Positions 1 through 64,000 of a stretch of 64,000 bases of DNA are shown here, in pieces. Both the position numbers and the translations under genes were made by a program. The DNA comes from Pseudomonadota bacterium (GTDB taxonomy: Bacteria > Pseudomonadota > Gammaproteobacteria > Burkholderiales > Thiobacillaceae), in contig JAJZPG010000001.1 of NCBI GenBank assembly GCA_021811235.1, positions 1-64,000 of the forward strand. Direction: 5' to 3'. The notes under the pieces are model-generated. The model searched no databases. It had not been told where the DNA came from and worked only from the letters and a program-made list of their open reading frames with translations. Each line of letters opens with the position of its first letter. The stretch's first letter is position 1.

Positions 1-290
1 GCGCCATTCTGGATGCAATACACCAGATGCTCGGTTTCCACCTTGCGCCGATACAGGGTTTCGATGCCGAGTTCGAAACCGCCTTCGTCGATCGAGAAAT
101 GGATGTCGGGATGGCCTGATGAGGCCAAGTGTAAAATGTCATTGATGGCGAGACCTCGCAACCGATCCATGGACCTCGGACAAACGCCCTTTTCCAGCAG
201 GACGGCAAGGTCGCCACGCTCAAGCTGCTCGATCAAATGCATGAGCAGCGAGGCTCTAAGCGTATTGTCGGTGACGCGAACCATCATCAT
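1..290 (-). CDS. Unknown ICE-type gene, 3' end outside window
   Basis: About 96 codons are visible before the gene leaves the window. It starts at an ATG (three ATG codons in a row) whose ATGA overlaps the stop of the upstream parB-like gene, so translational coupling is likely and it is the third gene of that operon. The peptide begins MMMVRVTDNTLRASLLMH and is rich in leucine and charged residues, with no signal peptide or membrane segment. Position after parA-parB in integrative elements often holds small conserved genes of unknown function such as DUF2857; I suspect that family from position only. No function is assigned. Confidence 0.55.
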   Translation of the reverse strand, partial: MMMVRVTDNTLRASLLMHLIEQLERGDLAVLLEKGVCPRSMDRLRGLAINDILHLASSGHPDIHFSIDEGGFELGIETLYRRKVETEHLVYCIQNG

Positions 291-1945
291 GATCCAGACC
301 CTCCGCGAATGGCCGAGAGCAACTCCAGGCACACGCCGGCAATTGGGTTGTCCGGATTCAGGAGCCATGGAATTGGCAGAAACTCACCCTGGCCACCAAT
401 GTTGTGCTGGATGGCGAGTTCCAAGCCCCCCAGCGTTTCCTGGCTCCCCTCTTCCAGGATCAAGGTGCGCCACTCATTGGGCTCTTCAAGGCCAGACCGG
501 CACACTTCCGGTTCGAACTGTCCGCTTGCCATCGCAAGCACCCACCATGCAGCCTGGCGGCTTTGCGCGTTCTCGTTCAAGTCAAGTGGGCCATCCTTGG
601 GGAATCCCATGCAATACCCCATGGGCATGCCAGGTGAAGGCTCATAGCAGGAGCCGATGCCGGCGGAGACAAGCACTTGCTGAATCAAGGTCATCAACCG
701 GTCCGACTCTCCTCTCTCAGCTGGGATCGGGGGGAAACTGACTGTGGAATGGGAAGCCGTTGAACTCAATCTTTGGCTGGGTTCACCGTGCTCTGTTGCT
801 GTCGGCTTAGTGGGTGAGGTCATCCCAAGCAATCGTGGAGCAAGAGCAATGGACTGTGACGATTTCCCCGGTTCCTGGCCGACGGACTCTGGTGTGGATT
901 GAGTCTGGGGTTCGACCGGACGCTGGGGCTTGCATATCCGCTGCAGACCTTCCAGTGTCATGTCAGGGAAGCGCTCCATGGCGGTGAGCAACTTGCCCAT
1001 GTCCCGCTCATTCAATTCCAGCCGGGCAGACAAGCTGCCTTCGCATCGACCAAGAAACAGGTCTGCGGTAAACGCATGGTTATCTTCCAGAACCATGCCG
1101 GCTATGGTCTTTGCGGTTGGCGTGACCACCTCGGCGTAGAAAGCGCTTTCCTCGATGTCGTGATGATTGGCCAACTTCAACAGCAGGTTCAGGCGGGGCT
1201 GGATGGCTCGCACGGCTAAACCGGAAAGCCACGGGCCGACATCGGCAATTTTTTCGACTGCGAATCGGTACATGCTGAGTGTTCGCAGATCAGTCTGGAG
1301 GCCGAATCTCTTGATTTCGGCTTCAAACTCCCGGTGTGAGAGTGTTTTACCGCTCTCCTCTTCCATCTGGCGCTTGATTTCCAGCGTCCCGTTGGCACGA
1401 TCCCAGAAGGTCATGTCGTTGCGCTGGGTGTTTTCGGCCATGTGGGCAAGCAGAACGGATGCTTCGCCGCGCCAGGCTTTGATGATGACGCGGGTTTCGC
1501 GGAGCTTTGGATCCCCTGTTTCCTCCCACAACTCCCGGATGGCGTGCAGGCGGGTGTTTCCACCTGCGTACAGGATGTAATGGGTTTCTCCCGGCCGCTT
1601 GGTGACAGTCAAGGGTTGAAGAATTCCATTGACCCGGATGCTCTCCTTCAGCTCAGCGTAGGCTTCGTTGTTCGCCTTGCGGGGATTTCGCTCATAGAAG
1701 TGAACGGCGGTTACGGGAAGACTCGCCCACGAGTCATCCACTTCAGTATCGTGCTTGAGGTCGCTCCCGCTGTTTGGCGCCGGCACGTTCAGGCTGTTGG
1801 ATACTTCCAGCTTCAGGCGCTCCCGTACCGTCCGCTTTTCCGAATCGGACTTTGGGGTAAACCCATGCTTGGCAGCCAAGTCCACCATCTTGATCGAACT
1901 CGGGATATTCATGAGTGGGGGCTTTTTCTTGCCGCCCGCCATCAT
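287..1945 (-). CDS. parB: ParB-family DNA-binding protein of an integrative element
   Basis: The 552-residue protein has a ParB/sulfiredoxin-type N-terminal domain at about residues 75-200, with an NPRKANNEAYAEL stretch near residue 87 and an AGGNTRLHAI motif near 128 at the position of the nucleotide-binding GERR-like motif of ParB. A helical region follows, and then a long low-complexity Ser/Pro/Thr-rich part. This is much longer than chromosomal ParB (about 280-300 residues), which fits ParB proteins of ICEs and islands. It overlaps parA by four bases (ATGA). The likely job is partition or maintenance of the element, with ParA. A tail unrelated to classical ParB occupies the last ~200 residues. 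Confidence 0.8.
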   Translation of the reverse strand: MMAGGKKKPPLMNIPSSIKMVDLAAKHGFTPKSDSEKRTVRERLKLEVSNSLNVPAPNSGSDLKHDTEVDDSWASLPVTAVHFYERNPRKANNEAYAELKESIRVNGILQPLTVTKRPGETHYILYAGGNTRLHAIRELWEETGDPKLRETRVIIKAWRGEASVLLAHMAENTQRNDMTFWDRANGTLEIKRQMEEESGKTLSHREFEAEIKRFGLQTDLRTLSMYRFAVEKIADVGPWLSGLAVRAIQPRLNLLLKLANHHDIEESAFYAEVVTPTAKTIAGMVLEDNHAFTADLFLGRCEGSLSARLELNERDMGKLLTAMERFPDMTLEGLQRICKPQRPVEPQTQSTPESVGQEPGKSSQSIALAPRLLGMTSPTKPTATEHGEPSQRLSSTASHSTVSFPPIPAERGESDRLMTLIQQVLVSAGIGSCYEPSPGMPMGYCMGFPKDGPLDLNENAQSRQAAWWVLAMASGQFEPEVCRSGLEEPNEWRTLILEEGSQETLGGLELAIQHNIGGQGEFLPIPWLLNPDNPIAGVCLELLSAIRGGSGS

Positions 1946-2802
1946 GCTTCCGCTCCGTTACGGCTTGGGTCCTGTGCTGCCTCCGATCCGGCGTAATGCC
2001 CTGCGAGGCTCGGCACCAACTCCCAGAGGAGAGCATGCATGGTTTCATAGGCAGACGGCATCGTGCCCTTGCGCGACGGCTCATGCCGGTGTGCGGGGAT
2101 GCACAGGGTGGCTGATTCCTTGTAGGACTTGGCGTCTGGCACTATCGTATCGAGGACTGTGACCCGTCCTCCCAGCTTGATGAAGTCCTGTCTGATCGAC
2201 TCCGCAATAATTCTCGCGTCAGCAGTCCGGTCCTGCATCGATATGACTGCTTTGACCGGCCCTACCCTGTATTTCGAGTTTGGTGAAGGCTCAAGCCGAG
2301 CCAGCAGCTCCATCGTTCCCGTTTTGAACTCACGTGCTGACAGAATTTCCGGCTTGATTGGAGAAATGATCTGTGTGGCGGCGAGTGCGGCGGTGTCCTG
2401 CAGTGGGCCTACGGTTCCCTGCGTGTCGATTAAGACGCAGTCGTAATAGTCTTCGGATACGGCGGGGGAATTCAGGGCATTGCCAAGTCGCTCGCCACGA
2501 TCAATCCGGTGCAGGAGCCAGGTTTGCAGACTGCCATCTGGATCGTCCGACCGGATTACATCGAGCCCATCGATTACCGTCTGAGAGATGCAATCCTCAG
2601 TGACATACCCGGTGGTGATGACCTTCGTGAGGCCAAACGGAGCTTCGCGCTTAATACGGTAATATTTTGATAGCGCTGGCTGCACATCGGCGTCGACAAG
2701 CAGGACTCTCAGCCCCATGTCCGCCATGAGTGCGCCAAGATTTGCTGCCAATGTGGTCTTGCCGACCCCGCCCTTCGTACTCAATACAGTGAACTTGATC
2801 AT
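1942..2802 (-). CDS. parA: ParA-family partition ATPase
   Basis: This 286-residue ParA/Soj/MinD-type ATPase opens with the deviant Walker A motif KGGVGKTT at residues 10-17. It has DADVQPALSKYYRIKREAPFG just after the first domain and a LIDTQGT switch at the Walker B position. An RBS (GGGGAGGG) lies four bases before the ATG. It heads the operon parA-parB-unknown. A chromosomal ParA would normally sit beside gidA/gidB and a short ParB with parS sites, and none are seen here. With the long ParB, the family is that of ICE-type elements, where ParA helps retain the excised circle. Confidence 0.88.
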   Translation of the reverse strand: MIKFTVLSTKGGVGKTTLAANLGALMADMGLRVLLVDADVQPALSKYYRIKREAPFGLTKVITTGYVTEDCISQTVIDGLDVIRSDDPDGSLQTWLLHRIDRGERLGNALNSPAVSEDYYDCVLIDTQGTVGPLQDTAALAATQIISPIKPEILSAREFKTGTMELLARLEPSPNSKYRVGPVKAVISMQDRTADARIIAESIRQDFIKLGGRVTVLDTIVPDAKSYKESATLCIPAHRHEPSRKGTMPSAYETMHALLWELVPSLAGHYAGSEAAQDPSRNGAEA

Positions 2803-3035
2803 ATCCCTCCCCAGGTTTAACTAGGGACATGGACATAACCAGTCTGGATGCTGCGATCCCGCAGCAGTCTTGAGTTGCGCGTTTATCCATAAAATGGTAT
2901 ATCAGGACTTGCTAATATACATTATGCGAAGTTAATAATGGGAAGGGGCAATTCGTGTCGGTGGTGTGACTAGCAGCGCGAGCCAACTGACTAGTTGGTG
3001 AAGCCAATTGACTACCAACTGCCCCAACGGGATTT
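2803..3035. promoter_or_regulatory. Leader and operator-like repeats upstream of parA
   Basis: This AT-rich stretch separates parA from the nitrilase-like fragment. It contains a near-perfect direct repeat, GCCAACTGACTA at 2982-2993 and GCCAATTGACTA at 3003-3014, spaced 21 bp (two helical turns). The first copy is part of the palindrome CCAACTGACTAGTTGG at 2983-2998. A 7-bp stem (TGCTGCG/CGCAGCA) lies at 2849-2866 in the parA leader. A repressor or a centromere-like ParB site are both possible. No consensus parS is present, and I did not identify a convincing -35/-10 pair. Confidence 0.45.
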
Positions 3036-3479
3036 TCAGACTGCCCCGCCTTTAGGCTTTCGCCTTGAAAGACCTGCCGGCGGCGTTTTGCCAATCCGTT
3101 CCTTCACATTCTTCAACACCGTCTTGCCTTCATCAGCCGCGGCCAGATTCGGTCCAAAATCGTCGACACAGACTTCGAAAACACTCACAGCTATCTGATT
3201 TGAACCATGGACATGAGAAACGAGCCGTTTATGTTCTTGGTCGTAAGGAGCTTGAGCAGTTGAACCGCCGAACTCACCCGAGTTAGCAATAAGGACATGC
3301 TGGTACATGTGATATCTCAGCGCGGAGACCATACTGTCGAAAGTCTTTACATCCTTGTTCATGGCTGCAACCACGAACATGTGTGTTTCATCCTTAAGGT
3401 CAGCCGCTAGTGAGATGTCCGTTGCGTCGTAACAAACAGCGCCAGAAATGCGGTAACCAGGTTCGTCGCCCCAACACAA
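3036..3479 (-). pseudogene. C-terminal stub of a nitrilase-fold protein
   Basis: The 147-codon frame resembles the C-terminal half of a carbon-nitrogen hydrolase (nitrilase) domain. It has GAVCYDATD, matching the G-x-x-C-Y-D catalytic-cysteine region, followed by MFVVAAMNKDVKTFDSM and HVLIANSGEFGGST, where the family has a conserved asparagine/serine turn. The first usable start is TTG, and the frame stays open upstream until it runs into the opposite-strand hemolysin III remnant. The N-terminal part of the protein is therefore missing, and the stub is probably not functional. Nitrilase domains of this type occur at the C-terminus of some defence reverse transcriptases (DRT type 1 / UG1 group). 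That link is inference, and no RT motif is present in this window. Confidence 0.5.
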
Positions 3480-3483
3480 CCAC

Positions 3484-3604
3484 GATAGGGGTGGTCTTCT
3501 TCGCGTTCGATTCGCGCCTGCGCTACGGCCATTTCGTCTGGCATCTGTTCGTCATGGCGGGCACCGCCTGCCATTACTTCGCGGTGCTCGGGTATGCGCT
3601 CTGA
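3484..3604 (+). pseudogene. 3' remnant of hemolysin III (TrhA/YqfA) gene
   Basis: The last ~40 codons before the TGA at 3602 give GVVFFAFDSRLRYGHF, then VWHLFVMAGTACHYFAVLGY. This is the characteristic last two membrane segments of the HlyIII/PAQR-like family, including the conserved H-x-x-x-H arrangement (WHLFVMAGTACH) used for metal binding. The rest of a normal ~210-residue gene is absent: upstream sequence belongs to the island on the opposite strand. The breakpoint is near 3474-3490. This marks where foreign DNA replaced or displaced the 5' part of a chromosomal gene. Confidence 0.75.
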
Positions 3605-3610
3605 GTATGA

Positions 3611-3883
3611 TCAGCGCAGCCGGCGCCCGATCTGCCACACCAGCCAGCCGCGCTGCAGCCATTTTCCGGCGCGTCGCGGACGCCAGACGGCAAGCAGAAG
3701 CACGGCCCCGATCATCCACGCGGGGTGCCGCCCGATCGTCCGGAGCACGGCCACCCCCTGGTCGACCCGCGCCAGACGCGCACGCCATGGCTCGACGTTG
3801 CGTGCCAGCGCAGTTCGCTGGGCCGCGGCCTGTTCCACCAGGTGGCGGCGACGTTCGGCCAGCAGGGCCAGTTTCAGGTTCAT
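3611..3883 (-). CDS. YqjK-like small protein
   Basis: A 90-residue basic protein beginning MNLKLALLAERRRHLVEQAA. It has an N-terminal amphipathic, coiled-coil-like helix and one hydrophobic segment near residues 55-70 (AWMIGAVLLLAVW), then a basic tail. It is last in a three-gene operon and its ATG overlaps the stop of the YqjE-like gene (ATGA). Gene order and size match the yqjD-yqjE-yqjK arrangement of proteobacteria, where YqjD tethers ribosomes at the membrane in stationary phase. The role of YqjK is not known. Confidence 0.7.
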   Translation of the reverse strand: MNLKLALLAERRRHLVEQAAAQRTALARNVEPWRARLARVDQGVAVLRTIGRHPAWMIGAVLLLAVWRPRRAGKWLQRGWLVWQIGRRLR

Positions 3884-4272
3884 GATCCGGAGCCGAGTTG
3901 CTGCCGGTCCTTGGACAGCTCGGCCAGGCTCGCTGCAAACAACCTGGGCCGGGTTCGTGCCTTGTGCGCGGCGAGCCACGCCAGGCCGGCGCCGGCAATC
4001 AGGAAAAAACCGGTCAGCCCGCCCAGTGCCGCGATCCGGTGCGACTCCCAGAAGACGACCGCAATCAGGATCGCCAGCAGCACCACGCCCACGCCCAGGC
4101 AAAACAGGGCGACCAGGCCCAGCACCAGGAGGGTGGTCAAGTGCGCCCGTTCTTCGGCAATGTCCGTGGACAGCAGTTCGAGGCGGGTCTGAACGATGCC
4201 GACCAGGCTCCCTGCAAGCGTTTTCAGGGATTCGAACAATCCGCCCGTGGCGGCACGGGATTCCTCTGCCAT
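3880..4272 (-). CDS. YqjE-like phage-holin-family membrane protein
   Basis: A 130-residue protein with a soluble N-terminal helix (GLFESLKTLAGSLVGIVQTR) and two strong membrane segments at about residues 48-72 and 82-102. This is the layout of the DUF1469/holin_3_6 family (E. coli YqjE). It sits between the YqjD- and YqjK-like genes with tight spacing, and its stop overlaps the next ATG. It is presumably an inner-membrane partner of YqjD. No catalytic residues are expected. Confidence 0.8.
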   Translation of the reverse strand: MAEESRAATGGLFESLKTLAGSLVGIVQTRLELLSTDIAEERAHLTTLLVLGLVALFCLGVGVVLLAILIAVVFWESHRIAALGGLTGFFLIAGAGLAWLAAHKARTRPRLFAASLAELSKDRQQLGSGS

Positions 4273-4279
4273 CGCAGCT

Positions 4280-4615
4280 CTAGCGTCGCCCGATCAGCAG
4301 GCCGACCACCACGCCGACACTGGCGGCGATGCCGATGGCCTGCCACGGATGAACGTGGACATATTCGTCAGTGGCCTTGGCCGCGGCCCGGGTCCGGGCG
4401 ACCAGCGCCGCCTCGGCATCGCTGAATTTTTCCTTGGCCGCGGCAAGCGACTCGCTCACCCTGGAGCGAACTTCCGCCATCGCCTCGCCAGTCTGGCCGG
4501 AGGTGGCCTTCAGCAAGGCTTCCGCATCGGCAACCACCACCTTGAAGTCGCGGATCAACTGCTCTTTCGTCACGTCGGCCGGGTCTGCCTCGGCAGACAG
4601 GTTCTTAGTGCTCAT
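4280..4615 (-). CDS. ElaB/YqjD family (DUF883) membrane-anchored protein
   Basis: A 111-residue protein. The long N-terminal helical part is rich in Ala, Glu and Lys (VTKEQLIRDFKVVVADAEAL) and is followed by the typical EYVHVHPWQAIGIAASVG segment. The protein ends in a single C-terminal membrane helix closed by GRR. This is diagnostic for DUF883 proteins, which in E. coli (YqjD, ElaB) bind 70S/100S ribosomes to the inner membrane in stationary phase. I chose the ATG at 4615 because a GGGAAA RBS precedes it; the upstream codons are not conserved-looking. It is first gene of the yqjDEK-like operon. Confidence 0.85.
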   Translation of the reverse strand: MSTKNLSAEADPADVTKEQLIRDFKVVVADAEALLKATSGQTGEAMAEVRSRVSESLAAAKEKFSDAEAALVARTRAAAKATDEYVHVHPWQAIGIAASVGVVVGLLIGRR

Positions 4616-4801
4616 GGATAGTTTCCCTTTCGTGATTGTGCAAAAAGTTTCCGGTGACACGCCGGGGCTCGGGTGAACGGCATTCCATGCCACCCTTTCC
4701 TAAACCATTCACTCCACTTACAACCTTAGACACTCGCAAACCCATTGCAATGGGCGCCAGCATGCTGTTCTTGGTCCTGCCGATCCGATTGAGGGGAACG
4801 C

Positions 4802-6115
4802 CTACCGCAGCTTCCGTCTCCGGTAGAGCAGCATCATCGGCCGCACGGAGACGCCGTGCAGCACGATGGAGAGGGTCACCGCCGCCAGCGTGATGGCCAT
4901 GATCTGCTCCGCCAGAGGGCCGGGCAGGCCGTGATTGATGGCATACATCAGGTAGTAGACGGAGCCGATGCCGCGGATGCCGAACCAGGCGATCATGATG
5001 CGCTGGTCGCGGGAGACCGGCGCGCCGAGCAGGCCAAGCCATACCGAAACCGGGCGGATCGCCAGGAACAGCAGTGCCAGGAACCCGATCGCACTGACGG
5101 AAAGATGGGTGAACGGCAGCATGGCCCCCACCACCAGCACCACGGCCAGTTCGGCGATCCGCTCCATCTGTTCATTGAAGCCCCGCACCGCCTGCATCAT
5201 GTAGGCACTGGCATGATCGTCATGGGTGGCGTGGCCGGCAGGCGCTTCGCCAGTCTGACCACCCGGCCGCCCGGCGGCTGCCGCGGCAGGCTCATGGATC
5301 ATGCCGGACTGCTCCTTCACCCGCTGCAGGGCGAGGCCCGCGGCGAACACAGCCAGAAAACCATAGGCGTGGCAGAGCACGGCAAGCGCATAGGCGAGCG
5401 CGATGAGGCCCAGGGCCAGGAACTCGTCCAGCCCGACGGATTCCTGATGACGGGTGCGCAGATAGACCACCAGCCGGCCGATCAGCGCGCCGAGGACGCC
5501 GCCGATCAGCAGGCCGCCGGCGGTGGCCCAGACCACGTCCACCGCCAGCCAGCGCCAGCCCCCGGTGCCCAGATCGTGCAGGCCCAGCAGGCCCAGTCCC
5601 AGCATCACGAAGGGAAACGCGGCGCCATCGTTGAACCCGCCCTCCCCGGTCAGGCTGAAGCGCAGGCGGTCGCGATCACCTGACGATTCGACCTGGACGG
5701 CCGAGGCCAGCACCGGGTCGGTGGGGGCAAGTATCGCGCCCAGCAGGATGGCCGCGCCGAGCGGCAGGCCGAGCCCCAGCATCCCCACCGCGGCGATCAG
5801 CGCCACGGTCAAGGTCATGGACACGAATGCCAGGCGCAGCGGCAACAGCCAGTGCCGGTTCGACAGCGGCAGGCCCAGCTTCAGGCCGACGGAAAACAGC
5901 GAGATCAGCACCGCCACCTCGGCCACCCGTTCCAGCAGGCCGGCGTGATCCAGCGGGTGGGGCGTCAAGACCGCCCAACCGGCCGGCCCCAGGACGAAGC
6001 CGGCAGCAAGATAGAGCATGGCGGTGCTCAGGGGCAGTCTTTTCAGCAAGGTGCCCGACAACACCAGCATGATCAGCAACACGCCGACGATGAGAGCCCA
6101 GATCGTGAAGTTCAT
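4802..6115 (-). CDS. CPA1-family Na+(K+)/H+ antiporter
   Basis: A 437-residue protein with 11-12 predicted membrane helices. The Na+/H+ exchanger domain includes GAILAPTDPVLASAVQV (the conserved T-D-P-V motif) and GEGGFNDGAAFPFVMLGL (the paired acidic ion-binding region of CPA1 proteins). A cytoplasmic insert near residue 265-300 (Ala/Gly/Pro-rich) separates the two bundles, and FGIRGIGSVYYLMYAI lies near the end. The start at ATG 6115 is preferred to one 16 codons earlier because it begins directly with the first helix (MNFTIWALIVGV). It exchanges cations for protons across the inner membrane for pH and sodium homeostasis. The gene is monocistronic. Confidence 0.88.
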   Translation of the reverse strand: MNFTIWALIVGVLLIMLVLSGTLLKRLPLSTAMLYLAAGFVLGPAGWAVLTPHPLDHAGLLERVAEVAVLISLFSVGLKLGLPLSNRHWLLPLRLAFVSMTLTVALIAAVGMLGLGLPLGAAILLGAILAPTDPVLASAVQVESSGDRDRLRFSLTGEGGFNDGAAFPFVMLGLGLLGLHDLGTGGWRWLAVDVVWATAGGLLIGGVLGALIGRLVVYLRTRHQESVGLDEFLALGLIALAYALAVLCHAYGFLAVFAAGLALQRVKEQSGMIHEPAAAAAGRPGGQTGEAPAGHATHDDHASAYMMQAVRGFNEQMERIAELAVVLVVGAMLPFTHLSVSAIGFLALLFLAIRPVSVWLGLLGAPVSRDQRIMIAWFGIRGIGSVYYLMYAINHGLPGPLAEQIMAITLAAVTLSIVLHGVSVRPMMLLYRRRKLR

Positions 6116-6605
6116 GGCAGGCGTGGGCTCAACCACCCAGGCGCCGCACGGCCGGGCACCCACTGCGGCCTGAGCGGCCGGCGCGGAGGGATGGCGCCGA
6201 CGAACACGTCAGCATCGCCACGCCGCGTACAAGGAGGCGCCCATTGGACTGCGCAGGCCAGCGGGACCTCGTACCACGTCGACCTCCTTCGCCCTACCGC
6301 ATGCCATTGCGGAGATAACTCGGAATGCATGATGAATACGCCCGCATTCGTTTGTGGCTTGCACCAGGAAGGACAGCATACGCCGATCCGGGACCGATGA
6401 TCCCAAAGACGCCAGGATAGGGTTGTGCCCGCGCTCGTCGTCGCCGCGAGCGCGGCGGCAGCGGAATATGCGGCCGTCAACTTCGCCGTCTCGGTCACCG
6501 GCCTCCCCGGGACGACGGACGGTCCCGGTCTTGCCCAGGTGATCCTGATTGCCGGACTGCTCCTGGCCCCCTATTCTGGAAACAGGAACCAGGGGGGTGC
6601 CAGCC
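6116..6605. other. 490-bp intergenic region, nothing identified
   Basis: This lies between the divergently transcribed antiporter and polX genes, so it should carry both promoters. All six frames have short or compositionally unlikely ORFs with no recognisable domain. An Ala/Val-rich stretch at about 6425-6560 resembles a membrane peptide in the + frame but has no supporting start or RBS. The polX RBS (a run of six G) is at its right end. Confidence 0.4.
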
Positions 6606-8330
6606 ATGCCCGTCCACAACGCCGACATCGCCGCCCTCTTCGAGGAAATCGCCGACCGCCTGGAGATCCAGGGGGCCAATCCGTTCCGCATCCGCGCCTA
6701 CCGCAATGCCGCCCGCAATCTGGGCGAGCTGCCGCAGGAAGCCCGCACGCTGCTGGCACGCGGCGAGGATCTGACCCGGCTGCCGGGCATCGGCGACGAC
6801 CTTGCCGCCAAGGTCCGGGAAATCGTCGACACCGGACGCTGCAGCCTGCTCGACCGGCTGCGGCGCGAACTGCCGCCGGCGGTCACCGAACTGCTGCACA
6901 TTCCCGGGCTGGGGCCGAAGCGGGTGAAAGCGCTGTACCACGACCTCGAGGTGCAGACCGTCGAGCAGTTGTACCGGGCGGCGCGCGACGGCCGCATCCG
7001 CACCCTGCCCGGCTTCGGCGAAAAGACCGAACGCAACATCCTGCAGGCGGTGGAGGCCCACGTCAGCCAGGCGCGCCGCTTCAAGCTGGCGGTGGCGGCG
7101 CAGTATGCCGAGGCGCTCATCCGCTTTCTCAAGTCCATTCCCGGCGTCGACCAGGTCGTGGTGGCCGGCAGCTTCCGCCGCATGCGCGAAACCGTGGGCG
7201 ACCTCGACATCCTGGTCACCGCCACCGCAGACAGCCCGGTGATGCAGCGCTTCACCGTCTACGACGAGGTCGCCGAAGTGTTGTCGGCCGGCAGCACGCG
7301 CGCCAGTGTCGTGCTGAAATCCGGCCTGCAGGTCGATCTGCGCGTGGTGGCACAGCAGGCCTATGGCGCTGCCCTGCACTATTTCACCGGCTCCAGAGCC
7401 CACAACATCGCGATCCGCCGCCTCGCCCAGAAACGCGGCCTCAAGCTCAACGAGTACGGGGTGTTCCGCGGGAGCACGCGCATCGCCGGCGAGGACGAGA
7501 CTTCCGTCTACCAATGCGTCGGCCTGCCTTTCATCCCGCCGGAGCTGCGCGAGGACCGCGGCGAGATCGAGGCGGCACGCGAAGGCCGCCTGCCAAAGCT
7601 GGTGGAGCTTGCCGACCTGCGCGGCGACCTGCATGCCCACACCCAGGCCACCGACGGCCACGATAGCCTGCGCGAGATGGCGCTCGCCGCCCGGGCCTTC
7701 GGACTGGGCTACCTCGCGATCACCGAGCATTCGCGCCGCCTCACGGTAGCGCACGGCCTCGACCCTCTGCGGCTCGCGCGCCAGTGCGACGAGATCGATC
7801 GCCTCAACGCCGAACTGTCCGGCATCACGCTGTTGAAAGGCATCGAGGTCGACATCCTCGAGAACGGCGACCTCGACCTGCCCGACGACGTCCTGGGCCG
7901 GCTCGACCTGGTGATCGGCGCGGTCCACAGCCAGTTCCACCTGTCGCGGGCGAAGCAGACCGAGCGCATCCTGCGCGCGATGGACCATCCGCATTTCACG
8001 CTGCTCGCCCACCCCAGTGGCCGTCTGATCGAACAGCGCGAACCCTACGACGTCGACATGCTGCGCATCATCCGCCACGCAAAACACCGCGGCTGCTTCC
8101 TCGAACTCAACGCCCACCCCGAACGTCTCGATCTGCTCGACAGCCAGTGCCAGCTGGCGAAGGAGGAAGGCGTGCGGGTCAGCATCAATTCCGATGCCCA
8201 CAGCCGCTTCGATTTCTCCAATCTGCGCTACGGCGTCGGCCAGGCCCGGCGCGGCTGGCTGGAAAAGGACGACGTGCTCAACACACGGCCGCTCGCCGCG
8301 CTGCGGCGGCTGCTGAAGCGCACCATGTAG
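6606..8330 (+). CDS. polX: Family X DNA polymerase / 3'-5' exonuclease PolX
   Basis: A 574-residue PolX. The N-terminal 8-kDa and helix-hairpin-helix part has IADRLEIQGANPFRIRAYRN and LPGIGDDLAAKV. Next comes the nucleotidyl-transferase palm, with VVVAGSFRRMRETVGDLDIL carrying the G-S and D-x-D metal ligands. The C-terminal PHP phosphoesterase domain starts near residue 340 with DLHAHTQATDGHDS and ends with NSDAHSRFD. Length and domain order match bacterial PolX, which fills short gaps in base-excision repair and has Mn2+-dependent exonuclease activity in the PHP domain. The second ATG (6606) has the RBS and matches the conserved N-terminus. It is followed one base later by a glycosylase-like gene, which suggests a repair operon. 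Confidence 0.93.
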   Translation: MPVHNADIAALFEEIADRLEIQGANPFRIRAYRNAARNLGELPQEARTLLARGEDLTRLPGIGDDLAAKVREIVDTGRCSLLDRLRRELPPAVTELLHIPGLGPKRVKALYHDLEVQTVEQLYRAARDGRIRTLPGFGEKTERNILQAVEAHVSQARRFKLAVAAQYAEALIRFLKSIPGVDQVVVAGSFRRMRETVGDLDILVTATADSPVMQRFTVYDEVAEVLSAGSTRASVVLKSGLQVDLRVVAQQAYGAALHYFTGSRAHNIAIRRLAQKRGLKLNEYGVFRGSTRIAGEDETSVYQCVGLPFIPPELREDRGEIEAAREGRLPKLVELADLRGDLHAHTQATDGHDSLREMALAARAFGLGYLAITEHSRRLTVAHGLDPLRLARQCDEIDRLNAELSGITLLKGIEVDILENGDLDLPDDVLGRLDLVIGAVHSQFHLSRAKQTERILRAMDHPHFTLLAHPSGRLIEQREPYDVDMLRIIRHAKHRGCFLELNAHPERLDLLDSQCQLAKEEGVRVSINSDAHSRFDFSNLRYGVGQARRGWLEKDDVLNTRPLAALRRLLKRTM

Positions 8331-8331
8331 G

Positions 8332-9000
8332 ATGGTCACGCCGGCACAATGGGTGGCAAGCCACGGCGGCCGCTATGCCAGCGCGCTCGGCATCGATCTC
8401 GCGTCGCCGGACGCAGGCAAGCGCTTCAAGTGGTTTCTCGCCGCCGTGCTGTACGGCGCGCGCATCTCGGAGACGCTCGCCACCCGCACCTGGCGCACAT
8501 TCCGCGACCGCGGCGTACTGACGCCGCAAGGCATCGTGCAAACCGGCAGGGAGGGCCTGGTCGCCATTCTCGACGCCGGCGGCTACGTGCGCTACGACTA
8601 CAAGACGGCGACCAAGCTGCTCGATGTGTGCACCGCCCTGCTGCGCGATTACCGCGGCGACCTCGACGCCCTGCACGCGGCGGCGGCCGATCCACACGAC
8701 CTCGAAACGCGGCTCAAGGCGCTGGGAAAAGGCATCGGCGACACCACCGTCGGCATCTTCCTGCGCGAGTTGCGCGGCATCTGGGCGCAGGCCAACCCGC
8801 CGTTGTCGCCGCTGGCACGGGCGGCAGCCCGCGAGATGGGTTATCTGCGTTCAGGAGCGGAGCGGCACGCCCTCGAGCGCTTGCAACGCCTGTGGGCCCG
8901 CGCCGGCGAACCGGCCAGGGGGTTCGGCGATTTCGAGGCGGCGCTGGTGCGCGAGGGGCTGCGCCGCCGCCGGCAGGCGGCGCGCCAGCCGCGGACCTGA
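8332..9000 (+). CDS. HhH-GPD-like (endonuclease III-like) DNA repair protein
   Basis: A 222-residue helical protein whose pattern resembles the endonuclease III / DNA glycosylase fold. WFLAAVLYGARISETLA sits where the family has its helix-rich core, GGYVRYDYKTATKLLD follows, and LKALGKGIGDTTVGIFLREL is the hairpin-helix-hairpin (L-x-G-I-G-x-x-T-A). The usual catalytic Lys of EndoIII is not obvious and there is no C-terminal iron-sulfur cluster, so the activity is uncertain. The start codon is one base after the polX stop, supporting a shared repair role. It could alternatively be a non-catalytic lesion-binding protein. Confidence 0.6.
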   Translation: MVTPAQWVASHGGRYASALGIDLASPDAGKRFKWFLAAVLYGARISETLATRTWRTFRDRGVLTPQGIVQTGREGLVAILDAGGYVRYDYKTATKLLDVCTALLRDYRGDLDALHAAAADPHDLETRLKALGKGIGDTTVGIFLRELRGIWAQANPPLSPLARAAAREMGYLRSGAERHALERLQRLWARAGEPARGFGDFEAALVREGLRRRRQAARQPRT

Positions 9001-9006
9001 TCAGTA

Positions 9007-9552
9007 TCAGTGCAGCTGGTGCTGGCCTACGCTCACGCGCTTGGCCTGCAGTCCCTCTGCCGCGACCTCTTCGATGAATTTCACCGCATCGCCTTCGCGC
9101 AACTGTCCGAGCGTGCTGTTCACCAGGTTGTCGGAACTGAAGTACAACTCGTCGCCATCGGTGCGGCGGATGAAACCGTAGCCCTCGTCCGGGTAGACCC
9201 GCACCACCTCGCCGAGGAATTCCTCGTTGTGCGCCTTGATTTCGCCGTGCAGACGGCGCGCGTAATCCTTGAGCTGGCGCTTGGCTGCCTCGAAGCCGTC
9301 GCGCAGGGCGACGTACACGTCCTCGTGATCGTCGCGGTTCACCACGATCTCGCTGCCCGGCACGCCGATGTCGATGCGCACGTTGAAGAGCTTGCCCTGG
9401 TGCTTGTGTTGGTGCGGCATTTCGAGCACCACGCGGCACGACATGATCGGCTCGAAAAAGGTCTCCAGCTTGTCCGCCTTGTCGCGGATGTGCGTTTCGA
9501 GCGCATCGGAATGCTCGATGTTGCGGAACGTGATTTGCAGGGGCGTCTTCAT
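9007..9552 (-). CDS. HPF/RaiA ribosome hibernation factor fused to a cold-shock domain
   Basis: A 181-residue protein. Residues 1-100 are an HPF/RaiA domain (MKTPLQITFRNIEHSDALET, then the basic VALRDGFEAAKRQLKDYARR helix). Residues ~115-175 form a cold-shock/S1-like beta-barrel with the RNP1-like motif EGYGFIRR and DGDELYFSSDNL. The start at ATG 9552 matches the N-terminus of the short paralogue encoded at 21808-22113. HPF domains bind the ribosomal A/P sites and silence ribosomes in stationary phase; the cold-shock domain probably adds RNA binding. It is convergent with the glycosylase-like gene, with only six bases between the stops. Confidence 0.87.
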   Translation of the reverse strand: MKTPLQITFRNIEHSDALETHIRDKADKLETFFEPIMSCRVVLEMPHQHKHQGKLFNVRIDIGVPGSEIVVNRDDHEDVYVALRDGFEAAKRQLKDYARRLHGEIKAHNEEFLGEVVRVYPDEGYGFIRRTDGDELYFSSDNLVNSTLGQLREGDAVKFIEEVAAEGLQAKRVSVGQHQLH

Positions 9553-9642
9553 CCTGACTGTCCTCCATGGGTGACGAGAATGCGCAGCGACGGATCGCTG
9601 CGCCTCTTTCAATCTAGCCCACGGCCGCCGGAACGGGAACCT

Positions 9643-10431
9643 TCAGCGGCTCAGAACGATCGGGCAGGCGATGTCGTCCAGGCCGCCCTGCCGCAGGACG
9701 CGATCCCTGTCGGCCAGCACCAGGCATCCTGCCGCCTCGCGGCGTACCGCCCGGATGAGCTGCCCGCTCTCGAGTCCGGGCAGCCACACACAGCGCGCGG
9801 CAGCCCCCCGCGTCTTCAGCTCTGCCAGCGTTTCCGAACAGGCTGCACGGTAGGCCGCTTCGTCTGGCGCCGGGATCAGCAGTACCAGTTCGGCGCCGCT
9901 GCGGCGGGCGAGCAGGAGCCCCAGATCGAGGCTGGGGCCGGCGTGCGTCGACTCCTCGATCAGCACCAGAACCGGATCCGCATGCCTCGTCCGCGCCGTG
10001 GCCTGCACGACAGCCATGAAGCTGCTTCCCGCTTGCCTGCCCAGCACGACCAGGTCGAATCCCTGCGCATGCAGGCTCACCTCTGTCGCCATGCGGCCGC
10101 GTGCCACCTGGAAGGACCAGCGCACCTGCAACTGCTCGGCCGCCGCGGCCAGCCGGCGCTGCAGGATTTCCGCCTCGCGCCGCCAGGTGCGCTCGATCTC
10201 GGCTTGCGACGAGGGCCGCAACTCACCCGACAGCAGGCAGAGTTCGCGCGCGAACGGCAGCGCGAACAGGCGGTGCAGATTGCTGTCCTCGACGAACAGC
10301 CCGGCCAGTTCGGCGTCCAGCTCGGCCGCCAGGGCGCTGGCGGTCGACAGCGCCGCCAGGCTGCGCGGCGAGGCGTCGAGCGCGACCAGGATCCTGCCGC
10401 CGGCAGGCCGCTCAGGCGTCGCCGTACTCAT
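9643..10431 (-). CDS. Universal stress protein, tandem Usp-like
   Basis: A 262-residue UspA-family protein. The first Usp domain begins GGRILVALDASPRSLAALST and contains FDLVVLGRQAGSS, close to the G-x-x-G-x-x-x-x-S/T ATP-binding loop. The second half (SLDLGLLLARRSGAELVLLI to DIACPIVLSR) is a degenerate second Usp-like unit. The start overlaps the end of the Lon-family gene by 20 bp, so the two are co-transcribed and probably co-regulated as stress genes. No membrane segment is present. Confidence 0.8.
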   Translation of the reverse strand: MSTATPERPAGGRILVALDASPRSLAALSTASALAAELDAELAGLFVEDSNLHRLFALPFARELCLLSGELRPSSQAEIERTWRREAEILQRRLAAAAEQLQVRWSFQVARGRMATEVSLHAQGFDLVVLGRQAGSSFMAVVQATARTRHADPVLVLIEESTHAGPSLDLGLLLARRSGAELVLLIPAPDEAAYRAACSETLAELKTRGAAARCVWLPGLESGQLIRAVRREAAGCLVLADRDRVLRQGGLDDIACPIVLSR

Positions 10432-12841
10432 GGCCGCCGCCCGCTTCGCGCCCGGGCTTGTCGGCAGCGGACTTTCTGGCGAAAGAACGCCGCAGCTCGG
10501 CCAGGTGCTTCAGGCGCTGTGCCACGCGCTGGCCCAGGCTGCCCGGCTCATCCGGCGTGCCGGCCGGCACGCCGGTCAGGCGTTCGAGCGCCTCGTCCAC
10601 CGTTTCCACCGCGTAGACGTGGAAACGCCCGGCCGCCGCCGCGTCGACCACGTCCTGACGCAGCATCAGGTGGGCGACGTTGGACGCGGGAATCAGCACG
10701 CCCTGCTCGCCGGTCAGGCCGCGCATGCTGCAGACATCGAAATAGCCCTCGATCTTGTCGTTCACCGCGCCGATCGCCTGTACCCGGCCGAACTGATCCA
10801 CCGACCCGGTCACCGCCAGCGCCTGCCGGATCGGCACATCCGCCAGCGAGGACAGCAACACGCACAGCTCAGCCAGCGAGGCGCTGTCGCCTTCCACCTG
10901 GCCATAGGTCTGCTCGAACACCAGGCTCGCCGACAGCGACAGCGGCTGCTCGGCAGCATAGCGGGTGGCGAGGAAGGACGCCAGGATGAGCACGCCCTTG
11001 GAGTGGATCGCGCCTCCCAGCTTGACCTCGCGCTGGATGTCGACCAGCTCGCCTTCGCCCAGGCGGGTGTTGGCGGTGATGCGCGAGGGCTGGGCAAAGG
11101 TGAAGTCACCGAGCTGGAACACCGACAGGCCGTTGATCTGGCCGACCGCCTCGCCCGCGGTGTCGATGTGCAGGATGCCGCGCAGGATGGCTTCGTGCGA
11201 ACGTTCGCGCATGCGGTCGGAACGGCGGATCTGCGCGGCGATGGCACGCTCGACGTCGGCACGCGTCACGACTTCGCGCTTTTCAGCGGCCGCCCAGTAG
11301 TCGGCCTGGCGCACCAGGTCGGCCAGGCTCTCGACGTGGGTCGACAGCTTGTGTGCGTCCTCGGCACGGCGCGCGCCGTGCTCGATCACCCGCCCCACCG
11401 CCTCGCGGTCGAACGGCCGCAGCTTCTCGCGCCGCGCCAGGGTGCCGATCAGCCTTGCATACAACAGATCGTTGTCGGCACTGCGCTCGACTTCGTCCTC
11501 GAAGTCCGCCGCCACCTTGAACAGCTCGCCGAACTCGGGATCGTATTGGGCAAGCAGGTAGTACAGCATGCGATTGCCGAGCAGCACCACCTTGACGTCG
11601 AGCGGGATCGGTTCCGGCTCCAGCGACACCGTGCTCACCAGGCTGACCATCTGCCCGAGCGACTCGATGCGCAGCTCGCGGGTCGACAGGGCGCGCTTCA
11701 ACCCCTCCCAGGAGAACGGCTGGGAGAGGAGCTTCAGGGCGTCGAGCAGCAGGTAGCCGCCGTTGGCCTGGTGCAAGGCCCCCGGCTTGATCAGCAGGAA
11801 GTTGGTGATCAGCGCGCCCAGCTGCGACACGTGCTCGACCCGTCCCAGCAGATTCTGGTAGGTGGGGTGGTCCTCGTAGACCACCGGTGCCCCCGCGGCC
11901 TCATCGCGCCCCACCAGGAGGTTCACCAGGAAGCGGCTGAAGTTGGGCAGCTCGCTGGTCAGCGCGGCGAGGCCGGACAGCCCTTCCTTCGGGTGGCGGA
12001 ACTCGTCGATGCTCTCGATGACATTCTGCTGCACTTCGTTGAGATAGCTGCAGACCTCGGGATAATCCGCGTACGCGCTGCGCAGTTCGTCGATCAGATG
12101 GCCGACGGCGAACAACACCGCCTCCTCATTCAGCTTGCGCACGCGCTCGATGCGTTCGCGCCGCCACTGATGCACCTGGCGGATGGTCTTTTCCAGCGCC
12201 TCCTGCAGGCGGCCGATCTCCTGCTCGATGCGTGTCTTCTCCTCCTGCGGCAGCTTGTCGTAGTCGTCCGGCGCCAGCACCTCGTCGTCCTTGGCCGGGG
12301 CGAACGAGAAGCCGTTCGGCGTGCGCAGCAGCACGATGCCGTGCTTCACCGCATCGTCGCCGACCGTCCCGAAGGCCTGCGACTGGCGCTCGGCGTATTC
12401 CTCGTCGATCTGGGCGAGGCGGCGACGGTAATCCTCGCCCTCGAACACCGCCGGGATCGCCGCCTGCAGCTCCGCCACCAGTTGCTGCATGTCATCGCGC
12501 AGGCGCGCCCCCAGGCCGGACGGCAGGCAGATCGCGCGCGGCTTGTGGGGCTGGCCGAAATTATGGACGTAGCACCAGTCGGAGGGCTTCGCTTCCTCGG
12601 CCTTGCGCTGGTCGAGCAACTGGCGGATCAGCGTGCGCTTGCCGCTGCCGGGCTGTCCCATGACGTAGAGGTTGTAGCCGGCGTGGCGCATGCCGATGCC
12701 GAAGTGCGCCGCCTCGATCGCACGCATCTGGCCGATGCCTTCGCCGAGATCGTCGAGCTCGGCGGTGGTGGTGAAGTCGAAGCGGCCCGTATCGCAGCGG
12801 CGGATCAGGCGGTCGGAAGTAAGCGGTGGGACGGGGGTCAT
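10412..12841 (-). CDS. Lon-family (S16) ATP-dependent protease homologue
   Basis: An 809-residue protein. A Walker A motif GQPGSGKRT lies near residue 60, and a long coiled-coil insert (EKTRIEQEIGRLQEALEKTI) lies in the middle. The second ATPase half includes GGYLLLDALKLL. The C-terminal S16 protease domain has the catalytic Ser653 in EGDSAS and Lys696 in AVNDKIEG, a spacing of 43 residues as in E. coli Lon. There is no N-terminal LAN substrate domain, so this is the AAA-Lon subtype seen in many proteobacteria, distinct from LonA. The ATG at 12841 starts the conserved part; the upstream codons are not convincing. It is co-transcribed with uspA and lies beside the NAD salvage genes. Confidence 0.9.
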   Translation of the reverse strand: MTPVPPLTSDRLIRRCDTGRFDFTTTAELDDLGEGIGQMRAIEAAHFGIGMRHAGYNLYVMGQPGSGKRTLIRQLLDQRKAEEAKPSDWCYVHNFGQPHKPRAICLPSGLGARLRDDMQQLVAELQAAIPAVFEGEDYRRRLAQIDEEYAERQSQAFGTVGDDAVKHGIVLLRTPNGFSFAPAKDDEVLAPDDYDKLPQEEKTRIEQEIGRLQEALEKTIRQVHQWRRERIERVRKLNEEAVLFAVGHLIDELRSAYADYPEVCSYLNEVQQNVIESIDEFRHPKEGLSGLAALTSELPNFSRFLVNLLVGRDEAAGAPVVYEDHPTYQNLLGRVEHVSQLGALITNFLLIKPGALHQANGGYLLLDALKLLSQPFSWEGLKRALSTRELRIESLGQMVSLVSTVSLEPEPIPLDVKVVLLGNRMLYYLLAQYDPEFGELFKVAADFEDEVERSADNDLLYARLIGTLARREKLRPFDREAVGRVIEHGARRAEDAHKLSTHVESLADLVRQADYWAAAEKREVVTRADVERAIAAQIRRSDRMRERSHEAILRGILHIDTAGEAVGQINGLSVFQLGDFTFAQPSRITANTRLGEGELVDIQREVKLGGAIHSKGVLILASFLATRYAAEQPLSLSASLVFEQTYGQVEGDSASLAELCVLLSSLADVPIRQALAVTGSVDQFGRVQAIGAVNDKIEGYFDVCSMRGLTGEQGVLIPASNVAHLMLRQDVVDAAAAGRFHVYAVETVDEALERLTGVPAGTPDEPGSLGQRVAQRLKHLAELRRSFARKSAADKPGREAGGGHEYGDA

Positions 12842-12863
12842 GTTCTTGTGCGTGTCGGGATTG

Positions 12864-14195
12864 TCATGAATGCTGGTCGACCTGCGCCGCGAGTGCAAGC
12901 AGCGCGGGGGAAATCTCCACGGGATAGGACGCTTCGCCCAGGCGGCGCAGCGGCTCCGGCAACCGGGTCAGGTTGTCGCTGGCGTGGCGGCGAATCTCGT
13001 CCCATGATGGAGAAATCGCAAGCCGTTTGCCACCTCGCATCACCGGCGCCAGCAGCGGTTCGCCGGATTGCGGATCGCTCTCCAGCGTGACGACGTCGCG
13101 CAGCATGCGGCCCTGCGCGTCAAAGTAGCGATACACCTGCTTGCGTCCGGGCCAGGTCGCCTTGCCTTCGGAACGCTTGCGGCGGGCGCGGCCGGCGTAT
13201 TCCTGCAGCTTGTAGGCACAATCGAGCCAGGGCTGGTCGCCCGAGGTGTCGACCTTGGTGCCGACGCCGAAGCCGTCGATCGGGGCGCCAGCGGCCAGCA
13301 GATCGCGCAGCACGGTTTCGTCGAGGTCGCCGCTGGCGAAGATGACGGTGTCGTGCAGGCCGCCTCTGTCGAGGATCGCGCGCACCTGGCGGGCATGCCC
13401 GGCGAGGTCGCCGGAGTCGATGCGCACGCCCTGGATGTGGATGCCGGCGGCAGCCAGACGCGGGGCCAGCGCCACCACCTTGCGCGCCGCCGCCTCGGTG
13501 TCCCAGGTATCGATCAGCAGCACCACGTTGTCCGGCTGGGCATGGGCGAAATGCTCGAAGGCGAGCGACTCGTCGTCGTGCGCCTGGATGAAGGAATGCG
13601 CCATAGTGCCATAGAGCGGGATGCCGAACCGCTGGCCGGCGAGCACGGTCGAGGTGCCGGAAAATCCGGCGAGATAGCTTGCGCGCGCTGCCAGCAGGCC
13701 CGCTTCGGCACCGTGCGCGCGGCGCAGGCCAAAATCGACCAGCAGCTTTTCCGGGGCGGTCAGCACGGTGCGTGCGGCCTTGGAGGCGATCAGGGTCTGG
13801 AAATGCAGCAGATTGATCAGCCGCGTCTCCACCAGCTGCGCCTCGGCGATCGGCGCGGTCACGCGCAGGATGGGCTCGTCGGGAAAGAACACCGTGCCTT
13901 CGGGCATGGCGTGCACGTCGCCGGTGAAGCGCAGCTTTTCCAGCGCGGCGAGCAAGGCCGGACTGAAGCGCCGGGTCGATGCCAGCCATTCCAGCTCCGC
14001 GGACGTGAAGCAGAGCTGCTCGAGGAATTCCAGCGCCTGCTCCAGCCCCGCCGCCATCAGGAAGCCGCGTCCCGGCCGCAGCCGGCGCACGAAGAACTCG
14101 AACACGGCGGTGTCGTCCATGCCGGCGTCGTGATAGCCCTGCAGCATGGTGAGCTGGTAGAGGTCGGTGAGAAGGACGCCACTCGCGGGGTTCAT
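12864..14195 (-). CDS. pncB: Nicotinate phosphoribosyltransferase
   Basis: A 443-residue enzyme of NAD salvage: nicotinate + PRPP + ATP gives nicotinate mononucleotide. The N-terminus LLTDLYQLTMLQGYHDAGM is the family signature. AHSFIQAHDDE contains the region of the phosphorylated catalytic histidine, and VRIDSGDLAGHA and FGVGTKVDTSGDQP are the PRPP-binding elements. The upstream nicotinamidase gene overlaps it by four bases (ATGA), making a two-step operon from nicotinamide to NaMN. Confidence 0.95.
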   Translation of the reverse strand: MNPASGVLLTDLYQLTMLQGYHDAGMDDTAVFEFFVRRLRPGRGFLMAAGLEQALEFLEQLCFTSAELEWLASTRRFSPALLAALEKLRFTGDVHAMPEGTVFFPDEPILRVTAPIAEAQLVETRLINLLHFQTLIASKAARTVLTAPEKLLVDFGLRRAHGAEAGLLAARASYLAGFSGTSTVLAGQRFGIPLYGTMAHSFIQAHDDESLAFEHFAHAQPDNVVLLIDTWDTEAAARKVVALAPRLAAAGIHIQGVRIDSGDLAGHARQVRAILDRGGLHDTVIFASGDLDETVLRDLLAAGAPIDGFGVGTKVDTSGDQPWLDCAYKLQEYAGRARRKRSEGKATWPGRKQVYRYFDAQGRMLRDVVTLESDPQSGEPLLAPVMRGGKRLAISPSWDEIRRHASDNLTRLPEPLRRLGEASYPVEISPALLALAAQVDQHS

Positions 14196-14806
14196 GCAGC
14201 CAGGTCTCCCAGCGAGATGCCTCGCGCGCCGAGGCCGGCCATTTCCGCCTCGGCGCGCAGGCCGTCGCCGGGCTGCACCTCCACCGCGCGGATCGCGTCG
14301 GTCAGCAGAAACACCTCGTACCCAAGACGCCTGGCATCGCGCACCGAGTTGAGCACGCAGTAATCCGTGGCCAGCCCGCCGATGAACAGGCGGCGGATAC
14401 CGGCAGCACGCAGCCGGTCGTCCAGGTCCGTCCCCTGAAAACTGGAATAGGCCTCCCGATCCCGCGAGGTCGCCTTGGAAATCACCGTGGCGCCAGGGGG
14501 CAGCGCGAGCGTCGCGGCGAACGCCGCGCCGGGTGAGCCTGCCACACAGTGCTCAGGCCATGGCCCGCCCTGTTCGTGGAAGGAGCAATGTCCCTGCGGG
14601 TGCCAGTCGCGCGTGGCATAGACCGGCAGGCCCTGCGCCACGAATGCATCGATATACCGATTGAGCACCGGCACCACCTCGTCACCGCCCGCCACCGCCA
14701 GGCTGCCGCCCGGCAAGAAATCATTCTGGATGTCCGTGACCAGCAGCACATCGCCCGGCTGCAGTCTCCAGCGTTCCATTTCAGATGACCTGCTTGCAGC
14801 GTTCAT
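14192..14806 (-). CDS. pncA: Nicotinamidase (isochorismatase fold)
   Basis: A 204-residue cysteine hydrolase converting nicotinamide to nicotinate. The triad is visible: Asp in VTDIQNDFLPGG, Lys in VISKATSRD and Cys in GLATDYCVL. The metal-binding residues D-x-H are in YATRDWHPQGHCSF. The start at 14806 has a GGAAT sequence upstream; an in-frame ATG at 14779 is an alternative that would remove nine residues. It is coupled to pncB through an ATGA overlap. Confidence 0.93.
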   Translation of the reverse strand: MNAASRSSEMERWRLQPGDVLLVTDIQNDFLPGGSLAVAGGDEVVPVLNRYIDAFVAQGLPVYATRDWHPQGHCSFHEQGGPWPEHCVAGSPGAAFAATLALPPGATVISKATSRDREAYSSFQGTDLDDRLRAAGIRRLFIGGLATDYCVLNSVRDARRLGYEVFLLTDAIRAVEVQPGDGLRAEAEMAGLGARGISLGDLAA

Positions 14807-14880
14807 GTCCGAATTCCACCGCGACCCTGATGCGGGCCCGCTTCGGGCGGGCACAGGCCCGGGATCAGGGATCCCACGCG

Positions 14881-15066
14881 CTAATGCAGTTCTTCGTCTT
14901 CGTCGTGATGGAAAACCAGTTCGCCCAGATCGACCTTGACCGGCTCGCCCACCGGCTGTTCGCGCACCGGGTGCTCGCGCACCTCGATCCGCTGAAACAT
15001 CCACTGGCCCTGCTCGATCCAGCAATAGCCGAATTGCTCCTTGTGGAAACACTCCTTGGGTTCCAT
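14881..15066 (-). CDS. Small conserved-looking protein, function unknown
   Basis: A 61-residue acidic protein starting MEPKECFHKEQFGYCWIEQG and ending in an acidic/histidine patch (LGELVFHHDEDEELH). An AGAGAGGGGC sequence upstream of the ATG gives a plausible RBS. There is no signal peptide or membrane segment. Two Cys and several His/Glu residues could bind a metal, but no family is recognised. It lies upstream of pncA in the same direction, separated by ~75 bp. Confidence 0.55.
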   Translation of the reverse strand: MEPKECFHKEQFGYCWIEQGQWMFQRIEVREHPVREQPVGEPVKVDLGELVFHHDEDEELH

Positions 15067-15169
15067 GGCTCGTGCCCCTCTCTGCGACTGACTTTTTTCA
15101 GTTTGGCACATATTTTTCGACGCACGCTAGCGGGCAAGGTCGGGCGAGTGCTGCTATAAAAAAATCGAA

Positions 15170-15193
15170 GCGGGCAGTTCGTTCCCTGCCCGC
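15170..15193. other. 8-bp perfect stem in the leader of the 15218 gene
   Basis: GCGGGCAG (15170-15177) pairs perfectly with CTGCCCGC (15186-15193) around an 8-base loop. It lies 24 bases before the next start codon. On the + strand it comes after an A-run and not before a T-run, and there is no minus-strand gene upstream that would need a terminator. A 5'-UTR structure is more likely. Confidence 0.5.
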
Positions 15194-15217
15194 CACAAAG
15201 ACAACCAGGAAAACGCC

Positions 15218-15718
15218 ATGATCCCTAACCCCATCGATGTTGCCAGCCGCGTCAGCCCGAGGCTGTCGGCGCTGCTGTCAAGCCGGGTCAACAACCCGGA
15301 ATGCGAACAACCCGTCACCCTGATGGCCGTGCGGCGCTTCCTCGCCGACCTGCTGCCCGCCGATTTCCGCGAGGCCGAGCAGATGCATCACTTCGACGTC
15401 AGCGAATCGCTGATCGACGAGATGGACGCGCTCATCGAGGAATTCGGCCAGAGCGCGCTCGCTATCGATTTCGTCCAGGCGTATGCCAGCGAGGCGCTCT
15501 CGCGCGTGATCGAGGCGATGCTCGACGACGAGAACCACGAAAATCCGCCCACCCTGGGCGAGGTCCGGGCGGCGCTGCTGGACGGCCTGGGGGCGCGTCT
15601 GGTCGGCGACGGCGTGATGGACGACGACGAGGACGACACGCTGCTGGCCGAGATCGACGCACTGATCGAACACCACGGCGCGGACACGGTGGCCGAGGAA
15701 TGCCTGCGCTATGAATAG
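15218..15718 (+). CDS. Conserved-looking acidic protein, function unknown
   Basis: A 166-residue, strongly acidic, mostly helical protein with no signal peptide or membrane segment. Two similar acidic motifs, ESLIDEMDALIEEFGQSALA near residue 68 and TLLAEIDALIEHHGADTVAE near residue 145, suggest an internal duplication. RBS CAGGAAA precedes the ATG. It is followed by a short two-helix membrane protein gene at 15740, possibly in the same operon. No family is recognised. Confidence 0.7.
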   Translation: MIPNPIDVASRVSPRLSALLSSRVNNPECEQPVTLMAVRRFLADLLPADFREAEQMHHFDVSESLIDEMDALIEEFGQSALAIDFVQAYASEALSRVIEAMLDDENHENPPTLGEVRAALLDGLGARLVGDGVMDDDEDDTLLAEIDALIEHHGADTVAEECLRYE

Positions 15719-15739
15719 CCGTCCTGCGGAGGACTCACC

Positions 15740-15901
15740 ATGCTTAAAAAAACGCGTTCTCGCCGCGCGCTGGCGCTGACCCTGATCGTGCTGGGCGGCG
15801 TCCTGATGTACCTGGCGCCGGAAATCTGGGCCGGCGTCGCCGTGCTGGTGCTGGGCGTGCTGCTGGAACTGGCGGGAATCATGCTGGAACGCCGTGCCTA
15901 A
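15740..15901 (+). CDS. 53-residue two-helix membrane protein
   Basis: A small ORF with a strong RBS (GCGGAGGA, six bases before ATG). It encodes a basic N-terminus MLKKTRSRR, two hydrophobic helices at about residues 10-27 and 31-47 separated by APEIWAG, and a basic C-terminal ERRA. The pattern is typical of small inner-membrane proteins. It lies 21 bases after the 15218 gene. Function unknown. Confidence 0.72.
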   Translation: MLKKTRSRRALALTLIVLGGVLMYLAPEIWAGVAVLVLGVLLELAGIMLERRA

Positions 15902-15985
15902 GCGGCGCCCGGACGGCTGGGCGCCCCAACATGAAAACGCGAATACTCAATCGGGAGGCGACCGGCATGAGGTCGACATGACGGC

Positions 15986-16882
15986 ATGAGAAAAGCACGG
16001 CTCGCCATCATCGGTCCGGGAAAGCTCGGGCGCGCATGCGCAGAAATCGTTCATGACGCCCCGGACAGCGTACTGGTCGGCATCGTGCAGCATGCCACCC
16101 GCGCGCCGGCCCCCTGGATGAAAGCACCCGCCGTCACCCACATCAGCGAACTCGATGCGGCGGACGCCGCGCTCGTCTGCGTACCCGCGGACAGCGTGCC
16201 GGGTGTGGCGCAGAGCCTGCTTCAGCGCCGCATCCCGGTCGTCGAATGCGCCCGCCTGCACGGCGAGGCATTCCTCGCACAGAAAGCGGCGCTCCACCGC
16301 ATCGCCCTTCATCACAAGGTTCCCGCCATCGTCGGCGCAGGCTGCGACCCTGGCGCCCTCTCCCTGTTTCGCAGCCAGTTCGCCCTGCTGGCGCCGCACG
16401 GCCACACCGACGTCCGCCTGCATGGCGGCGGCAGCCTGCATCACACCCTCGCCGCGTCCGGCGTGAAGGGGGTGCGCCAGGCCCTGGCGACCGAGCGCAG
16501 GACGGCCGAAGGCGCGCTGCAGCGCTATGTGTATGTCGAACTCGAGCCGTCGGCCGATGCGGCGGCAGTCGAAAAAACCCTCGCCGGCGACCCGCTCTTC
16601 CTCGACGAGGAGACGCGGGTATTTCCCGTCGACGATCTCGCCGCACTGGAAGAGAACCTGTGCGGCGTCACGCTCGAACGCCAGACGGCCGCTCGGGATG
16701 CCGGCCACGCCGCTTTCCTGCTGGAAGCCCGCTTCGACGAAACGAAGCTGGCCGCGCGCATGATGCTGGCCGCCGCGCGGGCGTTGCCCGCGCTCAAGCC
16801 GGGCGCATATTCGCTGCTCGACCTGCCCCCGGGTGCCTTGTGGGGGGAATTGCGTCCGGCAATCGAAAAGGAGTGGATGTAA
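15986..16882 (+). CDS. NAD(P)-binding oxidoreductase, diaminopimelate-dehydrogenase-like
   Basis: A 298-residue protein. A Rossmann fold opens at residue 5 (ARLAIIGPGKLGRACAEIV, a G-x-G-x-x-G-type loop). GCDPGALSLFRSQFALLAPH sits where meso-diaminopimelate dehydrogenase has its substrate-domain entry, followed by a ...HTDVRLHGGG segment. The overall plan resembles the dihydrodipicolinate-reductase / DAPDH / saccharopine dehydrogenase group. Substrate cannot be assigned from sequence. It is followed by the BCAM0308-type gene 33 bases downstream. Confidence 0.6.
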   Translation: MRKARLAIIGPGKLGRACAEIVHDAPDSVLVGIVQHATRAPAPWMKAPAVTHISELDAADAALVCVPADSVPGVAQSLLQRRIPVVECARLHGEAFLAQKAALHRIALHHKVPAIVGAGCDPGALSLFRSQFALLAPHGHTDVRLHGGGSLHHTLAASGVKGVRQALATERRTAEGALQRYVYVELEPSADAAAVEKTLAGDPLFLDEETRVFPVDDLAALEENLCGVTLERQTAARDAGHAAFLLEARFDETKLAARMMLAAARALPALKPGAYSLLDLPPGALWGELRPAIEKEWM

Positions 16883-16915
16883 CCCGCTGTTTGTTCGCAT
16901 GGAAAGGAGCACGAC

Positions 16916-17410
16916 ATGAAAACCCGTTTCAACGGCTTCGCCCCGGTCCGCCGCGACCGCCTGATCCAGGAGTCCCGGCACGATGCCTACAAGGCCAAGC
17001 ACAAGCTGCAGGAACCGGCGGTCTGTCCGCAGTGCGGCGCCGTATACCACGCCGGGCGCTGGCAATGGCTGCCTCGTCCTCCGCAGGCCCACGAGGAGAC
17101 CTGCCCCGCCTGCCACCGCATCCAGGATGACTACCCGGCCGGATTCGTGTCGGTGGGCGGCGCCTATTTCAAGGCCCATCGCGACGAACTGATGCGCCTG
17201 GTGAAAAACGAGGAAGCCCGTGCCAAGGCCGAACATCCGATGAAGCGCATCGTGAAGATCGAGGACCAGGACGACGGCACCCTCGTCACCACCACCGACA
17301 TCCATCTGGCCCGCGGCATCGGCGAGGCGCTGCACCATGCCTACCAGGGCGACCTGGAATACCACTACAACGAGCAGGAAAACCTGCTGCGCGTGGTGTG
17401 GCACCGCTGA
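16916..17410 (+). CDS. BCAM0308-type zinc-ribbon protein
   Basis: A 164-residue protein with two C-x-x-C knuckles, CPQCGAVYHAG near residue 37 and CPACHRIQDDYP near residue 62, forming a likely zinc ribbon. A second domain has IVKIEDQDDGTLVTTTDIHL and ends LLRVVWHR. This matches a widespread betaproteobacterial family usually listed under BCAM0308, of unknown biochemical role. RBS AAAGGAG precedes the ATG by 8 bases. No membrane segment. Confidence 0.72.
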   Translation: MKTRFNGFAPVRRDRLIQESRHDAYKAKHKLQEPAVCPQCGAVYHAGRWQWLPRPPQAHEETCPACHRIQDDYPAGFVSVGGAYFKAHRDELMRLVKNEEARAKAEHPMKRIVKIEDQDDGTLVTTTDIHLARGIGEALHHAYQGDLEYHYNEQENLLRVVWHR

Positions 17411-17631
17411 TGAAGCGGCGAGAAGCTGCCCCGGGCGAGCCGCGCGATGTCCTGCCAGACAGGATTTCCCGGCCTGCTGCGGACAGCCGCGATATCCGGC
17501 TACAATCGGCGCATGTTTTCCTGACGGGGTGAAATGCGTCTGTCCGCCTTCATGCTGCGCCGTGGCGCCAGCCCGCCGATATGCACGGAGGCATTGATCC
17601 GCCCCGTCCTCCCACCGTCCGGAGCCGCAGC

Positions 17632-20600
17632 ATGAGCGCGCTTCCGATCTCCACCCGCCTGCTGCTGAGCTATCTGCTGGTGGCCGTGCTGCCGCTCGGC
17701 GGGCTGGCGCTGGTCTACCTGGCCTCGTTCGACTCCTCGCTGCGCGAGACCCTGCTGGCGAACATGGCCACCATCGCGGACAAGAAGGCCGGACAGATCG
17801 ACAGCTACATGGCCGAACGACTGGACGACGTCCGCCATCTCAGCCGCCGTGCCGCCATCCGCGACGGCCTCGTCGAACTGGAGCAGGCGCGCCGCAGCGA
17901 CGACCTCAACTCTCCCACCTACCGGGAGGCGATGGCGCGGCTGCATGCAACCCTGGAAGACTCCGGCGCAGCAAAAGGGTTTTACGACCTGCTGCTGGTC
18001 GATACGTCCGGCAATGTGCTGTTCACGCTGCTGCACGAGCCCGACCTCGGCAGCAATCTCATGCAGGGCCCCTACCGCGACTCCCAGCTGGCGAAGGCCT
18101 ACGAGCACGCCATGCGGACCCGCCAGCCCCACCTCAGCCGTTTTGCCCCGTATGCCCCGTCGAGCAACCGCCCCGCCGCATTCCTCGTCGCGCCGGTGAT
18201 GAAGGATGGCAACGCAATCGGCGTGCTCGCCTTGCAGCTGGACGTGCGCAAGCTGATGACGGTGACCGTCGACCGCATCGGCCTCGGCCAGACCGGTGAA
18301 ACGGTGCTGGCGCAGAAGGATGGCAACGAGGCGTATTACACCGCGCCGCTCCGCCACATCCGGGACGCCGCCTATCGCTACCGGGTTCCGCTCGGCAAGG
18401 CCGCGCTGCCGATGCAGTACGCGCTGGCCGGCGGGCAGGGCCAGGGCATCGTCCTCGATTACGCGGGCATCGAATGCGTGGCGGCGTGGCGCCATCTGCC
18501 GTCACTGGACTGGGGCATGGTGGTGAAGGTCGACACCAGCGAGGCGTTCGCGCCGGTGGTGCGGCTGCGCCGCCTCACCTACGCCGCGCTGACCCTGTTC
18601 CTGCTGCTCTCCGGCGGCGCGGCCTATGTCCTGGGGCGCACGATTTCGCGCCCGATCCGGACGTTGACCGGCGTGGCGGACCGCATCGCCACGGGCGATC
18701 TCCGGCAGCGCGCGCCGCAGGAGGACCGCGGCGAGCTCGGCCGGCTGGCGCGCGCCTTCAACCACATGACCGACGCACTCGCCGAATCCCGCCAGAATCT
18801 CGAAGCGCAGGTCGAAGTGCGTTCCCGGGAGCTGCGCGCGCTGAGCACGCTGCAAAACGCCATACTCGAGCGGGCCGGCGCCCTCATCGTGGTGCTCGAC
18901 CACGAGGGCCGCATCCGCCGCTTCAACCGCGCCTGCGAGGAACTGACCCACTATTCGTTTGCAGAAGTCGAAGGACGCTTCGTCTGGGACCTCTTCCTGA
19001 CCCCGGAAGAACGCGAGGTCGTGCATGCCGAGGCATTCAACGCACTGGCACGGAATCCACGCACGCTGCGCAGCACCTATACCAACCATTGGGTCACGCG
19101 CGACGGCGTGCGGCGCCTGATCGAATGGTCGAACTCCATGCTGCTCGACGCCCGCGGCGAGATGGAATTCATCGTCAGCATCGGCACCGACGTGACGGAG
19201 AAGAAGCAGGCCGAAACCGCCTTGCAGGAAAGCGCACAGCGTCTCAACGAAGCGCAGCGCATCGCCCAGGTCGGCAGCTGGGAACTCGACCTTGCCAGCG
19301 GCAAGCTGACCTGGTCGGACGAGATCTTCCGCATCTTCGAAATCAACCGGGCGGCGTTCGGCGCCTCCTACGAAGCCTTCCTGAGGGCGATCCATCCGGA
19401 AGACCGCGAGCGGGTCAACCAGGCCTTCACCCGTTCGCTGGAAAACTGCACCCCCTATGAAATCGTCCATCGCCTGCTGATGCCGGACGGCCGCATCAAA
19501 TGGGTCAGCGAGCGCTGCGAGACCCACTACGACGCCCAGGGCAAGGCCGCCCGCTCCACCGGCACCGTGCAGGACATCACCGCGCGCAAGGAAAGCGAAG
19601 AGGCGCTGCGGCTCTACGCCAACGTCTTCGAGCACAGCGGCGAATCCATCATCATCACCGACAGCGACAACCGCATCCTGGCGGTGAACCCCGCGTTCAC
19701 CCGCCTGACCGGCTACACCCTCGACGACATCCGCGGGCAGGACCCGAGCATCCTCGCGTCGGGCCAGACACCCGAGGCCACCTACCGGGCGATGTGGTCC
19801 GCGCTGGCGCAGTCGGGCTACTGGCAGGGCGAGATCCTCGACCGCCGCAAGGACGGCACCCTCTATCCGAAATGGATGTCGGTGTCGACGGTGCGCGACC
19901 CGGACGGCCGCATCACCCATTACATCGCCAGCTTCACCGACATCACCGACCGCAAGCAGGCCGAGGCGAAAATCAGCCAGCTGGCCTACCACGACACCCT
20001 CACCGGACTGATCAACCGCTTCAGCCTGCAGGGGCAGCTCGATCAGGCGCTCGCCATGGCGCGCCGCGAGCAGCGCGCGCTGGCGGTGATCTTCCTCGAC
20101 CTCGACCGCTTCAAGGCCATCAACGACACCATGGGCCATGCCGTAGGCGACCAGTTGATCATGGAGGTGGCAAGCCGCCTGCGCGACAACGTGCGCGACA
20201 GCGACATCGTGGCCCGCCTCGGCGGCGACGAATTCGTGGTGGTGCTGACCGAGGTGGACGACGCCAACGCCGCCGCGCGCGTCGCCGACAAGATCCTGCA
20301 GGCGGTGGCGCAGCGCTACCGCATCGCCGAAAAGGAGCTGCATTCGACGGTCAGCATCGGGCTCGCCTTCTACCCCGACGACGGCGAGGACGCCGAGACG
20401 CTGATGAAGAACGCCGACACCGCGATGTATCACGCCAAGTCGCGTGGCCGCAACAATGTCCAGTTCTTCACCGCCGAGATGAACCAGGCTGCCGTCAAGC
20501 GCCTGATGCTCGACCACGACCTGCGCGAGGCGGTGGTCAACCGGCAGTTCGAACTGCACTACCAGCCGCAGCTCGACGGCCGCGACGGCCGCACCGTCGG

Positions 20601-21273
20601 CGTCGAGGCGCTGGTGCGCTGGCGCCATCCGCGCGACGGCCTGGTGTCGCCGGCGGTATTCATCCCGGTCGCCGAGGAAACCGGCCTGATCCTGCCGCTG
20701 GGCGAATGGGTGCTCGACGAAGCCTGCCGCCAGCTCCGCGCCTGGCGCGACCAGGGCATCCGCGACGTGACCATGGCGGTGAACCTGTCGGCGCACCAGC
20801 TGCATTCCCCCCTGCTGCTGTCGCATGTCTCCCAGGCACTGGACAAATACGGGCTGGCCGGCAGCGACCTCGAACTGGAAGTCACCGAATCGGTCGCCAT
20901 GCACGACCCCGATGCCAGTATCAGCCAGCTCAGGGCGCTGCGCGATCTCGGCGTGCGCCTGTCGATCGACGACTTCGGTACCGGCTACTCGTCGCTCAGC
21001 TACCTCAAGCTGCTGCCCATCCACACCCTCAAGCTCGACCAGTCCTTCGTCCGCGACATCGAAACCGACAGCAACGACGTCGCCATCTGCACCGCCACCA
21101 TCGCGCTGGCGCACAGCCTCGGCCTCGCCGTCGTCGCCGAGGGCGTGGAAACCGAGGCGCAGCGCCTGTTGCTGGCCTCGCACCAGTGCGATGCCATGCA
21201 GGGCTACCTGTTCAGCCGCCCACTGCCCGCCGAGGCGGCGCTGGCCTTCATGCAGAAGCGCCAGGCCGCCTGA
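17632..21273 (+). CDS. Membrane sensor with HAMP, PAS, GGDEF and EAL domains
   Basis: A 1213-residue c-di-GMP turnover protein. Helix 1 (LLLSYLLVAVLPLGGLALVY, residues ~9-30) and helix 2 (ALTLFLLLSGGAAYVLG, near 320) bracket a ~280-residue periplasmic double-Cache-like sensor. A HAMP domain follows (ISRPIRTLTGVADRIATGDL), then three PAS/PAC units (about 400-530, 535-660 and 660-780). The GGDEF at residues 864-868 is intact, so cyclase activity is possible. The EAL domain has E-A-L-V-R at 992 and DDFGTGYSSLSYLK, so phosphodiesterase residues also look intact. The ATG at 17632 is taken because it immediately precedes helix 1. It is probably monocistronic. Confidence 0.9.
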   Translation: MSALPISTRLLLSYLLVAVLPLGGLALVYLASFDSSLRETLLANMATIADKKAGQIDSYMAERLDDVRHLSRRAAIRDGLVELEQARRSDDLNSPTYREAMARLHATLEDSGAAKGFYDLLLVDTSGNVLFTLLHEPDLGSNLMQGPYRDSQLAKAYEHAMRTRQPHLSRFAPYAPSSNRPAAFLVAPVMKDGNAIGVLALQLDVRKLMTVTVDRIGLGQTGETVLAQKDGNEAYYTAPLRHIRDAAYRYRVPLGKAALPMQYALAGGQGQGIVLDYAGIECVAAWRHLPSLDWGMVVKVDTSEAFAPVVRLRRLTYAALTLFLLLSGGAAYVLGRTISRPIRTLTGVADRIATGDLRQRAPQEDRGELGRLARAFNHMTDALAESRQNLEAQVEVRSRELRALSTLQNAILERAGALIVVLDHEGRIRRFNRACEELTHYSFAEVEGRFVWDLFLTPEEREVVHAEAFNALARNPRTLRSTYTNHWVTRDGVRRLIEWSNSMLLDARGEMEFIVSIGTDVTEKKQAETALQESAQRLNEAQRIAQVGSWELDLASGKLTWSDEIFRIFEINRAAFGASYEAFLRAIHPEDRERVNQAFTRSLENCTPYEIVHRLLMPDGRIKWVSERCETHYDAQGKAARSTGTVQDITARKESEEALRLYANVFEHSGESIIITDSDNRILAVNPAFTRLTGYTLDDIRGQDPSILASGQTPEATYRAMWSALAQSGYWQGEILDRRKDGTLYPKWMSVSTVRDPDGRITHYIASFTDITDRKQAEAKISQLAYHDTLTGLINRFSLQGQLDQALAMARREQRALAVIFLDLDRFKAINDTMGHAVGDQLIMEVASRLRDNVRDSDIVARLGGDEFVVVLTEVDDANAAARVADKILQAVAQRYRIAEKELHSTVSIGLAFYPDDGEDAETLMKNADTAMYHAKSRGRNNVQFFTAEMNQAAVKRLMLDHDLREAVVNRQFELHYQPQLDGRDGRTVGVEALVRWRHPRDGLVSPAVFIPVAEETGLILPLGEWVLDEACRQLRAWRDQGIRDVTMAVNLSAHQLHSPLLLSHVSQALDKYGLAGSDLELEVTESVAMHDPDASISQLRALRDLGVRLSIDDFGTGYSSLSYLKLLPIHTLKLDQSFVRDIETDSNDVAICTATIALAHSLGLAVVAEGVETEAQRLLLASHQCDAMQGYLFSRPLPAEAALAFMQKRQAA

Positions 21274-21363
21274 GTGCGCCACAGATCGCCATTCAATTTA
21301 AATGAGACATTGCTATCCTTAGATTGAAGGCAAGTCCGATACACCCACCCACCAGGAGGCCAG

Positions 21364-21762
21364 ATGTCTGCACTCACCCATGCCCAGCTCGATCAGCTCG
21401 TCCAGAAACTGAACGCCGATTACCAGGCCTTGCGGCGCGAAGTGCGCGAGGAACTGGAGAACTCAGGCGACCAGCACCGCATCGACCTGCTCAACGAGGA
21501 ACCCGGAGACAGCGGCGACGAATCGCTCGCCAATGCGCTGGCCGACTTCAACGTGGCGCGCTTCGACCGCCACATCCAGGGCCTGCGCGACATCGAGGCC
21601 GCGTTGCAGCGCGTCAAGGACGGGGAATACGGCGTCTGCATCGACTGCGGCGACGACGTCGGCTACACCCGCCTGCTGGCCTATCCGACCGCCAAGCGCT
21701 GCATCGTCTGCCAGGAACAGCGCGAAAAGCACTACGCCCAGGAAGGCCACCCGAAAATGTAA
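21364..21762 (+). CDS. TraR/DksA-family zinc-finger protein
   Basis: A 132-residue protein with an N-terminal coiled coil (residues ~5-75) and a C4 zinc finger at the end: CIDCGDD near residue 98 and RCIVCQ near 119. The coiled-coil tip carries GDSGDESLA, comparable to but not identical with the D-x-x-D-x-A of DksA. DksA-like proteins enter the RNA polymerase secondary channel and modulate transcription, often with ppGpp. The full-length housekeeping DksA is ~150 residues, so this is probably a paralogue. It is followed by short HPF, both fitting stringent or stationary-phase response. RBS CAGGAGG precedes the ATG. Confidence 0.88.
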   Translation: MSALTHAQLDQLVQKLNADYQALRREVREELENSGDQHRIDLLNEEPGDSGDESLANALADFNVARFDRHIQGLRDIEAALQRVKDGEYGVCIDCGDDVGYTRLLAYPTAKRCIVCQEQREKHYAQEGHPKM

Positions 21763-21764
21763 GC

Positions 21765-21787
21765 GGAGGCAGGGCAGTCCTGCCTCC
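21765..21787. other. 8-bp stem between dksA-like gene and hpf
   Basis: GGAGGCAG (21765-21772) and CTGCCTCC (21780-21787) form a perfect stem with a 7-base loop, just after the dksA-like stop and before the hpf RBS. No T-run follows, so it may be a weak terminator or an RNA processing/stability element that lets the two genes be expressed at different levels. Confidence 0.5.
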
Positions 21788-21807
21788 ATTCCACCCACGG
21801 AGTCATC

Positions 21808-22113
21808 ATGAAAACCCCGCTTCAAATCACCTTCCGCGACATGCCCCCTTCCGACGCACTCGACACCCACATCCGCGACAAGGCGCAGAAACTCGAACAG
21901 GTTTTTGCCGACATCGTCAGCTGCCGGGTCGTCGTCGAACAGCCTGCCAAGCATCAGCAGCAAGGCAAGCCCTTCAACGTCCACATCGACCTCGGCGTCC
22001 CCGGCAAGGAAATCGTGGTCGACAAACAGGCCAACGAGGATGTCTACGTCGCCCTGCGCGATGCCTTCGACGCCGCCAGACGGCAGCTGGAAGACTACGC
22101 GCGGCAACTGTGA
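21808..22113 (+). CDS. hpf: Short HPF/RaiA ribosome hibernation factor
   Basis: A 101-residue protein with MKTPLQITFRDMPPSDALDT at the N-terminus and the basic helix VALRDAFDAARRQLEDYARQ at the C-terminus, the two parts of the short HPF fold. It aligns along its whole length with residues 1-100 of the HPF-cold-shock fusion at 9007-9552, so this genome has at least two hibernation-type factors. RBS ACGGAG before ATG. It lies 45 bp after the dksA-like gene. Confidence 0.9.
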   Translation: MKTPLQITFRDMPPSDALDTHIRDKAQKLEQVFADIVSCRVVVEQPAKHQQQGKPFNVHIDLGVPGKEIVVDKQANEDVYVALRDAFDAARRQLEDYARQL

Positions 22114-22279
22114 AGCGTGCGCCCTACGAGCCTGCCCGGGGCGCTGACCGCAAGGCACTCGCGAGCAGCACAGGGCCGCTGCGGCACGCCCGGGGCAGGC
22201 TTCGACGGGCGCGGCCCGAACGGGCCGAGGAACGCGCTCTCAATCGAACATTTCCGGAAGCCCCCGCCCGGCTGACCCC

Positions 22280-23815
22280 ATGAACGCAAAGACCGAACCG
22301 GCGCTGGAAACGTCCGAACTGATCAAGCACCTGCACGACCCGGCCTGCTACGACCACCCGGCCGGCCCGGTGCGGGTGATCGAAACCCACATCTCCTGGG
22401 TTCTGCTCACCGGCGAGTTCGCCTACAAGATCAAGAAGCCGCTCGACCTCGGCTTCCTCGACTTCAGCACCCTCAGCCAGCGCCTGCACGCCTGCTGCGA
22501 CGAAGTGCAGCTCAACCGGCGGCTCGCCCCCGACATCTATCTCGACGTCGTCCCCATCACCGGCACCCCGGCGGCCCCGCACGTCAACGGCGTCGGCGAC
22601 ACCTTCGAGTACGCGGTCAAGATGCGCCAGTTCGACGCCGACGCCACCCTCGACCGGCTCGACGCCGCAGGCGGCCTCACCGCGCGGCATGTCGAAACCA
22701 TCGCCGCCGTCCTCGCCCGTTTCCATCTCGACACCTGCGCCCACGCCGCGCCCGACAGTCCCTGGGGCAGTCCCGACGCGATATGGAAGCCGGTGGCGCA
22801 GAACTTCGCGCAGATCGCACCGCGCCTCGACGACCCCGCAGACCGCGCGCAACTCGACGCCCTGCTGCGCTGGAGCACCGCCGAACACGCCCGGCTCACC
22901 CCGCTGATGGCCGCCCGCAAGCGCAGCGGCTTCGTGCGCGAATGCCACGGCGACCTGCACCTGGGCAATCTCGCCTGGATCGACGACCGGCTGCTGGTGT
23001 TCGACTGCATCGAATTCAACCCCGAGCTGCGCTGGATCGACATCCAGTCCGAAATCGCGTTCTGCCATATGGACCTGCTGCAGCGCGGCCATGCCGACTG
23101 GGCATGGCTCTTTCTCAACCTCTGGCTGGAAGCCACCGGCGATTACGCCGGCCTCGCGCTGCTGCGCTATTACGCGGTGTACCGCGCGCTGGTGCGCGCC
23201 AAGGTGGGGGCGATCCGCAGCGCGCAGACCGCCGGCCCCGAGCATGACGCCGCGCTCGCCGAGGTGCGCACGCTGCTCAGCCTCGCCACGGCGTTGACGC
23301 AGCCGCCGCCGCCGCATCTCACCATCACCCATGGCCTGTCCGGTTCCGGCAAGACCACCGTCACCCGCAGGTTGATGCAGCGTCCCGGCGCCATCCGCCT
23401 GCGTTCCGACGTCGAACGCAAGCGGATGGCCGGTCTCGACGCCCTGGCGCAAAGCGGCACCGGCGTCGGCCAGGCGCTCTACGCCGCCGACGCCACGCAA
23501 CGCACCTACCGGCAGCTGGCCGAACTTGCCGGCGCGCTGCTCGACGGTGGTTGGCCCGTCATCGTCGACGCCACCTTCACCGCGCGCTGGCAGCGCGACC
23601 TGTTGCGCGAGACCGCACGCATGCGCACGCGCGCATTCCACGTCCGCGATTTCCCGGTACCCGTCGCCACCCTGCGCGAGCGCATCGTGCAGCGTGCGCA
23701 GGCAGGCAACGACGCCTCGGAGGCCGACCTCGCCGTGCTGCAGCGCCAACTGGAAACCGAAGAGCCACTCGGCACCGACGAGCAGCATGAGGTCGAGCGT
23801 AGCGACGCTAATTAG
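22280..23815 (+). CDS. Bifunctional APH-like phosphotransferase / P-loop kinase
   Basis: A 511-residue fusion. Residues 1-330 are an aminoglycoside-phosphotransferase-like domain with CHGDLHLGNLAWIDDRLLVF (the H-x-D-x-x-x-x-N Brenner motif and following DCIEFNPELRWID). Residues ~350-511 are a zeta-toxin/AAA-like P-loop kinase with THGLSGSGKTTVTRRL as Walker A. Such fusions are widespread and annotated only generally; neither substrate is known. The APH half has a paralogue in this window (59184-60206) that lacks the kinase half. It is convergent with lexA. Confidence 0.83.
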   Translation: MNAKTEPALETSELIKHLHDPACYDHPAGPVRVIETHISWVLLTGEFAYKIKKPLDLGFLDFSTLSQRLHACCDEVQLNRRLAPDIYLDVVPITGTPAAPHVNGVGDTFEYAVKMRQFDADATLDRLDAAGGLTARHVETIAAVLARFHLDTCAHAAPDSPWGSPDAIWKPVAQNFAQIAPRLDDPADRAQLDALLRWSTAEHARLTPLMAARKRSGFVRECHGDLHLGNLAWIDDRLLVFDCIEFNPELRWIDIQSEIAFCHMDLLQRGHADWAWLFLNLWLEATGDYAGLALLRYYAVYRALVRAKVGAIRSAQTAGPEHDAALAEVRTLLSLATALTQPPPPHLTITHGLSGSGKTTVTRRLMQRPGAIRLRSDVERKRMAGLDALAQSGTGVGQALYAADATQRTYRQLAELAGALLDGGWPVIVDATFTARWQRDLLRETARMRTRAFHVRDFPVPVATLRERIVQRAQAGNDASEADLAVLQRQLETEEPLGTDEQHEVERSDAN

Positions 23816-23902
23816 GTCCGCACGCCGCAAGGCCGTGCCGCAGAAGCTTGTTTCGATTCGGAAGAGGCCGCCCCGCCTGGCCGGGTGCTTCGGGCACTGC
23901 GC

Positions 23903-24499
23903 TCACAGGCCGTTGCGGATCACCCCGACCGCGATGCCCTCGATGACCAGGTCCTGGCGCGTGAGGTCGACCTCGATCGGCTGGAAGTCGGGGTTCTCCG
24001 GGAGCAGTTTCACGGTGTGGCCACGCTTCTGGAAGCGCTTGACCGTGACCTCGTCGCCGATGCGCGCCACCACCACCTGCCCGGCCCGGGCCTCGGGGCT
24101 GCGATGCACCGCGAGCAGGTCGCCGTCGAGGATGCCGGCGTCCTTCATGCTCATGCCGCGTACCTTGAGCAGGTAGTCCGCGCGCGGGCTGAACAGGGCG
24201 GCGTCGAACTGGACGTGCCGCTCGATGTTCTCCTGCGCCAGGATCGGACTGCCCGCCGCCACCTGGCCCACCACCGGCACCCCGCCGCCGCCCGCCAGCC
24301 GGATGCCGCGCGACGTCCCCGGCACCAGCTCCAGCATGCCCTTCTTCGCCAGCCCCTTGAGATGCTGCTCGGCCGCGTTGGGCGAGCTGAAGCCGAAGCG
24401 CTCGGCGATCTCCGCACGCGTCGGCGGCAGGCCGGTGGTCTCGATCCATTCGCGGATGAGGTTCAGGATTTCTTCCTGGCGGGGGGTCAGGTCTCGCAT
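23903..24499 (-). CDS. lexA: LexA SOS repressor
   Basis: A 198-residue LexA. The N-terminal winged helix ([20 protein letters not shown] with [20 protein letters not shown]) is followed by the self-cleavage Ala-Gly in QVAAGSP, the catalytic Ser in [10 protein letters not shown] and Lys in [10 protein letters not shown]. The ATG at 24499 matches the usual MRDLTPRQ start; the 9 codons before it fall inside the operator. Two SOS boxes lie directly upstream, so LexA represses itself and probably the divergent gene. Confidence 0.97.
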
Positions 24500-24516
24500 G
24501 GGGCTTCCTCCGAATA

Positions 24517-24548
24517 CTGTATACATTTACAGTTGTATGCGTATACAG
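24517..24548. promoter_or_regulatory. Two adjacent SOS (LexA) boxes
   Basis: Box 1, CTGT-N8-ACAG at 24517-24532, is a perfect core. Box 2, TTGT-N8-ACAG at 24533-24548, has one mismatch and directly abuts box 1. They occupy the divergent promoter region between lexA (minus, start 24499) and the small gene at 24620 (plus), so both should be under SOS control. Confidence 0.9.
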
Positions 24549-24619
24549 TATAAATACCGAAACCGGAAAACGCCACTGCGCAGCGTGCATCACGCGGCGC
24601 AGGCCAACAGGAGAACCCC

Positions 24620-24874
24620 ATGATGAAACTCGGAAAGATCAGCCCCCTCGCCTTCAGCCGCATGAAGCAGCGCGGAATCTCCATCGACGCCCTCAACGAC
24701 CTGCTCGCCCGCGGCCAGGTCGAGAACCAACCCGACGGCGCGCAGGTGATCTATCTCGACAGCCCCGTCCCCGGCCCGGCCTGGGTCAGCCGCCCGGCGC
24801 CGAGGCTGTATGCGGTGGTGGACGCGGCGGGCGAGGTACTGACGGTGGAGAGGCGGGTGCGGCTGCGGGGGTGA
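24620..24874 (+). CDS. Small DUF4258-like protein under SOS control
   Basis: An 84-residue protein: PLAFSRMKQRGISIDALNDL gives the R-M-x-x-R-G-I-S pattern typical of DUF4258, followed by a beta-rich part (AQVIYLDSPVPG, LYAVVDAAGEVLTVERRV). DUF4258 is a RelE/BrnT-like fold in some small toxins, but no antitoxin partner is adjacent. RBS AACAGGAG is well placed. It is divergent from lexA with two SOS boxes between, so it is probably DNA-damage inducible. Activity unknown. Confidence 0.65.
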   Translation: MMKLGKISPLAFSRMKQRGISIDALNDLLARGQVENQPDGAQVIYLDSPVPGPAWVSRPAPRLYAVVDAAGEVLTVERRVRLRG

Positions 24875-24928
24875 ACGGCGCCGGAACCACTCCATGCCCT
24901 CCGCGCCTGCAAACTTTTCTTGTAACGA

Positions 24929-24946
24929 TGTACCAATATTGATACA
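24929..24946. promoter_or_regulatory. Near-palindromic operator of the HigBA-like pair
   Basis: TGTACCAATATTGATACA is an 18-bp almost perfect inverted repeat ending six bases before the ATG of the toxin frame. Toxin-antitoxin operons are usually autorepressed through such sites by the antitoxin, here the HigA-like protein encoded downstream. Confidence 0.6.
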
Positions 24947-24951
24947 TTGCA

Positions 24952-25329
24952 ATGGTCAATCCCGTGCTCGATGTTCGATTCTTTCAGACCGACGCGGGGA
25001 CTGAACCCGTGCGCGACTGGCTGAAGTAACTGCCTGCCGCCGGCCGCAAGGCTGTTGGCGAGGACATCAAGACCGTCCAGTTCGGCTGGCCGCTGGGCAT
25101 GCCCCTGGTGAGACACCTGGAAGGCGACATTTGGGAAGTGCGCATCGGACTCGACAACAGGATCGCGCGGGTGTTGTTTACGCTGGAAGGGTCGACACTG
25201 GTGTTGCTGCACGGCTTCATCAAGAAACAGCAAGCCACCCCGAAGCCCGACCTGAGCCTGGCGAAGAATCGGCTGAGGCAACTGAGAGGAACAGATCATG
25301 GGCAAGCAAAACATCGGCAGCAGCCTTGA
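24952..25329 (+). pseudogene. HigB/RelE-like (phage Gp49-type) toxin with in-frame TAA
   Basis: The frame opens with ATG at 24952 (MVNPVLDVRFFQTDAGTEPV, then RDWLK), reaches a TAA at 25027-25029, and continues in the same frame with LPAAGRKAVGEDIKTVQFGW and then LEGDIWEVRIGLDNRIARVL and LLHGFIKKQQATP. Together these are the full ~115-residue HigB/Gp49 toxin pattern. Homologues usually read W-L-K-E-L or similar, so a GAA to TAA change is the simplest explanation. The intact antitoxin frame overlaps its 3' end. The toxin is probably inactivated, unless expression restarts downstream at GTG/ATG codons near 25099. Confidence 0.8.
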
Positions 25330-25669
25330 CGACTTCCTGCAAGAGGAAGCCATGCTGGAAGAGGTCACCGCCGTCGCCCTCAAGCGCGTCATCGCCTGGC
25401 AGATCGCCGAGGAAATGAAAGCCCAGCAACTGACCAAAGCCCAGCTTGCCACACGCATGCACACCAGCCGGGCGGCACTCAACCGCCTGCTCGACGAAAA
25501 CGACCCCGGATTGACCCTGACCACGCTGGCCAGCGCCGCTGCTGCACTGGGCCGAAGAGTGGATATCCGACTCGCGCCGCCTCACGCGACAGCCAAGACC
25601 AGCAAGGTCAAAAAGCACAAACCGGCCGCGAAGAAACCCACGAAAGCTGCCGAAGCGGCTTGCTGCTGA
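25298..25669 (+). CDS. HigA-like XRE-family antitoxin
   Basis: A 123-residue DNA-binding protein. A helix-turn-helix is in QLTKAQLATRMHTSRAALNR near residues 47-66, followed by LDENDPGLTLTTLASAAAAL, the usual HigA/XRE continuation. A Lys-rich tail (KTSKVKKHKPAAKKPTK) is appended. It overlaps the end of the toxin frame by 32 bp in another frame, as expected for toxin-first HigBA operons. It probably binds the palindrome at 24929-24946. Confidence 0.85.
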   Translation: MGKQNIGSSLDDFLQEEAMLEEVTAVALKRVIAWQIAEEMKAQQLTKAQLATRMHTSRAALNRLLDENDPGLTLTTLASAAAALGRRVDIRLAPPHATAKTSKVKKHKPAAKKPTKAAEAACC

Positions 25670-25726
25670 TTGCCTTTCCGGCATCTATAACAAGACCAAT
25701 GCCGTAAAGATGAGGAGCGCTGCACC

Positions 25727-26173
25727 ATGGCCACAGGAACCGTCCGTCTTCATCGCGTGCTGCGGGCGCCCCCCGAGCGCATCTATCGCGCCTTCCTGGA
25801 TGCGGATGCGCTCGCCAAGTGGCTGCCGCCGAACGGCTTCACCTGCAAGGTCCAGCACCTGGACGCCACGGTCGGCGGCACGTTCAGGATGGCGTTCACC
25901 AACTTCACCACGCAGCAGAGCCACGCGTTCGGCGGCGCGTATCTCGAGCTCGTGCCGAACGAACGGATCGTCTATTCGGACACGTTCGACGACCCCAATC
26001 TTCCCGGCACCATGAAGACGACGGTTTCGCTGCAAGCCGTGTCGTGCGGCACCGAGCTCAACATCGTGCAGGAAGGCATACCCGAGGCCATCCCCGCCGA
26101 ATCCTGCTATCTCGGCTGGCAGGAATCGCTGGGGCTGCTCGCCAGGCTGGTCGAGGCCGAGATCCGCGAGTAG
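25727..26173 (+). CDS. SRPBCC / AHSA1-domain protein
   Basis: A 148-residue single-domain protein of the START-like superfamily. It begins VRLHRVLRAPPERIYRAFLD with the W-L-P-P motif (ALAKWLPPNGFTC), and ends GWQESLGLLARLVEAEI, the C-terminal helix that caps the cavity. AHSA1-type proteins bind hydrophobic ligands; function is otherwise unknown. RBS TGAGGAG. A PNPOx-like gene follows 18 bp downstream. Confidence 0.85.
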   Translation: MATGTVRLHRVLRAPPERIYRAFLDADALAKWLPPNGFTCKVQHLDATVGGTFRMAFTNFTTQQSHAFGGAYLELVPNERIVYSDTFDDPNLPGTMKTTVSLQAVSCGTELNIVQEGIPEAIPAESCYLGWQESLGLLARLVEAEIRE

Positions 26174-26191
26174 CGCATCAAGGAGACGCAG

Positions 26192-26650
26192 ATGGACGAA
26201 GCCATCCGACACACCATCCTGGCGCTGCTGGACCAGCACCGCATCATGACGATCGCCACGCTCAGGCCGGATGGCTGGCCGCAGGCGACGACGGTGGGCT
26301 ATGCGAACGACGGCCTCACGCTTTACTTCCTGTGCGGCCCGGACAGCCAGAAGGCGGCCAACCTGGCGCGGGACGACCGGGTGTCGCTGACGATCGATCA
26401 CGACACGCCGCAGGTGATGGAGATCGCCGGCCTGTCCATGGCCGCGCGCGCGCACGCCGTGACCGACCCGGCCGAGGCGGAGAAGGCCTTGCGCCTGCTC
26501 ATGTCGAGGTATCCGGAGCAGGACTCCGTGCCCCTCCCCATGCCGACCCCGGCGGACGTCCGCCTCTTCCGCGTGACCCCGGTGGTCATCTCCGTGCTCG
26601 ACTACGCCAAGGGCTTCGGACACACCGATCTGGTCAGCTGCCAGGGGTGA
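26192..26650 (+). CDS. Pyridoxamine 5'-phosphate oxidase-family protein
   Basis: A 152-residue split-barrel flavin-binding protein. HRIMTIATLRPDGWPQATTV is the N-terminal strand pair of the fold, and LYFLCGPDSQKAANLARDDR is the FMN-phosphate region. It is much shorter than PdxH and lacks its C-terminal signature, so it is a general FMN- or F420-binding oxidoreductase. Substrate unknown. RBS AAGGAGAC. Confidence 0.85.
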   Translation: MDEAIRHTILALLDQHRIMTIATLRPDGWPQATTVGYANDGLTLYFLCGPDSQKAANLARDDRVSLTIDHDTPQVMEIAGLSMAARAHAVTDPAEAEKALRLLMSRYPEQDSVPLPMPTPADVRLFRVTPVVISVLDYAKGFGHTDLVSCQG

Positions 26651-26806
26651 GCCCCGCGCGGGTGAGGGCAAGCGATGAAGTCCGACGCCGCGCCGGGGTG
26701 ATCGCCCGGCGCGCAAACCCACCCTGTTCCGCCCGGGTTTGGCGCCTGGGCGGGTAGTATTACGCCTCTGCCTTGACTCCCCCTTGCGCGCGCAGCCGCA
26801 GTGCCG

Positions 26807-28720
26807 ATGAACCGACCCGCCACCGAGATCCCCAGCACGTTTCCGGACAACCCGGCCCCTTCGGGCATCCCCGCCGTCGCCTCGCTGCAGGACTGCCTCG
26901 CGCGCTACCGCTCCGCCCTCCCCGCTCTCGCCGATATCGGCAAGCAACTGCAAGGCCTCGCCGAAGGCGCGCCCTCGCTCGACGCCCTCATCGAACTCTA
27001 CGAGCCGTGCTATCCCGTGCTGGAACAGGCGATGTGGTCCGGCGAAGCGGATTTCCACGCGCTGCTGGCAAGCTACCAGGCGCTGTTCCGCGAACAGGAG
27101 GCGCTGATCCGGCAGCGCTGCCAGGATGCCGGGGTCGCCGACGACCGCCATCGCTTCATCCTCGCCATCCCGGTGGCGGACCGCCCGCCCCACCTCAAGG
27201 CCTGCCTCGACAGCATCCTCCAGGTCTGCACGCGGTTCGACTACGGCGGCCACGCCTCGGGCGTGTGGGATAAAATCCAGGTCGTCGTCGCCGAGGACAG
27301 CCGCGACGAGCACAACGTCCGCCGGCATCAGGCGCTGGTCGACGAATACCGGCAGAAAGGCCTGCAGGTCGTCCACTTCGGTCTGGACGAGCAATACGCA
27401 CTGCTGCAGTCGATCCCGCCGCAGCAACGCGAACGGCTCGGCCACCTGCTCACCACCCAGCCGCGCGACCGCTTCCATCTCAAGGGCCAGGCCGCCAACC
27501 GCAACCTCGCCTACCTGAAGTGTTTGCAGCTCACCGAAGACAAGGACAGGACGCTCTACTACCTCATCGACAGCGACCAGTCGCTGTGCGTGAACCGGCA
27601 GACCGCGTCCGGCGAGGAAGTCGTGTACGCGCTCAACTACTTCCACGCCATCGACCGCATCTTCCGCAGCACCGGCACCCTGATGCTCACCGGCAAGATG
27701 GTCGGTGACCCGCCCGTCTCGCCGGCGGTGATGGCCGGCAATTTTCTCGACGACGTCATCGCCTTCTTCACCCGGCTGGCGGCGCTGCATGGCGCCGCGG
27801 CCTGCACCTTCCACGGCCTGCCGGCGCACACGCCGGGCGACGCCGCGTATCACGACATGGCCCGGCTGTTCGGCTTCGACAACCAGCCGACGACGTATCC
27901 CTACGCCTGCCGGCTGGCCGGCGCGCACGACCACGCCGCCTGCCTCGCCGACTTCGCCCAGCGGCTCAACGCCTTCTTCTTCGGCGAGCACCTCACGCGC
28001 AAGACCTGGTTCGGCTATGGAAACGGCTTCAGCCAGCTTAGCCCGGCGCGCACGGTCTACCCCGGCAACACCATCGTCAACTACGCCGGGCTGAAATACG
28101 TCATCCCCTTCGGCCACCTTCGCCTGCGCATGTCCGGCCCCACCGCCGGGCGGCTCATCGCCGCCGAAATCGGCCCGCGCTTCGCCTCCCTCAATATGCC
28201 CAACCTGCACCGGCGCACCACCGAGGCCGGCCTCGCCGACGACTTCCGCCCCGGCGTGGAAGTGGGCGAGGCACACGTCGACCTGTCCAACGAATTCGAG
28301 CGCCAGTTCTTCGGCGACCTGATGCTGTTTTCCACGGAAGAACTGGTCAAACGGGCCGACGTGAACCAGCCCTTCGCGCAGAACGCGATCGAGGCTGTCA
28401 TCGCCGAAAAGGAGGCCGAACTGCTCGCGCTGTACCAGCAGAAGCACGACGCCATCGTCGAGCGCAACCGGCAGCTCGACGCGCTCGTGTTCGACGCCGG
28501 CCACTGGTGGCTGCACGCCGCCGGGCAGGCGCCCGCCCTTGCCCAGGCGCTGCGGCACGTCCGTGCCTTCATCGACAACATCGAGCGCAACTTCGGCGAG
28601 CACGCCCTCGCCTGGGGCCAGATCCAGTCCGCCGCACATCGCGCGGGGCGCCGCCGGCAGATCGTCGAGGCCTTGATGAACTACCGCGCCGAGCGGAATG
28701 CGTGGGACAGCCTGTTCTGA
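26807..28720 (+). CDS. Large glycosyltransferase-like protein, function unknown
   Basis: A 637-residue soluble protein. An N-terminal helical part of ~120 residues is followed by a GT-A-like region: RFILAIPVADRPPHLKACLD is a nucleotide-sugar-binding beginning typical of family 2 transferases, VVVAEDSRDEHN is the following strand, and YYLIDSDQSLCVN resembles a D-x-D metal-binding site. The rest is mixed and ends in a helical tail. No acceptor or pathway genes are nearby. GTG 26801 is an alternative start and no clear RBS precedes either. Confidence 0.55.
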   Translation: MNRPATEIPSTFPDNPAPSGIPAVASLQDCLARYRSALPALADIGKQLQGLAEGAPSLDALIELYEPCYPVLEQAMWSGEADFHALLASYQALFREQEALIRQRCQDAGVADDRHRFILAIPVADRPPHLKACLDSILQVCTRFDYGGHASGVWDKIQVVVAEDSRDEHNVRRHQALVDEYRQKGLQVVHFGLDEQYALLQSIPPQQRERLGHLLTTQPRDRFHLKGQAANRNLAYLKCLQLTEDKDRTLYYLIDSDQSLCVNRQTASGEEVVYALNYFHAIDRIFRSTGTLMLTGKMVGDPPVSPAVMAGNFLDDVIAFFTRLAALHGAAACTFHGLPAHTPGDAAYHDMARLFGFDNQPTTYPYACRLAGAHDHAACLADFAQRLNAFFFGEHLTRKTWFGYGNGFSQLSPARTVYPGNTIVNYAGLKYVIPFGHLRLRMSGPTAGRLIAAEIGPRFASLNMPNLHRRTTEAGLADDFRPGVEVGEAHVDLSNEFERQFFGDLMLFSTEELVKRADVNQPFAQNAIEAVIAEKEAELLALYQQKHDAIVERNRQLDALVFDAGHWWLHAAGQAPALAQALRHVRAFIDNIERNFGEHALAWGQIQSAAHRAGRRRQIVEALMNYRAERNAWDSLF

Positions 28721-28739
28721 CAGATGCCAACCACTCCAT

Positions 28740-28949
28740 TCGCCCTGAGCCTGTCGAAGGGCATGTCCGAGTAGGCACAGGGCCCCTTCGGCAAGCTTCC
28801 TTCGACAAGCGGAGGCTAGCCACTCATGCCGAGATCAGCGCAAGGCAGCCCTTCGACGGGCTCAGGGCGAACGGAACCAGGGCACGTGCATGAGCACAAT
28901 GCAAATCCAACCACCGTTCGGGCTGAGCCTGTCGAAGCCTTCCTGGGCG
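28740..28949. repeat. Cluster of dispersed CTTCGACAGGCTCAG-type palindromic repeats
   Basis: Three partial units lie in this gene-free stretch: CGCCCTGAGCCTGTCGAAGG at ~28741, its inverse CCCTTCGACGGGCTCAGGGC at ~28849, and CGGGCTGAGCCTGTCGAAG at ~28919. A 34-bp part (28764-28797) matches 42818-42851 at 32 of 34 positions. Such REP-like elements are common between genes in beta- and gammaproteobacteria and may act as terminators or RAYT substrates; no transposase is nearby. Confidence 0.75.
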
Positions 28950-28991
28950 TGTCGAAGGAAGCTTATCGAAGGGGATTTGTTCAGTGTTTCT

Positions 28992-29729
28992 TTACAGGAT
29001 GACCGATTCCGCCGCGCCCTGAACAATCCGCTCCCGGCATTCCCGATACGCCACCTGCGCCACCCTCAGCGCATCCTCCGGAATGACAACGTGCGAATAA
29101 TCGGTCCGCGTGCGGTCGATGCGTCCGCTCCGCACCCGTTCCGACGTATCCCCCCGGCGCGCCTTCCCCGTCTGGCTGAACACCTCGTACCGCGCGCTCA
29201 ACGGCGACTCCAGTTCCAGCCAGTCCGTCAGTCTGGGCAGCAGCCGCTCCGGCGCGCGCTGCAGCAGCTCCGCATCGAAGTAGCAGTACGGCCACTCGCT
29301 CGTCCGGCAGAACCCGGCCAGCGCCCGCACCCGTTCGGCGTAGTATCTGGCCGCCTCCACCGGCGAGGCGTACAAGTCCGGATCAGGCTTCTGCGCGAAC
29401 AGATGCACGATGCTCCGGATCGTGTGTTCCGGCTCCGCCAGCGAAACCAGGATCTTGATGTCCGCCCGCCCCAGCCGCTCCGGATTCAGCGCGTAGTCGT
29501 TGTGCAGCAGCTTGTCGAACAGGTAGCAGCTCCCCGGCTTGAGCGCCTCGTCCTGCTGATACGCCGCCAGCTGCCGATCCAGCGCCGAGGCATCCTCATA
29601 GCCGAGGTGCATTTCGTAATAGCCGTTGATCTGCGGATGCGAGCCGAGGATGTGCCCCGCCAGGCTGGTGTAGGCGCGCATGTGGCTCAGCAGGAAGATT
29701 CGGGCGTAACGATCAGGCACAGCGCTCAT
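28992..29729 (-). CDS. Sulfotransferase-family protein
   Basis: A 245-residue protein. RIFLLSHMRAYTSLAGHILG sits at the 5'-phosphosulfate-binding loop position of PAPS-dependent sulfotransferases, and SHPQINGYYEMH follows, as in the wide bacterial sulfotransferase family. ILVSLAEPEHTIRSI contains the R-x-x-x-S-like 3'-phosphate-binding region. Its start overlaps the stop of the upstream membrane protein gene (ATGA). Acceptor unknown, and the assignment rests on loop pattern only. Confidence 0.6.
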   Translation of the reverse strand: MSAVPDRYARIFLLSHMRAYTSLAGHILGSHPQINGYYEMHLGYEDASALDRQLAAYQQDEALKPGSCYLFDKLLHNDYALNPERLGRADIKILVSLAEPEHTIRSIVHLFAQKPDPDLYASPVEAARYYAERVRALAGFCRTSEWPYCYFDAELLQRAPERLLPRLTDWLELESPLSARYEVFSQTGKARRGDTSERVRSGRIDRTRTDYSHVVIPEDALRVAQVAYRECRERIVQGAAESVIL

Positions 29730-30409
29730 TTGCCATTCGCGGATCGCTCGCGGTGCCGGCCCACCCACTGCATCGCGGCAGCGATCAGCAGGATCGCGAG
29801 GAACAGCGCGTAGGGGGCGTACTGGTTGACGGTCGACGCCCAGACGTTGAGCTCGTTCAGCAGCAGCGCCCACACGCCGATGGCGATATAGGTCGACACC
29901 AGCACCACCGCCAGATTCACCCAGGGGCGCAAGCCAATCAGAAATCCGATGATCGCCCCCACCACCGGCCCCGTCATCCAGAACGGCGCAAACACGAACA
30001 CGAACAGGCCGGCGATGCCGAAATGCCGCACCACGCCTCCGCGCGACGCCGCGGCACGGTGGATGCGCATGATGAAAGGCTCCAGGGCGCGCAGCCTGAT
30101 CAGGTGCCGCGTGCTCTGCACGAACAGCGGATAGATCACCAGCACCTGGATCGTCTCGATCAGGATGTTGAGCGGCACCACCTGGGCATGGCCGAAACCG
30201 CTCGCATAGCCGAAGGACATCCCCGCCTCGCGGCCGATGATCAGGTTCAGCCCGGTCATGATCGCGTAGGGAAGTATGCGGCCCGGAAACAGGTGCCACC
30301 CGATCCCGAACGCCAGCAGCATCAGCCCGGTGAGCGCCAGGCCGACGCCCAGCATGCGGCCTTCGGTGCTGGCGAAAAGCGTTTCATGCATGCGGGTGTC
30401 TTGGTCCAC
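29726..30409 (-). CDS. Small multidrug-export-like membrane protein (COG2426 type)
   Basis: A 227-residue protein with about five to six membrane helices. GLALTGLMLLAFGIGWHLFP, NLIIGREAGMSFGYASGFGH and HFGIAGLFVFVFAPFWMTGP are the conserved glycine-rich loops of the Sm_multidrug_ex family. The first start is GTG at 30409; an ATG seven codons in (30388) is equally possible. It is coupled to the sulfotransferase-like gene. Transport substrate unknown. Confidence 0.7.
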   Translation of the reverse strand: MDQDTRMHETLFASTEGRMLGVGLALTGLMLLAFGIGWHLFPGRILPYAIMTGLNLIIGREAGMSFGYASGFGHAQVVPLNILIETIQVLVIYPLFVQSTRHLIRLRALEPFIMRIHRAAASRGGVVRHFGIAGLFVFVFAPFWMTGPVVGAIIGFLIGLRPWVNLAVVLVSTYIAIGVWALLLNELNVWASTVNQYAPYALFLAILLIAAAMQWVGRHRERSANGK

Positions 30410-30444
30410 TAGGGTATGTGACTTTCTTTGCCGTCGCTATCCGC

Positions 30445-33400
30445 TTACCGCCTTGCGCCTGACTGCGCCCGCAGCGCCTCATAAAGCTGAGCCGGCCCCA
30501 GCAGAATATCCTTCAACCCATTGCGCACCCTCTCAGAGTCCAGCGCCTGTTTGCTCATGGTGCCGTGTGCCGTGAAGGCATCCATGATGGCATTCATCAG
30601 TTCGTTGGAAAGGTCAGGCGAATTGGCGAATTGCTCCTTGGTGTTGTTTGCGGCCTGTTGCGCGAGTGTGTCCGACTCCAGCAGCTTGCCCTTCAGCACA
30701 TGGTTCACGTACACCAGCTTGTCGTCGTCTGTCAGTTCGCCCTCGAACAAGGTGTTCACCTTTTCGATGATCGCGGCGAGGCGAACCTTCTCCTTTTCCT
30801 GGATTTCACCGCTACCCGTCTCGGTCAACGGCTTCAATTTGTCAGGCTCGCCCACGCCCAGCGGTAGATTGCGCTTGCCCTGGTCTTTCAGCCTGTGGTG
30901 GGTCAAAACCACCTTCGACAGGTCAACGCCTTCGCGCTCGCGCCCGAACTCCAGCAAAGGTAAAAGTCGCTTGAAGAAAATGGCGCGCTTTTCGATACCG
31001 GTGTTGCCATAGTCGAAAATCTGCGAGAGGAAGGCATACACGCGGAGAAAGCCGCCCAGATTGCGCTTGAACAACACCAGCGCATTGATCTCATCCTTGG
31101 CCTGCTGCTCGGCCTTGCCGTCCCTCAAATCCTGCGCGGCTTTCAGCCCCGCCCGTGCTGCCTTGTAACGCTTCAGCAGCCGGTCGGCCACCGGCTCGAT
31201 GGCGGCGACCAATTCGTACTGGTTCGCCCTGGGGTCCATTTCAACCTTCACCACCCGCTCGACCTCGTTGTCGTCGTAATGCCCGGCGGCATCCAGTTGG
31301 GCTCGCAGGTCGTAGACCAGATGCGGATCGGTCACGCCCTCCAGTTCCGCCGTCTCGTAGTAGGTCTTGAACGCGCTCAGCACTTCCTCGGGGGCGTTCA
31401 CGAAGTCGAGGATGTAGGTCGTGTCCTTGCCCGGATAGGCGCGGTTCAGGCGTGACAGCGTCTGCACGGCCTGGATGCCGGCCAGCCGCTTGTCCACGTA
31501 CATGCCGCACAGCAGGGGCTGGTCGAAGCCAGTCTGGAACTTGTTGGCCACCAGCAGGATCTGGTACTCGCTGGTGGCGAAGGCTTCGCGCATGTCGCGG
31601 CCATTCAGGTTCGGATTCAGCGTCTTGCTGTTTTCGGTGTAGGGATCGGGACCGGATTCCTTGTCGTTCACCTCGCCCGAGAACGCCACCAGCGTACCGA
31701 TCCGGTAGTTCTGATCCTTGATGTACTTGTCGATAGCGAGTTGCCAGCGCACCGCCTCCACCCGGCTGCCCACCACCACCATCGCCTTGGCACGCCCCTC
31801 CAGCAGCGGGGCGACGTTCTCCATGAAGTGTTCCACCACCACCTGCACCTTCTGGGTGATGTTGTAGGGGTGCAGCCGCACCCAGCGCATGATGCCCTTC
31901 AGCGCCTCGCTGCGCTCCACTTCCTTCTCGTCCCACTCGCGGCCCTCGTTGGCGAGCCGGAATGCCAGCTTGTAAGGCGTGTAGTTCTTCAGCACGTCGA
32001 GGATGAAGCCTTCCTCGATGGCCTGACGCATCGAATACACATGGAACGGCTTGGGCAGGTTGCCCGGCCCGGCAGGCCGATCCGGATTCGGGCGGCGGCC
32101 GAACAGCTCCAGCGTCTTCGCCTTGGGCGTGGCGGTGAACGCCACATAGGTGATGCCCTTGTCGTTCGCCCGCGCCGCCATCTGCGCTGCCAGCAGGTCT
32201 TCGGTGCTGACTTCGCCGCCGTCGGCCAGCTCGTGCAATTCCTCCGCGCTCAATACCTGCTTCAGCTTGGAGGCCGCCTCACCGGTCTGCGAGCTGTGCG
32301 CCTCGTCGGCAATCACCGCGAAGCGCTTGCCCTGGGTCGCGGCCAGTTCCTGCACCGCCTTCAGGGCGAAGGGAAAGGTCTGGATCGTACAGACCACGAT
32401 CTTCTTGCCGCCGGAGAGCGCCTGCGCCAGTTCGCCGCTCTTGCTTGCACTCTCGCCCTTGATCGTCGCCACCACCCCGGCCGTGCGCTCGAAATCGAAG
32501 ATCGCCTCCTGCAACTGCGTGTCCAGCACATTGCGGTCGCTCACCACCAGCACCGAGTCGAACAGCTTGTTGTTGGCTGCATCGTGCAGGTCGGCGAGGA
32601 AATGTGCTGTCCAGGCGATGGAGTTGGTCTTGCCCGAGCCGGCCGAGTGCTGGATCAGGTACTTGCTCCCCTCGCCCGCTTGCGGGAGAGGGGCCGAGGG
32701 AGAGGGCGCATGCTCCGCCAGAATCGCTGCCAGCAGTTTTCGCGTCGCATCCAACTGGTGGTAACGCGGAAAGATGACGGACGTGATCTGCTTCTTGCTG
32801 TCGCGCTTGGTGACCAGATAGCGGCCGATGATCTCCAGCCAGCTCTCGCGCGCCCAGACCTGCTCCCACAGATATGCCGTGCGGTGGCCCAGCCTGTTCA
32901 CCGGATTCCCCGCCGCGCCGTGGTCGCCCAGGTTGAACGGCAGAAAGGTCGTCGCCGGGCCTTGCAGCCGGGTGGTCATCATCACTTCGCTGTTGCTCAC
33001 CGCGAAGTGCACCAGCGCGCCGCGCGGAAAGTCGAGCAGCGGCTCCGCAGCCGGCTGGCCCTTGGGGCGCGGGTTACGGTCGAAGCGGTACTGATCGACC
33101 GCGTCCAGCACCGATTGCGTGAAATCGGTCTTCAGTTCGACCGTCGCCACCGGGATGCCGTTGAGGAACAGCACCAGGTCGATGATGTCGTTGTGCGTGG
33201 TTTTGATCTGCCGCACCACGCGCAGCCGGTTGGCGGCGTACTTCGCCTGCAAATCGGGGTTCATCGCCAGCGCCGGCCTGAACTGGGCGAGGCTCAACGG
33301 CTGGCGCAAGCCCAGCAACTCGATGCCATGCCGCAGTACGTCGAGCGTGCTGCGGTCATCCAATTGCTTGCGCAGGCGGTCGAGCAGCGTGGCCTCCGCT

Positions 33401-33594
33401 GCCGCGCCGTGGTTCTTGCTGAGGGTTGCCCAGGCTTGCGGCTGGGTCGCCTGCACCCACGCCAGCACGTCAGCCGGATACATGGCGCGTGCGCTGTCGT
33501 AGCCCTGGGCATCCCCCTCGCCATACAGCCAGCCGTGGGCGACCAGGTGGGCGCAGACGTCGTTCTCGAACTGGATTTCCTTGTGCAGGCTCAT
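30445..33594 (-). CDS. hsdR: Type I restriction endonuclease subunit R
   Basis: A 1049-residue translocase/nuclease. The N-terminal PD-(D/E)xK nuclease shows IDLVLFLNGIPVATVELKTD, with the E-x-K. The SF2 helicase motor has Walker A in HSAGSGKTNSIAW, DEAH box in VIADEAHSSQTGE, FTATPKAKTLE as motif III and SRLNRAYPGKDTTYILDF as motif VI. A coiled-coil C-terminus binds the methylase core. The ATG at 33594 overlaps the end of the PIN-domain gene. It forms the restriction part of HsdR2M2S1 with hsdM and hsdS ~2 kb upstream in the same direction. Confidence 0.96.
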   Translation of the reverse strand: MSLHKEIQFENDVCAHLVAHGWLYGEGDAQGYDSARAMYPADVLAWVQATQPQAWATLSKNHGAAAEATLLDRLRKQLDDRSTLDVLRHGIELLGLRQPLSLAQFRPALAMNPDLQAKYAANRLRVVRQIKTTHNDIIDLVLFLNGIPVATVELKTDFTQSVLDAVDQYRFDRNPRPKGQPAAEPLLDFPRGALVHFAVSNSEVMMTTRLQGPATTFLPFNLGDHGAAGNPVNRLGHRTAYLWEQVWARESWLEIIGRYLVTKRDSKKQITSVIFPRYHQLDATRKLLAAILAEHAPSPSAPLPQAGEGSKYLIQHSAGSGKTNSIAWTAHFLADLHDAANNKLFDSVLVVSDRNVLDTQLQEAIFDFERTAGVVATIKGESASKSGELAQALSGGKKIVVCTIQTFPFALKAVQELAATQGKRFAVIADEAHSSQTGEAASKLKQVLSAEELHELADGGEVSTEDLLAAQMAARANDKGITYVAFTATPKAKTLELFGRRPNPDRPAGPGNLPKPFHVYSMRQAIEEGFILDVLKNYTPYKLAFRLANEGREWDEKEVERSEALKGIMRWVRLHPYNITQKVQVVVEHFMENVAPLLEGRAKAMVVVGSRVEAVRWQLAIDKYIKDQNYRIGTLVAFSGEVNDKESGPDPYTENSKTLNPNLNGRDMREAFATSEYQILLVANKFQTGFDQPLLCGMYVDKRLAGIQAVQTLSRLNRAYPGKDTTYILDFVNAPEEVLSAFKTYYETAELEGVTDPHLVYDLRAQLDAAGHYDDNEVERVVKVEMDPRANQYELVAAIEPVADRLLKRYKAARAGLKAAQDLRDGKAEQQAKDEINALVLFKRNLGGFLRVYAFLSQIFDYGNTGIEKRAIFFKRLLPLLEFGREREGVDLSKVVLTHHRLKDQGKRNLPLGVGEPDKLKPLTETGSGEIQEKEKVRLAAIIEKVNTLFEGELTDDDKLVYVNHVLKGKLLESDTLAQQAANNTKEQFANSPDLSNELMNAIMDAFTAHGTMSKQALDSERVRNGLKDILLGPAQLYEALRAQSGARR

Positions 33595-34013
33595 TTCAGG
33601 AATTGTGCGGGAGTCAAAATCGGGATGCCTTGCCACGGATTCAGCGCCAGCAAATCATCGTCGCTGGAAACCAGGACATTCGCCGAACAATGCGCAGCCA
33701 GCGCCAGAAACTTGTTATCGCGCGGGTCGCGGCAAGCTTGCGACAAAGCCGATTCCGCGGCCTCGGTCACCGGAAACAACAGCACCTGATTACGATAACG
33801 CTGAAAAAAATCCAGGCGGCTGTCGCGGTCGAGATAACGGTCGAACTTCCTTCGCAATAACACTCGCTCCAGCTCCTCCAGCGTGGCGGGCGATGCGCAC
33901 AAGGTAGCGCGCGCCAGTGCCTGCATGAACGCCTGCCGCGGCACGGATCGCGGCAGCAGGATTGCACCGACCAGCGTACTGGTATCCAGCACCACCCGTT
34001 CAGCCAGGCTCAC
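33591..34013 (-). CDS. PIN-domain toxin (COG1569 type)
   Basis: A 140-residue PIN-domain ribonuclease. Acidic metal-binding residues are visible in VVLDTSTLVGAIL, EELERVL and DPRDNKFLALAAHCSANVLV, with a final SSDDDLL. PIN toxins of this group cleave RNA and pair with Phd/AbrB antitoxins. It overlaps the start of hsdR (four bases) and follows the Phd gene by four bases, so all three are expected on one transcript. Confidence 0.88.
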   Translation of the reverse strand: MSLAERVVLDTSTLVGAILLPRSVPRQAFMQALARATLCASPATLEELERVLLRRKFDRYLDRDSRLDFFQRYRNQVLLFPVTEAAESALSQACRDPRDNKFLALAAHCSANVLVSSDDDLLALNPWQGIPILTPAQFLK

Positions 34014-34017
34014 CGGC

Positions 34018-34290
34018 TCAAGCGCCCTTGACCATCCGCTTGACGTCGGCCTCGGTCAGCGCCTTCGCCTCCGCACTCAAACGCGCATCCACCCCGGCGA
34101 AATAAGCCTCGAAGTCCGCCACGGCCTGCGAACGCTTGTTGCGCGCATCGGCCAGCTCCGCCATGTCGTGCTGCGAAACGATAAACGCCACCGGGCGGCC
34201 ACGCCGGGTGATCGAAATCGGCTCACGCTGGGCGTTGTCCAGCAACTCGCCAAAATGGTTCTGGGCTTCGACAGAAGAAACGGTTTTCAT
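34018..34290 (-). CDS. Phd/YefM-family antitoxin
   Basis: A 90-residue protein. VSSVEAQNHFGELLDNAQRE and PISITRRGRPVAFIVS are the DNA-binding N-terminal domain of Phd/YefM. A flexible acidic C-terminal part probably covers the PIN toxin's active site. RBS AAGGGGG precedes the ATG. It has its own good promoter (34320-34347), so the pair can be expressed independently of hsdMS. Confidence 0.9.
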   Translation of the reverse strand: MKTVSSVEAQNHFGELLDNAQREPISITRRGRPVAFIVSQHDMAELADARNKRSQAVADFEAYFAGVDARLSAEAKALTEADVKRMVKGA

Positions 34291-34319
34291 GACACCCCCT
34301 TGAACTAGCTAATTTAGCC

Positions 34320-34347
34320 ATTATAGACAGGACAGGAATGGCGGCAA
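34320..34347 (-). promoter_or_regulatory. Promoter of the Phd-PIN(-hsdR) unit
   Basis: On the minus strand, -35 TTGCCG (34342-34347) and a perfect -10 TATAAT (34320-34325) are separated by 16 bp. Downstream is the palindromic TAGCTA inside AACTAGCTAATT, a possible Phd autoregulation site, then the Phd RBS. Confidence 0.6.
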
Positions 34348-34363
34348 GCTTGCCCTCTCTCGT

Positions 34364-34385
34364 CATTCCCGCACAGCGGGAATCC
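34364..34385. repeat. ATTCCCGC palindrome (dispersed-repeat type)
   Basis: ATTCCCGC (34365-34372) and GCGGGAAT (34376-34383) form a perfect 8-bp stem with a 3-base loop in the context CGTCATTCCCGC, a sequence found in many proteobacterial intergenic repeats. Here it follows the DUF4268 gene and could end its transcript before the Phd promoter. Confidence 0.6.
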
Positions 34386-34401
34386 GTCCCCTGCGCGGAG
34401 T

Positions 34402-35505
34402 CTAGATTTTCAGCGACTGGATCGGTCCTTTCAGAGCCTTTTCCAGCTTGACCGCGTTCTTGATCATCCAGTCCTGTAGTTGCGGCCAGTCTGACTCGGG
34501 GGATTTCCAGCCGCCGCCAAAGTAATCTTTGCTGATGCGGCATCCCGACCGGTTGGGCAGGTCTTCCCAGGCAAGGGTGTCGCCGAACACTTTTTCGATT
34601 GCCTCGCGCTGGTCAAGCAGTGCCTTGAATGCCGCCTTGTTGGTCTCTTCGTTGTCCTTGCCGATGCGGATATAGCACTCCGCCCTCGCCCGGTCCTCCG
34701 TCAACGACGCCGTCAGCGTGAAACCCGATCGCCCGATCCCTGCCGACAGCCAATGATCCGTCGTCGTGCTGCGGTTCTTGAACAGTTCGGTTTGCGTGAC
34801 GGAGTTCTCGATGAATTGGGACCAGAAGCGCCGAAAAATCTCCTGCCGCTTGGTTCGGACTTTCTTGTTCTCCTGAACCTGCTCGCGAATCTTGACCTCG
34901 TAGTCCGCCGCTTCCGGCAGGGGAATGATCTGCGTCGCGTCCACCAGCACTTGCCCGTTCATCTTGTAGGGGCGCAGCCGAATGCAGCGAATGTCGAGAC
35001 CATGCTGATTGAGCCAGATCACCGACGTGGTGATTTCGGACGAAAAATCCGCCGAAACCAGGATGATGCGCACGTCGGCGTTCAGCTCCGCATCCTCGAT
35101 GGAGTCGAGTTCGAGAAACTCAAGAATTGCATTGCGTGCAACCAGGTCGGCCGCTTCGCCGCCGAGCATCTTGGCGTGTGCCGCGACTGCCTGATCCAGC
35201 GTCATGCTCGACACCATCGCCGCGTACCGGATGGCTTGAAGCTCCATGTGCCCGCCATCCTCGGTGCGCTTGACCTCCACCACAACCAGACCGCCCTGCT
35301 TGTCCAGGCACAAGAGGTCGATGCGCCGATTGCTGTCCTCCCAGTTGCCAAACTCTTCGGCCAGCACCAGCAACTCTTCGCCCAGCGGCGCGGTATCGGC
35401 ACGCAGCATTTTCTGAAGATGCTGGCGCTCCAGGATCAACTCGGCGGCAAAGGTCGTGGTGGGAACGGGACTGAGTTTGTCTGAAGTGATTGCATAAAGC
35501 GCCAT
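34402..35505 (-). CDS. DUF4268 protein with PD-(D/E)xK-like nuclease region
   Basis: A 367-residue protein. The N-terminal region has RRIDLLCLDKQGGLVVVEVK, the D-(x)n-E-x-K arrangement of restriction-type nucleases (NucS/RecB-like). The C-terminal ~150 residues, with FRRFWSQFIEN and later LDQREAIEKVFGDTLAWEDL, match DUF4268, which is often found beside restriction and defence genes. It lies between hsdS and the TA pair, 26 bp after the hsdS stop, and is co-oriented with the locus. Whether it cuts DNA or is a defence accessory is unknown. Confidence 0.8.
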   Translation of the reverse strand: MALYAITSDKLSPVPTTTFAAELILERQHLQKMLRADTAPLGEELLVLAEEFGNWEDSNRRIDLLCLDKQGGLVVVEVKRTEDGGHMELQAIRYAAMVSSMTLDQAVAAHAKMLGGEAADLVARNAILEFLELDSIEDAELNADVRIILVSADFSSEITTSVIWLNQHGLDIRCIRLRPYKMNGQVLVDATQIIPLPEAADYEVKIREQVQENKKVRTKRQEIFRRFWSQFIENSVTQTELFKNRSTTTDHWLSAGIGRSGFTLTASLTEDRARAECYIRIGKDNEETNKAAFKALLDQREAIEKVFGDTLAWEDLPNRSGCRISKDYFGGGWKSPESDWPQLQDWMIKNAVKLEKALKGPIQSLKI

Positions 35506-35531
35506 GTTGATCCTCCCGTGATTTCTTGTTT

Positions 35532-36887
35532 TCAGTGCGCCCCGGCCAAGCCGCGCACATCGATCTTGCCGGTGACGGCGGCGGCGATCAGCGCGCTACG
35601 GCGTTCTTTGAGCAGCATGATCGCTCGCCCTGCCTCGACGATGAGTTCATCAAATTCCCGCACCCGTTCCAGCAACCAATCGACGGCTACGCGCTGCTCC
35701 ATTATCGGCGGCACCGGCACATAAATGTCCTTCACATTCCCGCAGTTCAGATGAGGATGCAGAGCTCCGGTCTGGATCGACAGCAAGGTGTGAAACCCGT
35801 AGTCGGCGGTCAATACCCAAGAAATCCAATCGCCAGCAACGACACCCTGCACCGGGGAAACGATGATTAATGCATGGCAGTTGCAGCCGACGAATTCCTC
35901 TGATACACACGCAACCTGGCCGATGTCGCCGGTTTGTACAATCAGAACGTCGCCCTCTCGAAGGACCGATTTCTGGTGCTCGTTACTCCATACCTCTCGA
36001 ACATAGTAGGGTTGGTCGAACTGGATTCGGTTGGCCTTGATATGAAGCGATTGCAGATATCGGATGCCCTCATCGACGAGAATATCGCGTGTCGGTCCAA
36101 CAAAGCCGTTCGTAATCTTGGTGCTGATCGATGAGAGCTTACGCACCTCCCAATGCGCCGGCACCTCGCCCAGCCATTCGATGCCGGAATCCTTCATCGG
36201 CACATCGGGGTCGAGGCCCTTGGTGACGGCGTGGGTGATGACGGCCTGGCGCTTTTCCTTGAGCAGCGCGATCAGCTTTTCCTGCGCGGCCACCAGTACG
36301 TCGATCTTGGCGGTTTCGTGGTCGAGGAAGGAGGTAATGGCGGCCTGCTCTTCCTGCGATGGGATTGGCACGACGATTTGGCCGATCATCGTTCCATTCA
36401 GATTTGCCAGACCAGTTGTTGAGTTGGACAGGAGATCAAATTGGAGTCTCGCCAAGTCGTTGTTCATTACATACCAAGCGAGTTTCGGTAAATATGATGA
36501 ATTCGTGCGAATTCGCTGCATGAAATTTGAATAGCAGCAATTCAAAGCTGCAATTTCGGTAGTAACGAGAGTCGTTTTCCCAATGTGCAACGAACTGCCA
36601 CTCGACTTCGTAACCAAGAGATCGCCGTCTGCTAGCAGCGCTGAATTTTTCTCTGCTACGGTCAGTTTTCTTGTAGCCGGGTCTTCAATCTTCCAATAGC
36701 CATCAACCGTCTGTTCTGTTGAACGCAAGACTATCGTGTCGGTTTCGCCATCAGGGTCATCACCCCAAACTCCACCATCATTCCGCTCGATCTGCCACTT
36801 AAACGGCGCAACTTTCCAATGTGCAGGAACGTCTCCCAGCCATTCCGCCCCGCTGTCCTTGTACTCGGGATAACGCGGGAAGCTCAC
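35532..36887 (-). CDS. hsdS: Type I restriction-modification specificity subunit
   Basis: A 451-residue protein with two target-recognition domains, each introduced by a similar motif: [20 protein letters not shown] near residue 8 and [20 protein letters not shown] near residue 230. Each is followed by a conserved helical spacer ([20 protein letters not shown] and then [15 protein letters not shown]). This sets a bipartite DNA target. The GTG at 36887 overlaps the hsdM stop (GTGA). The TRD parts have visibly lower GC than neighbours, as expected for exchanged specificity modules. Confidence 0.93.
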
Positions 36888-38626
36888 GCCGACAGCCCTT
36901 CGATCATGGCCTTGATGCGGTCGGTGACCTGCTTCAGTTCGACGTCGATCTCGGCCAGCGGACGCGGCGGCTGGAACACGTAGAAATGGCGGTTGAAGGG
37001 GATTTCGTAGCCGACCTTGGTCTTCTCGTGGTCGATCCAGGCGTCCGGCGCATGGGGCAGCACTTCGCGCTTGAAGTAGGCTTCCACATCCTCGTTCAGC
37101 GGCACGTTCTCGGTGTCGCGCAGGCTGGTATCGGGCTGGGGCTTGCCCTTCAGCTTGCCCTTGCTGCCGAGGACGATCTGGCCGGCTTCGTCGCACAACG
37201 GGCGTTCGACGGTGATTGTGCGGTAGCCGAAGTCGCTGCTGTTGAAGATACGGCTGATCGGTTTGCCGTCCTGCTCGGCCTCGACGAAATCGCCGAACAG
37301 GCGGGTTATCTGGGCGATATGGTCGTCGGACAGTTCCTTGCGCTTGGAACCCAGGCTCTTGCGCATCTTTTGCCAGAAGCCGCTGGCGTCGATGAGCTGC
37401 ACCTTGCCCTTGCGATGCACGGGCTTGCGATTGCTGAGTATCCAGATGTAGGTGGAAATGCCTGTGTTGTAGAACATGTCGGTCGGCAGGCCGACGATGG
37501 CTTCGACCAGGTCGTTCTCCAGCACATAGCGGCGGATTTCGGATTCGCCCGACCCTGCGCCGCCGGTGAACAGGGGTGAGCCATTGAGGACGATGCCGAA
37601 GCGGCTGCCACCCTCCTTGGCAGGACGCATTTTCGAGATCAGGTGCAGCAGGAACAGCATCGAGCCGTCCGACACGCGCGGCAGGCCGGGGCCGAAGCGG
37701 CCGTTGAAGCCCTGCTGCTCGTATTCCTTGCGGACTTCCTTCTCGACCTTCTTCCATTCCACACCGAACGGCGGGTTGGAGAGCATGTAGTCGAATTTGG
37801 TGTGCGGATGGCCGTCGTCGGACAGGGTGTTGCCGTAGACGATGTTGGCAACGTCCTGGTCCTTGATGAGCATGTCGGCCTTGCAGATGGCGTAGGACTC
37901 GGCGTTGAGTTCCTGCCCGAACATGGTGAGTCGCGCCTGCGGGTTGTGTTCTTCGAGATACTCGCCCGCCACGCTCAGCATGCCGCCGGTGCCTGCGGTG
38001 GGGTCGTAGATCGTGCGCACGACGCCGGGCTTGCTGAGGACGTCGTCGTCCTCGATGAAAATCAGATTCACCATCAGCCGGATGACCTCGCGCGGGGTGA
38101 AGTGTTCACCGGCCGTCTCGTTGGAGATTTCAGCGAACTTGCGGATCAGTTCCTCGAACACCAGCCCCATCTGGTGGTTGTCCACCGCCTCGGGGTGCAG
38201 GTCGATCTGCGCGAACTTCTCGGTCACCCGATACAGCAGCCCGCACTTGTGCAGGCGGTCCACCTGGGTGTGGAAGTCGAAACGCTCGAACAGGTCGCGC
38301 ACGGCGGGCGCGAACGTCTGCACGTAGCTGTAGAGGTTCTCGCGGATGTGATCCTGGTCGCCCATCAGCTTCTTCATGTCGAGCGGCGACGTGTTGTAGA
38401 AGCTCTGCCCGGACTTGCGCAGCAGGAAGGGCTCGGGGTTCACCCCCGCCTTCTGCTTGGACTCGTATTCAGCCAGCACGGCCGGCTTGGTGGCCTCCAG
38501 CACGCAGTCCAGGCGGCGCAGCACGGTGAACGGCAGGATGACCCGGCCGTACTCGGATTGCTTGTAGTCCCCGCGCAAGAGGTCGGCGACGGCCCAGATG
38601 AAGGCGGAAAGGGTTTGCTGATTCAC
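36884..38626 (-). CDS. hsdM: Type I restriction-modification methyltransferase subunit
   Basis: A 580-residue N6-adenine methylase. An N-terminal HsdM helical domain ([20 protein letters not shown]) is followed by SAM-binding motif I in [13 protein letters not shown] and catalytic motif IV NPPF in [13 protein letters not shown]. It is the first gene of the hsdM-hsdS-DUF4268-phd-pin-hsdR series and is tightly coupled to hsdS. Methylates the target adenines and protects host DNA. Confidence 0.96.
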
Positions 38627-39045
38627 AGGTCTACTTCGTCATTATTTTGTATGGGACTCAAGCTTGGGCAGGCAATCAAGCTGCCACTGCGGCTGCAATC
38701 TGATGTAGCCCAAGCGTACAGGCGGAGAATGTAGCATCGATTTCGGCGGCATGGTTCGGCGGCTGGGGCATGGCAGCCCGCACAGGGGCTCATGCGGCCG
38801 GCGCGCTGAATGTCGCGCCCACAGCTGATTGGAGGCCGTCGAAATGAAATGGCGGAAGGGAGTGGGAGTCGAACCCACCCGGGAGCGACTGACACCCCCA
38901 ACCGGACGCGCCCCCTGCCCGCTGCGTCCTCCTTCAAGCACGCCCCAAGCAGGCCGGCGCCCGGCGCAGGCTGCGAAATCGGCAATTGTTGTTTTTCGAT
39001 GCCCCTCTAATATGCAGAGAACACGCTTTCCTTTGCGAGGGCCCC
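38627..39045. other. Region between hsdM and the first DUF2173 gene
   Basis: The stretch contains the hsdM promoter region on the left and the selC-derived repeat at 38850-38906, listed separately. The AGGGCCCC just before 39046 is a modest RBS for the DUF2173 gene. Reading frames here have no recognisable protein. Confidence 0.5.
38850..38906 (-). repeat. Displaced selC 3' fragment (attachment-site repeat)
   Basis: These 57 bp are identical to 40700-40756, the 3' part of tRNA-Sec from the 3' strand of the anticodon stem through the variable arm and T arm to the CCA end. The fragment lacks the D arm and 5' acceptor strand, so it cannot be a tRNA gene. Tyrosine-recombinase elements that integrate at the anticodon-loop side of a tRNA gene leave this kind of duplicated 3' end. 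With the intact selC on the other side it brackets a ~1.8-kb island. Confidence 0.9.
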
Positions 39046-39381
39046 ATGTCCAGATCATCCGAGTTGCTCAAACTGCCGGGCGTCGTGTCTGCCGCGCTCT
39101 TTTCCAGGAAGGGTTTCCTGGAAGAGTTGGAGGGCGCGCTGACCGAAACCGAAGCGGCAGAAATGGCGAGCCTGTGCGCTGACATCAATCTGAACGTGGA
39201 GTTGGGGAGCCGCCTGCTGGGGCGCCTGGCCAACCAGACGGGCTGGGACTGTCAGGGCTGGGTCACGTTCGGGCCCGACGTGTCCCTCGTCACGGTCGGC
39301 GACAGTACCTGCATGGTGAAGGTCGGCGAGGCCTCGTTCAACCAGGTGGTCAAGGCCATGACCGGGTCGGCGGCCGGCTGA
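39046..39381 (+). CDS. DUF2173-family (roadblock/LC7-like) protein, copy 1
   Basis: A 111-residue protein. SELLKLPGVVSAALFSRKGF at the start and NQTGWDCQGWVTFGPDVSLV in the middle follow the layout of the other two copies, with LPGV at the N-terminal strand, an acidic helix, and a final F-N-Q-V-V-K-A helix. COG4831 calls this group roadblock/LC7-like. It is common in sulfur- and ammonia-oxidising betaproteobacteria, but the function is unknown. It is first of three tandem paralogues in the selC-bounded island. Confidence 0.75.
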   Translation: MSRSSELLKLPGVVSAALFSRKGFLEELEGALTETEAAEMASLCADINLNVELGSRLLGRLANQTGWDCQGWVTFGPDVSLVTVGDSTCMVKVGEASFNQVVKAMTGSAAG

Positions 39382-39411
39382 AGCAATCGAGCATCAGGAA
39401 AGGAGGACCAC

Positions 39412-39744
39412 ATGGCAACATTGGACGATCTGATGTCGCTGCCTGGGGTGTACGGGGCGATCGAATTTTCCTGCACGGGCGAGCTCGGCCAGATGCGCGG
39501 CGAGATGAGTCGCGATTTTGCCGAACTGGTGGCGCAGATGTGCGCCGCCAACATGGCGATCTATCGCATGCAGGCGACGGGATGGACGAAACTGACCGGG
39601 CAGCAGGGCTTTCTCCCGGAGCGGGGCTTCACCTTCGTCGGCCTCGAACATGTCGTGATGGGCATAAACGGCAATGCGGTGGTGGCGAGCCGAAATGATT
39701 TCGACTACGACGCGGCCTATCAGCGCCTCAATGCCGCCGGCTGA
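39412..39744 (+). CDS. DUF2173-family protein, copy 2
   Basis: A 110-residue protein. MATLDDLMSLPGVYGAIEFS is the diagnostic start of DUF2173, followed by LVAQMCAANMAIYRMQATGW and a DYDAAYQRLN C-terminal helix. RBS AAGGAGG. It is 30 bp after copy 1. The three copies diverge strongly from each other, which suggests old duplication and possibly heteromeric assembly. Function unknown. Confidence 0.82.
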   Translation: MATLDDLMSLPGVYGAIEFSCTGELGQMRGEMSRDFAELVAQMCAANMAIYRMQATGWTKLTGQQGFLPERGFTFVGLEHVVMGINGNAVVASRNDFDYDAAYQRLNAAG

Positions 39745-39771
39745 CGCCACGCGCCGAAAGGAGAACGCACC

Positions 39772-40098
39772 ATGCTGGAATTGGAGAACCTGCTTCTCGT
39801 CAAGGGTGTCGTTGCCGCGCTGCGTTTCCAGGACGACGGGACGCTTGCCGAGGCGGCAGGCGAACTGGAGCAGATCGACGCCCACCTGGCGGCAGAGATG
39901 TGTCAGGCGAACGGGCGCTTCATGCAGCACAACGGCGACATGTTCATGACGCTTTCCGGGGCGGACGGCTGGCCGGCGAGCGGCTGGATGATGGCGGGGG
40001 ACCGGCTTTCCGTGTGCGGCGCGTCCGACGTGGCGTGTTTCGTGCGCAATGGCGAGGTGTCCCTCAACGAAGTGTTTCGCGCCCTGGCGGAGATTTGA
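39772..40098 (+). CDS. DUF2173-family protein, copy 3
   Basis: A 108-residue protein: LENLLLVKGVVAALRFQDDG, then AEMCQANGRFMQHNGDMFMT and a VSLNEVFRALAEI C-terminus, clearly the same fold as copies 1 and 2. RBS AAAGGAGA. The gene ends ten bases before the strong hairpin at 40108-40141. It is the last gene of the presumed three-gene operon. Confidence 0.82.
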   Translation: MLELENLLLVKGVVAALRFQDDGTLAEAAGELEQIDAHLAAEMCQANGRFMQHNGDMFMTLSGADGWPASGWMMAGDRLSVCGASDVACFVRNGEVSLNEVFRALAEI

Positions 40099-40107
40099 GC
40101 ACGTCGT

Positions 40108-40141
40108 GCGGCCCATTGCAGGCCCGCCTGCAATGGGCCGC
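40108..40141. terminator. 15-bp perfect hairpin between convergent genes
   Basis: GCGGCCCATTGCAGG (40108-40122) pairs without mismatch with CCTGCAATGGGCCGC (40127-40141) around a 4-base loop. It lies between the third DUF2173 gene (+) and the membrane-protein gene (-), so it should work as a bidirectional terminator, although no long T-run follows on either side. Confidence 0.75.
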
Positions 40142-40160
40142 TTGCATCCGCAAGCTGCCG

Positions 40161-40664
40161 TTATTTGAGCTTCCGGTCTTCCCGCTTTGCCTCTTCCATG
40201 GCCTCGGGCTCGAGTTCTTCGGCATATCGGTTCAAGCGAACGAAATATGCCCACGCCGCGAGCAATATCCCTGTCGCCACCAAGATGATCGCGGCATATA
40301 ACAATTGCGCAGGCTCCTCATGAATGGCCTTGAATGTCGCAACGAGCCCTTCTATGGCGAGCGCGACGATGACGACCACAAAGAATCTCGACAGGAACCG
40401 GCGAATTCGAGTGGGCGCGCTGATGTCAGCGTTGCGAATGACCTCCTCCTCAAAGATCGTCTCAGCGATTTGAAGTGCGACAACGGCTGCAGCCAAAAGG
40501 CCTACCGCTTCAATGATGGTCTGCGCCGCCGCTCGATCCAGGCCACCGATGAATGCCAGCCAGCCCATGCGGGCAGCGATTGTGATGAGCATCAACGCAA
40601 AAGCGGCAAAAAATGCCGCCATCAGCCCATGGAAAATCCGGAAGGCGCGTACGAGGGCTTTCAC
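40161..40664 (-). CDS. Membrane protein with four predicted helices, function unknown
   Basis: A 167-residue protein (from GTG 40664; TTG 40679 is an alternative). Helices are at about residues 15-33, 45-63, 90-110 and 122-145, and a charged acidic C-terminal tail (ELEPEAMEEAKREDRKLK) follows. There is no catalytic motif. Codon use is less GC-rich than in neighbours, supporting acquisition with the island. It lies between the DUF2173 genes and selC. Confidence 0.7.
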   Translation of the reverse strand: MKALVRAFRIFHGLMAAFFAAFALMLITIAARMGWLAFIGGLDRAAAQTIIEAVGLLAAAVVALQIAETIFEEEVIRNADISAPTRIRRFLSRFFVVVIVALAIEGLVATFKAIHEEPAQLLYAAIILVATGILLAAWAYFVRLNRYAEELEPEAMEEAKREDRKLK

Positions 40665-40699
40665 CGATGTATCACCCAATGCCGAATACCCTGAATGTG

Positions 40700-40795
40700 T
40701 GGCGGAAGGGAGTGGGAGTCGAACCCACCCGGGAGCGACTGACACCCCCAACCGGATTTGAAGTCCGGCCGCACCACCAGGAACGCTTCCCTTCC
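40700..40795 (-). tRNA. selC: tRNA-Sec (selC), anticodon TCA
   Basis: A 96-nt minus-strand gene starts GGAAGGG at 40795 and ends with an encoded CCA at 40700. The features specific to tRNA-Sec are present: a long acceptor stem (GGAAGGGA pairing with TCCCTTCC), a long variable arm, the T arm GGGTTCGACTCCC, and the anticodon loop CTTCAAA reading UGA. It resembles E. coli selC closely in the anticodon arm. It is downstream of selB on the same strand. Its last 57 bp are repeated at 38850-38906. Confidence 0.97.
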
Positions 40796-40827
40796 ATATC
40801 AGACGTCATGTAGCCGAGCATCTTGTT

Positions 40828-42732
40828 TCAGGCCCTTTGTGCTGCGTCGCCGAACATGTCCGCGTTGCGCAGCCGGTGGGCTTCGCGCACGCGGCGCGTG
40901 TAGCCGACCCGGTCGAAGAACTCCAGAACCTGGACCGCGCGCTTGCGGCTGAGGCCGCTCCTGTCGCGGAATTCGGCGGCGCGGGTCTCGCCGCTGGCAT
41001 GCTCCAGGTCCTGCACCATGCCTGCCAATTGCTCGACGGCCTCGGGCAGGTAGAAGAGGTCGCGCACGACCTGATAGAGCCGGCCCTGGCGCGATAGTTT
41101 CTGCAGCAGGCAGCGCATCGCGGCCTCGTCGCGCCCTGCCCGCTTGGCGAGGTCGCGCATCCAGGGCGGGTCGAGCGGCGATTCGGCAATCCACGTCTGG
41201 ACACGCTGCCACAGCGCTTCGTCCTCGCGGGAGAGCGCGAGGGTGTGCGCCGGCAGGTGCAGCCAGGGGCCGCTCTTCTGCAGGCTGCCGGCACCGAGCA
41301 GCGCCTCGGTGAGCGCGGCGAACACCGGCGCGGCCAGCCGGGGGAAGAACATGCGGCGGGCGCGCGCGGCCTCGGGGCCCTGCTCGTCGGGAAAGCGCTC
41401 GTGAAAGCCGGCGAGGTCGGCGACGAGCTTCTCCTTTAGGCTCGCCCAGTGCGCCGCCGAAAACGCCCAGTCCGCCTGGCCGGCGTGGATGCGGACGCTG
41501 CCGGCCGGCAGGTGGCCGGCGAGGTCGTCGCGGTTCCAGTGCAGCGCGCACTGCCTGAGGTCGACGCCGCCGAGGTCGAGCAGGCGCGCCAGCCGCCCGG
41601 CGATATCGGGCGTTTCCAGCGCGGCGAGTTCGGCCAGCCGCAGCGGCGTCTTGCGCTTGCGCGCCGGGGCGTCGGGGTCGAGCACGCTGCCGCCGCCCAG
41701 GGTGTGGCGCGCCTCGGCGTCGCGCAGAATGAAGCGGTCGCCGTTCAGGGCGCCGAGGGGGGGGTCGGCGACGAGCTGGGCGAGCATGGAGGCGCCGGGC
41801 GCGAGCGTGTCGCCCTGCAGCAGCGCGACGCGCGCCATGACGTGGGCGGCGCCCAGGTGCAGGTGGACCGGCGCCCAGTGGGCGAGCGCCGCCGGGGCCG
41901 CAGGCGAAAGCTTGAGCCGCACGTCGAAGCGCGCGGTCGGCGCGTGCAGGCGCGGCGCGACGATCCAGTCGCCGCGCGCGATCTCGTCCTTGGCCACGCC
42001 CGCCAGATTGAGTGCGCAGCGCTGCCCGGCGCGGCCCGCCTGCGCCGGCCGGTTCATCACGTGCAGGCCGCGCAGGCGCACGGCTTTGCCGGACGGCGAC
42101 ACCACCAGCTCGTCGCCCACCGCGACGCGGCCGGCGAACACGGTGCCGGTGACGACGGTGCCGGTGCCCTTGAGGGTGAAGCTGCGGTCGACCGCGAGGC
42201 GGAAGCCGCCTGCTTCGTCCGCGCGCTGCATCGCCTGCGCCGCCTGGTGCAGGTGCGCGCGCAAGGCGTCGACGCCCTGCCCGCTCAGCGCCGACACCGG
42301 GAACACCGGGCTGCCGGCGAGCGCGGTGCCGGCGAGCAGGTCGCGGAGATCGCGCTCGACCTCATCGAGGCGTGCGGCGTCGACGCGGTCGGCCTTGGCG
42401 AGCGCGACCGTGCCGCGGGGGATGCCGAGCAGGTCGAGGATGGCGAGGTGCTCGCGCGTCTGCGGCATCACGCCGTCGTCGGCCGCCACTACCAGCAGCG
42501 CGAAGTCGATGCCGGCGGCGCCGGCGAGCATGGTGTGGATGAAGCGCTCGTGGCCGGGGACGTCGACGAAGCCGAGCACGCCGCCGTCCTCCAGCGGCTG
42601 GTAGGCGTAGCCCAGCTCGATGGAGATGCCGCGCGCCTTCTCTTCCTTGAGGCGGTCGGTGTCGACGCCGGTGAGCGCGCGCACCAGCGTGGTCTTGCCG
42701 TGGTCGATGTGTCCGGCGGTGCCGACGATCAT
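40828..42732 (-). CDS. selB: Selenocysteine-specific elongation factor
   Basis: A 634-residue GTPase that delivers Sec-tRNA-Sec to UGA codons with a SECIS. G1 is [17 protein letters not shown] at residue 4, G3 is [11 protein letters not shown] and NKAD-like [10 protein letters not shown] marks G4. The EF-Tu-like domains are followed by the C-terminal winged-helix repeats (from ~residue 370) that bind SECIS RNA. Length matches E. coli SelB (614). It lies immediately upstream of selC. Confidence 0.97.
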
Positions 42733-42775
42733 GATGGTGCCGTGATTGAGAGCACTGTAAAGCGCCCGTTCGCCC

Positions 42776-42886
42776 GTTCGATGGGCTCACGCCGCAGCCT
42801 GAGCGTGCCGAAAGGTTTGTCCGAGTGGGCACAGGGCCGCTTCGGCAAGCTCAGGACAGGCTTCGACAGGCTCAGCCCGAACGGCA
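42776..42886. repeat. Dispersed CTTCGACAGGCTCAG-type repeat
   Basis: This intergenic 111-bp block between selB and the transglutaminase-like gene contains GGCTTCGACAGGCTCAGCCC and a 34-bp stretch matching 28764-28797 at 32 positions. It is the same repeat type as the cluster at 28740-28949. Inverted copies can fold and may reduce read-through from the selA side into selB. Confidence 0.75.
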
Positions 42887-42898
42887 GTGTGGAACCTG

Positions 42899-44014
42899 TC
42901 ACGATTGCGCGCCCCTTGCGTTTTCCCCGGACAACTCCTTCGAGGTGATCTGGTAGCCGAAGGCCGCGGCGTCGAGGCTGTCGAGCATGCCGGCGGCGGT
43001 CTCGGCCTGCGGGTACATGAGGAAGGGCACGGTGACGCCGCGCGAACCCGGCAGCGGCAGGTCGTGCGCGGTGTTGTAGGCGAGCCAGTTCATTTCCCAG
43101 CTGCCGAACAGACGCTTCCTGACGTCGGCCACCTTGGCGTCGTCGAGGGCGAGGTTGCCGGGCGGCTCTTCCAGCACCACCTTGCGCACGTCGGCGGGGT
43201 CGACCGGCACCCAGCCGTGTCCGGCGAGCCACACCTCGGCGCGGCAGTGCTGCGCCTTGCTGATGTCGCCGCTCTTGCCGAGGCTCTTGTAGCCGAAACG
43301 CGAGTCGGCCACGCGGATGCCGTAGACGTCGCGCGCCGGCAGCCCGGCGGCGCGCGCCAGGCCGACGTAGAGCGCGTTGAGGTCGGCGCACTTGCCGGAG
43401 AGGTCGCGCGACTCCAGCATGAAGCGGATGTCGCCGCGCCCGCAGCCGCGCGTCTTCGGGTTGCGGAAGGTGTTGTCGACCACCCACTCGTAGATCGCGC
43501 GGGCACGCTCCTGGTCGGTCCGGGCGCCGCGGGTGATGTCGAGCGCGGTTTTTTTCACGATGCCGTCGGTGGGCAAGAGCTGGGTGGCCCGGGTATAGCG
43601 CTGGCGGTCGACGCGCGAGAGCGGCGCAGGCCGGGCGGATCGGCCGAGGTCGACGGCGCGGTCGCGCGTGGCGAAGCGGCTGGTCACCTCCAGCACCGGC
43701 TTCTCGCCGGGCGCCCATTCGGCGTAGAGCATCTCGGCACCGTATTGCGGATTGCGCAGCAGCCGCACGGTCTGGGCGTTGCCCTGCCACAGGTTGCCCA
43801 TGTTGCGGATCCAGCCCTCTTCCTGCACCGAAGGCAGCGGCAGCCAGGTGCGGGTCGCGCCTTCCGGCTGCAGCACGTCCACGCGCGTGGTGACGTCGAA
43901 CACGCGCCAGCCATGTTCCGGCGACGGGTCGAACGCCGCCATGCCGCGGCGGACAGGCCACATCACGCCGGCGGCGAGGGCCACGGACGTCCAGATGAAT
44001 TCACGTCGTTGCAT
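42899..44014 (-). CDS. Exported transglutaminase-like protein
   Basis: A 371-residue protein with a Tat-like signal (RREFIWTSVALAAGVMWPV). The transglutaminase-like catalytic core shows Cys in SGKCADLNALYVGLA, His in KAQHCRAEVWLAG and Asp in VPVDPADV. It lies between selA and selB in the selenoprotein operon, which is not a usual partner; a role in processing or maturing the exported formate dehydrogenase is only a guess. The family can be peptidase or acyltransferase. Confidence 0.72.
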   Translation of the reverse strand: MQRREFIWTSVALAAGVMWPVRRGMAAFDPSPEHGWRVFDVTTRVDVLQPEGATRTWLPLPSVQEEGWIRNMGNLWQGNAQTVRLLRNPQYGAEMLYAEWAPGEKPVLEVTSRFATRDRAVDLGRSARPAPLSRVDRQRYTRATQLLPTDGIVKKTALDITRGARTDQERARAIYEWVVDNTFRNPKTRGCGRGDIRFMLESRDLSGKCADLNALYVGLARAAGLPARDVYGIRVADSRFGYKSLGKSGDISKAQHCRAEVWLAGHGWVPVDPADVRKVVLEEPPGNLALDDAKVADVRKRLFGSWEMNWLAYNTAHDLPLPGSRGVTVPFLMYPQAETAAGMLDSLDAAAFGYQITSKELSGENARGAQS

Positions 44015-44029
44015 GCAAGTCTCCTTCTC

Positions 44030-45430
<1,401 letters not shown>

Positions 45431-45484
45431 GATAGACAATCCCTTTCGGTTGATGAAGCGGCGCTTCTGCGCCAAAGGCCTCTT

Positions 45485-46399
45485 CTACGGATGGCCGTGA
45501 ACCAGGTACCAGTTGATGCCGCTGCACGCGTAGCCGGCCTCGTCCATCAACAGGTCGAGGGTCAGGCTGGCGAGATCGTCGGCCACCGGGTCGGCCAGCG
45601 GATCCTTGTCCTGGTGGACGATCTTCAGATAGGTCTGGCACTCGGGGCAGCTTTCGGCGCGCACGCCGCCATCGCCCCCTTCCACATGATAGTAGGCGAT
45701 GCCGCGGGTGTTGTCGCAGTTGCTGCACTTGGCGCGCACCACATGCCATTCCGAACTGCACAGCACGCAATGCAGGTAGCGCAGCCCGTTTTCGGCGCCG
45801 CCGATGCGCACCACCGAGCTGACGGGATGCGAGCCGCACACCGGGCAGAGATTGGGCAATTCGGGGCGCGCCACCTCGGCGGGGTCGAGCTGGCGGGCGA
45901 GGTGCGTCCAGTGCACCTGCAGCGCAGCCCCCACCAGCGGCGCCACCGCCGCGTCGATATGCCGGGTGTCGCCGTCCAGCAGGCGGCTGGCCTGCTCGTC
46001 GAGCCAGGCATCCGGGCTGTCCTGGATCAGCCGCAGCGCGCCCCGGCCGATCGGCGGCAGATCGGGCTGTATGGTGCGCGCGAGCTGTCGCGCCGTGTCG
46101 TGCCAGCCTGCGGGCCGGGCGAGTCCTGCCGGCGCCAGCGGCGGCATGCCGAACGCACGGCATTGCGCCAGGCGCTCCGCTGCGGGCGCCGCCGTCGGGA
46201 GGCCGGCGGCAAGCTGCCGGTGCTGGGCGTGCGCCAGGCGGGCGACGAAGCGCAGATAGTCGCCCATGACGTGGTCCTGGGCCCGCCGCTCCAGCCGTCG
46301 CGCACGCGTCAGGAACAGATCGGCGGGCGGCAGCCGCAGTTCGGGAATGTTGCCGGCGGCCGCCTCGATCTGGCCGGGTTGCAGGAGCGTCGTCGTCAT
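45485..46399 (-). CDS. fdhE: Formate dehydrogenase accessory protein FdhE
   Basis: A 304-residue protein with rubredoxin-like cysteine pairs in its C-terminal half (CPVCGSHPVSSVV, LHCVLCSSEW, AKCSNCDNTRG, SCPECQTYLK). It is needed for activity of respiratory formate dehydrogenases. It is 30 bp downstream of fdnI and followed by selA, consistent with co-expression with the enzyme. Confidence 0.95.
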   Translation of the reverse strand: MTTTLLQPGQIEAAAGNIPELRLPPADLFLTRARRLERRAQDHVMGDYLRFVARLAHAQHRQLAAGLPTAAPAAERLAQCRAFGMPPLAPAGLARPAGWHDTARQLARTIQPDLPPIGRGALRLIQDSPDAWLDEQASRLLDGDTRHIDAAVAPLVGAALQVHWTHLARQLDPAEVARPELPNLCPVCGSHPVSSVVRIGGAENGLRYLHCVLCSSEWHVVRAKCSNCDNTRGIAYYHVEGGDGGVRAESCPECQTYLKIVHQDKDPLADPVADDLASLTLDLLMDEAGYACSGINWYLVHGHP

Positions 46400-46429
46400 G
46401 CGCGGGGGGTTCCTTTCATGAAAGGGAGG

Positions 46430-47047
46430 TCATTTGCCGGTCATCTCGCGGTACCAGGCGCGGTGGTGATGCTTCGCCCAGGCCTCGGATACGGTGCCGC
46501 GCGTCATCGCCCGGATCGTGCCCCTGACCCAGATCGCCGCATAGACGTGCACGACGATGCCGAGGATCAGGATCCACGCCGCCAGCGCGTGCAGGACGAC
46601 GGCCACGCGCAGCAGCCAGATGGGGAAATACGGCGCGAACCACGGCTGCCAGATGACGATGCCGGAAGCCAGCAGCAGCAGCATGCACAGCACCATGATC
46701 CAGAACAGGTATTTCTGCCCGCCGTTGTATTTGCCCAGTTCGGGCAGGCCCTGGTCGCGGTTGCATAGCACGTCCTTGATGCGGGCCATCCACTGGCGGT
46801 CGGCCGGGGTGATGCGGTTGAGCTTCCAGAAGCGCGCCGCCATCGCGATGAAGAACAGGGCCATCACGGCGCCGATGAAGGGATGCAGGATGCGCGTCCA
46901 GGGGCCGCCGCCGAACAGCTGGGTGAGGAAGAAGAAAGCCGGATGGAACAGTGCCAGCCCCGACAAGGCGGCGAGTATGAAAGCGATCGCCACCACCCAG
47001 TGGTTGCTGCGCTCGCGCGCGGTGTAGCGTTGGATCGATGTGCTCAT
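46430..47047 (-). CDS. fdnI: Formate dehydrogenase cytochrome b556 gamma subunit
   Basis: A 205-residue membrane protein with four helices. [20 protein letters not shown] carries the first haem histidine, and [13 protein letters not shown] and [20 protein letters not shown] the others. It anchors the complex and passes electrons from the iron-sulfur subunit to the quinone pool. The ATG at 47047 overlaps the fdnH stop. Confidence 0.94.
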
Positions 47048-47913
47048 GACCGCTCCTCCTCTTCCTCGACTTCCTTGGGCCCGGCGCTGACGAAATGGAA
47101 GAACCCGGCGAACACGGCCAGGCCGATGCCCAGGCTCATCAGCGGCTTGGCAACGCCCTTCCACAGGCTGACCAGCGGGCTGACACTCGGGTCCTTCGGC
47201 AGCTTGGCGTAGAGCTCCGGCTGATCGCCGTGCTGCAGCACGTACATCACGTGGGTGCCGCCGACGCCCTGCGGATCGTACAGCGCGGCGTTGGCGTAGC
47301 CGCGTTCCTTGAGATCGGCGATGCGGCCCTCGGCGTGGTGGATCATGTCCTCCTTGGAGCCGAACACGATGGCGCCGGTCGGGCAGATCTTCACGCAGGC
47401 CGGCTCCAGCCCCACCGCCACGCGGTCCGAACACAGCGTGCACTTGTAGGCCTTGCGGTCCTTCTTCGAGAAGCGCGGAATGTCGAACGGGCAGCCGGTG
47501 AGACAGTAGCCGCAGCCGATGCAGTTCTCCTCGTGGAAGTCGACGATGCCGTTGGCGTACTTGACGATCGCGCCCGGCGCCGGGCAGGCCTTGAGGCAGC
47601 CGGGGTCGGCGCAGTGCATGCAGCCGTCCTTGCGGATCAGCCATTCGAGCCGGCCCTGCTGCACCTCCACTTCGGAGAAGCGCATCACGGTCCACGACTG
47701 GTCCGAGAGGTCGCGCGGGTTGTCGTAGATGCCGACGTTGCTGCCGATTTCGTCGCGCAGGTCGTTCCATTCCATGCAGGCGACCTGGCAGGCCTTGCAG
47801 CCGATGCACTTGGAAATGTCGATCAGCTTGGCGACCGGAATGGCGCCACGGGCCTGGGGCGAAGGCGTGGTGGTGGCTGACCTGGCCTTGATGTCGAGTG
47901 ATTGCAGTGCCAT
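47044..47913 (-). CDS. fdnH: Formate dehydrogenase iron-sulfur beta subunit
   Basis: A 289-residue protein with four [4Fe-4S] cysteine clusters ([37 protein letters not shown] and [14 protein letters not shown]). One C-terminal membrane helix ([19 protein letters not shown]) attaches it to FdnI. It transfers electrons from FdnG to the cytochrome b subunit. It is 11 bp after fdnG. Confidence 0.95.
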
Positions 47914-47924
47914 GGTTCGCCTCC

Positions 47925-50900
47925 TTATACCTTCTCAAGGTCCACGAGGAACGACTTGAACTCGGGGGTCTGGGTGTTCGCATCCCCGACGAAGGGCGTC
48001 AGCGTGTTGGTGATGTAGCCGTTCTTCGCCACGCCGGTGAAGCCCCAGTGGATCGGAACGCCCACCGTGTGCACCTTCCTGCCGCCGACGTCGAGCGTGC
48101 GCACGCGCTTGGTGACCACCGCCACCGCGACGATGAAGCCGCGGTTGGACTTCACCCGCACGTGGTCGCCGGCCTTGATGCCCTTGTCCTTCGCCAGCTC
48201 CTCGCCGATTTCCACGAACTGCTCGGGCTGCACGATGGCGTTGAGCCTCACGTGCTTGGTCCAGAAGTGGAAGTGTTCGGTGAGACGGTAGGTGGTGCAC
48301 ACGTAGGGGAATTTGTCGGCCTTGCCGAAGGTTTCCCAGTCGCCCTTGAACACCCGCGCGGCCGGATTGGCCCGCGCCTTGTCGTTCTTCGGGTGCAGCA
48401 GGTTGACGGCGAGCGGCGACTCCAGCGGTTCATAGTGCTCCGGGAAGGGCCCTTCCGCCATCTTGTCGACCGCGAAGAAGCGCGCCACACCTTCGGGGTT
48501 CATGATGAAGGGGCTCATCCCGTCCTCCGGCGCCGAATCCGGCTTGAAGTCCGGAATGTCGGAGCCGCCCCACTTGCCGGTCGCCGCGTCCCACGCGATC
48601 AGTTTGCGCGAGGGATCGTAGGGCTTGCCGCTCGGGTCGCATGAGGCGCGGTTGTAGAGCACGCGCCGGTTGGCCGGCCAGGCGAAGGCCCAGTTGAGCG
48701 TCTGGCCGATGCCGAAGGGGTCGCTGTTGTCGCGCCGCGCCATCAGGTTGCCCTTCTCGGTCCAGGCGCCGGAGAAGATCCAGCAGCCGCAGGCGGTGGA
48801 GCCGTCGTCGCGCAGTTCGGCGAAGCCGTTGAGCTGCTCGCCCGCCTTCACCAGCACCTTGGCCGGGTCCTTCGGGTCGGTGACGTCCTTCAGCGCCTTG
48901 CCGGAGAATTCCTTCGCCAGTTCTTCCGGCGAGGGGAAATGCGGCTGCTTGTACTTCCACGTCAAGTTGAGGATGGGATCGGGGAAGGCCCCGCCCTCCT
49001 TCTGGTACAGCTCGCGGAGCTTGAGGAAGATCCCGGCCATGATCTCCTGGTCGCTCCGGGCGTCGCCGGGCGGCTCGGCGGCCTTCCAGTGCCATTGCAG
49101 CACGCGGCTGGAACTCACCAGGGAACCGTCTTCCTCGGCGAAGCAGGTCGACGGCAGGCGGAACACCTCGGTCTGGATCTTGGCCGGATCGACGTCGTTG
49201 TACTCGCCGTGGTTCTGCCAGAACTCCGAGGTCTCGGTGGCCAGCGGGTCGATGGTCACCAGGAACTTCAGCTTGGCGAGCGAACCGGACACCTTCACCT
49301 TGCACGGCGCCGACGACAGCGGATTGAAGCCCTGGCAGACGTAGCCGTTGACCTTGCCCTGGTTCATGTTCTCGAACACCTGCAGGATGTCGTAGCCCTT
49401 GTCGAGCTTGGGCAGCCAGTCGTAGGCCCAGTTGTTCTCCGCCGTGGCGGCGTCGCCGTACCAGGCCTTCATGGTGCTGACGTGGAACTTGCCGTAGTTC
49501 GACCAGTAGGACAGCTGGCCCGGGCGCAGCGGCTTGAACGCGCGCTTCGCGATGTAGGCCGCGTAGTCCTGCTCCGCGTCGCCGGGCAGGGTCATGTAGC
49601 CGGGCAGCAGATTGGACAGGAGGCCCAGGTCGGTCAGCCCCTGGATGTTGGAGTGGCCGCGCAGCGCGTTCATGCCGCCGCCGGCGACGCCGATGTTGCC
49701 GAGCAGCAGCTGCACCATCGCGCCGGTGCGGATCATCTGCGAGCCCTGCGAGTGCTGTGTCCAGCCCAGCGCGTACATGATGGTCATGGTCTTGTTGGAC
49801 GCCGAGGTCTCGGCGATCATCGCGCACACCTTGAGGAAGTCCTCCTTGGGCGTGCCGCAGATGCTGGAAACCATGTCGGGCGTGTAGCGGCTGTAGTGCG
49901 CCTTCATCATCTGGTAGACGCAGCGCGGGTGCTGCAGCGTCGGGTCGGTGACGACGTAGCCGTCCGCGCCGATCTGGTAGCCCCAGCTCGACTTGTCGTA
50001 GCTGCGCTTTTCCGGGTTGTAGCCGGAGAAGATGCCGTCCTCGAAGCCGAAGTCGTCCTTCACCAGGAAGCTCATGTCCGTGTAGTGCTTCACGTACTCG
50101 TGGTGAATCCTGTCGTGGCTCAGCAGGTAGTGGATGACGCCGCCGAGGAAGGCGATGTCGGAGCCGGCACGGATCGGCGTGTAGAAGTCCGAGACCGCCG
50201 CCGAGCGGGTGAAGCGCGGATCGACCACGATCAGGCGCGCCTTGCGGTGGGCTTTCGCTTCGGTCACCCACTTGAAGCCGCAGGGGTGCGCCTCGGCGGC
50301 ATTGCCGCCCATGATCAGGACCAGGTCGGTGTTCTTGATGTCAACCCAATGGTTGGTCATCGCACCGCGGCCGAACGTCGGGGCAAGACTTGCCACCGTC
50401 GGGCCGTGTCAGACACGCGCCTGGTTGTCGAATGCGAGCATCCCCAGGCTACGCGCGATCTTGTGCGTCAGATAGCCGGTTTCGTTGCTGGAGGCCGAGG
50501 CGGCGAGCATGCCGGTGGAGACCCAGCGGTTCACCGTCTCGCCTTTTTCGTTGGTGGCGATGAAGTTCCTGTCGCGGTCGTCCTTCATCAGCCTGGCGAT
50601 GCGGGTGAAGGCCTCGTCCCAGGAGATCGGCGTCCATTCCTTGCTGCCGGGGGCGCGGTATTCCGGACGCTTGAGGCGGTTCGGGCTGTGCACGAAGTCG
50701 AGCAGGCCGGCGCCCTTGGGGCACAGGGTGCCGCGGTTCACCGGGTGGTCGGGGTCGCCCTCGATGTGGATGATCTCGGTATGCGCGTTCTTCGCCTTGT
50801 CGCCCAGGCTGTACATCAAGAGGCCGCAGCCGACCGAGCAGTAGGGACAGGTGTTGCGCGTCTCGGTGGCGCGGGCGAGCTTGAAGGCCCGCACCTCCGC

Positions 50901-50996
50901 CAGCGCCTCGCCGGGCGCGAAGCCCAGCGCCGCAAGGCTGGAACCGCCCACCCCCGCCGCGCAGATTCTGAAAAACTGTCTCCGGGTCACTTGCAT
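47925..50996 (-). CDS. fdnG: Selenocysteine formate dehydrogenase, catalytic alpha subunit
   Basis: Read through the TGA at 50409-50411, this is one 1023-residue protein with Sec at residue 196, the same position as in E. coli FdnG. The context is DNQARV[19 protein letters not shown]. The Tat signal is [17 protein letters not shown], and the [4Fe-4S]-binding motif [16 protein letters not shown] is near residue 50. The molybdopterin domains follow. It oxidises formate in the periplasm, with electrons going to FdnH-FdnI and quinone. Standard annotation would split it into two ORFs at the TGA. selA, selB and selC in the same cluster supply the decoding. Confidence 0.97.
50371..50411 (-). promoter_or_regulatory. 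UGA-Sec codon with bacterial SECIS hairpin
   Basis: Directly after the UGA, the RNA can fold as GG-UGGC and GGCA-AGUCU-UGCC, a stem capped by a short loop containing GUC, like the E. coli fdhF/fdnG SECIS loop AGGUCU at the same distance from UGA. It recruits SelB's C-terminal domain. The codon is followed by CACGGCCC, as in E. coli fdhF. Confidence 0.85.
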
Positions 50997-51017
50997 GTCG
51001 CGTCTCCTTTATTTTTC

Positions 51018-51069
51018 ATGCGTCTGCCACGCATAGAAAAACTATAGGAACAAAAAACCCGCAAACCAA
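51018..51069 (-). promoter_or_regulatory. fdnG promoter and leader palindrome
   Basis: On the minus strand, -35 TTGGTT (51064-51069) and -10 TATAGT (51041-51046) are spaced 17 bp. Just downstream is the palindrome ATGCGT-5-ACGCAT (51018-51034), then AAAGGAG before the fdnG ATG. A regulator or a 5'-UTR hairpin is possible for the palindrome. This would drive the whole fdn-sel operon. Confidence 0.55.
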
Positions 51070-51150
51070 AGTTTTAATATTGACACGGCGGAAAAACCCG
51101 CCAGGCGCCCGCAGGCAAGGCCTTCCAGGGAGGTCGGGGGGCGGAAACGC

Positions 51151-51450
51151 TCAGCGTCCCGCCTCGCCGTCGTCGCTGAAATCGCCGAGCGGCCGCTTGA
51201 ACGTGTATTCGGCCGGCCTGACGATCAGTTCCCGCGCCGATTCCTCCACGTTGCCGCCGGGGATCGTGAAAGGCAGGGCCACCACGGTCAGCACCGTGGC
51301 AGCCAGCCCGAGCGGCCGCATCACGACCGCATCCACCACCATGTCGGTGCCCTTGTCGCCGCTGATCGTGTCATCCGACTGGGCCGCCGCCGACAAAGGC
51401 ATCACGGCGAGCGCCCCGGCCAGGAGTGCGGATGTCAGCCTGCGCGCCAT
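51151..51450 (-). CDS. Small exported or membrane protein, function unknown
   Basis: A 99-residue protein with a Sec signal (RRLTSALLAGALAVMPLSAA, cleavage near AAA-QS), one hydrophobic segment (LGLAATVLTVVALPFT) and a short tail (PAEYTFKRPLGDFSDD). Similar small proteins in betaproteobacteria are listed under vague transporter names, without evidence. It ends ~150 bp from the fdnG start, in the same direction, two bases downstream of the HicA-like gene. Confidence 0.65.
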   Translation of the reverse strand: MARRLTSALLAGALAVMPLSAAAQSDDTISGDKGTDMVVDAVVMRPLGLAATVLTVVALPFTIPGGNVEESARELIVRPAEYTFKRPLGDFSDDGEAGR

Positions 51451-51451
51451 C

Positions 51452-51730
51452 TCACTCTTCCCCGGCCTGGAGCTGCGACAGGCTCACCCCCGCCGACACC
51501 AGGAAATCGCGCACGTGGCGCAGCTCCTGCTTGGTGCAGGTGGGACTATTGTGGGGACGGTGGATGAAGCCTTCGACACCGTTCAACAGCACGCGAAAAC
51601 TCGCCCCGTGGTGCGGTTCCACCCGGGCGCCCAGATGGGCCAGCATCGCCTCCACCTCGCGCCAGTGGACATTGGCGCCCACCGGCCCCTCGAAAAGCGA
51701 TCGCAGCAGGCTCTCGTGCTTGTGGCTCAT
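51452..51730 (-). CDS. HicA-like small protein
   Basis: A 92-residue protein. REVEAMLAHLGARVEPHHGA and SFRVLLNGVEGFIHRPH follow the HicA fold: a helix, then strands with the catalytic His near G-A-S-F/H. Many proteobacteria encode such a lone HicA-family protein without HicB, and no HicB partner is adjacent here. An mRNA-interferase activity is therefore uncertain. ATG 51730 preferred over one eleven codons upstream. Confidence 0.7.
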   Translation of the reverse strand: MSHKHESLLRSLFEGPVGANVHWREVEAMLAHLGARVEPHHGASFRVLLNGVEGFIHRPHNSPTCTKQELRHVRDFLVSAGVSLSQLQAGEE

Positions 51731-51802
51731 GGCAGTCTCCCGGTCATGCACATGCTTCAGCATAGGGGGAGAGTCGCGCCGGCGCGACCCCGGACGGGGA
51801 CG

Positions 51803-54800
51803 TCAGTGCGTGCGCAGGAAGGCTTCCAGCGCGGCCGGCGCCAGCGGGCGGCTGAACAGGTAGCCCTGCATCTCGTGGCAGCCCGCCTCGCGCAGGAAGT
51901 CCCGCTGCGCCTGCGTTTCCACGCCCTCGGCGATGATGCCGAGGCGCAGGCTCCGGGCCAGCTGGATGACGGCGCGCACGATGGCGGCGTTGTCGGGGTC
52001 GGTGTTGACCTCGTGCAGGAAGGACTGGTCGATCTTCAGGCGGTCGACCGCGAAGCGCTTGAGGTAGCTGAGCGAGGAATAGCCGGTGCCGAAATCGTCG
52101 ATCGCCAGCCGCACTCCCATGGCCTTCAGCTGGCGCACCGTTTCCAGGGTGTTGTCCACGTCCTGCAGCAGGATCGATTCGGTCAGTTCCAGTTCCAGCA
52201 GAGGCGGCGGCAGGCCGCTGCGCTCGAGCGCCCCCGCCACCGTCTCGATCAGGCCGGCGCGGCGGAACTGCAGCGCCGAGAGATTCACCGAGATGATGAA
52301 GTCGGGCAGCCCGGCATTGCGCCACACCTGCGCCTGGCGGCAGGCCTGCTCCACGACCCAGGCGCCGATCGGCACGATGAGGCCGCTGTCCTCCGCCACC
52401 GGGATGAAGCGGCCCGGCGCCACCTCGCCCAGTTCCGGATTGTGCCAGCGCAGCAGCGCCTCGGCCCCGATCACCCGGCCGCTGGCGACGTCGAACTGCG
52501 GCTGGTAGTGCAGCTGCAGCTCCGCGCGGTAGAGCGCCTGGTGCAGGCGGTTCTGCAGCATCAGGTGCTCGTGGGCCTGCAGGTTCATCTGCTCGTCGAA
52601 GAAACGGTAGGTGTTGCGGCCGGCGTCCTTGGCGTTGTACATCGCCGTGTCGGCCTTCTGCAGCAGGCTGTCGAAATCGTTGCCGTCTTGCGGATACATC
52701 GCGACGCCGATGCTGCAGGACGCGTTCAGCGCGTGGCCGTTGACCTCCACCGGCTCGACCAGGCGATGCAGGATGTCGGTCGCGATGCGCTCCACCGTCT
52801 CCAGGTCGGGAATGTCGTTGAGCAGCAGGATGAATTCGTCGCCGCCCTGGCGGCTGATGGTGTCGCTGTCGCGGGTGCAGTGCGACAGCCGCGTCACCAC
52901 GGCCAGCAGCAGCTCGTCGCCGGCGGTGTGTCCCAGCGTGTCGTTCACCACCTTGAAGTGGTCGAGGTCGAGGAACAGCATCGCCACGTGCGACTGCGCG
53001 CGCTTCGCGTGGGCGGCCGCCTGCTCGAAGCGGTCGCGCAGCAGCACGCGGTTGGGCAGGCCGGTGAGCACGTCGTGGTGGGCGAGAAACTCGATGCGCG
53101 CCTCGGCCTGGCGGCGCTCGGTGATGTCGCGGTCCACGCCCTGGAAGCCGGCCAGCCGGCCGTCGTCGTCGAACAGCGGCGACGCGTTCGATTCGAAGGT
53201 GCGGTAGCTGCCGTTGCGATGGCGCCAGCGCAGCACCACGCTGCGCCAGCCGCGCTGCCTGGCGACGGCATTCCCCAGGGTTTCGTGCAGCAGCGCCTGA
53301 TCGTCCGGATGCACCAGGCTGACCGAATCCATGGCGAGGAATTCGCCCACGCTGTAGCCCAGATTGGCCACGCCGCGCGGGTTGCTGTAGAGATGGCGGC
53401 CCTCGGTGTCGATCGACCAGATCCAGTCGGTGGAATGGTCCGCCATCGCGCGGAAGCGCGTCTCGCTCTCGCGCAGCGCCTCTTCGACGCGGCGGCGGTC
53501 TGTGATGTCCTGGCAGGCGCCGTAGAGGCGATGGCGGCGGCCGGACGCGGCCTCGACCACCAGCGAATAGGCGCGGATGTAGTGCGTGGAGCCGTCCGGG
53601 GCGAGGATGCGCAGTTCGCATTCGCTGCGCTGCCCTGGTGCGAGATAGGTGATGTTGCGGTCGAATTCGGGCAGATCGTCGGGGTGCACGAAGGAACGCC
53701 AGCAGCCCTGCTGCAGGATCTCGTCGAGCGTGTAGCCGAAGATGCGGTCGGCCGAGGCGGTCGCCCAGTCGACGGCGTAGAAACCCGATTCCGACTCCAG
53801 GCAGGAATACAGCAGATCGGTCGCCACGCTGGAGATCAGCCGGTAGCGCTCCTCGCTGTCGCGCAGCGCCTGCTCCATGCGCTTGCGCTCGCTGATGTCG
53901 ACGAATGTGACCACCGCGCCCACCAGTTCGCCGTTGCGATACATCGGGTGCGACCAGTATTCCACCGGGAAACTGGTGCCGTCCTTGCGCCAGTGCACCT
54001 CGCTGTCGACACGGGTAGGCTTGCCTTCCAGGGTGGAACAGCGGATGTGGCAATGCTCCTTGGGATAGGGGCGGCCGTCCGGATAGGTATGGTGGATCAG
54101 CGCGTGGATGTTCCTGCCGAGCACCTCTTCCTGCGTATAGCCCAGCATCCTCAGGCACGCCGGATTGACGAAGGTGCAGACGCCCTCGGTGTCGATGCCG
54201 AAGATGGCCTCGGGCGAGGAATCGAGCAGCAGGCGGAAGCGCTCCTCGCTTTCGCGCAACGCCTCCAGCGCCGTGCGGCTGCCCATCGCCACGCCGAGAT
54301 CGGTGGCGAGTTTTTCCAGCAGCACCACCTTCTCCAGGCCGAACGCGTGCGCGTCCTGGCTGTAGACGTTGAGCGCGCCGACCACCCGGCCGCGCACCCG
54401 GATCGGCGCCGCCGCCAGCGCGCGGTAGCCCTGCTCGCGGGCGCGTTCGCGCCACGACGCGAAGCGCTGGTTGGTCTCGGTGTCGTTGTTGACCACCGTG
54501 GAGCCCATGCGTATCGCCGTGCCGGTGGGACCCTGCCCTTGCGGCGAACCGTCGCAACGGAGGTCGGCGCGGTCGAGGTAATCCTCCGCGAGTCCGGCGG
54601 AGGCGACCGGGCGCACCGCCGCGCCGTCGTCGCTCAGCAGCCCGATCCAGGCCATGCGGAACAGGCCGTCACGCACCAGCTCCTGGCAGATGCGCGACAT
54701 CAGCTCCTGTTCCGACAGCTCCGCCATCAGCATCTCGTTCACGGCCGCGATCGTCCGCAGCAGCTGGTTGCGGCGCTGCATGACCAGGGCCTCGCGCTTC

Positions 54801-55489
54801 TGTTCGGTCACCTCGCGCAGGCTGCCCACCATGCGCAGCGGCCGGTCGTCAGCGTCGCGTTCCACCACCTCGCCGCGGTTGCGCACCCAGATCGTGCCGC
54901 CGTCGGGATGCTGGATGCGGTGCTCGCAGTTGAAGGCCGCCTTGCCGTCCAGGCAGGCCTCGATGGCCGCCCGCACCGACGTCCGGTCCTCTTCGTGCAC
55001 GCGCGACATCGCAGCCTGCCACGCGTGTTCCGGCTGGTGCTCCGGCAGGCCCATCAACTGCGCCCACTGCGTGTTGTGGCGCACCTGCCCGGAGGGCAGG
55101 TCCCAGCTCCACACTCCTTCGCCGATCAGTGCGAGCGCATAGGCCCGTTCGTCGCCGCCGGCGACCAGCCGGCCCAGCCGGCCCGCCTTGCGCACGGCTG
55201 CCGGGTCCTGACCCGCCGCCAACAGGGATTTCGCCGCGCTGCGCCGCCGCCGCGCCTCCGCCAGATCCACCTCCGGATACACGCCGAGCGCCAGCGTCTT
55301 GCGCTTGCCGTCGAAGCGGTAATCCAGCCGCCAGTAGCGCGAGCCGTCCGGCCGCAGCAACAGATACATGCCGCCGCCGTCGGCCAGTTTGACCGGCTTG
55401 TCGGACGGCTCGATCTGGCGGATACGGCTTTCGGTCAGCGGAACAGCGATGCGGGCCATGAGGCGGGAGAAAAACGGAAGTGGCCGCAT
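51803..55489 (-). CDS. DUF4102-PAS-GAF-PAS-GGDEF-EAL fusion protein
   Basis: A 1228-residue c-di-GMP enzyme with an unusual start. Residues ~15-100 match the arm-DNA-binding domain of P4-type integrases (DUF4102): LTESRIRQIEPSDKPVKLAD, GSRYWRLDYRFDGKRKTLAL and GVYPEVDLAEARRRRSAAK. Then come a PAS (~125-230), a GAF (~250-400), three PAS/PAC units, GGDEF at 882-886 (intact) and EAL at 1010-1012 with DDFGTGYSSLSYLK. No membrane segment is seen. No integrase catalytic domain is present. Start at 55489 has AGG four bases ahead; ATG 55459 is possible. The fusion suggests DNA-linked c-di-GMP signalling, but the DNA-binding role is inferred. Confidence 0.87.
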   Translation of the reverse strand: MRPLPFFSRLMARIAVPLTESRIRQIEPSDKPVKLADGGGMYLLLRPDGSRYWRLDYRFDGKRKTLALGVYPEVDLAEARRRRSAAKSLLAAGQDPAAVRKAGRLGRLVAGGDERAYALALIGEGVWSWDLPSGQVRHNTQWAQLMGLPEHQPEHAWQAAMSRVHEEDRTSVRAAIEACLDGKAAFNCEHRIQHPDGGTIWVRNRGEVVERDADDRPLRMVGSLREVTEQKREALVMQRRNQLLRTIAAVNEMLMAELSEQELMSRICQELVRDGLFRMAWIGLLSDDGAAVRPVASAGLAEDYLDRADLRCDGSPQGQGPTGTAIRMGSTVVNNDTETNQRFASWRERAREQGYRALAAAPIRVRGRVVGALNVYSQDAHAFGLEKVVLLEKLATDLGVAMGSRTALEALRESEERFRLLLDSSPEAIFGIDTEGVCTFVNPACLRMLGYTQEEVLGRNIHALIHHTYPDGRPYPKEHCHIRCSTLEGKPTRVDSEVHWRKDGTSFPVEYWSHPMYRNGELVGAVVTFVDISERKRMEQALRDSEERYRLISSVATDLLYSCLESESGFYAVDWATASADRIFGYTLDEILQQGCWRSFVHPDDLPEFDRNITYLAPGQRSECELRILAPDGSTHYIRAYSLVVEAASGRRHRLYGACQDITDRRRVEEALRESETRFRAMADHSTDWIWSIDTEGRHLYSNPRGVANLGYSVGEFLAMDSVSLVHPDDQALLHETLGNAVARQRGWRSVVLRWRHRNGSYRTFESNASPLFDDDGRLAGFQGVDRDITERRQAEARIEFLAHHDVLTGLPNRVLLRDRFEQAAAHAKRAQSHVAMLFLDLDHFKVVNDTLGHTAGDELLLAVVTRLSHCTRDSDTISRQGGDEFILLLNDIPDLETVERIATDILHRLVEPVEVNGHALNASCSIGVAMYPQDGNDFDSLLQKADTAMYNAKDAGRNTYRFFDEQMNLQAHEHLMLQNRLHQALYRAELQLHYQPQFDVASGRVIGAEALLRWHNPELGEVAPGRFIPVAEDSGLIVPIGAWVVEQACRQAQVWRNAGLPDFIISVNLSALQFRRAGLIETVAGALERSGLPPPLLELELTESILLQDVDNTLETVRQLKAMGVRLAIDDFGTGYSSLSYLKRFAVDRLKIDQSFLHEVNTDPDNAAIVRAVIQLARSLRLGIIAEGVETQAQRDFLREAGCHEMQGYLFSRPLAPAALEAFLRTH

Positions 55490-55745
55490 CCTACCTGCCA
55501 GATGCCGTCACGCGTACCGTCAATAAGGGCCGGAATCGCGTGGTACAAATGGCAGGAAAATCCCACGGAATCAGCCCGGTGCCAGTGTGCCCGGTTGCGT
55601 TCCGCAGTCTGCCGCGCCGGCTTCGGGCTTTGCCTATACTGGATTTTTCCTGCCGTCCGGCAGACGGCAGCGCGCGGCGGCCCGGGGCCGCGACAGCCGC
55701 GCATCCACATGCCTTGCGGCCACCAAGACGAACAAGGAGACCAGC

Positions 55746-56327
55746 ATGAGCACCATCCTGAAGGAAGTCCTCGCCGCCAACCAGGCCTACGCATCCGATT
55801 TCGGCGACAAGGGCAAGCTGCCGATGCCGCCGGGCCGTCGCTTCGCCATCCTCACCTGCATGGACGCCCGCCTCGACCCGGCCAAGTACGCCGGGCTGGC
55901 CGAGGGCGACGCCCACGTCATCCGCAATGCCGGCGGCCGCGCCAGCGACGACGCCATCCGCTCGCTGGTCATCTCCTACAAGCTGCTCGGCACCCGCGAA
56001 TGGTTCGTCGTCCATCACACCGACTGCGGCATGGAAACCTTCACCGACGACGTCATGCGCAAGCTCCTGCGCAGCAGCCTCAAGACCGCCAGCGTCGACG
56101 CCAGCGGCTGGCACGACCCCGGCGAGGGCGGCGGCTCGGCCGAAGGCGAGCACATCAGCTAGCTCACCATCGCCAACCTCGAGCAGAGCGTGGTCGAGGA
56201 CGTGCAGCGCATCCGCAGCCATCCCCTGGTGCCCGGCGAGATCCCCATCTACGGCTACATCTACGACGTCAGGAGCGGCAAGCTGATCGAGGTGCCGGAA
56301 GCCACCGCAGCCGGGCGCGTCCGCTAG
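55746..56327 (+). pseudogene. Beta-class carbonic anhydrase with in-frame amber codon
   Basis: The reading frame is complete (193 codons) apart from a TAG at 56160-56162, codon 139. Before it are the zinc ligands: Cys and Asp in [10 protein letters not shown], His and Cys in [12 protein letters not shown]. After it the frame continues normally with [20 protein letters not shown] and [17 protein letters not shown], as in full-length homologues, which usually have Trp at the stop position. A TGG to TAG change (or a sequencing error) is the simplest reading. The truncated 138-residue product would keep the zinc site but lose the C-terminal strands. RBS AAGGAGA. Confidence 0.82.
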
Positions 56328-56511
56328 CCTCCCGATCGCCCCTCTGCCGGGCAGCCGTCGCCGGGACGGCCCGTCCGGCGTGAACCGACTATATTGAATC
56401 GACCCGCCGTGGCCACCGCGTGAGACGGGCTTTTCGCCGGGCGAACGCAGCCGTGACCACTCGAACGTCAAGTGGGACACGCTACCGACTTCAACGATGG
56501 AGGACGAACAC

Positions 56512-56862
56512 ATGGCCAAACCGACACGCCGGACGGGTGCCCCGCGCAACGACCCCGACTGGCAGGGGCGCTTCAGCCTCGAACAGCGCGAGGCGATGAT
56601 ACGCGACGCCGCCTATTACCATTACGCGCAGCGCGGCTATGCGCCGGGGCACGAGCTTGAGGACTGGCTCGCCGCCGAGGCCGAGATCGAGCGCATGGCG
56701 TCCGCGCCGGCGGAACCGCCGCCGGATGCCGAGATCCAGCAGAGCAGCGTCCATGGCGCCGGCATGGACGACCAGTTGAAGCGCCTCGTGCGGCAGCATC
56801 CGCGGAAGGCCATTCCCCAGATCGAAAGCATCGAACCCGACCAGGCACCGCTACAGGAATGA
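56512..56862 (+). CDS. DUF2934 protein
   Basis: A 116-residue protein; REAMIRDAAYYHYAQRGYAP and GHELEDWLAAEAEIE form the short helical DUF2934 motif, common in soil proteobacteria and of unknown function. Strong RBS GGAGGA precedes the ATG. The C-terminus is low-complexity and charged. No membrane segment. It is convergent with capA. Confidence 0.85.
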   Translation: MAKPTRRTGAPRNDPDWQGRFSLEQREAMIRDAAYYHYAQRGYAPGHELEDWLAAEAEIERMASAPAEPPPDAEIQQSSVHGAGMDDQLKRLVRQHPRKAIPQIESIEPDQAPLQE

Positions 56863-56886
56863 CGCCCCGCTGCACCGGGCCTGCAT

Positions 56887-58137
56887 TCACCCGTGCACGT
56901 CCAGGCTGCCCTGCGGCCCCGCTTCCACCTGGCAGCCGAAACGGCGGCACTCACGGTCGAGGCTCGCGCGCAGCCAGCGGACGTCCGCCGCGGCCGCACG
57001 GTTGAGCCGGAAGCGCCGCATCTGCAAGGGGATCATCGACAGGCGCCGCAGCCTGCCGCTGGCGGGTTCCACGCGCGCGAAATACATCAGGCTCAGGTCG
57101 CCCCGATAGGCCTCGTGTCCGCCGATGCCCTCGTAGTCGTTGATGAAGTCGCCGCAGCCGTACAGGATGGGGCGCCCGCGATAGATCTCGATACCGATCG
57201 GATGGTGCGACGAATGGCCGTGCACCACGTCGATGCCGCACTGGTCGACGAGCCCGTGGGCGAACGCTCGATGCTCGTCCGGCACCGCGTAGCCCCAGTT
57301 CTCGCCCCAATGGATCGACGCCACCGCCACGTCGCCCGTCCGCTTCGCCGCCTTCACCTGAGCCGCGATCTTCCGCAGCGTCGCTGCCGACGGATCCGCC
57401 AGCAGATTCACGCCCGGCTGCCCGGCCCGGGCCGCCCACGCGGGCGGAATGCCGCTGCTCGTCATGCCGAAGGCCCACACCAGCACCCGCCCCTTGCCCG
57501 CCACCGGCAGCACCGCCGGCGCCGCCGCCTCGGCCGTATCGCGCCCGGCGCCCGCGGTCTGCATGCCGGTGCCGCGCAGGGTCGCCAGCGTCTCCGCCAG
57601 GCCGGCGTAGCCCCAGTCGAGCACATGGTTGTTGGCCAGCACGCAGCAGTCGATCGAGGCCGCCGTGAGGCAGGGCACGTTGGCCGGATGCATGCGGTAG
57701 TGGATGCCCTTGTCGCGCTGCCAGTCGTCGCGCGTCGTCACCGCCGTCTCCAGATTGACGATGCGCACGTCGGGACGCACGCGCGCCCACTCCGCGAGCG
57801 CATCGCCCCACACGTAGTCGAAGGCGAGCGGGCGCGGAATCCTGCCGCTGGCGCGTTCGGCAAGCGCCACGTAATCGCGCGCGGACGTCACATAGGGTTC
57901 GTGCAGCGTGGGGCCGGCCGGATGCGGCAGCGCCTGGTCGATCCCGCGCCCGGTCATGACGTCGCCGCACAGGAACAGCGTCATGTCCCGCGCTCCGGTT
58001 TCCGTTTGCCATCCTGTCTCGCGCATCGCGTCCGTCCTGCCGGTTGCCGCCGCGGCCGGTCCGCCCAGCAGCAGGCAGCCCGTCCGAACGAGAAAGCGGC
58101 GGCGACCGATCATGTCCGTCTTCACCCGTTCCCCCAT
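56887..58137 (-). CDS. CapA/PgsA-type exported metallophosphatase-like protein
   Basis: A 416-residue protein with a Tat-type leader ([20 protein letters not shown]). The CapA domain shows the metal-binding pattern [30 protein letters not shown] and [12 protein letters not shown]. CapA proteins are linked to poly-gamma-glutamate or other capsule polymers, but no pgsBC/capBC is adjacent, so the substrate is unclear. It is divergent from the PRPP synthetase paralogue. Confidence 0.85.
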
Positions 58138-58197
58138 CGTCCGCTTTCAGCTTGGCATACTATGAAAGCGTCGCCAGTCTCCCTGCAGGAATCCGCC

Positions 58198-59187
58198 ATG
58201 CATCCGGAAAACCCGCACCTGTTTGCCCTCGACGCCAGCCGGGCCTTCGGAGAGCGGGTGGCGCAGCAACTCGGCCTGCCGCTCGCGCGCCACGAGGTGC
58301 GCGAGTTCGAGGACGGCGAACACAAGGCGCGGCCGCTCGAAAGCGTGCGCGACCAGGACGCCTACGTCATCCATTCGCTCTACGGCGAGCCGGGCCAGAG
58401 CGCCAACGACAAGCTGGTGCGGCTGCTGTTCTTCCTCGCCGCGCTGAAGGATGCCGGCGCCGCCCGCGTCACCGCCGTCGTCCCCTACCTCGCCTACGCG
58501 CGCAAGGACCGGCGCAGCAAGCCGCGCGACCCGGTCGGCAGCCGCTACGTCGCCCAGCTGTTCGAGGCGATCGGTACCGACCGCGTGCTCGCGTTCGACG
58601 TGCACAACCTCGCCGCCTACCAGAACGCCTTCCGCATTCCCGCCGAGCACCTGGAGGCGAAGCGCCTGTTCGTCGCGCAGATCGCGCCGCTGCTCGGCGA
58701 CGCGAGCGTTGCCGTGGTTTCGCCGGACGCCGGCGGGGTGAAGCGCGCCGAAGCCTTCCGCCAGGCGCTGGTGCAGGCGCTCGGCCGCCCGGTCGGCGCC
58801 GCCTTCATGGAGAAATACCGCAGTTCCGGCGTCGTCTCCGGCGAGACCGTGGTCGGCGACGTCGCCGGCACCACCGCGGTCATCGTCGACGACCTCGTCA
58901 GCAGCGGCACCACGCTCGCGCGGGCGGCGGCGGCCTGCAAGCGGCTCGGTGCCGGGCGCGTGTTCGCCGCCGCCAGCCACGGCGTGTTCGCGGGCGAAGC
59001 CGGCAGCGTGCTGGCCGGCCCCGATCTCGACCGGGTGTTCGTCACCGACAGCATCCCGCCCTTCCGCCTGCCGCCCGCGCTGCTGCAAGGCAAGGTGACG
59101 GTCGTCGACACGGCGCCGCTGTTCGCCGAGGCGATCCGCCGCCTGCACAGCGGTGGCTCGCTGGTCGAGCTGATCGAGGGCCGTTAG
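58198..59187 (+). CDS. Ribose-phosphate pyrophosphokinase paralogue
   Basis: A 329-residue PRPP synthetase-like protein. The fold's N-terminal half has [20 protein letters not shown], with [20 protein letters not shown] as the flexible loop region, and the PRPP signature is [18 protein letters not shown]. Key residues of the active site appear conserved, but the N-terminus differs from housekeeping Prs, so this is likely a second copy or a specialised form. ATG 58198 has RBS GCAGGA. It may supply PRPP for NAD salvage (pncB) or an unknown pathway. Confidence 0.82.
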
Positions 59188-60206
59188 CCCAGCGCCGCCT
59201 CGATGTGGCGCTCGGCCCGGTGCAGGTAGTCGTGGGCGACGTCCACCCATTTCTGCGGCGGATGCCGGCCGTCGTCGCGCAGGTGCCAGATCGCCAGCTT
59301 GGCGCGCAGCGATGCGCGGCCGCTCTGGTAGAAGTGCAGCAGCGGTGCCGGCCACGCGTCGCCGCTCGCCTCGGCGTAGCCGGCCAGCAGCCAGTCGCCG
59401 ATCTCCGGCATGCCCAGGCGCTCGCACTCCAGTGCCAGATAGCCGAGGTCGTCGAGCGGATCGAGGATGCGGAAATCGCGCCGGAATTCGGGGCAGTCGA
59501 TCACCACCGGCTCGTCGGCCAGGCACACGTGCTCGGGCCGCAGGTCGCCGTGGCCTTCGACGATGCGTCCCTGCGCCACCCGCGCGTCGAACAGCGCCGC
59601 CTGCCGCTGCATGAAAAGCGACTGTGCGCCGGCGATGTACGCCAGCCGCGGCGCCGGCAGGCCGAATTCCGGCCGCTGCAGTTCGCGGAAGGCGTCGGCG
59701 ATCTGCTCCGCCAGCCGCTGCCGGTAGGCATCCGCAGCGATGGGCTCCGTCGCCGCGGACGCATACAAGGCAGCGAGCCTGCGCGCCAGCGCGCGCACCT
59801 CGGCCTCGCCCACCGTGCGCTGGCGGATCAGCTCGTCCAGCATGCGCGCCGCCGGCAGCCGCCGCATCTTCACCAGCCACTCCACCGGACGCCCCGGACT
59901 CTCCAGGCCCAGCCGCCCCGCGACCAGCGCAAGCGGCACCACCGCCAGGTACACCCCGGGCGCCAGGCGCCGGTTGAGCTGCAGCTCCGCCTCGCAATCG
60001 AGGCGCCGCGCCGCCAGCGTGCTGTAGTCCAGATAGTCGTAGCGCACCGGCTTTTTCAGCTTGTAGGCGTAGGCGTCGGTGAGAAACACCCACGACATGT
60101 GGGTTTCCACCGCCGTCACCTGGCGGGTGGGATCGGGGTAGTGCGCCGGCTCCGCCAGGAAGGCGAGCTTGTCGGCGAGCGAGGGGAAGGCGGCGGTGGC
60201 CGGCAT
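59184..60206 (-). CDS. APH-like phosphotransferase-domain protein
   Basis: A 340-residue protein related to the N-terminal half of the protein encoded at 22280-23815: [20 protein letters not shown], then [18 protein letters not shown] and [19 protein letters not shown] with the catalytic H-G-D. It lacks the C-terminal P-loop kinase. Convergent with the PRPP synthetase gene (stops overlap by four bases). Substrate unknown. Confidence 0.78.
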
Positions 60207-60209
60207 GGC

Positions 60210-60578
60210 TCAGGCGCCCACACGCAGGAGATGCGGGCCGAACACCAGCACGCCGATGACCGCCGCGCCCGTTGCGGCGATCAGCACCGCGCCCGCCGCC
60301 ACGTCCTTGGCACGGCCGATGGCGGGGTGCTGCTCCGGGTGCACGGCGTCGGCCAATTCTTCGAGCGCCGTATTGAAGGCCTCGGCGCTCCACACCAGCA
60401 CGATCGCCAGCGTGATCCACAGCCATTCCGTACGGGCGAGGCCCAGCGCGGCCCCCGCCGCGCACGCCATGGCGGTCGCCAGCAGATGCGGACGCACGGC
60501 CTCGCTGCGCAGCAGAAATCCCACGCCCTGAATGGCATACGCAAAACGCTTCATGCTGCGTGTGAAGTAACGCTCCAT
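60210..60578 (-). CDS. dgkA: Diacylglycerol kinase (DgkA family)
   Basis: A 122-residue integral membrane kinase with three helices. WSAEAFNTALEELADAV contains the signature E-x-x-N-T-A-x-E; FRS-like and GRAKDVAAGAVLIAATG follow. It phosphorylates diacylglycerol or undecaprenol in the inner membrane. It is three bases ahead of the APH-like gene, in the same direction. Confidence 0.93.
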   Translation of the reverse strand: MERYFTRSMKRFAYAIQGVGFLLRSEAVRPHLLATAMACAAGAALGLARTEWLWITLAIVLVWSAEAFNTALEELADAVHPEQHPAIGRAKDVAAGAVLIAATGAAVIGVLVFGPHLLRVGA

Positions 60579-60669
60579 GTCCGCCCCTGCATCGAACCGG
60601 CCCGGACGAAACCGCAGCAGCGGTCCCCGGTCCTACCGTTTCATCATTGCACGCCCCAGGAGGAATGCC

Positions 60670-61032
60670 ATGATCGCCATCCAGAACGCCCGCCGCGCCG
60701 CCGCCCTCATCATCCTGCTCGGGTGCGCGGTCGCAGGCGCCGCGGCCCTCGTTCCCTTCCATCACGTCGGCTACGTCGTCGACGCCCTCGCGCTCGCCGC
60801 GGTGCTGACGCCCTTCGTGCTCTACGGCATGTTCGTCACCAGCCTGCGCGGCCCCTGGCTGCTCGCATCCGGGCTCGCGCTGCTCGGCGTCTCGCTGGCC
60901 GTGGTGGCCGCCTCACGCTTTCTCGATTACGACGGCTACCGCGACGCCACCGTCTACTGGGTGCCGCTGCTGGCCACGGCCATCGTGCTGCCGCTCGCCT
61001 GCGCATTCGGCCGCCGTCCGCCTTACGACTGA
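60670..61032 (+). CDS. Four-helix membrane protein, function unknown
   Basis: A 120-residue protein with hydrophobic segments at about 9-30 (AALIILLGCAVAGAAALVPF), 36-55, 62-82 and 94-112. No conserved catalytic residues. RBS CAGGAGGA precedes the ATG closely. It is divergent from dgkA and upstream of the phosphodiesterase-like gene. Confidence 0.68.
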   Translation: MIAIQNARRAAALIILLGCAVAGAAALVPFHHVGYVVDALALAAVLTPFVLYGMFVTSLRGPWLLASGLALLGVSLAVVAASRFLDYDGYRDATVYWVPLLATAIVLPLACAFGRRPPYD

Positions 61033-61150
61033 GCCGCAGCCTGCCCGCTGGCGCGCGTTGCAAAGATCCGCCGCTTGAGGGAAGCTGTCCGCCAGCCGCG
61101 CAGACGGCCAGCCTGTTTCACTATAAGCGGGCGACGAACGGACACCCTCG

Positions 61151-62329
61151 ATGAACGCAACGCGCGACCGCCAGGACGCCCCCGTCCTGCCCGACTACCG
61201 GGGCGGCAGCCTGGTCAACCTGATGAGCTCGATCGCGGCCGCGCTCGGCGGCAGCACGCCCTATCCGCCGCTGGCCGCGCTGCCGCCGGCGGCGCTCGCC
61301 GGCGCGCGCCACGTGGTGCTGCTGGTGGTCGACGGCCTCGGGCTCGACACCCTGTCACGCCACGACGGCGCGCTGCGCCGCCATCTGCGCGGGTCGATGA
61401 CTTCGGTCTTCCCGTCCACCACGGCGAGCGCGATCCCCACCTTCCTCACCGGGCTCGCCCCGCAGCAGCACGGGCTCACCGGCTGGAACATGTACTTCCG
61501 CGAGATCGGCGCCGTGATCGCGCCACTGCCGTTCCGCGTCCGCACCGGGCGCCATGCCCTGCGCGACGCGGGCGTCACCCCGGCGACGCTGTTCGGCCTG
61601 ACCCCGCTGTTCGACCGCCTGCCGCTGCCCTGCCATGTGGTGAGTCCGCGGCAGATCGTGCATTCGGATTTCAATGTCGCGCTGTCCGGCCGCGCGCAGC
61701 GGCACGGCTACGACAGCCTGCAGGAGATGTTCGAGCAGATCGCCGGATTGGTGCAGCGCGACGCGCCGCGCAGCTACGTCTATGCCTACTGGCCGCAGCT
61801 TGACAGCCTGGCGCACGAGCACGGCTGCCGCAGCGAGGCGGTGGCCGCCGCCTTCGCCGAACTCGACGCCGCCTTTGCCGCCCTGCTCGACCTCGTGCAG
61901 CGCAGCGGCAGCGTCGTCATCGTCACCGCCGACCACGGCTTCATCGATACCTCGCCCGCCGACACCCTCGACCTCGACGACCATCCCGCCCTGCGCGACA
62001 CCCTGCTGCTGCCGCTGTGCGGCGAACCGCGCGTCGCCTACGCCTACGTCCGCTGCGGCCGCGCGCAGGCCTTCGAGGACACCGTGCGCGCAGAGCTGGG
62101 CGACCGCGTCGACCTCTACCGCAGCGCAAGCCTCCTGCAGCAGGGCTGGCTGGGGCTGGGCGCCGCGCATCCCGCGCTCGCCGACCGGATCGGCGACTAC
62201 GTCCTCATCCCGCGCGGCAACGCCATCCTGCGCGACTGGCTCCAGGGCGAGCCGCGCCACGTCCACATCGGCGTGCACGGCGGAACGAGCGCGCCGGAAA
62301 TGCGGGTGCCCCTGATCGTGGCCAGCTGA
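61151..62329 (+). CDS. Alkaline-phosphatase-fold (nucleotide pyrophosphatase-type) protein
   Basis: A 392-residue protein. [20 protein letters not shown] gives the first metal-binding Asp, [16 protein letters not shown] carries the catalytic Thr/Ser, [13 protein letters not shown] has the D-x-x-x-H, and [11 protein letters not shown] the D-H pair. This is the type I phosphodiesterase / nucleotide pyrophosphatase arrangement. No signal peptide, so it may act in the cytoplasm. Substrate unknown. Confidence 0.82.
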
Positions 62330-62621
62330 CCGGCGGCGGGCAGCCGCGGATTTTTGCCGCCTGCCCGCCGCCGCAGGCCGCCCCCACGGGAGACCCGCGC
62401 ATCGCGCCTTGCCAAGGCGGAGCCTGCCCCCCATACTGGTCCGACGAATCGATCTGTTGGTCAGTCTCCTTCCGCTGCCCCTTGCGGGCTTCCTGTCGGC
62501 TTTCCTCATCGGCATCCCGTCGCGTCTCCCGGCGCGGCCGCCGCAGTCTCCGCTGCGATCTTTCGCCCCCACCCCGGCGCACGCCCTGTCGCGCCATCGG
62601 CCCACCATGAGGAATCACGCC
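62330..62621. other. Leader of the IF-1 paralogue gene
   Basis: 292 bp without a convincing gene. A short stem CGCCTT-GCC-AAGGCG lies at 62405-62419. A hydrophobic peptide frame (about 62450-62520) is open in phase with the IF-1 gene but has no RBS. A long 5'-UTR is possible, as cold-inducible translation factor genes often have, but no consensus structure is recognised. Confidence 0.35.
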
Positions 62622-62885
62622 ATGTCGAAAGAAGAACTTGTAGAAATGGAAGGCGTCGTCAGCGAAGTGCTGCCGCAAACCCGCTTTCGCGTCACCCTGG
62701 ACAACGGCTTCGAAATCACCGCCTACGCCTCCGGCAAGATGCGCAAGCACCGCATCCGCATCCTCGCCGGCGACAAGGTCACCATCGAAATGTCGCCCTA
62801 CGACCTGACCAAGGGCCGCATCAACTTCCGCCACAAGGACGCCCACGCCCAGCCGCGGCCGGCCATGCCGAGAAAATACAATTGA
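62622..62885 (+). CDS. infA: Translation initiation factor IF-1 (paralogue)
   Basis: An 87-residue S1/OB-fold protein: [20 protein letters not shown], then [20 protein letters not shown] and the end [20 protein letters not shown]. It aligns with canonical IF-1 (72 residues) and has a C-terminal extension ([13 protein letters not shown]). Many betaproteobacteria carry a second infA like this beside the ribosomal-protein-operon copy. It binds the ribosomal A site. The next gene starts 20 bp later. Confidence 0.9.
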
Positions 62886-62905
62886 TCCGGCAACGGGAGG
62901 CTCGC

Positions 62906-63193
62906 GTGCGTGAAACCGATTCGCCCGCCACCGGCAAGCGCGACGCCATCAAGCCGCACCCCCTCGGCGTCTGCAAGGCCTGCGGCGCCATCACCTACCG
63001 CAGGGAAGCCGTCAACCAGCGCTGCGAGCGCATGCCGCGCGGCCACCGGTGCAGCGGCACCTTTGCCGTCGCCACGCGCGACGCCTGCTGGAAACAATGC
63101 ACGAGCTGCCGCGGCACCGGAAAACTGGGCGCCCTGCCCTGCACCTACTGCCGCGGCATCGGCTGGAACCTGGCCAAACCCTGGAGTCTCTGA
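62906..63193 (+). CDS. Zinc-binding small protein with DnaJ-type CxxCxGxG motif
   Basis: A 95-residue protein from GTG 62906 (RBS CGGGAGG). CKACGAITYRREAVNQRCER and CTSCRGTGKLGALPCTYCRG give four cysteine pairs, the latter like the DnaJ cysteine-rich repeat (C-x-x-C-x-G-x-G). Probably binds one or two zinc ions. It is 20 bp after the IF-1 gene and co-transcribed, so a ribosome- or RNA-related function is plausible but unproven. Confidence 0.7.
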   Translation: MRETDSPATGKRDAIKPHPLGVCKACGAITYRREAVNQRCERMPRGHRCSGTFAVATRDACWKQCTSCRGTGKLGALPCTYCRGIGWNLAKPWSL

Positions 63194-63231
63194 GCACCGC
63201 GCCGCATCGGGCATAGGGGGCCGCTGCCGGA

Positions 63232-63480
63232 TTACGGTTTGCGGCCCGGCTCGGCGCAGCGGATGATCGCCGCGTTGCGCTTCAGGTCGAGACAATGGCG
63301 CATGTCGGCGCCCTGCCGCCGGACCGCCTTGCGCATCTTGGCCCGCTCCTCGACCCGCACCTGCTCCTGCACCGCAGCCGGCCCGGCCGCGCCGGTCGCC
63401 GCCGGTTGCGCGCCTTCCTGGGCCATCGCGCCGCCCGCCGCGTCCAGCAGCAGGATCATCCAGCCGATTGTCGTTTTCAT
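63232..63480 (-). CDS. Small exported protein, function unknown
   Basis: An 82-residue protein with a signal sequence (MKTTIGWMILLLDAAGGAMA-QE). The mature part of ~62 residues is charged and helical, with two Cys (MRHCLDLKRNAAIIRCAEP) that could form a disulfide in the periplasm. RBS CAGGAGC. No known family. Confidence 0.6.
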   Translation of the reverse strand: MKTTIGWMILLLDAAGGAMAQEGAQPAATGAAGPAAVQEQVRVEERAKMRKAVRRQGADMRHCLDLKRNAAIIRCAEPGRKP

Positions 63481-63501
63481 GATGCGCTCCTGTGGACATG
63501 C

Positions 63502-64000
<499 letters not shown>

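Follow-up and report, generated by a model that had tools for sequence, protein, structure and literature searches.

A selC relic next to a DUF2173 operon: inserted island or composite locus?

When part of a tRNA gene is found close to the complete gene, the usual conclusion is that an island has integrated there. The locus described here raises the question of whether that conclusion holds where fragment and intact gene enclose an operon of DUF2173 genes. The window, meaning the whole 64-kb stretch of sulfur-bacterium DNA that was analysed, contains a direct repeat of 57 bp (38850–38906 and 40700–40756; 57/57 nucleotides identical, same orientation, spacing 1850 bp). One copy lies within an intact gene for tRNA-Sec, selC, and the other is a displaced 3′ end downstream of it, as a sequence-only reading had recognized. 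Below, G000 is the genome itself, other G labels are relatives and L labels are loci. The segment is built as follows.

38850–38906, minus strand: 57-bp relic of the selC 3′ part, 100% identical (repeat search; probe searches)
38907–38981, no strand: spacer from the relic to the leader of the DUF2173 operon, weakly like the intergenic region between flank gene and DUF2173 operon in G080 (alignment, shuffles)
38982–39045, plus strand: leader of the DUF2173 operon, common to G075 and G080 (sequence comparison)
39046–39381, plus strand: DUF2173 gene a (PF09941, 82.6 bits)
39412–39744, plus strand: DUF2173 gene b (PF09941, 114.8 bits)
39772–40098, plus strand: DUF2173 gene c (PF09941, 114.1 bits)
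40108–40141, no strand: perfect 16-bp inverted repeat, terminator-like, between the convergent DUF2173 operon and MEM
40161–40664, minus strand: MEM, a membrane protein of about 167–177 residues, start uncertain, with no Pfam family above cut-off
40700–40756, minus strand: duplicated part of selC, tRNA positions 40–96 through CCA (sequence comparison)
40704–40795, minus strand: selC, intact tRNA-Sec with anticodon TCA (ARAGORN; Rfam RF01852, 80.2 bits)

The enclosed content agreed with what had been read from the letters: three DUF2173 genes, all above the curated PF09941 cut-off of 26.1 bits, a strong terminator and a membrane protein gene of lower GC content (56.3% versus 66.1% for the window). 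NCBIfam provided no name for the DUF2173 genes and only sub-threshold matches for MEM. The spacer resembles the intergenic region of G080 marginally: the score was reached by none of 500 shuffles but by 3–7% of random genomic windows.

The repeat itself is specific to selC. A 30-nt repeat probe allowing up to three mismatches found only these two sites in the window (none in 100 shuffles), and a 22-nt probe for the selC 3′ end, at the same tolerance, found the same two sites only in the 2.85-Mb genome. Identity between the copies stops exactly at the CCA of selC. At its other end, the repeat had been described as starting at the anticodon stem, which is true of the 3′ strand of the stem only (tRNA position 40). 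Because the anticodon loop is missing from it, the 57-nt repeat fits neither usual class of tRNA crossover cleanly; its edge lies just past the loop and could also stem from a 3′ crossover with additional identity. Like the tRNA-gene islands mapped by Islander (PMC4383910), the locus has an intact tRNA gene with a downstream 3′ fragment in the same orientation that ends at the tRNA 3′ end. It differs from them in that the fragment edge falls between the anticodon-loop and T-stem classes, in that the 1850 bp from repeat to repeat are below the length filter of at least 2 kb, and in that an integrase gene is lacking, the four enclosed genes being DUF2173 genes or without family. The absence of an integrase between the copies extends further, as a profile search found no PF00589 gene on the whole contig. 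The six PF00589 genes of the genome are all on other contigs, and none of these integrases has a further copy of the selC 3′ end near it (up to three mismatches in 22 nt); a selC-specific integrase elsewhere in the genome that has such a copy of its own was accordingly rejected.

Past the relic the order is hsdM, hsdS, a DUF4268/NucS-like gene and hsdR. On the right side are selB, TGL, selA and a formate dehydrogenase with TGA at codon 196; this codon, together with an Rfam SECIS_3 element in the formate dehydrogenase region (50356–50414), means that selC has a function in G000. The wider locus comprises the following features.

22280–23815, plus strand: left conserved flank gene (AAA_33)
23903–24526, minus strand: LexA (PF01726/PF00717), where the interval's lexA/SOS block begins
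30445–33636, minus strand: HsdR (PF04313/PF18766)
35532–36884, minus strand: HsdS specificity subunit, start uncertain (PF01420)
36884–38626, minus strand: HsdM, first gene past the relic (PF02384/PF12161)
40828–42732, minus strand: SelB
42899–44014, minus strand: TGL, a transglutaminase-like gene (PF01841), right conserved flank

We then examined a family sample of 117 genomes, 36 of which (G000 included) have a selC match. Enterobacterial selC islands carry P4-type integrases and short 3′-end repeats, and G082 is of that type. A P4-type integrase follows its selC directly (PF13356, PF22022 and PF00589 all above cut-off), with a 20-nt repeat of the selC 3′ end (E 0.011) about 11.4 kb further on; G000 shares the tRNA-Sec target but is not of this type. 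In G005, a second contig repeats 65 nt of the genome's selC without a mismatch, anticodon loop through CCA, and a divergent integrase lies about 50 bp away (PF13356 25 bits and PF00589 18.7 bits, both below cut-off). DNA behind this copy resembles the native selC flank of G004 (score reached by 0 of 2000 shuffles), while the DNA flanking the intact selC of G005 does not (470 of 2000). On the strength of these two elements, the insertion mechanism proposed for G000 very likely operates at selC in the family. Among the PF00589 matches listed for 30 genomes, only that of G082 lies within 15 kb of selC. This listing missed the G005 integrase, and so did a search of relative loci with the genome's own integrases (six queries, one of which, INT4, was in the wrong frame and thus no real query), which makes absence elsewhere a weak result.

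From 35 relatives we fetched 38 loci with selC or a selC fragment, five of which hold less than 1 kb beyond selC. No DUF2173 gene was present in any of the 38, those five included, and MEM adjoins selC in two (G099 and G073). In eight, the left flank gene follows selC at 1.3–7.8 kb with neither MEM nor DUF2173 genes between, so G000 may alternatively have gained both. The selC sequence is identical to the G000 copy in G099 and G061, 92–99% identical in many near relatives and as low as 76% in distant ones. Extra selC copies, counted as real at E 0.011 or better, were seen in the two integrase-bearing genomes and in two others: G075 has one full-length copy, predicted as a tRNA, 2.0 kb downstream, and G073 has two decayed copies about 0.6 and 2.3 kb downstream, the inner more decayed than the outer. 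These second copies of relatives are 73–92% identical, against 100% for the G000 relic. We saw no integrase gene between the copies of G075 or G073, where not every small open reading frame was scanned, and this suggests a recurrent recombination site. MEM is the only gene between selC and a decayed selC copy in G073. In G099 it lies beside selC with no relic. The fragments of G000 (position 40), G005 (32) and perhaps G073 (27 by BLAST, with a looser alignment from position 2) start near the anticodon arm. A match at L054 (E 0.011, 65.6% identity) covers the tRNA interior and was set aside as noise. L081 has a 20-nt selC match at E 0.018.

We asked where the DUF2173 operon resides in other genomes. 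A close relative of gene b occurs in 21 of the 117 genomes, every one of which has the order a-b-c, and 14 of 20 loci with a gene b relative in named assemblies belong to Thiobacillus, Thiobacillaceae or Hydrogenophilales. In the operon tree G000 pairs with G075 (99/94), followed by G053 (92/85, long branch), G080 (93/83) and G099 (91/94). Around 14 of the 21 operons we looked, to a distance of about 10 kb, for genes that belong to the selC-to-flank interval. Such genes were near the operon in all three subclade relatives with usable context (G075, G053 and G080) and near none of nine operons outside the subclade, four of whose contexts are cut on one side. G000 has them by definition, and the G099 operon contig, only 3.3 kb long, shows none. 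The G080 genes run left flank gene, DUF2173 operon, GGDEF/EAL gene, TGL, and the flank gene lies 195 bp upstream of the operon, compared with 153 bp in G053. There is no selA, selB, selC, MEM or hsdM at the G080 operon, and the selC of that genome (77% identical) is on another contig; none of the same five genes occurs in the 19.5 kb examined in G053, whose genome has no selC match. In G075 the operon is flanked by lexA and, opposite, by SOS genes, which implies one or more moves inside the neighbourhood.

Because subclade relatives that lack selC there keep the operon in the same neighbourhood, it is, by sequence comparison, best seen as an inhabitant of the selC-to-flank neighbourhood. This departs from the Islander islands (PMC4383910). 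G099 calls for a reservation: it is the sister of G000 by SelB (93/95) and TGL (96/96), but in the operon tree it is not the nearest to G000, and between its MEM and SOS genes are a DUF3313 gene and another gene, with no DUF2173 gene. The DUF2173 genes are probably not cargo in the sense first proposed. The arrangement that the sequence-only reading had named as evidence against itself, DUF2173 genes next to selC without the duplication, is nearly what relatives show: the neighbourhood is the same, but selC is not in it. Comparison of the relatives supports that reading only in part: integrase elements do occur at selC in the family, but the operon's place in G080, G053 and G075 speaks against cargo status for DUF2173, even though eight of 38 loci lack the interior between selC and the flank gene.

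We also considered whether the operon is a cassette that moves generally and has defined ends, and rejected this, as its own subclade keeps its neighbourhood. Among 19 operons many pairs share nothing past the operon, and some groups share flanks (for example L118/L120, L115/L121 and L127/L129/L130/L131). No tRNA gene was found in the 20 loci L114–L133, nor in 26 further loci, six of which are MEM loci. In flanks of up to 900 bp around 20 operons, a long flanking repeat occurs only in G000, the next best being 18 nt (E 5e-4, L119).

Copies of MEM with at least 70% identity are present in nine of the 117 genomes, G000 included, and three of the nine are at selC; MEM as a gene that is mobile everywhere was rejected on the basis of shared flanks in five of the six genomes that have it away from selC. 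The stretch common to the MEM-selC loci before MEM begins 23 nt past CCA in G000 and 24 nt past it in G099 and G073. Relatedness changes at selC. The G000–G099 distance divided by the mean distance to G073 is 0.52–0.72 across selB and 1.1–1.2 past selC, and when the codons of selA, TGL and selB were resampled 5000 times, the relative distance of MEM, 1.07, was never reached. The bootstrap range of MEM (0.86–1.30) includes the selA value of 0.88, and selA ratios span 0.85–1.13, which means that selC is not the only place with such a jump. Several exchanges are therefore likely in this part of the genome. A change of relatedness at selC fits an inserted element and homologous recombination anchored in selC alike.

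How, then, could the relic have formed? The observations call for an event at selC by which MEM and the DUF2173 genes were attached to an older arrangement of selC and hsd. Our tentative preference, at somewhat less than even confidence, is for a composite locus, in which two versions of the selC-to-left-flank interval were joined by recombination anchored in selC. One version would have had MEM beside selC together with the DUF2173 operon, and the other hsdMSR with the lexA/SOS block further on. An incoming stretch of selC, MEM and DUF2173 genes would have paired with the resident selB/selC, for which selC is a good anchor because it is highly conserved among near species. The far end of that stretch would have been attached, without the help of homology, within the resident selC (tRNA position 39/40), pushing away the old selC 3′ end with its old neighbour hsdM and leaving the 57-bp relic. 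The DUF2173 operon would have travelled with its neighbours and not as the payload of a selC element. We infer both this direction, with the version carrying MEM as the incoming one, and the use of RecA rather than an integrase. Recombination of this kind, with a non-homologous far end, would account for the missing anticodon loop, the missing integrase and the operon in relatives without selC. A relic ending at CCA needs no extra assumption here, because the selC flanks of different species diverge right after the tRNA, and the full-length second selC of G075 speaks for the composite because integration at the 3′ end leaves no full-length copies. The direct orientation and exact CCA end count against it, being the classic signature of an integrase too, and the decay order in G073, with the inner relic worse, runs against simple serial displacement. 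Neither a donor nor an empty site was found: the flank between hsdM and the relic (38627–38849) was unmatched in the 117 family genomes (up to four candidates scored per genome) and in 399 genomes drawn from the order (up to two per genome). As a native flank of a relative's selC, this flank gave a best score that 31 of 2000 shuffles reached, uncorrected, which is not significant.

A site-specific element that restored the tRNA at selC and displaced its 3′ end, with MEM and the DUF2173 genes as cargo and an integrase since lost or acting in trans, is possible and not favoured; we consider it somewhat unlikely. The downstream direct fragment, exact to CCA, is what such an element leaves, and G082 and G005 are precedents in the family. 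The enclosed MEM of G073, the fragment starts near the anticodon arm and the change of relatedness at selC can be added on its side. Against this, a crossover in the anticodon loop would need a later deletion to explain the loop's absence, neither the contig nor the surroundings of the six integrases offer the expected gene or selC copy, the operon sits in the neighbourhood of relatives that have no selC there, and MEM adjoins selC in G099 without a relic. The mirror image of the composite would have MEM and the operon as the original content and the hsd segment as a later arrival that brought a donor's selC 3′ end and was joined by homology on the lexA/SOS side; this seems improbable. G099 has both MEM-selC and SOS genes, G000 differs from it between MEM and window position 29.7 kb, and selC is conserved enough for a donor copy to look identical; yet no donor with hsdM adjoining selC turned up in searches of limited sensitivity, and MEM itself shows the change of relatedness. 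Least probable, and very much so, is that a deletion trimmed an old second selC, of the kind seen in G075 and G073, to its 3′ part. The spacing of the copies in those genomes brackets the 1.85 kb of G000, but the relic has none of their divergence, its match stops exactly at CCA, and no trace of a 5′ half lies on either side (scores reached in 1647 and 1544 of 5000 shuffles). The lack of a 5′ half also led us to reject insertion of the DUF2173 operon inside a second selC copy that it would have split.

The preferred composite has a partial parallel in Vibrio T6SS arrays, for which displacement has been proposed, with the old 3′ part pushed back, by authors who call such recombination rare (PMC5361080). 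The two have in common a conserved anchor, new genes beside it and no known integrase; G000 differs in having a tRNA as anchor and one relic only, and the decay order of G073 is a misfit. tRNA fragments are treated in PMC9897764. The operon matches Thiobacillus DUF2173 (PF09941) operons in its a-b-c order, operons which are not found in the 38 selC loci of relatives. Elsewhere the domain is described in a sulfur-responsive membrane protein of Sulfolobaceae (PMC11323534). Titles and abstract openings on selC islands and on selenocysteine in Thiobacillus contained no account of a selC/DUF2173 arrangement.

The neighbourhood of the relatives argues that the genes enclosed by a tRNA fragment need not be cargo, and that such a fragment can form, or be retained, all the same. 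Should conserved tRNA genes also act as plain homology anchors, maps of islands based on fragments only would over-call small islands. More broadly, and on a conjecture that we rate as rather unlikely, selC in Thiobacillus-like bacteria might be an integrase-free anchor at which foreign stretches of selC and its neighbours recombine repeatedly, leaving relics, as in G000, G073 and G075, and building small arrays. What makes the locus interesting is selC as an apparent site of repeated recombination.

Beyond selC, the window holds a formate dehydrogenase gene and a restriction-modification cluster:

47925-50996, (-) strand: formate dehydrogenase alpha subunit; codon 196 is an in-frame TGA
50356-50414: SECIS_3 element, an Rfam match in the formate dehydrogenase alpha subunit gene
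30445-38626: type I restriction-modification cluster, hsdMSR plus a DUF4268/NucS-like gene

Read with the standard code, the formate dehydrogenase gene is split into two ORFs. The HsdM of the window had no match among the 38 relative selC loci (five of which hold less than 1 kb beyond selC), and a distant HsdM-like gene (28%) lies near the DUF2173 operon of the relative G075.

Further DUF2173 genes, a recombinase gene, a second selC and a selC-associated integrase were located on other contigs of the same genome and in relatives:

L083 5836-6925, own genome, contig C40: second, diverged DUF2173 triplet
L084 184-1221, own genome, contig C12: tyrosine recombinase, which we take to be of the integron type
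L049 (G075) 5296-5390: second, full-length selC, 2.0 kb after the first
L081 (relative G005) 1115-2493: divergent tyrosine integrase; a selC 3' half lies about 50 bp away

Between the two selC copies of G075 lies a sulfite-reductase-like gene, and the 3' part of the second copy shows a microsatellite-like expansion. Extra copies were also observed in G073 (L058, contig C124), where selC is followed by the membrane-protein gene and then by two decayed selC copies, the second of them nearly full-length, with about three small genes between these two copies.

In G005, the selC 3' half comprises 65 nt and starts in the anticodon loop. This fragment and the adjacent integrase probably represent a selC element of the anticodon type; G005 belongs to a different genus of the family.
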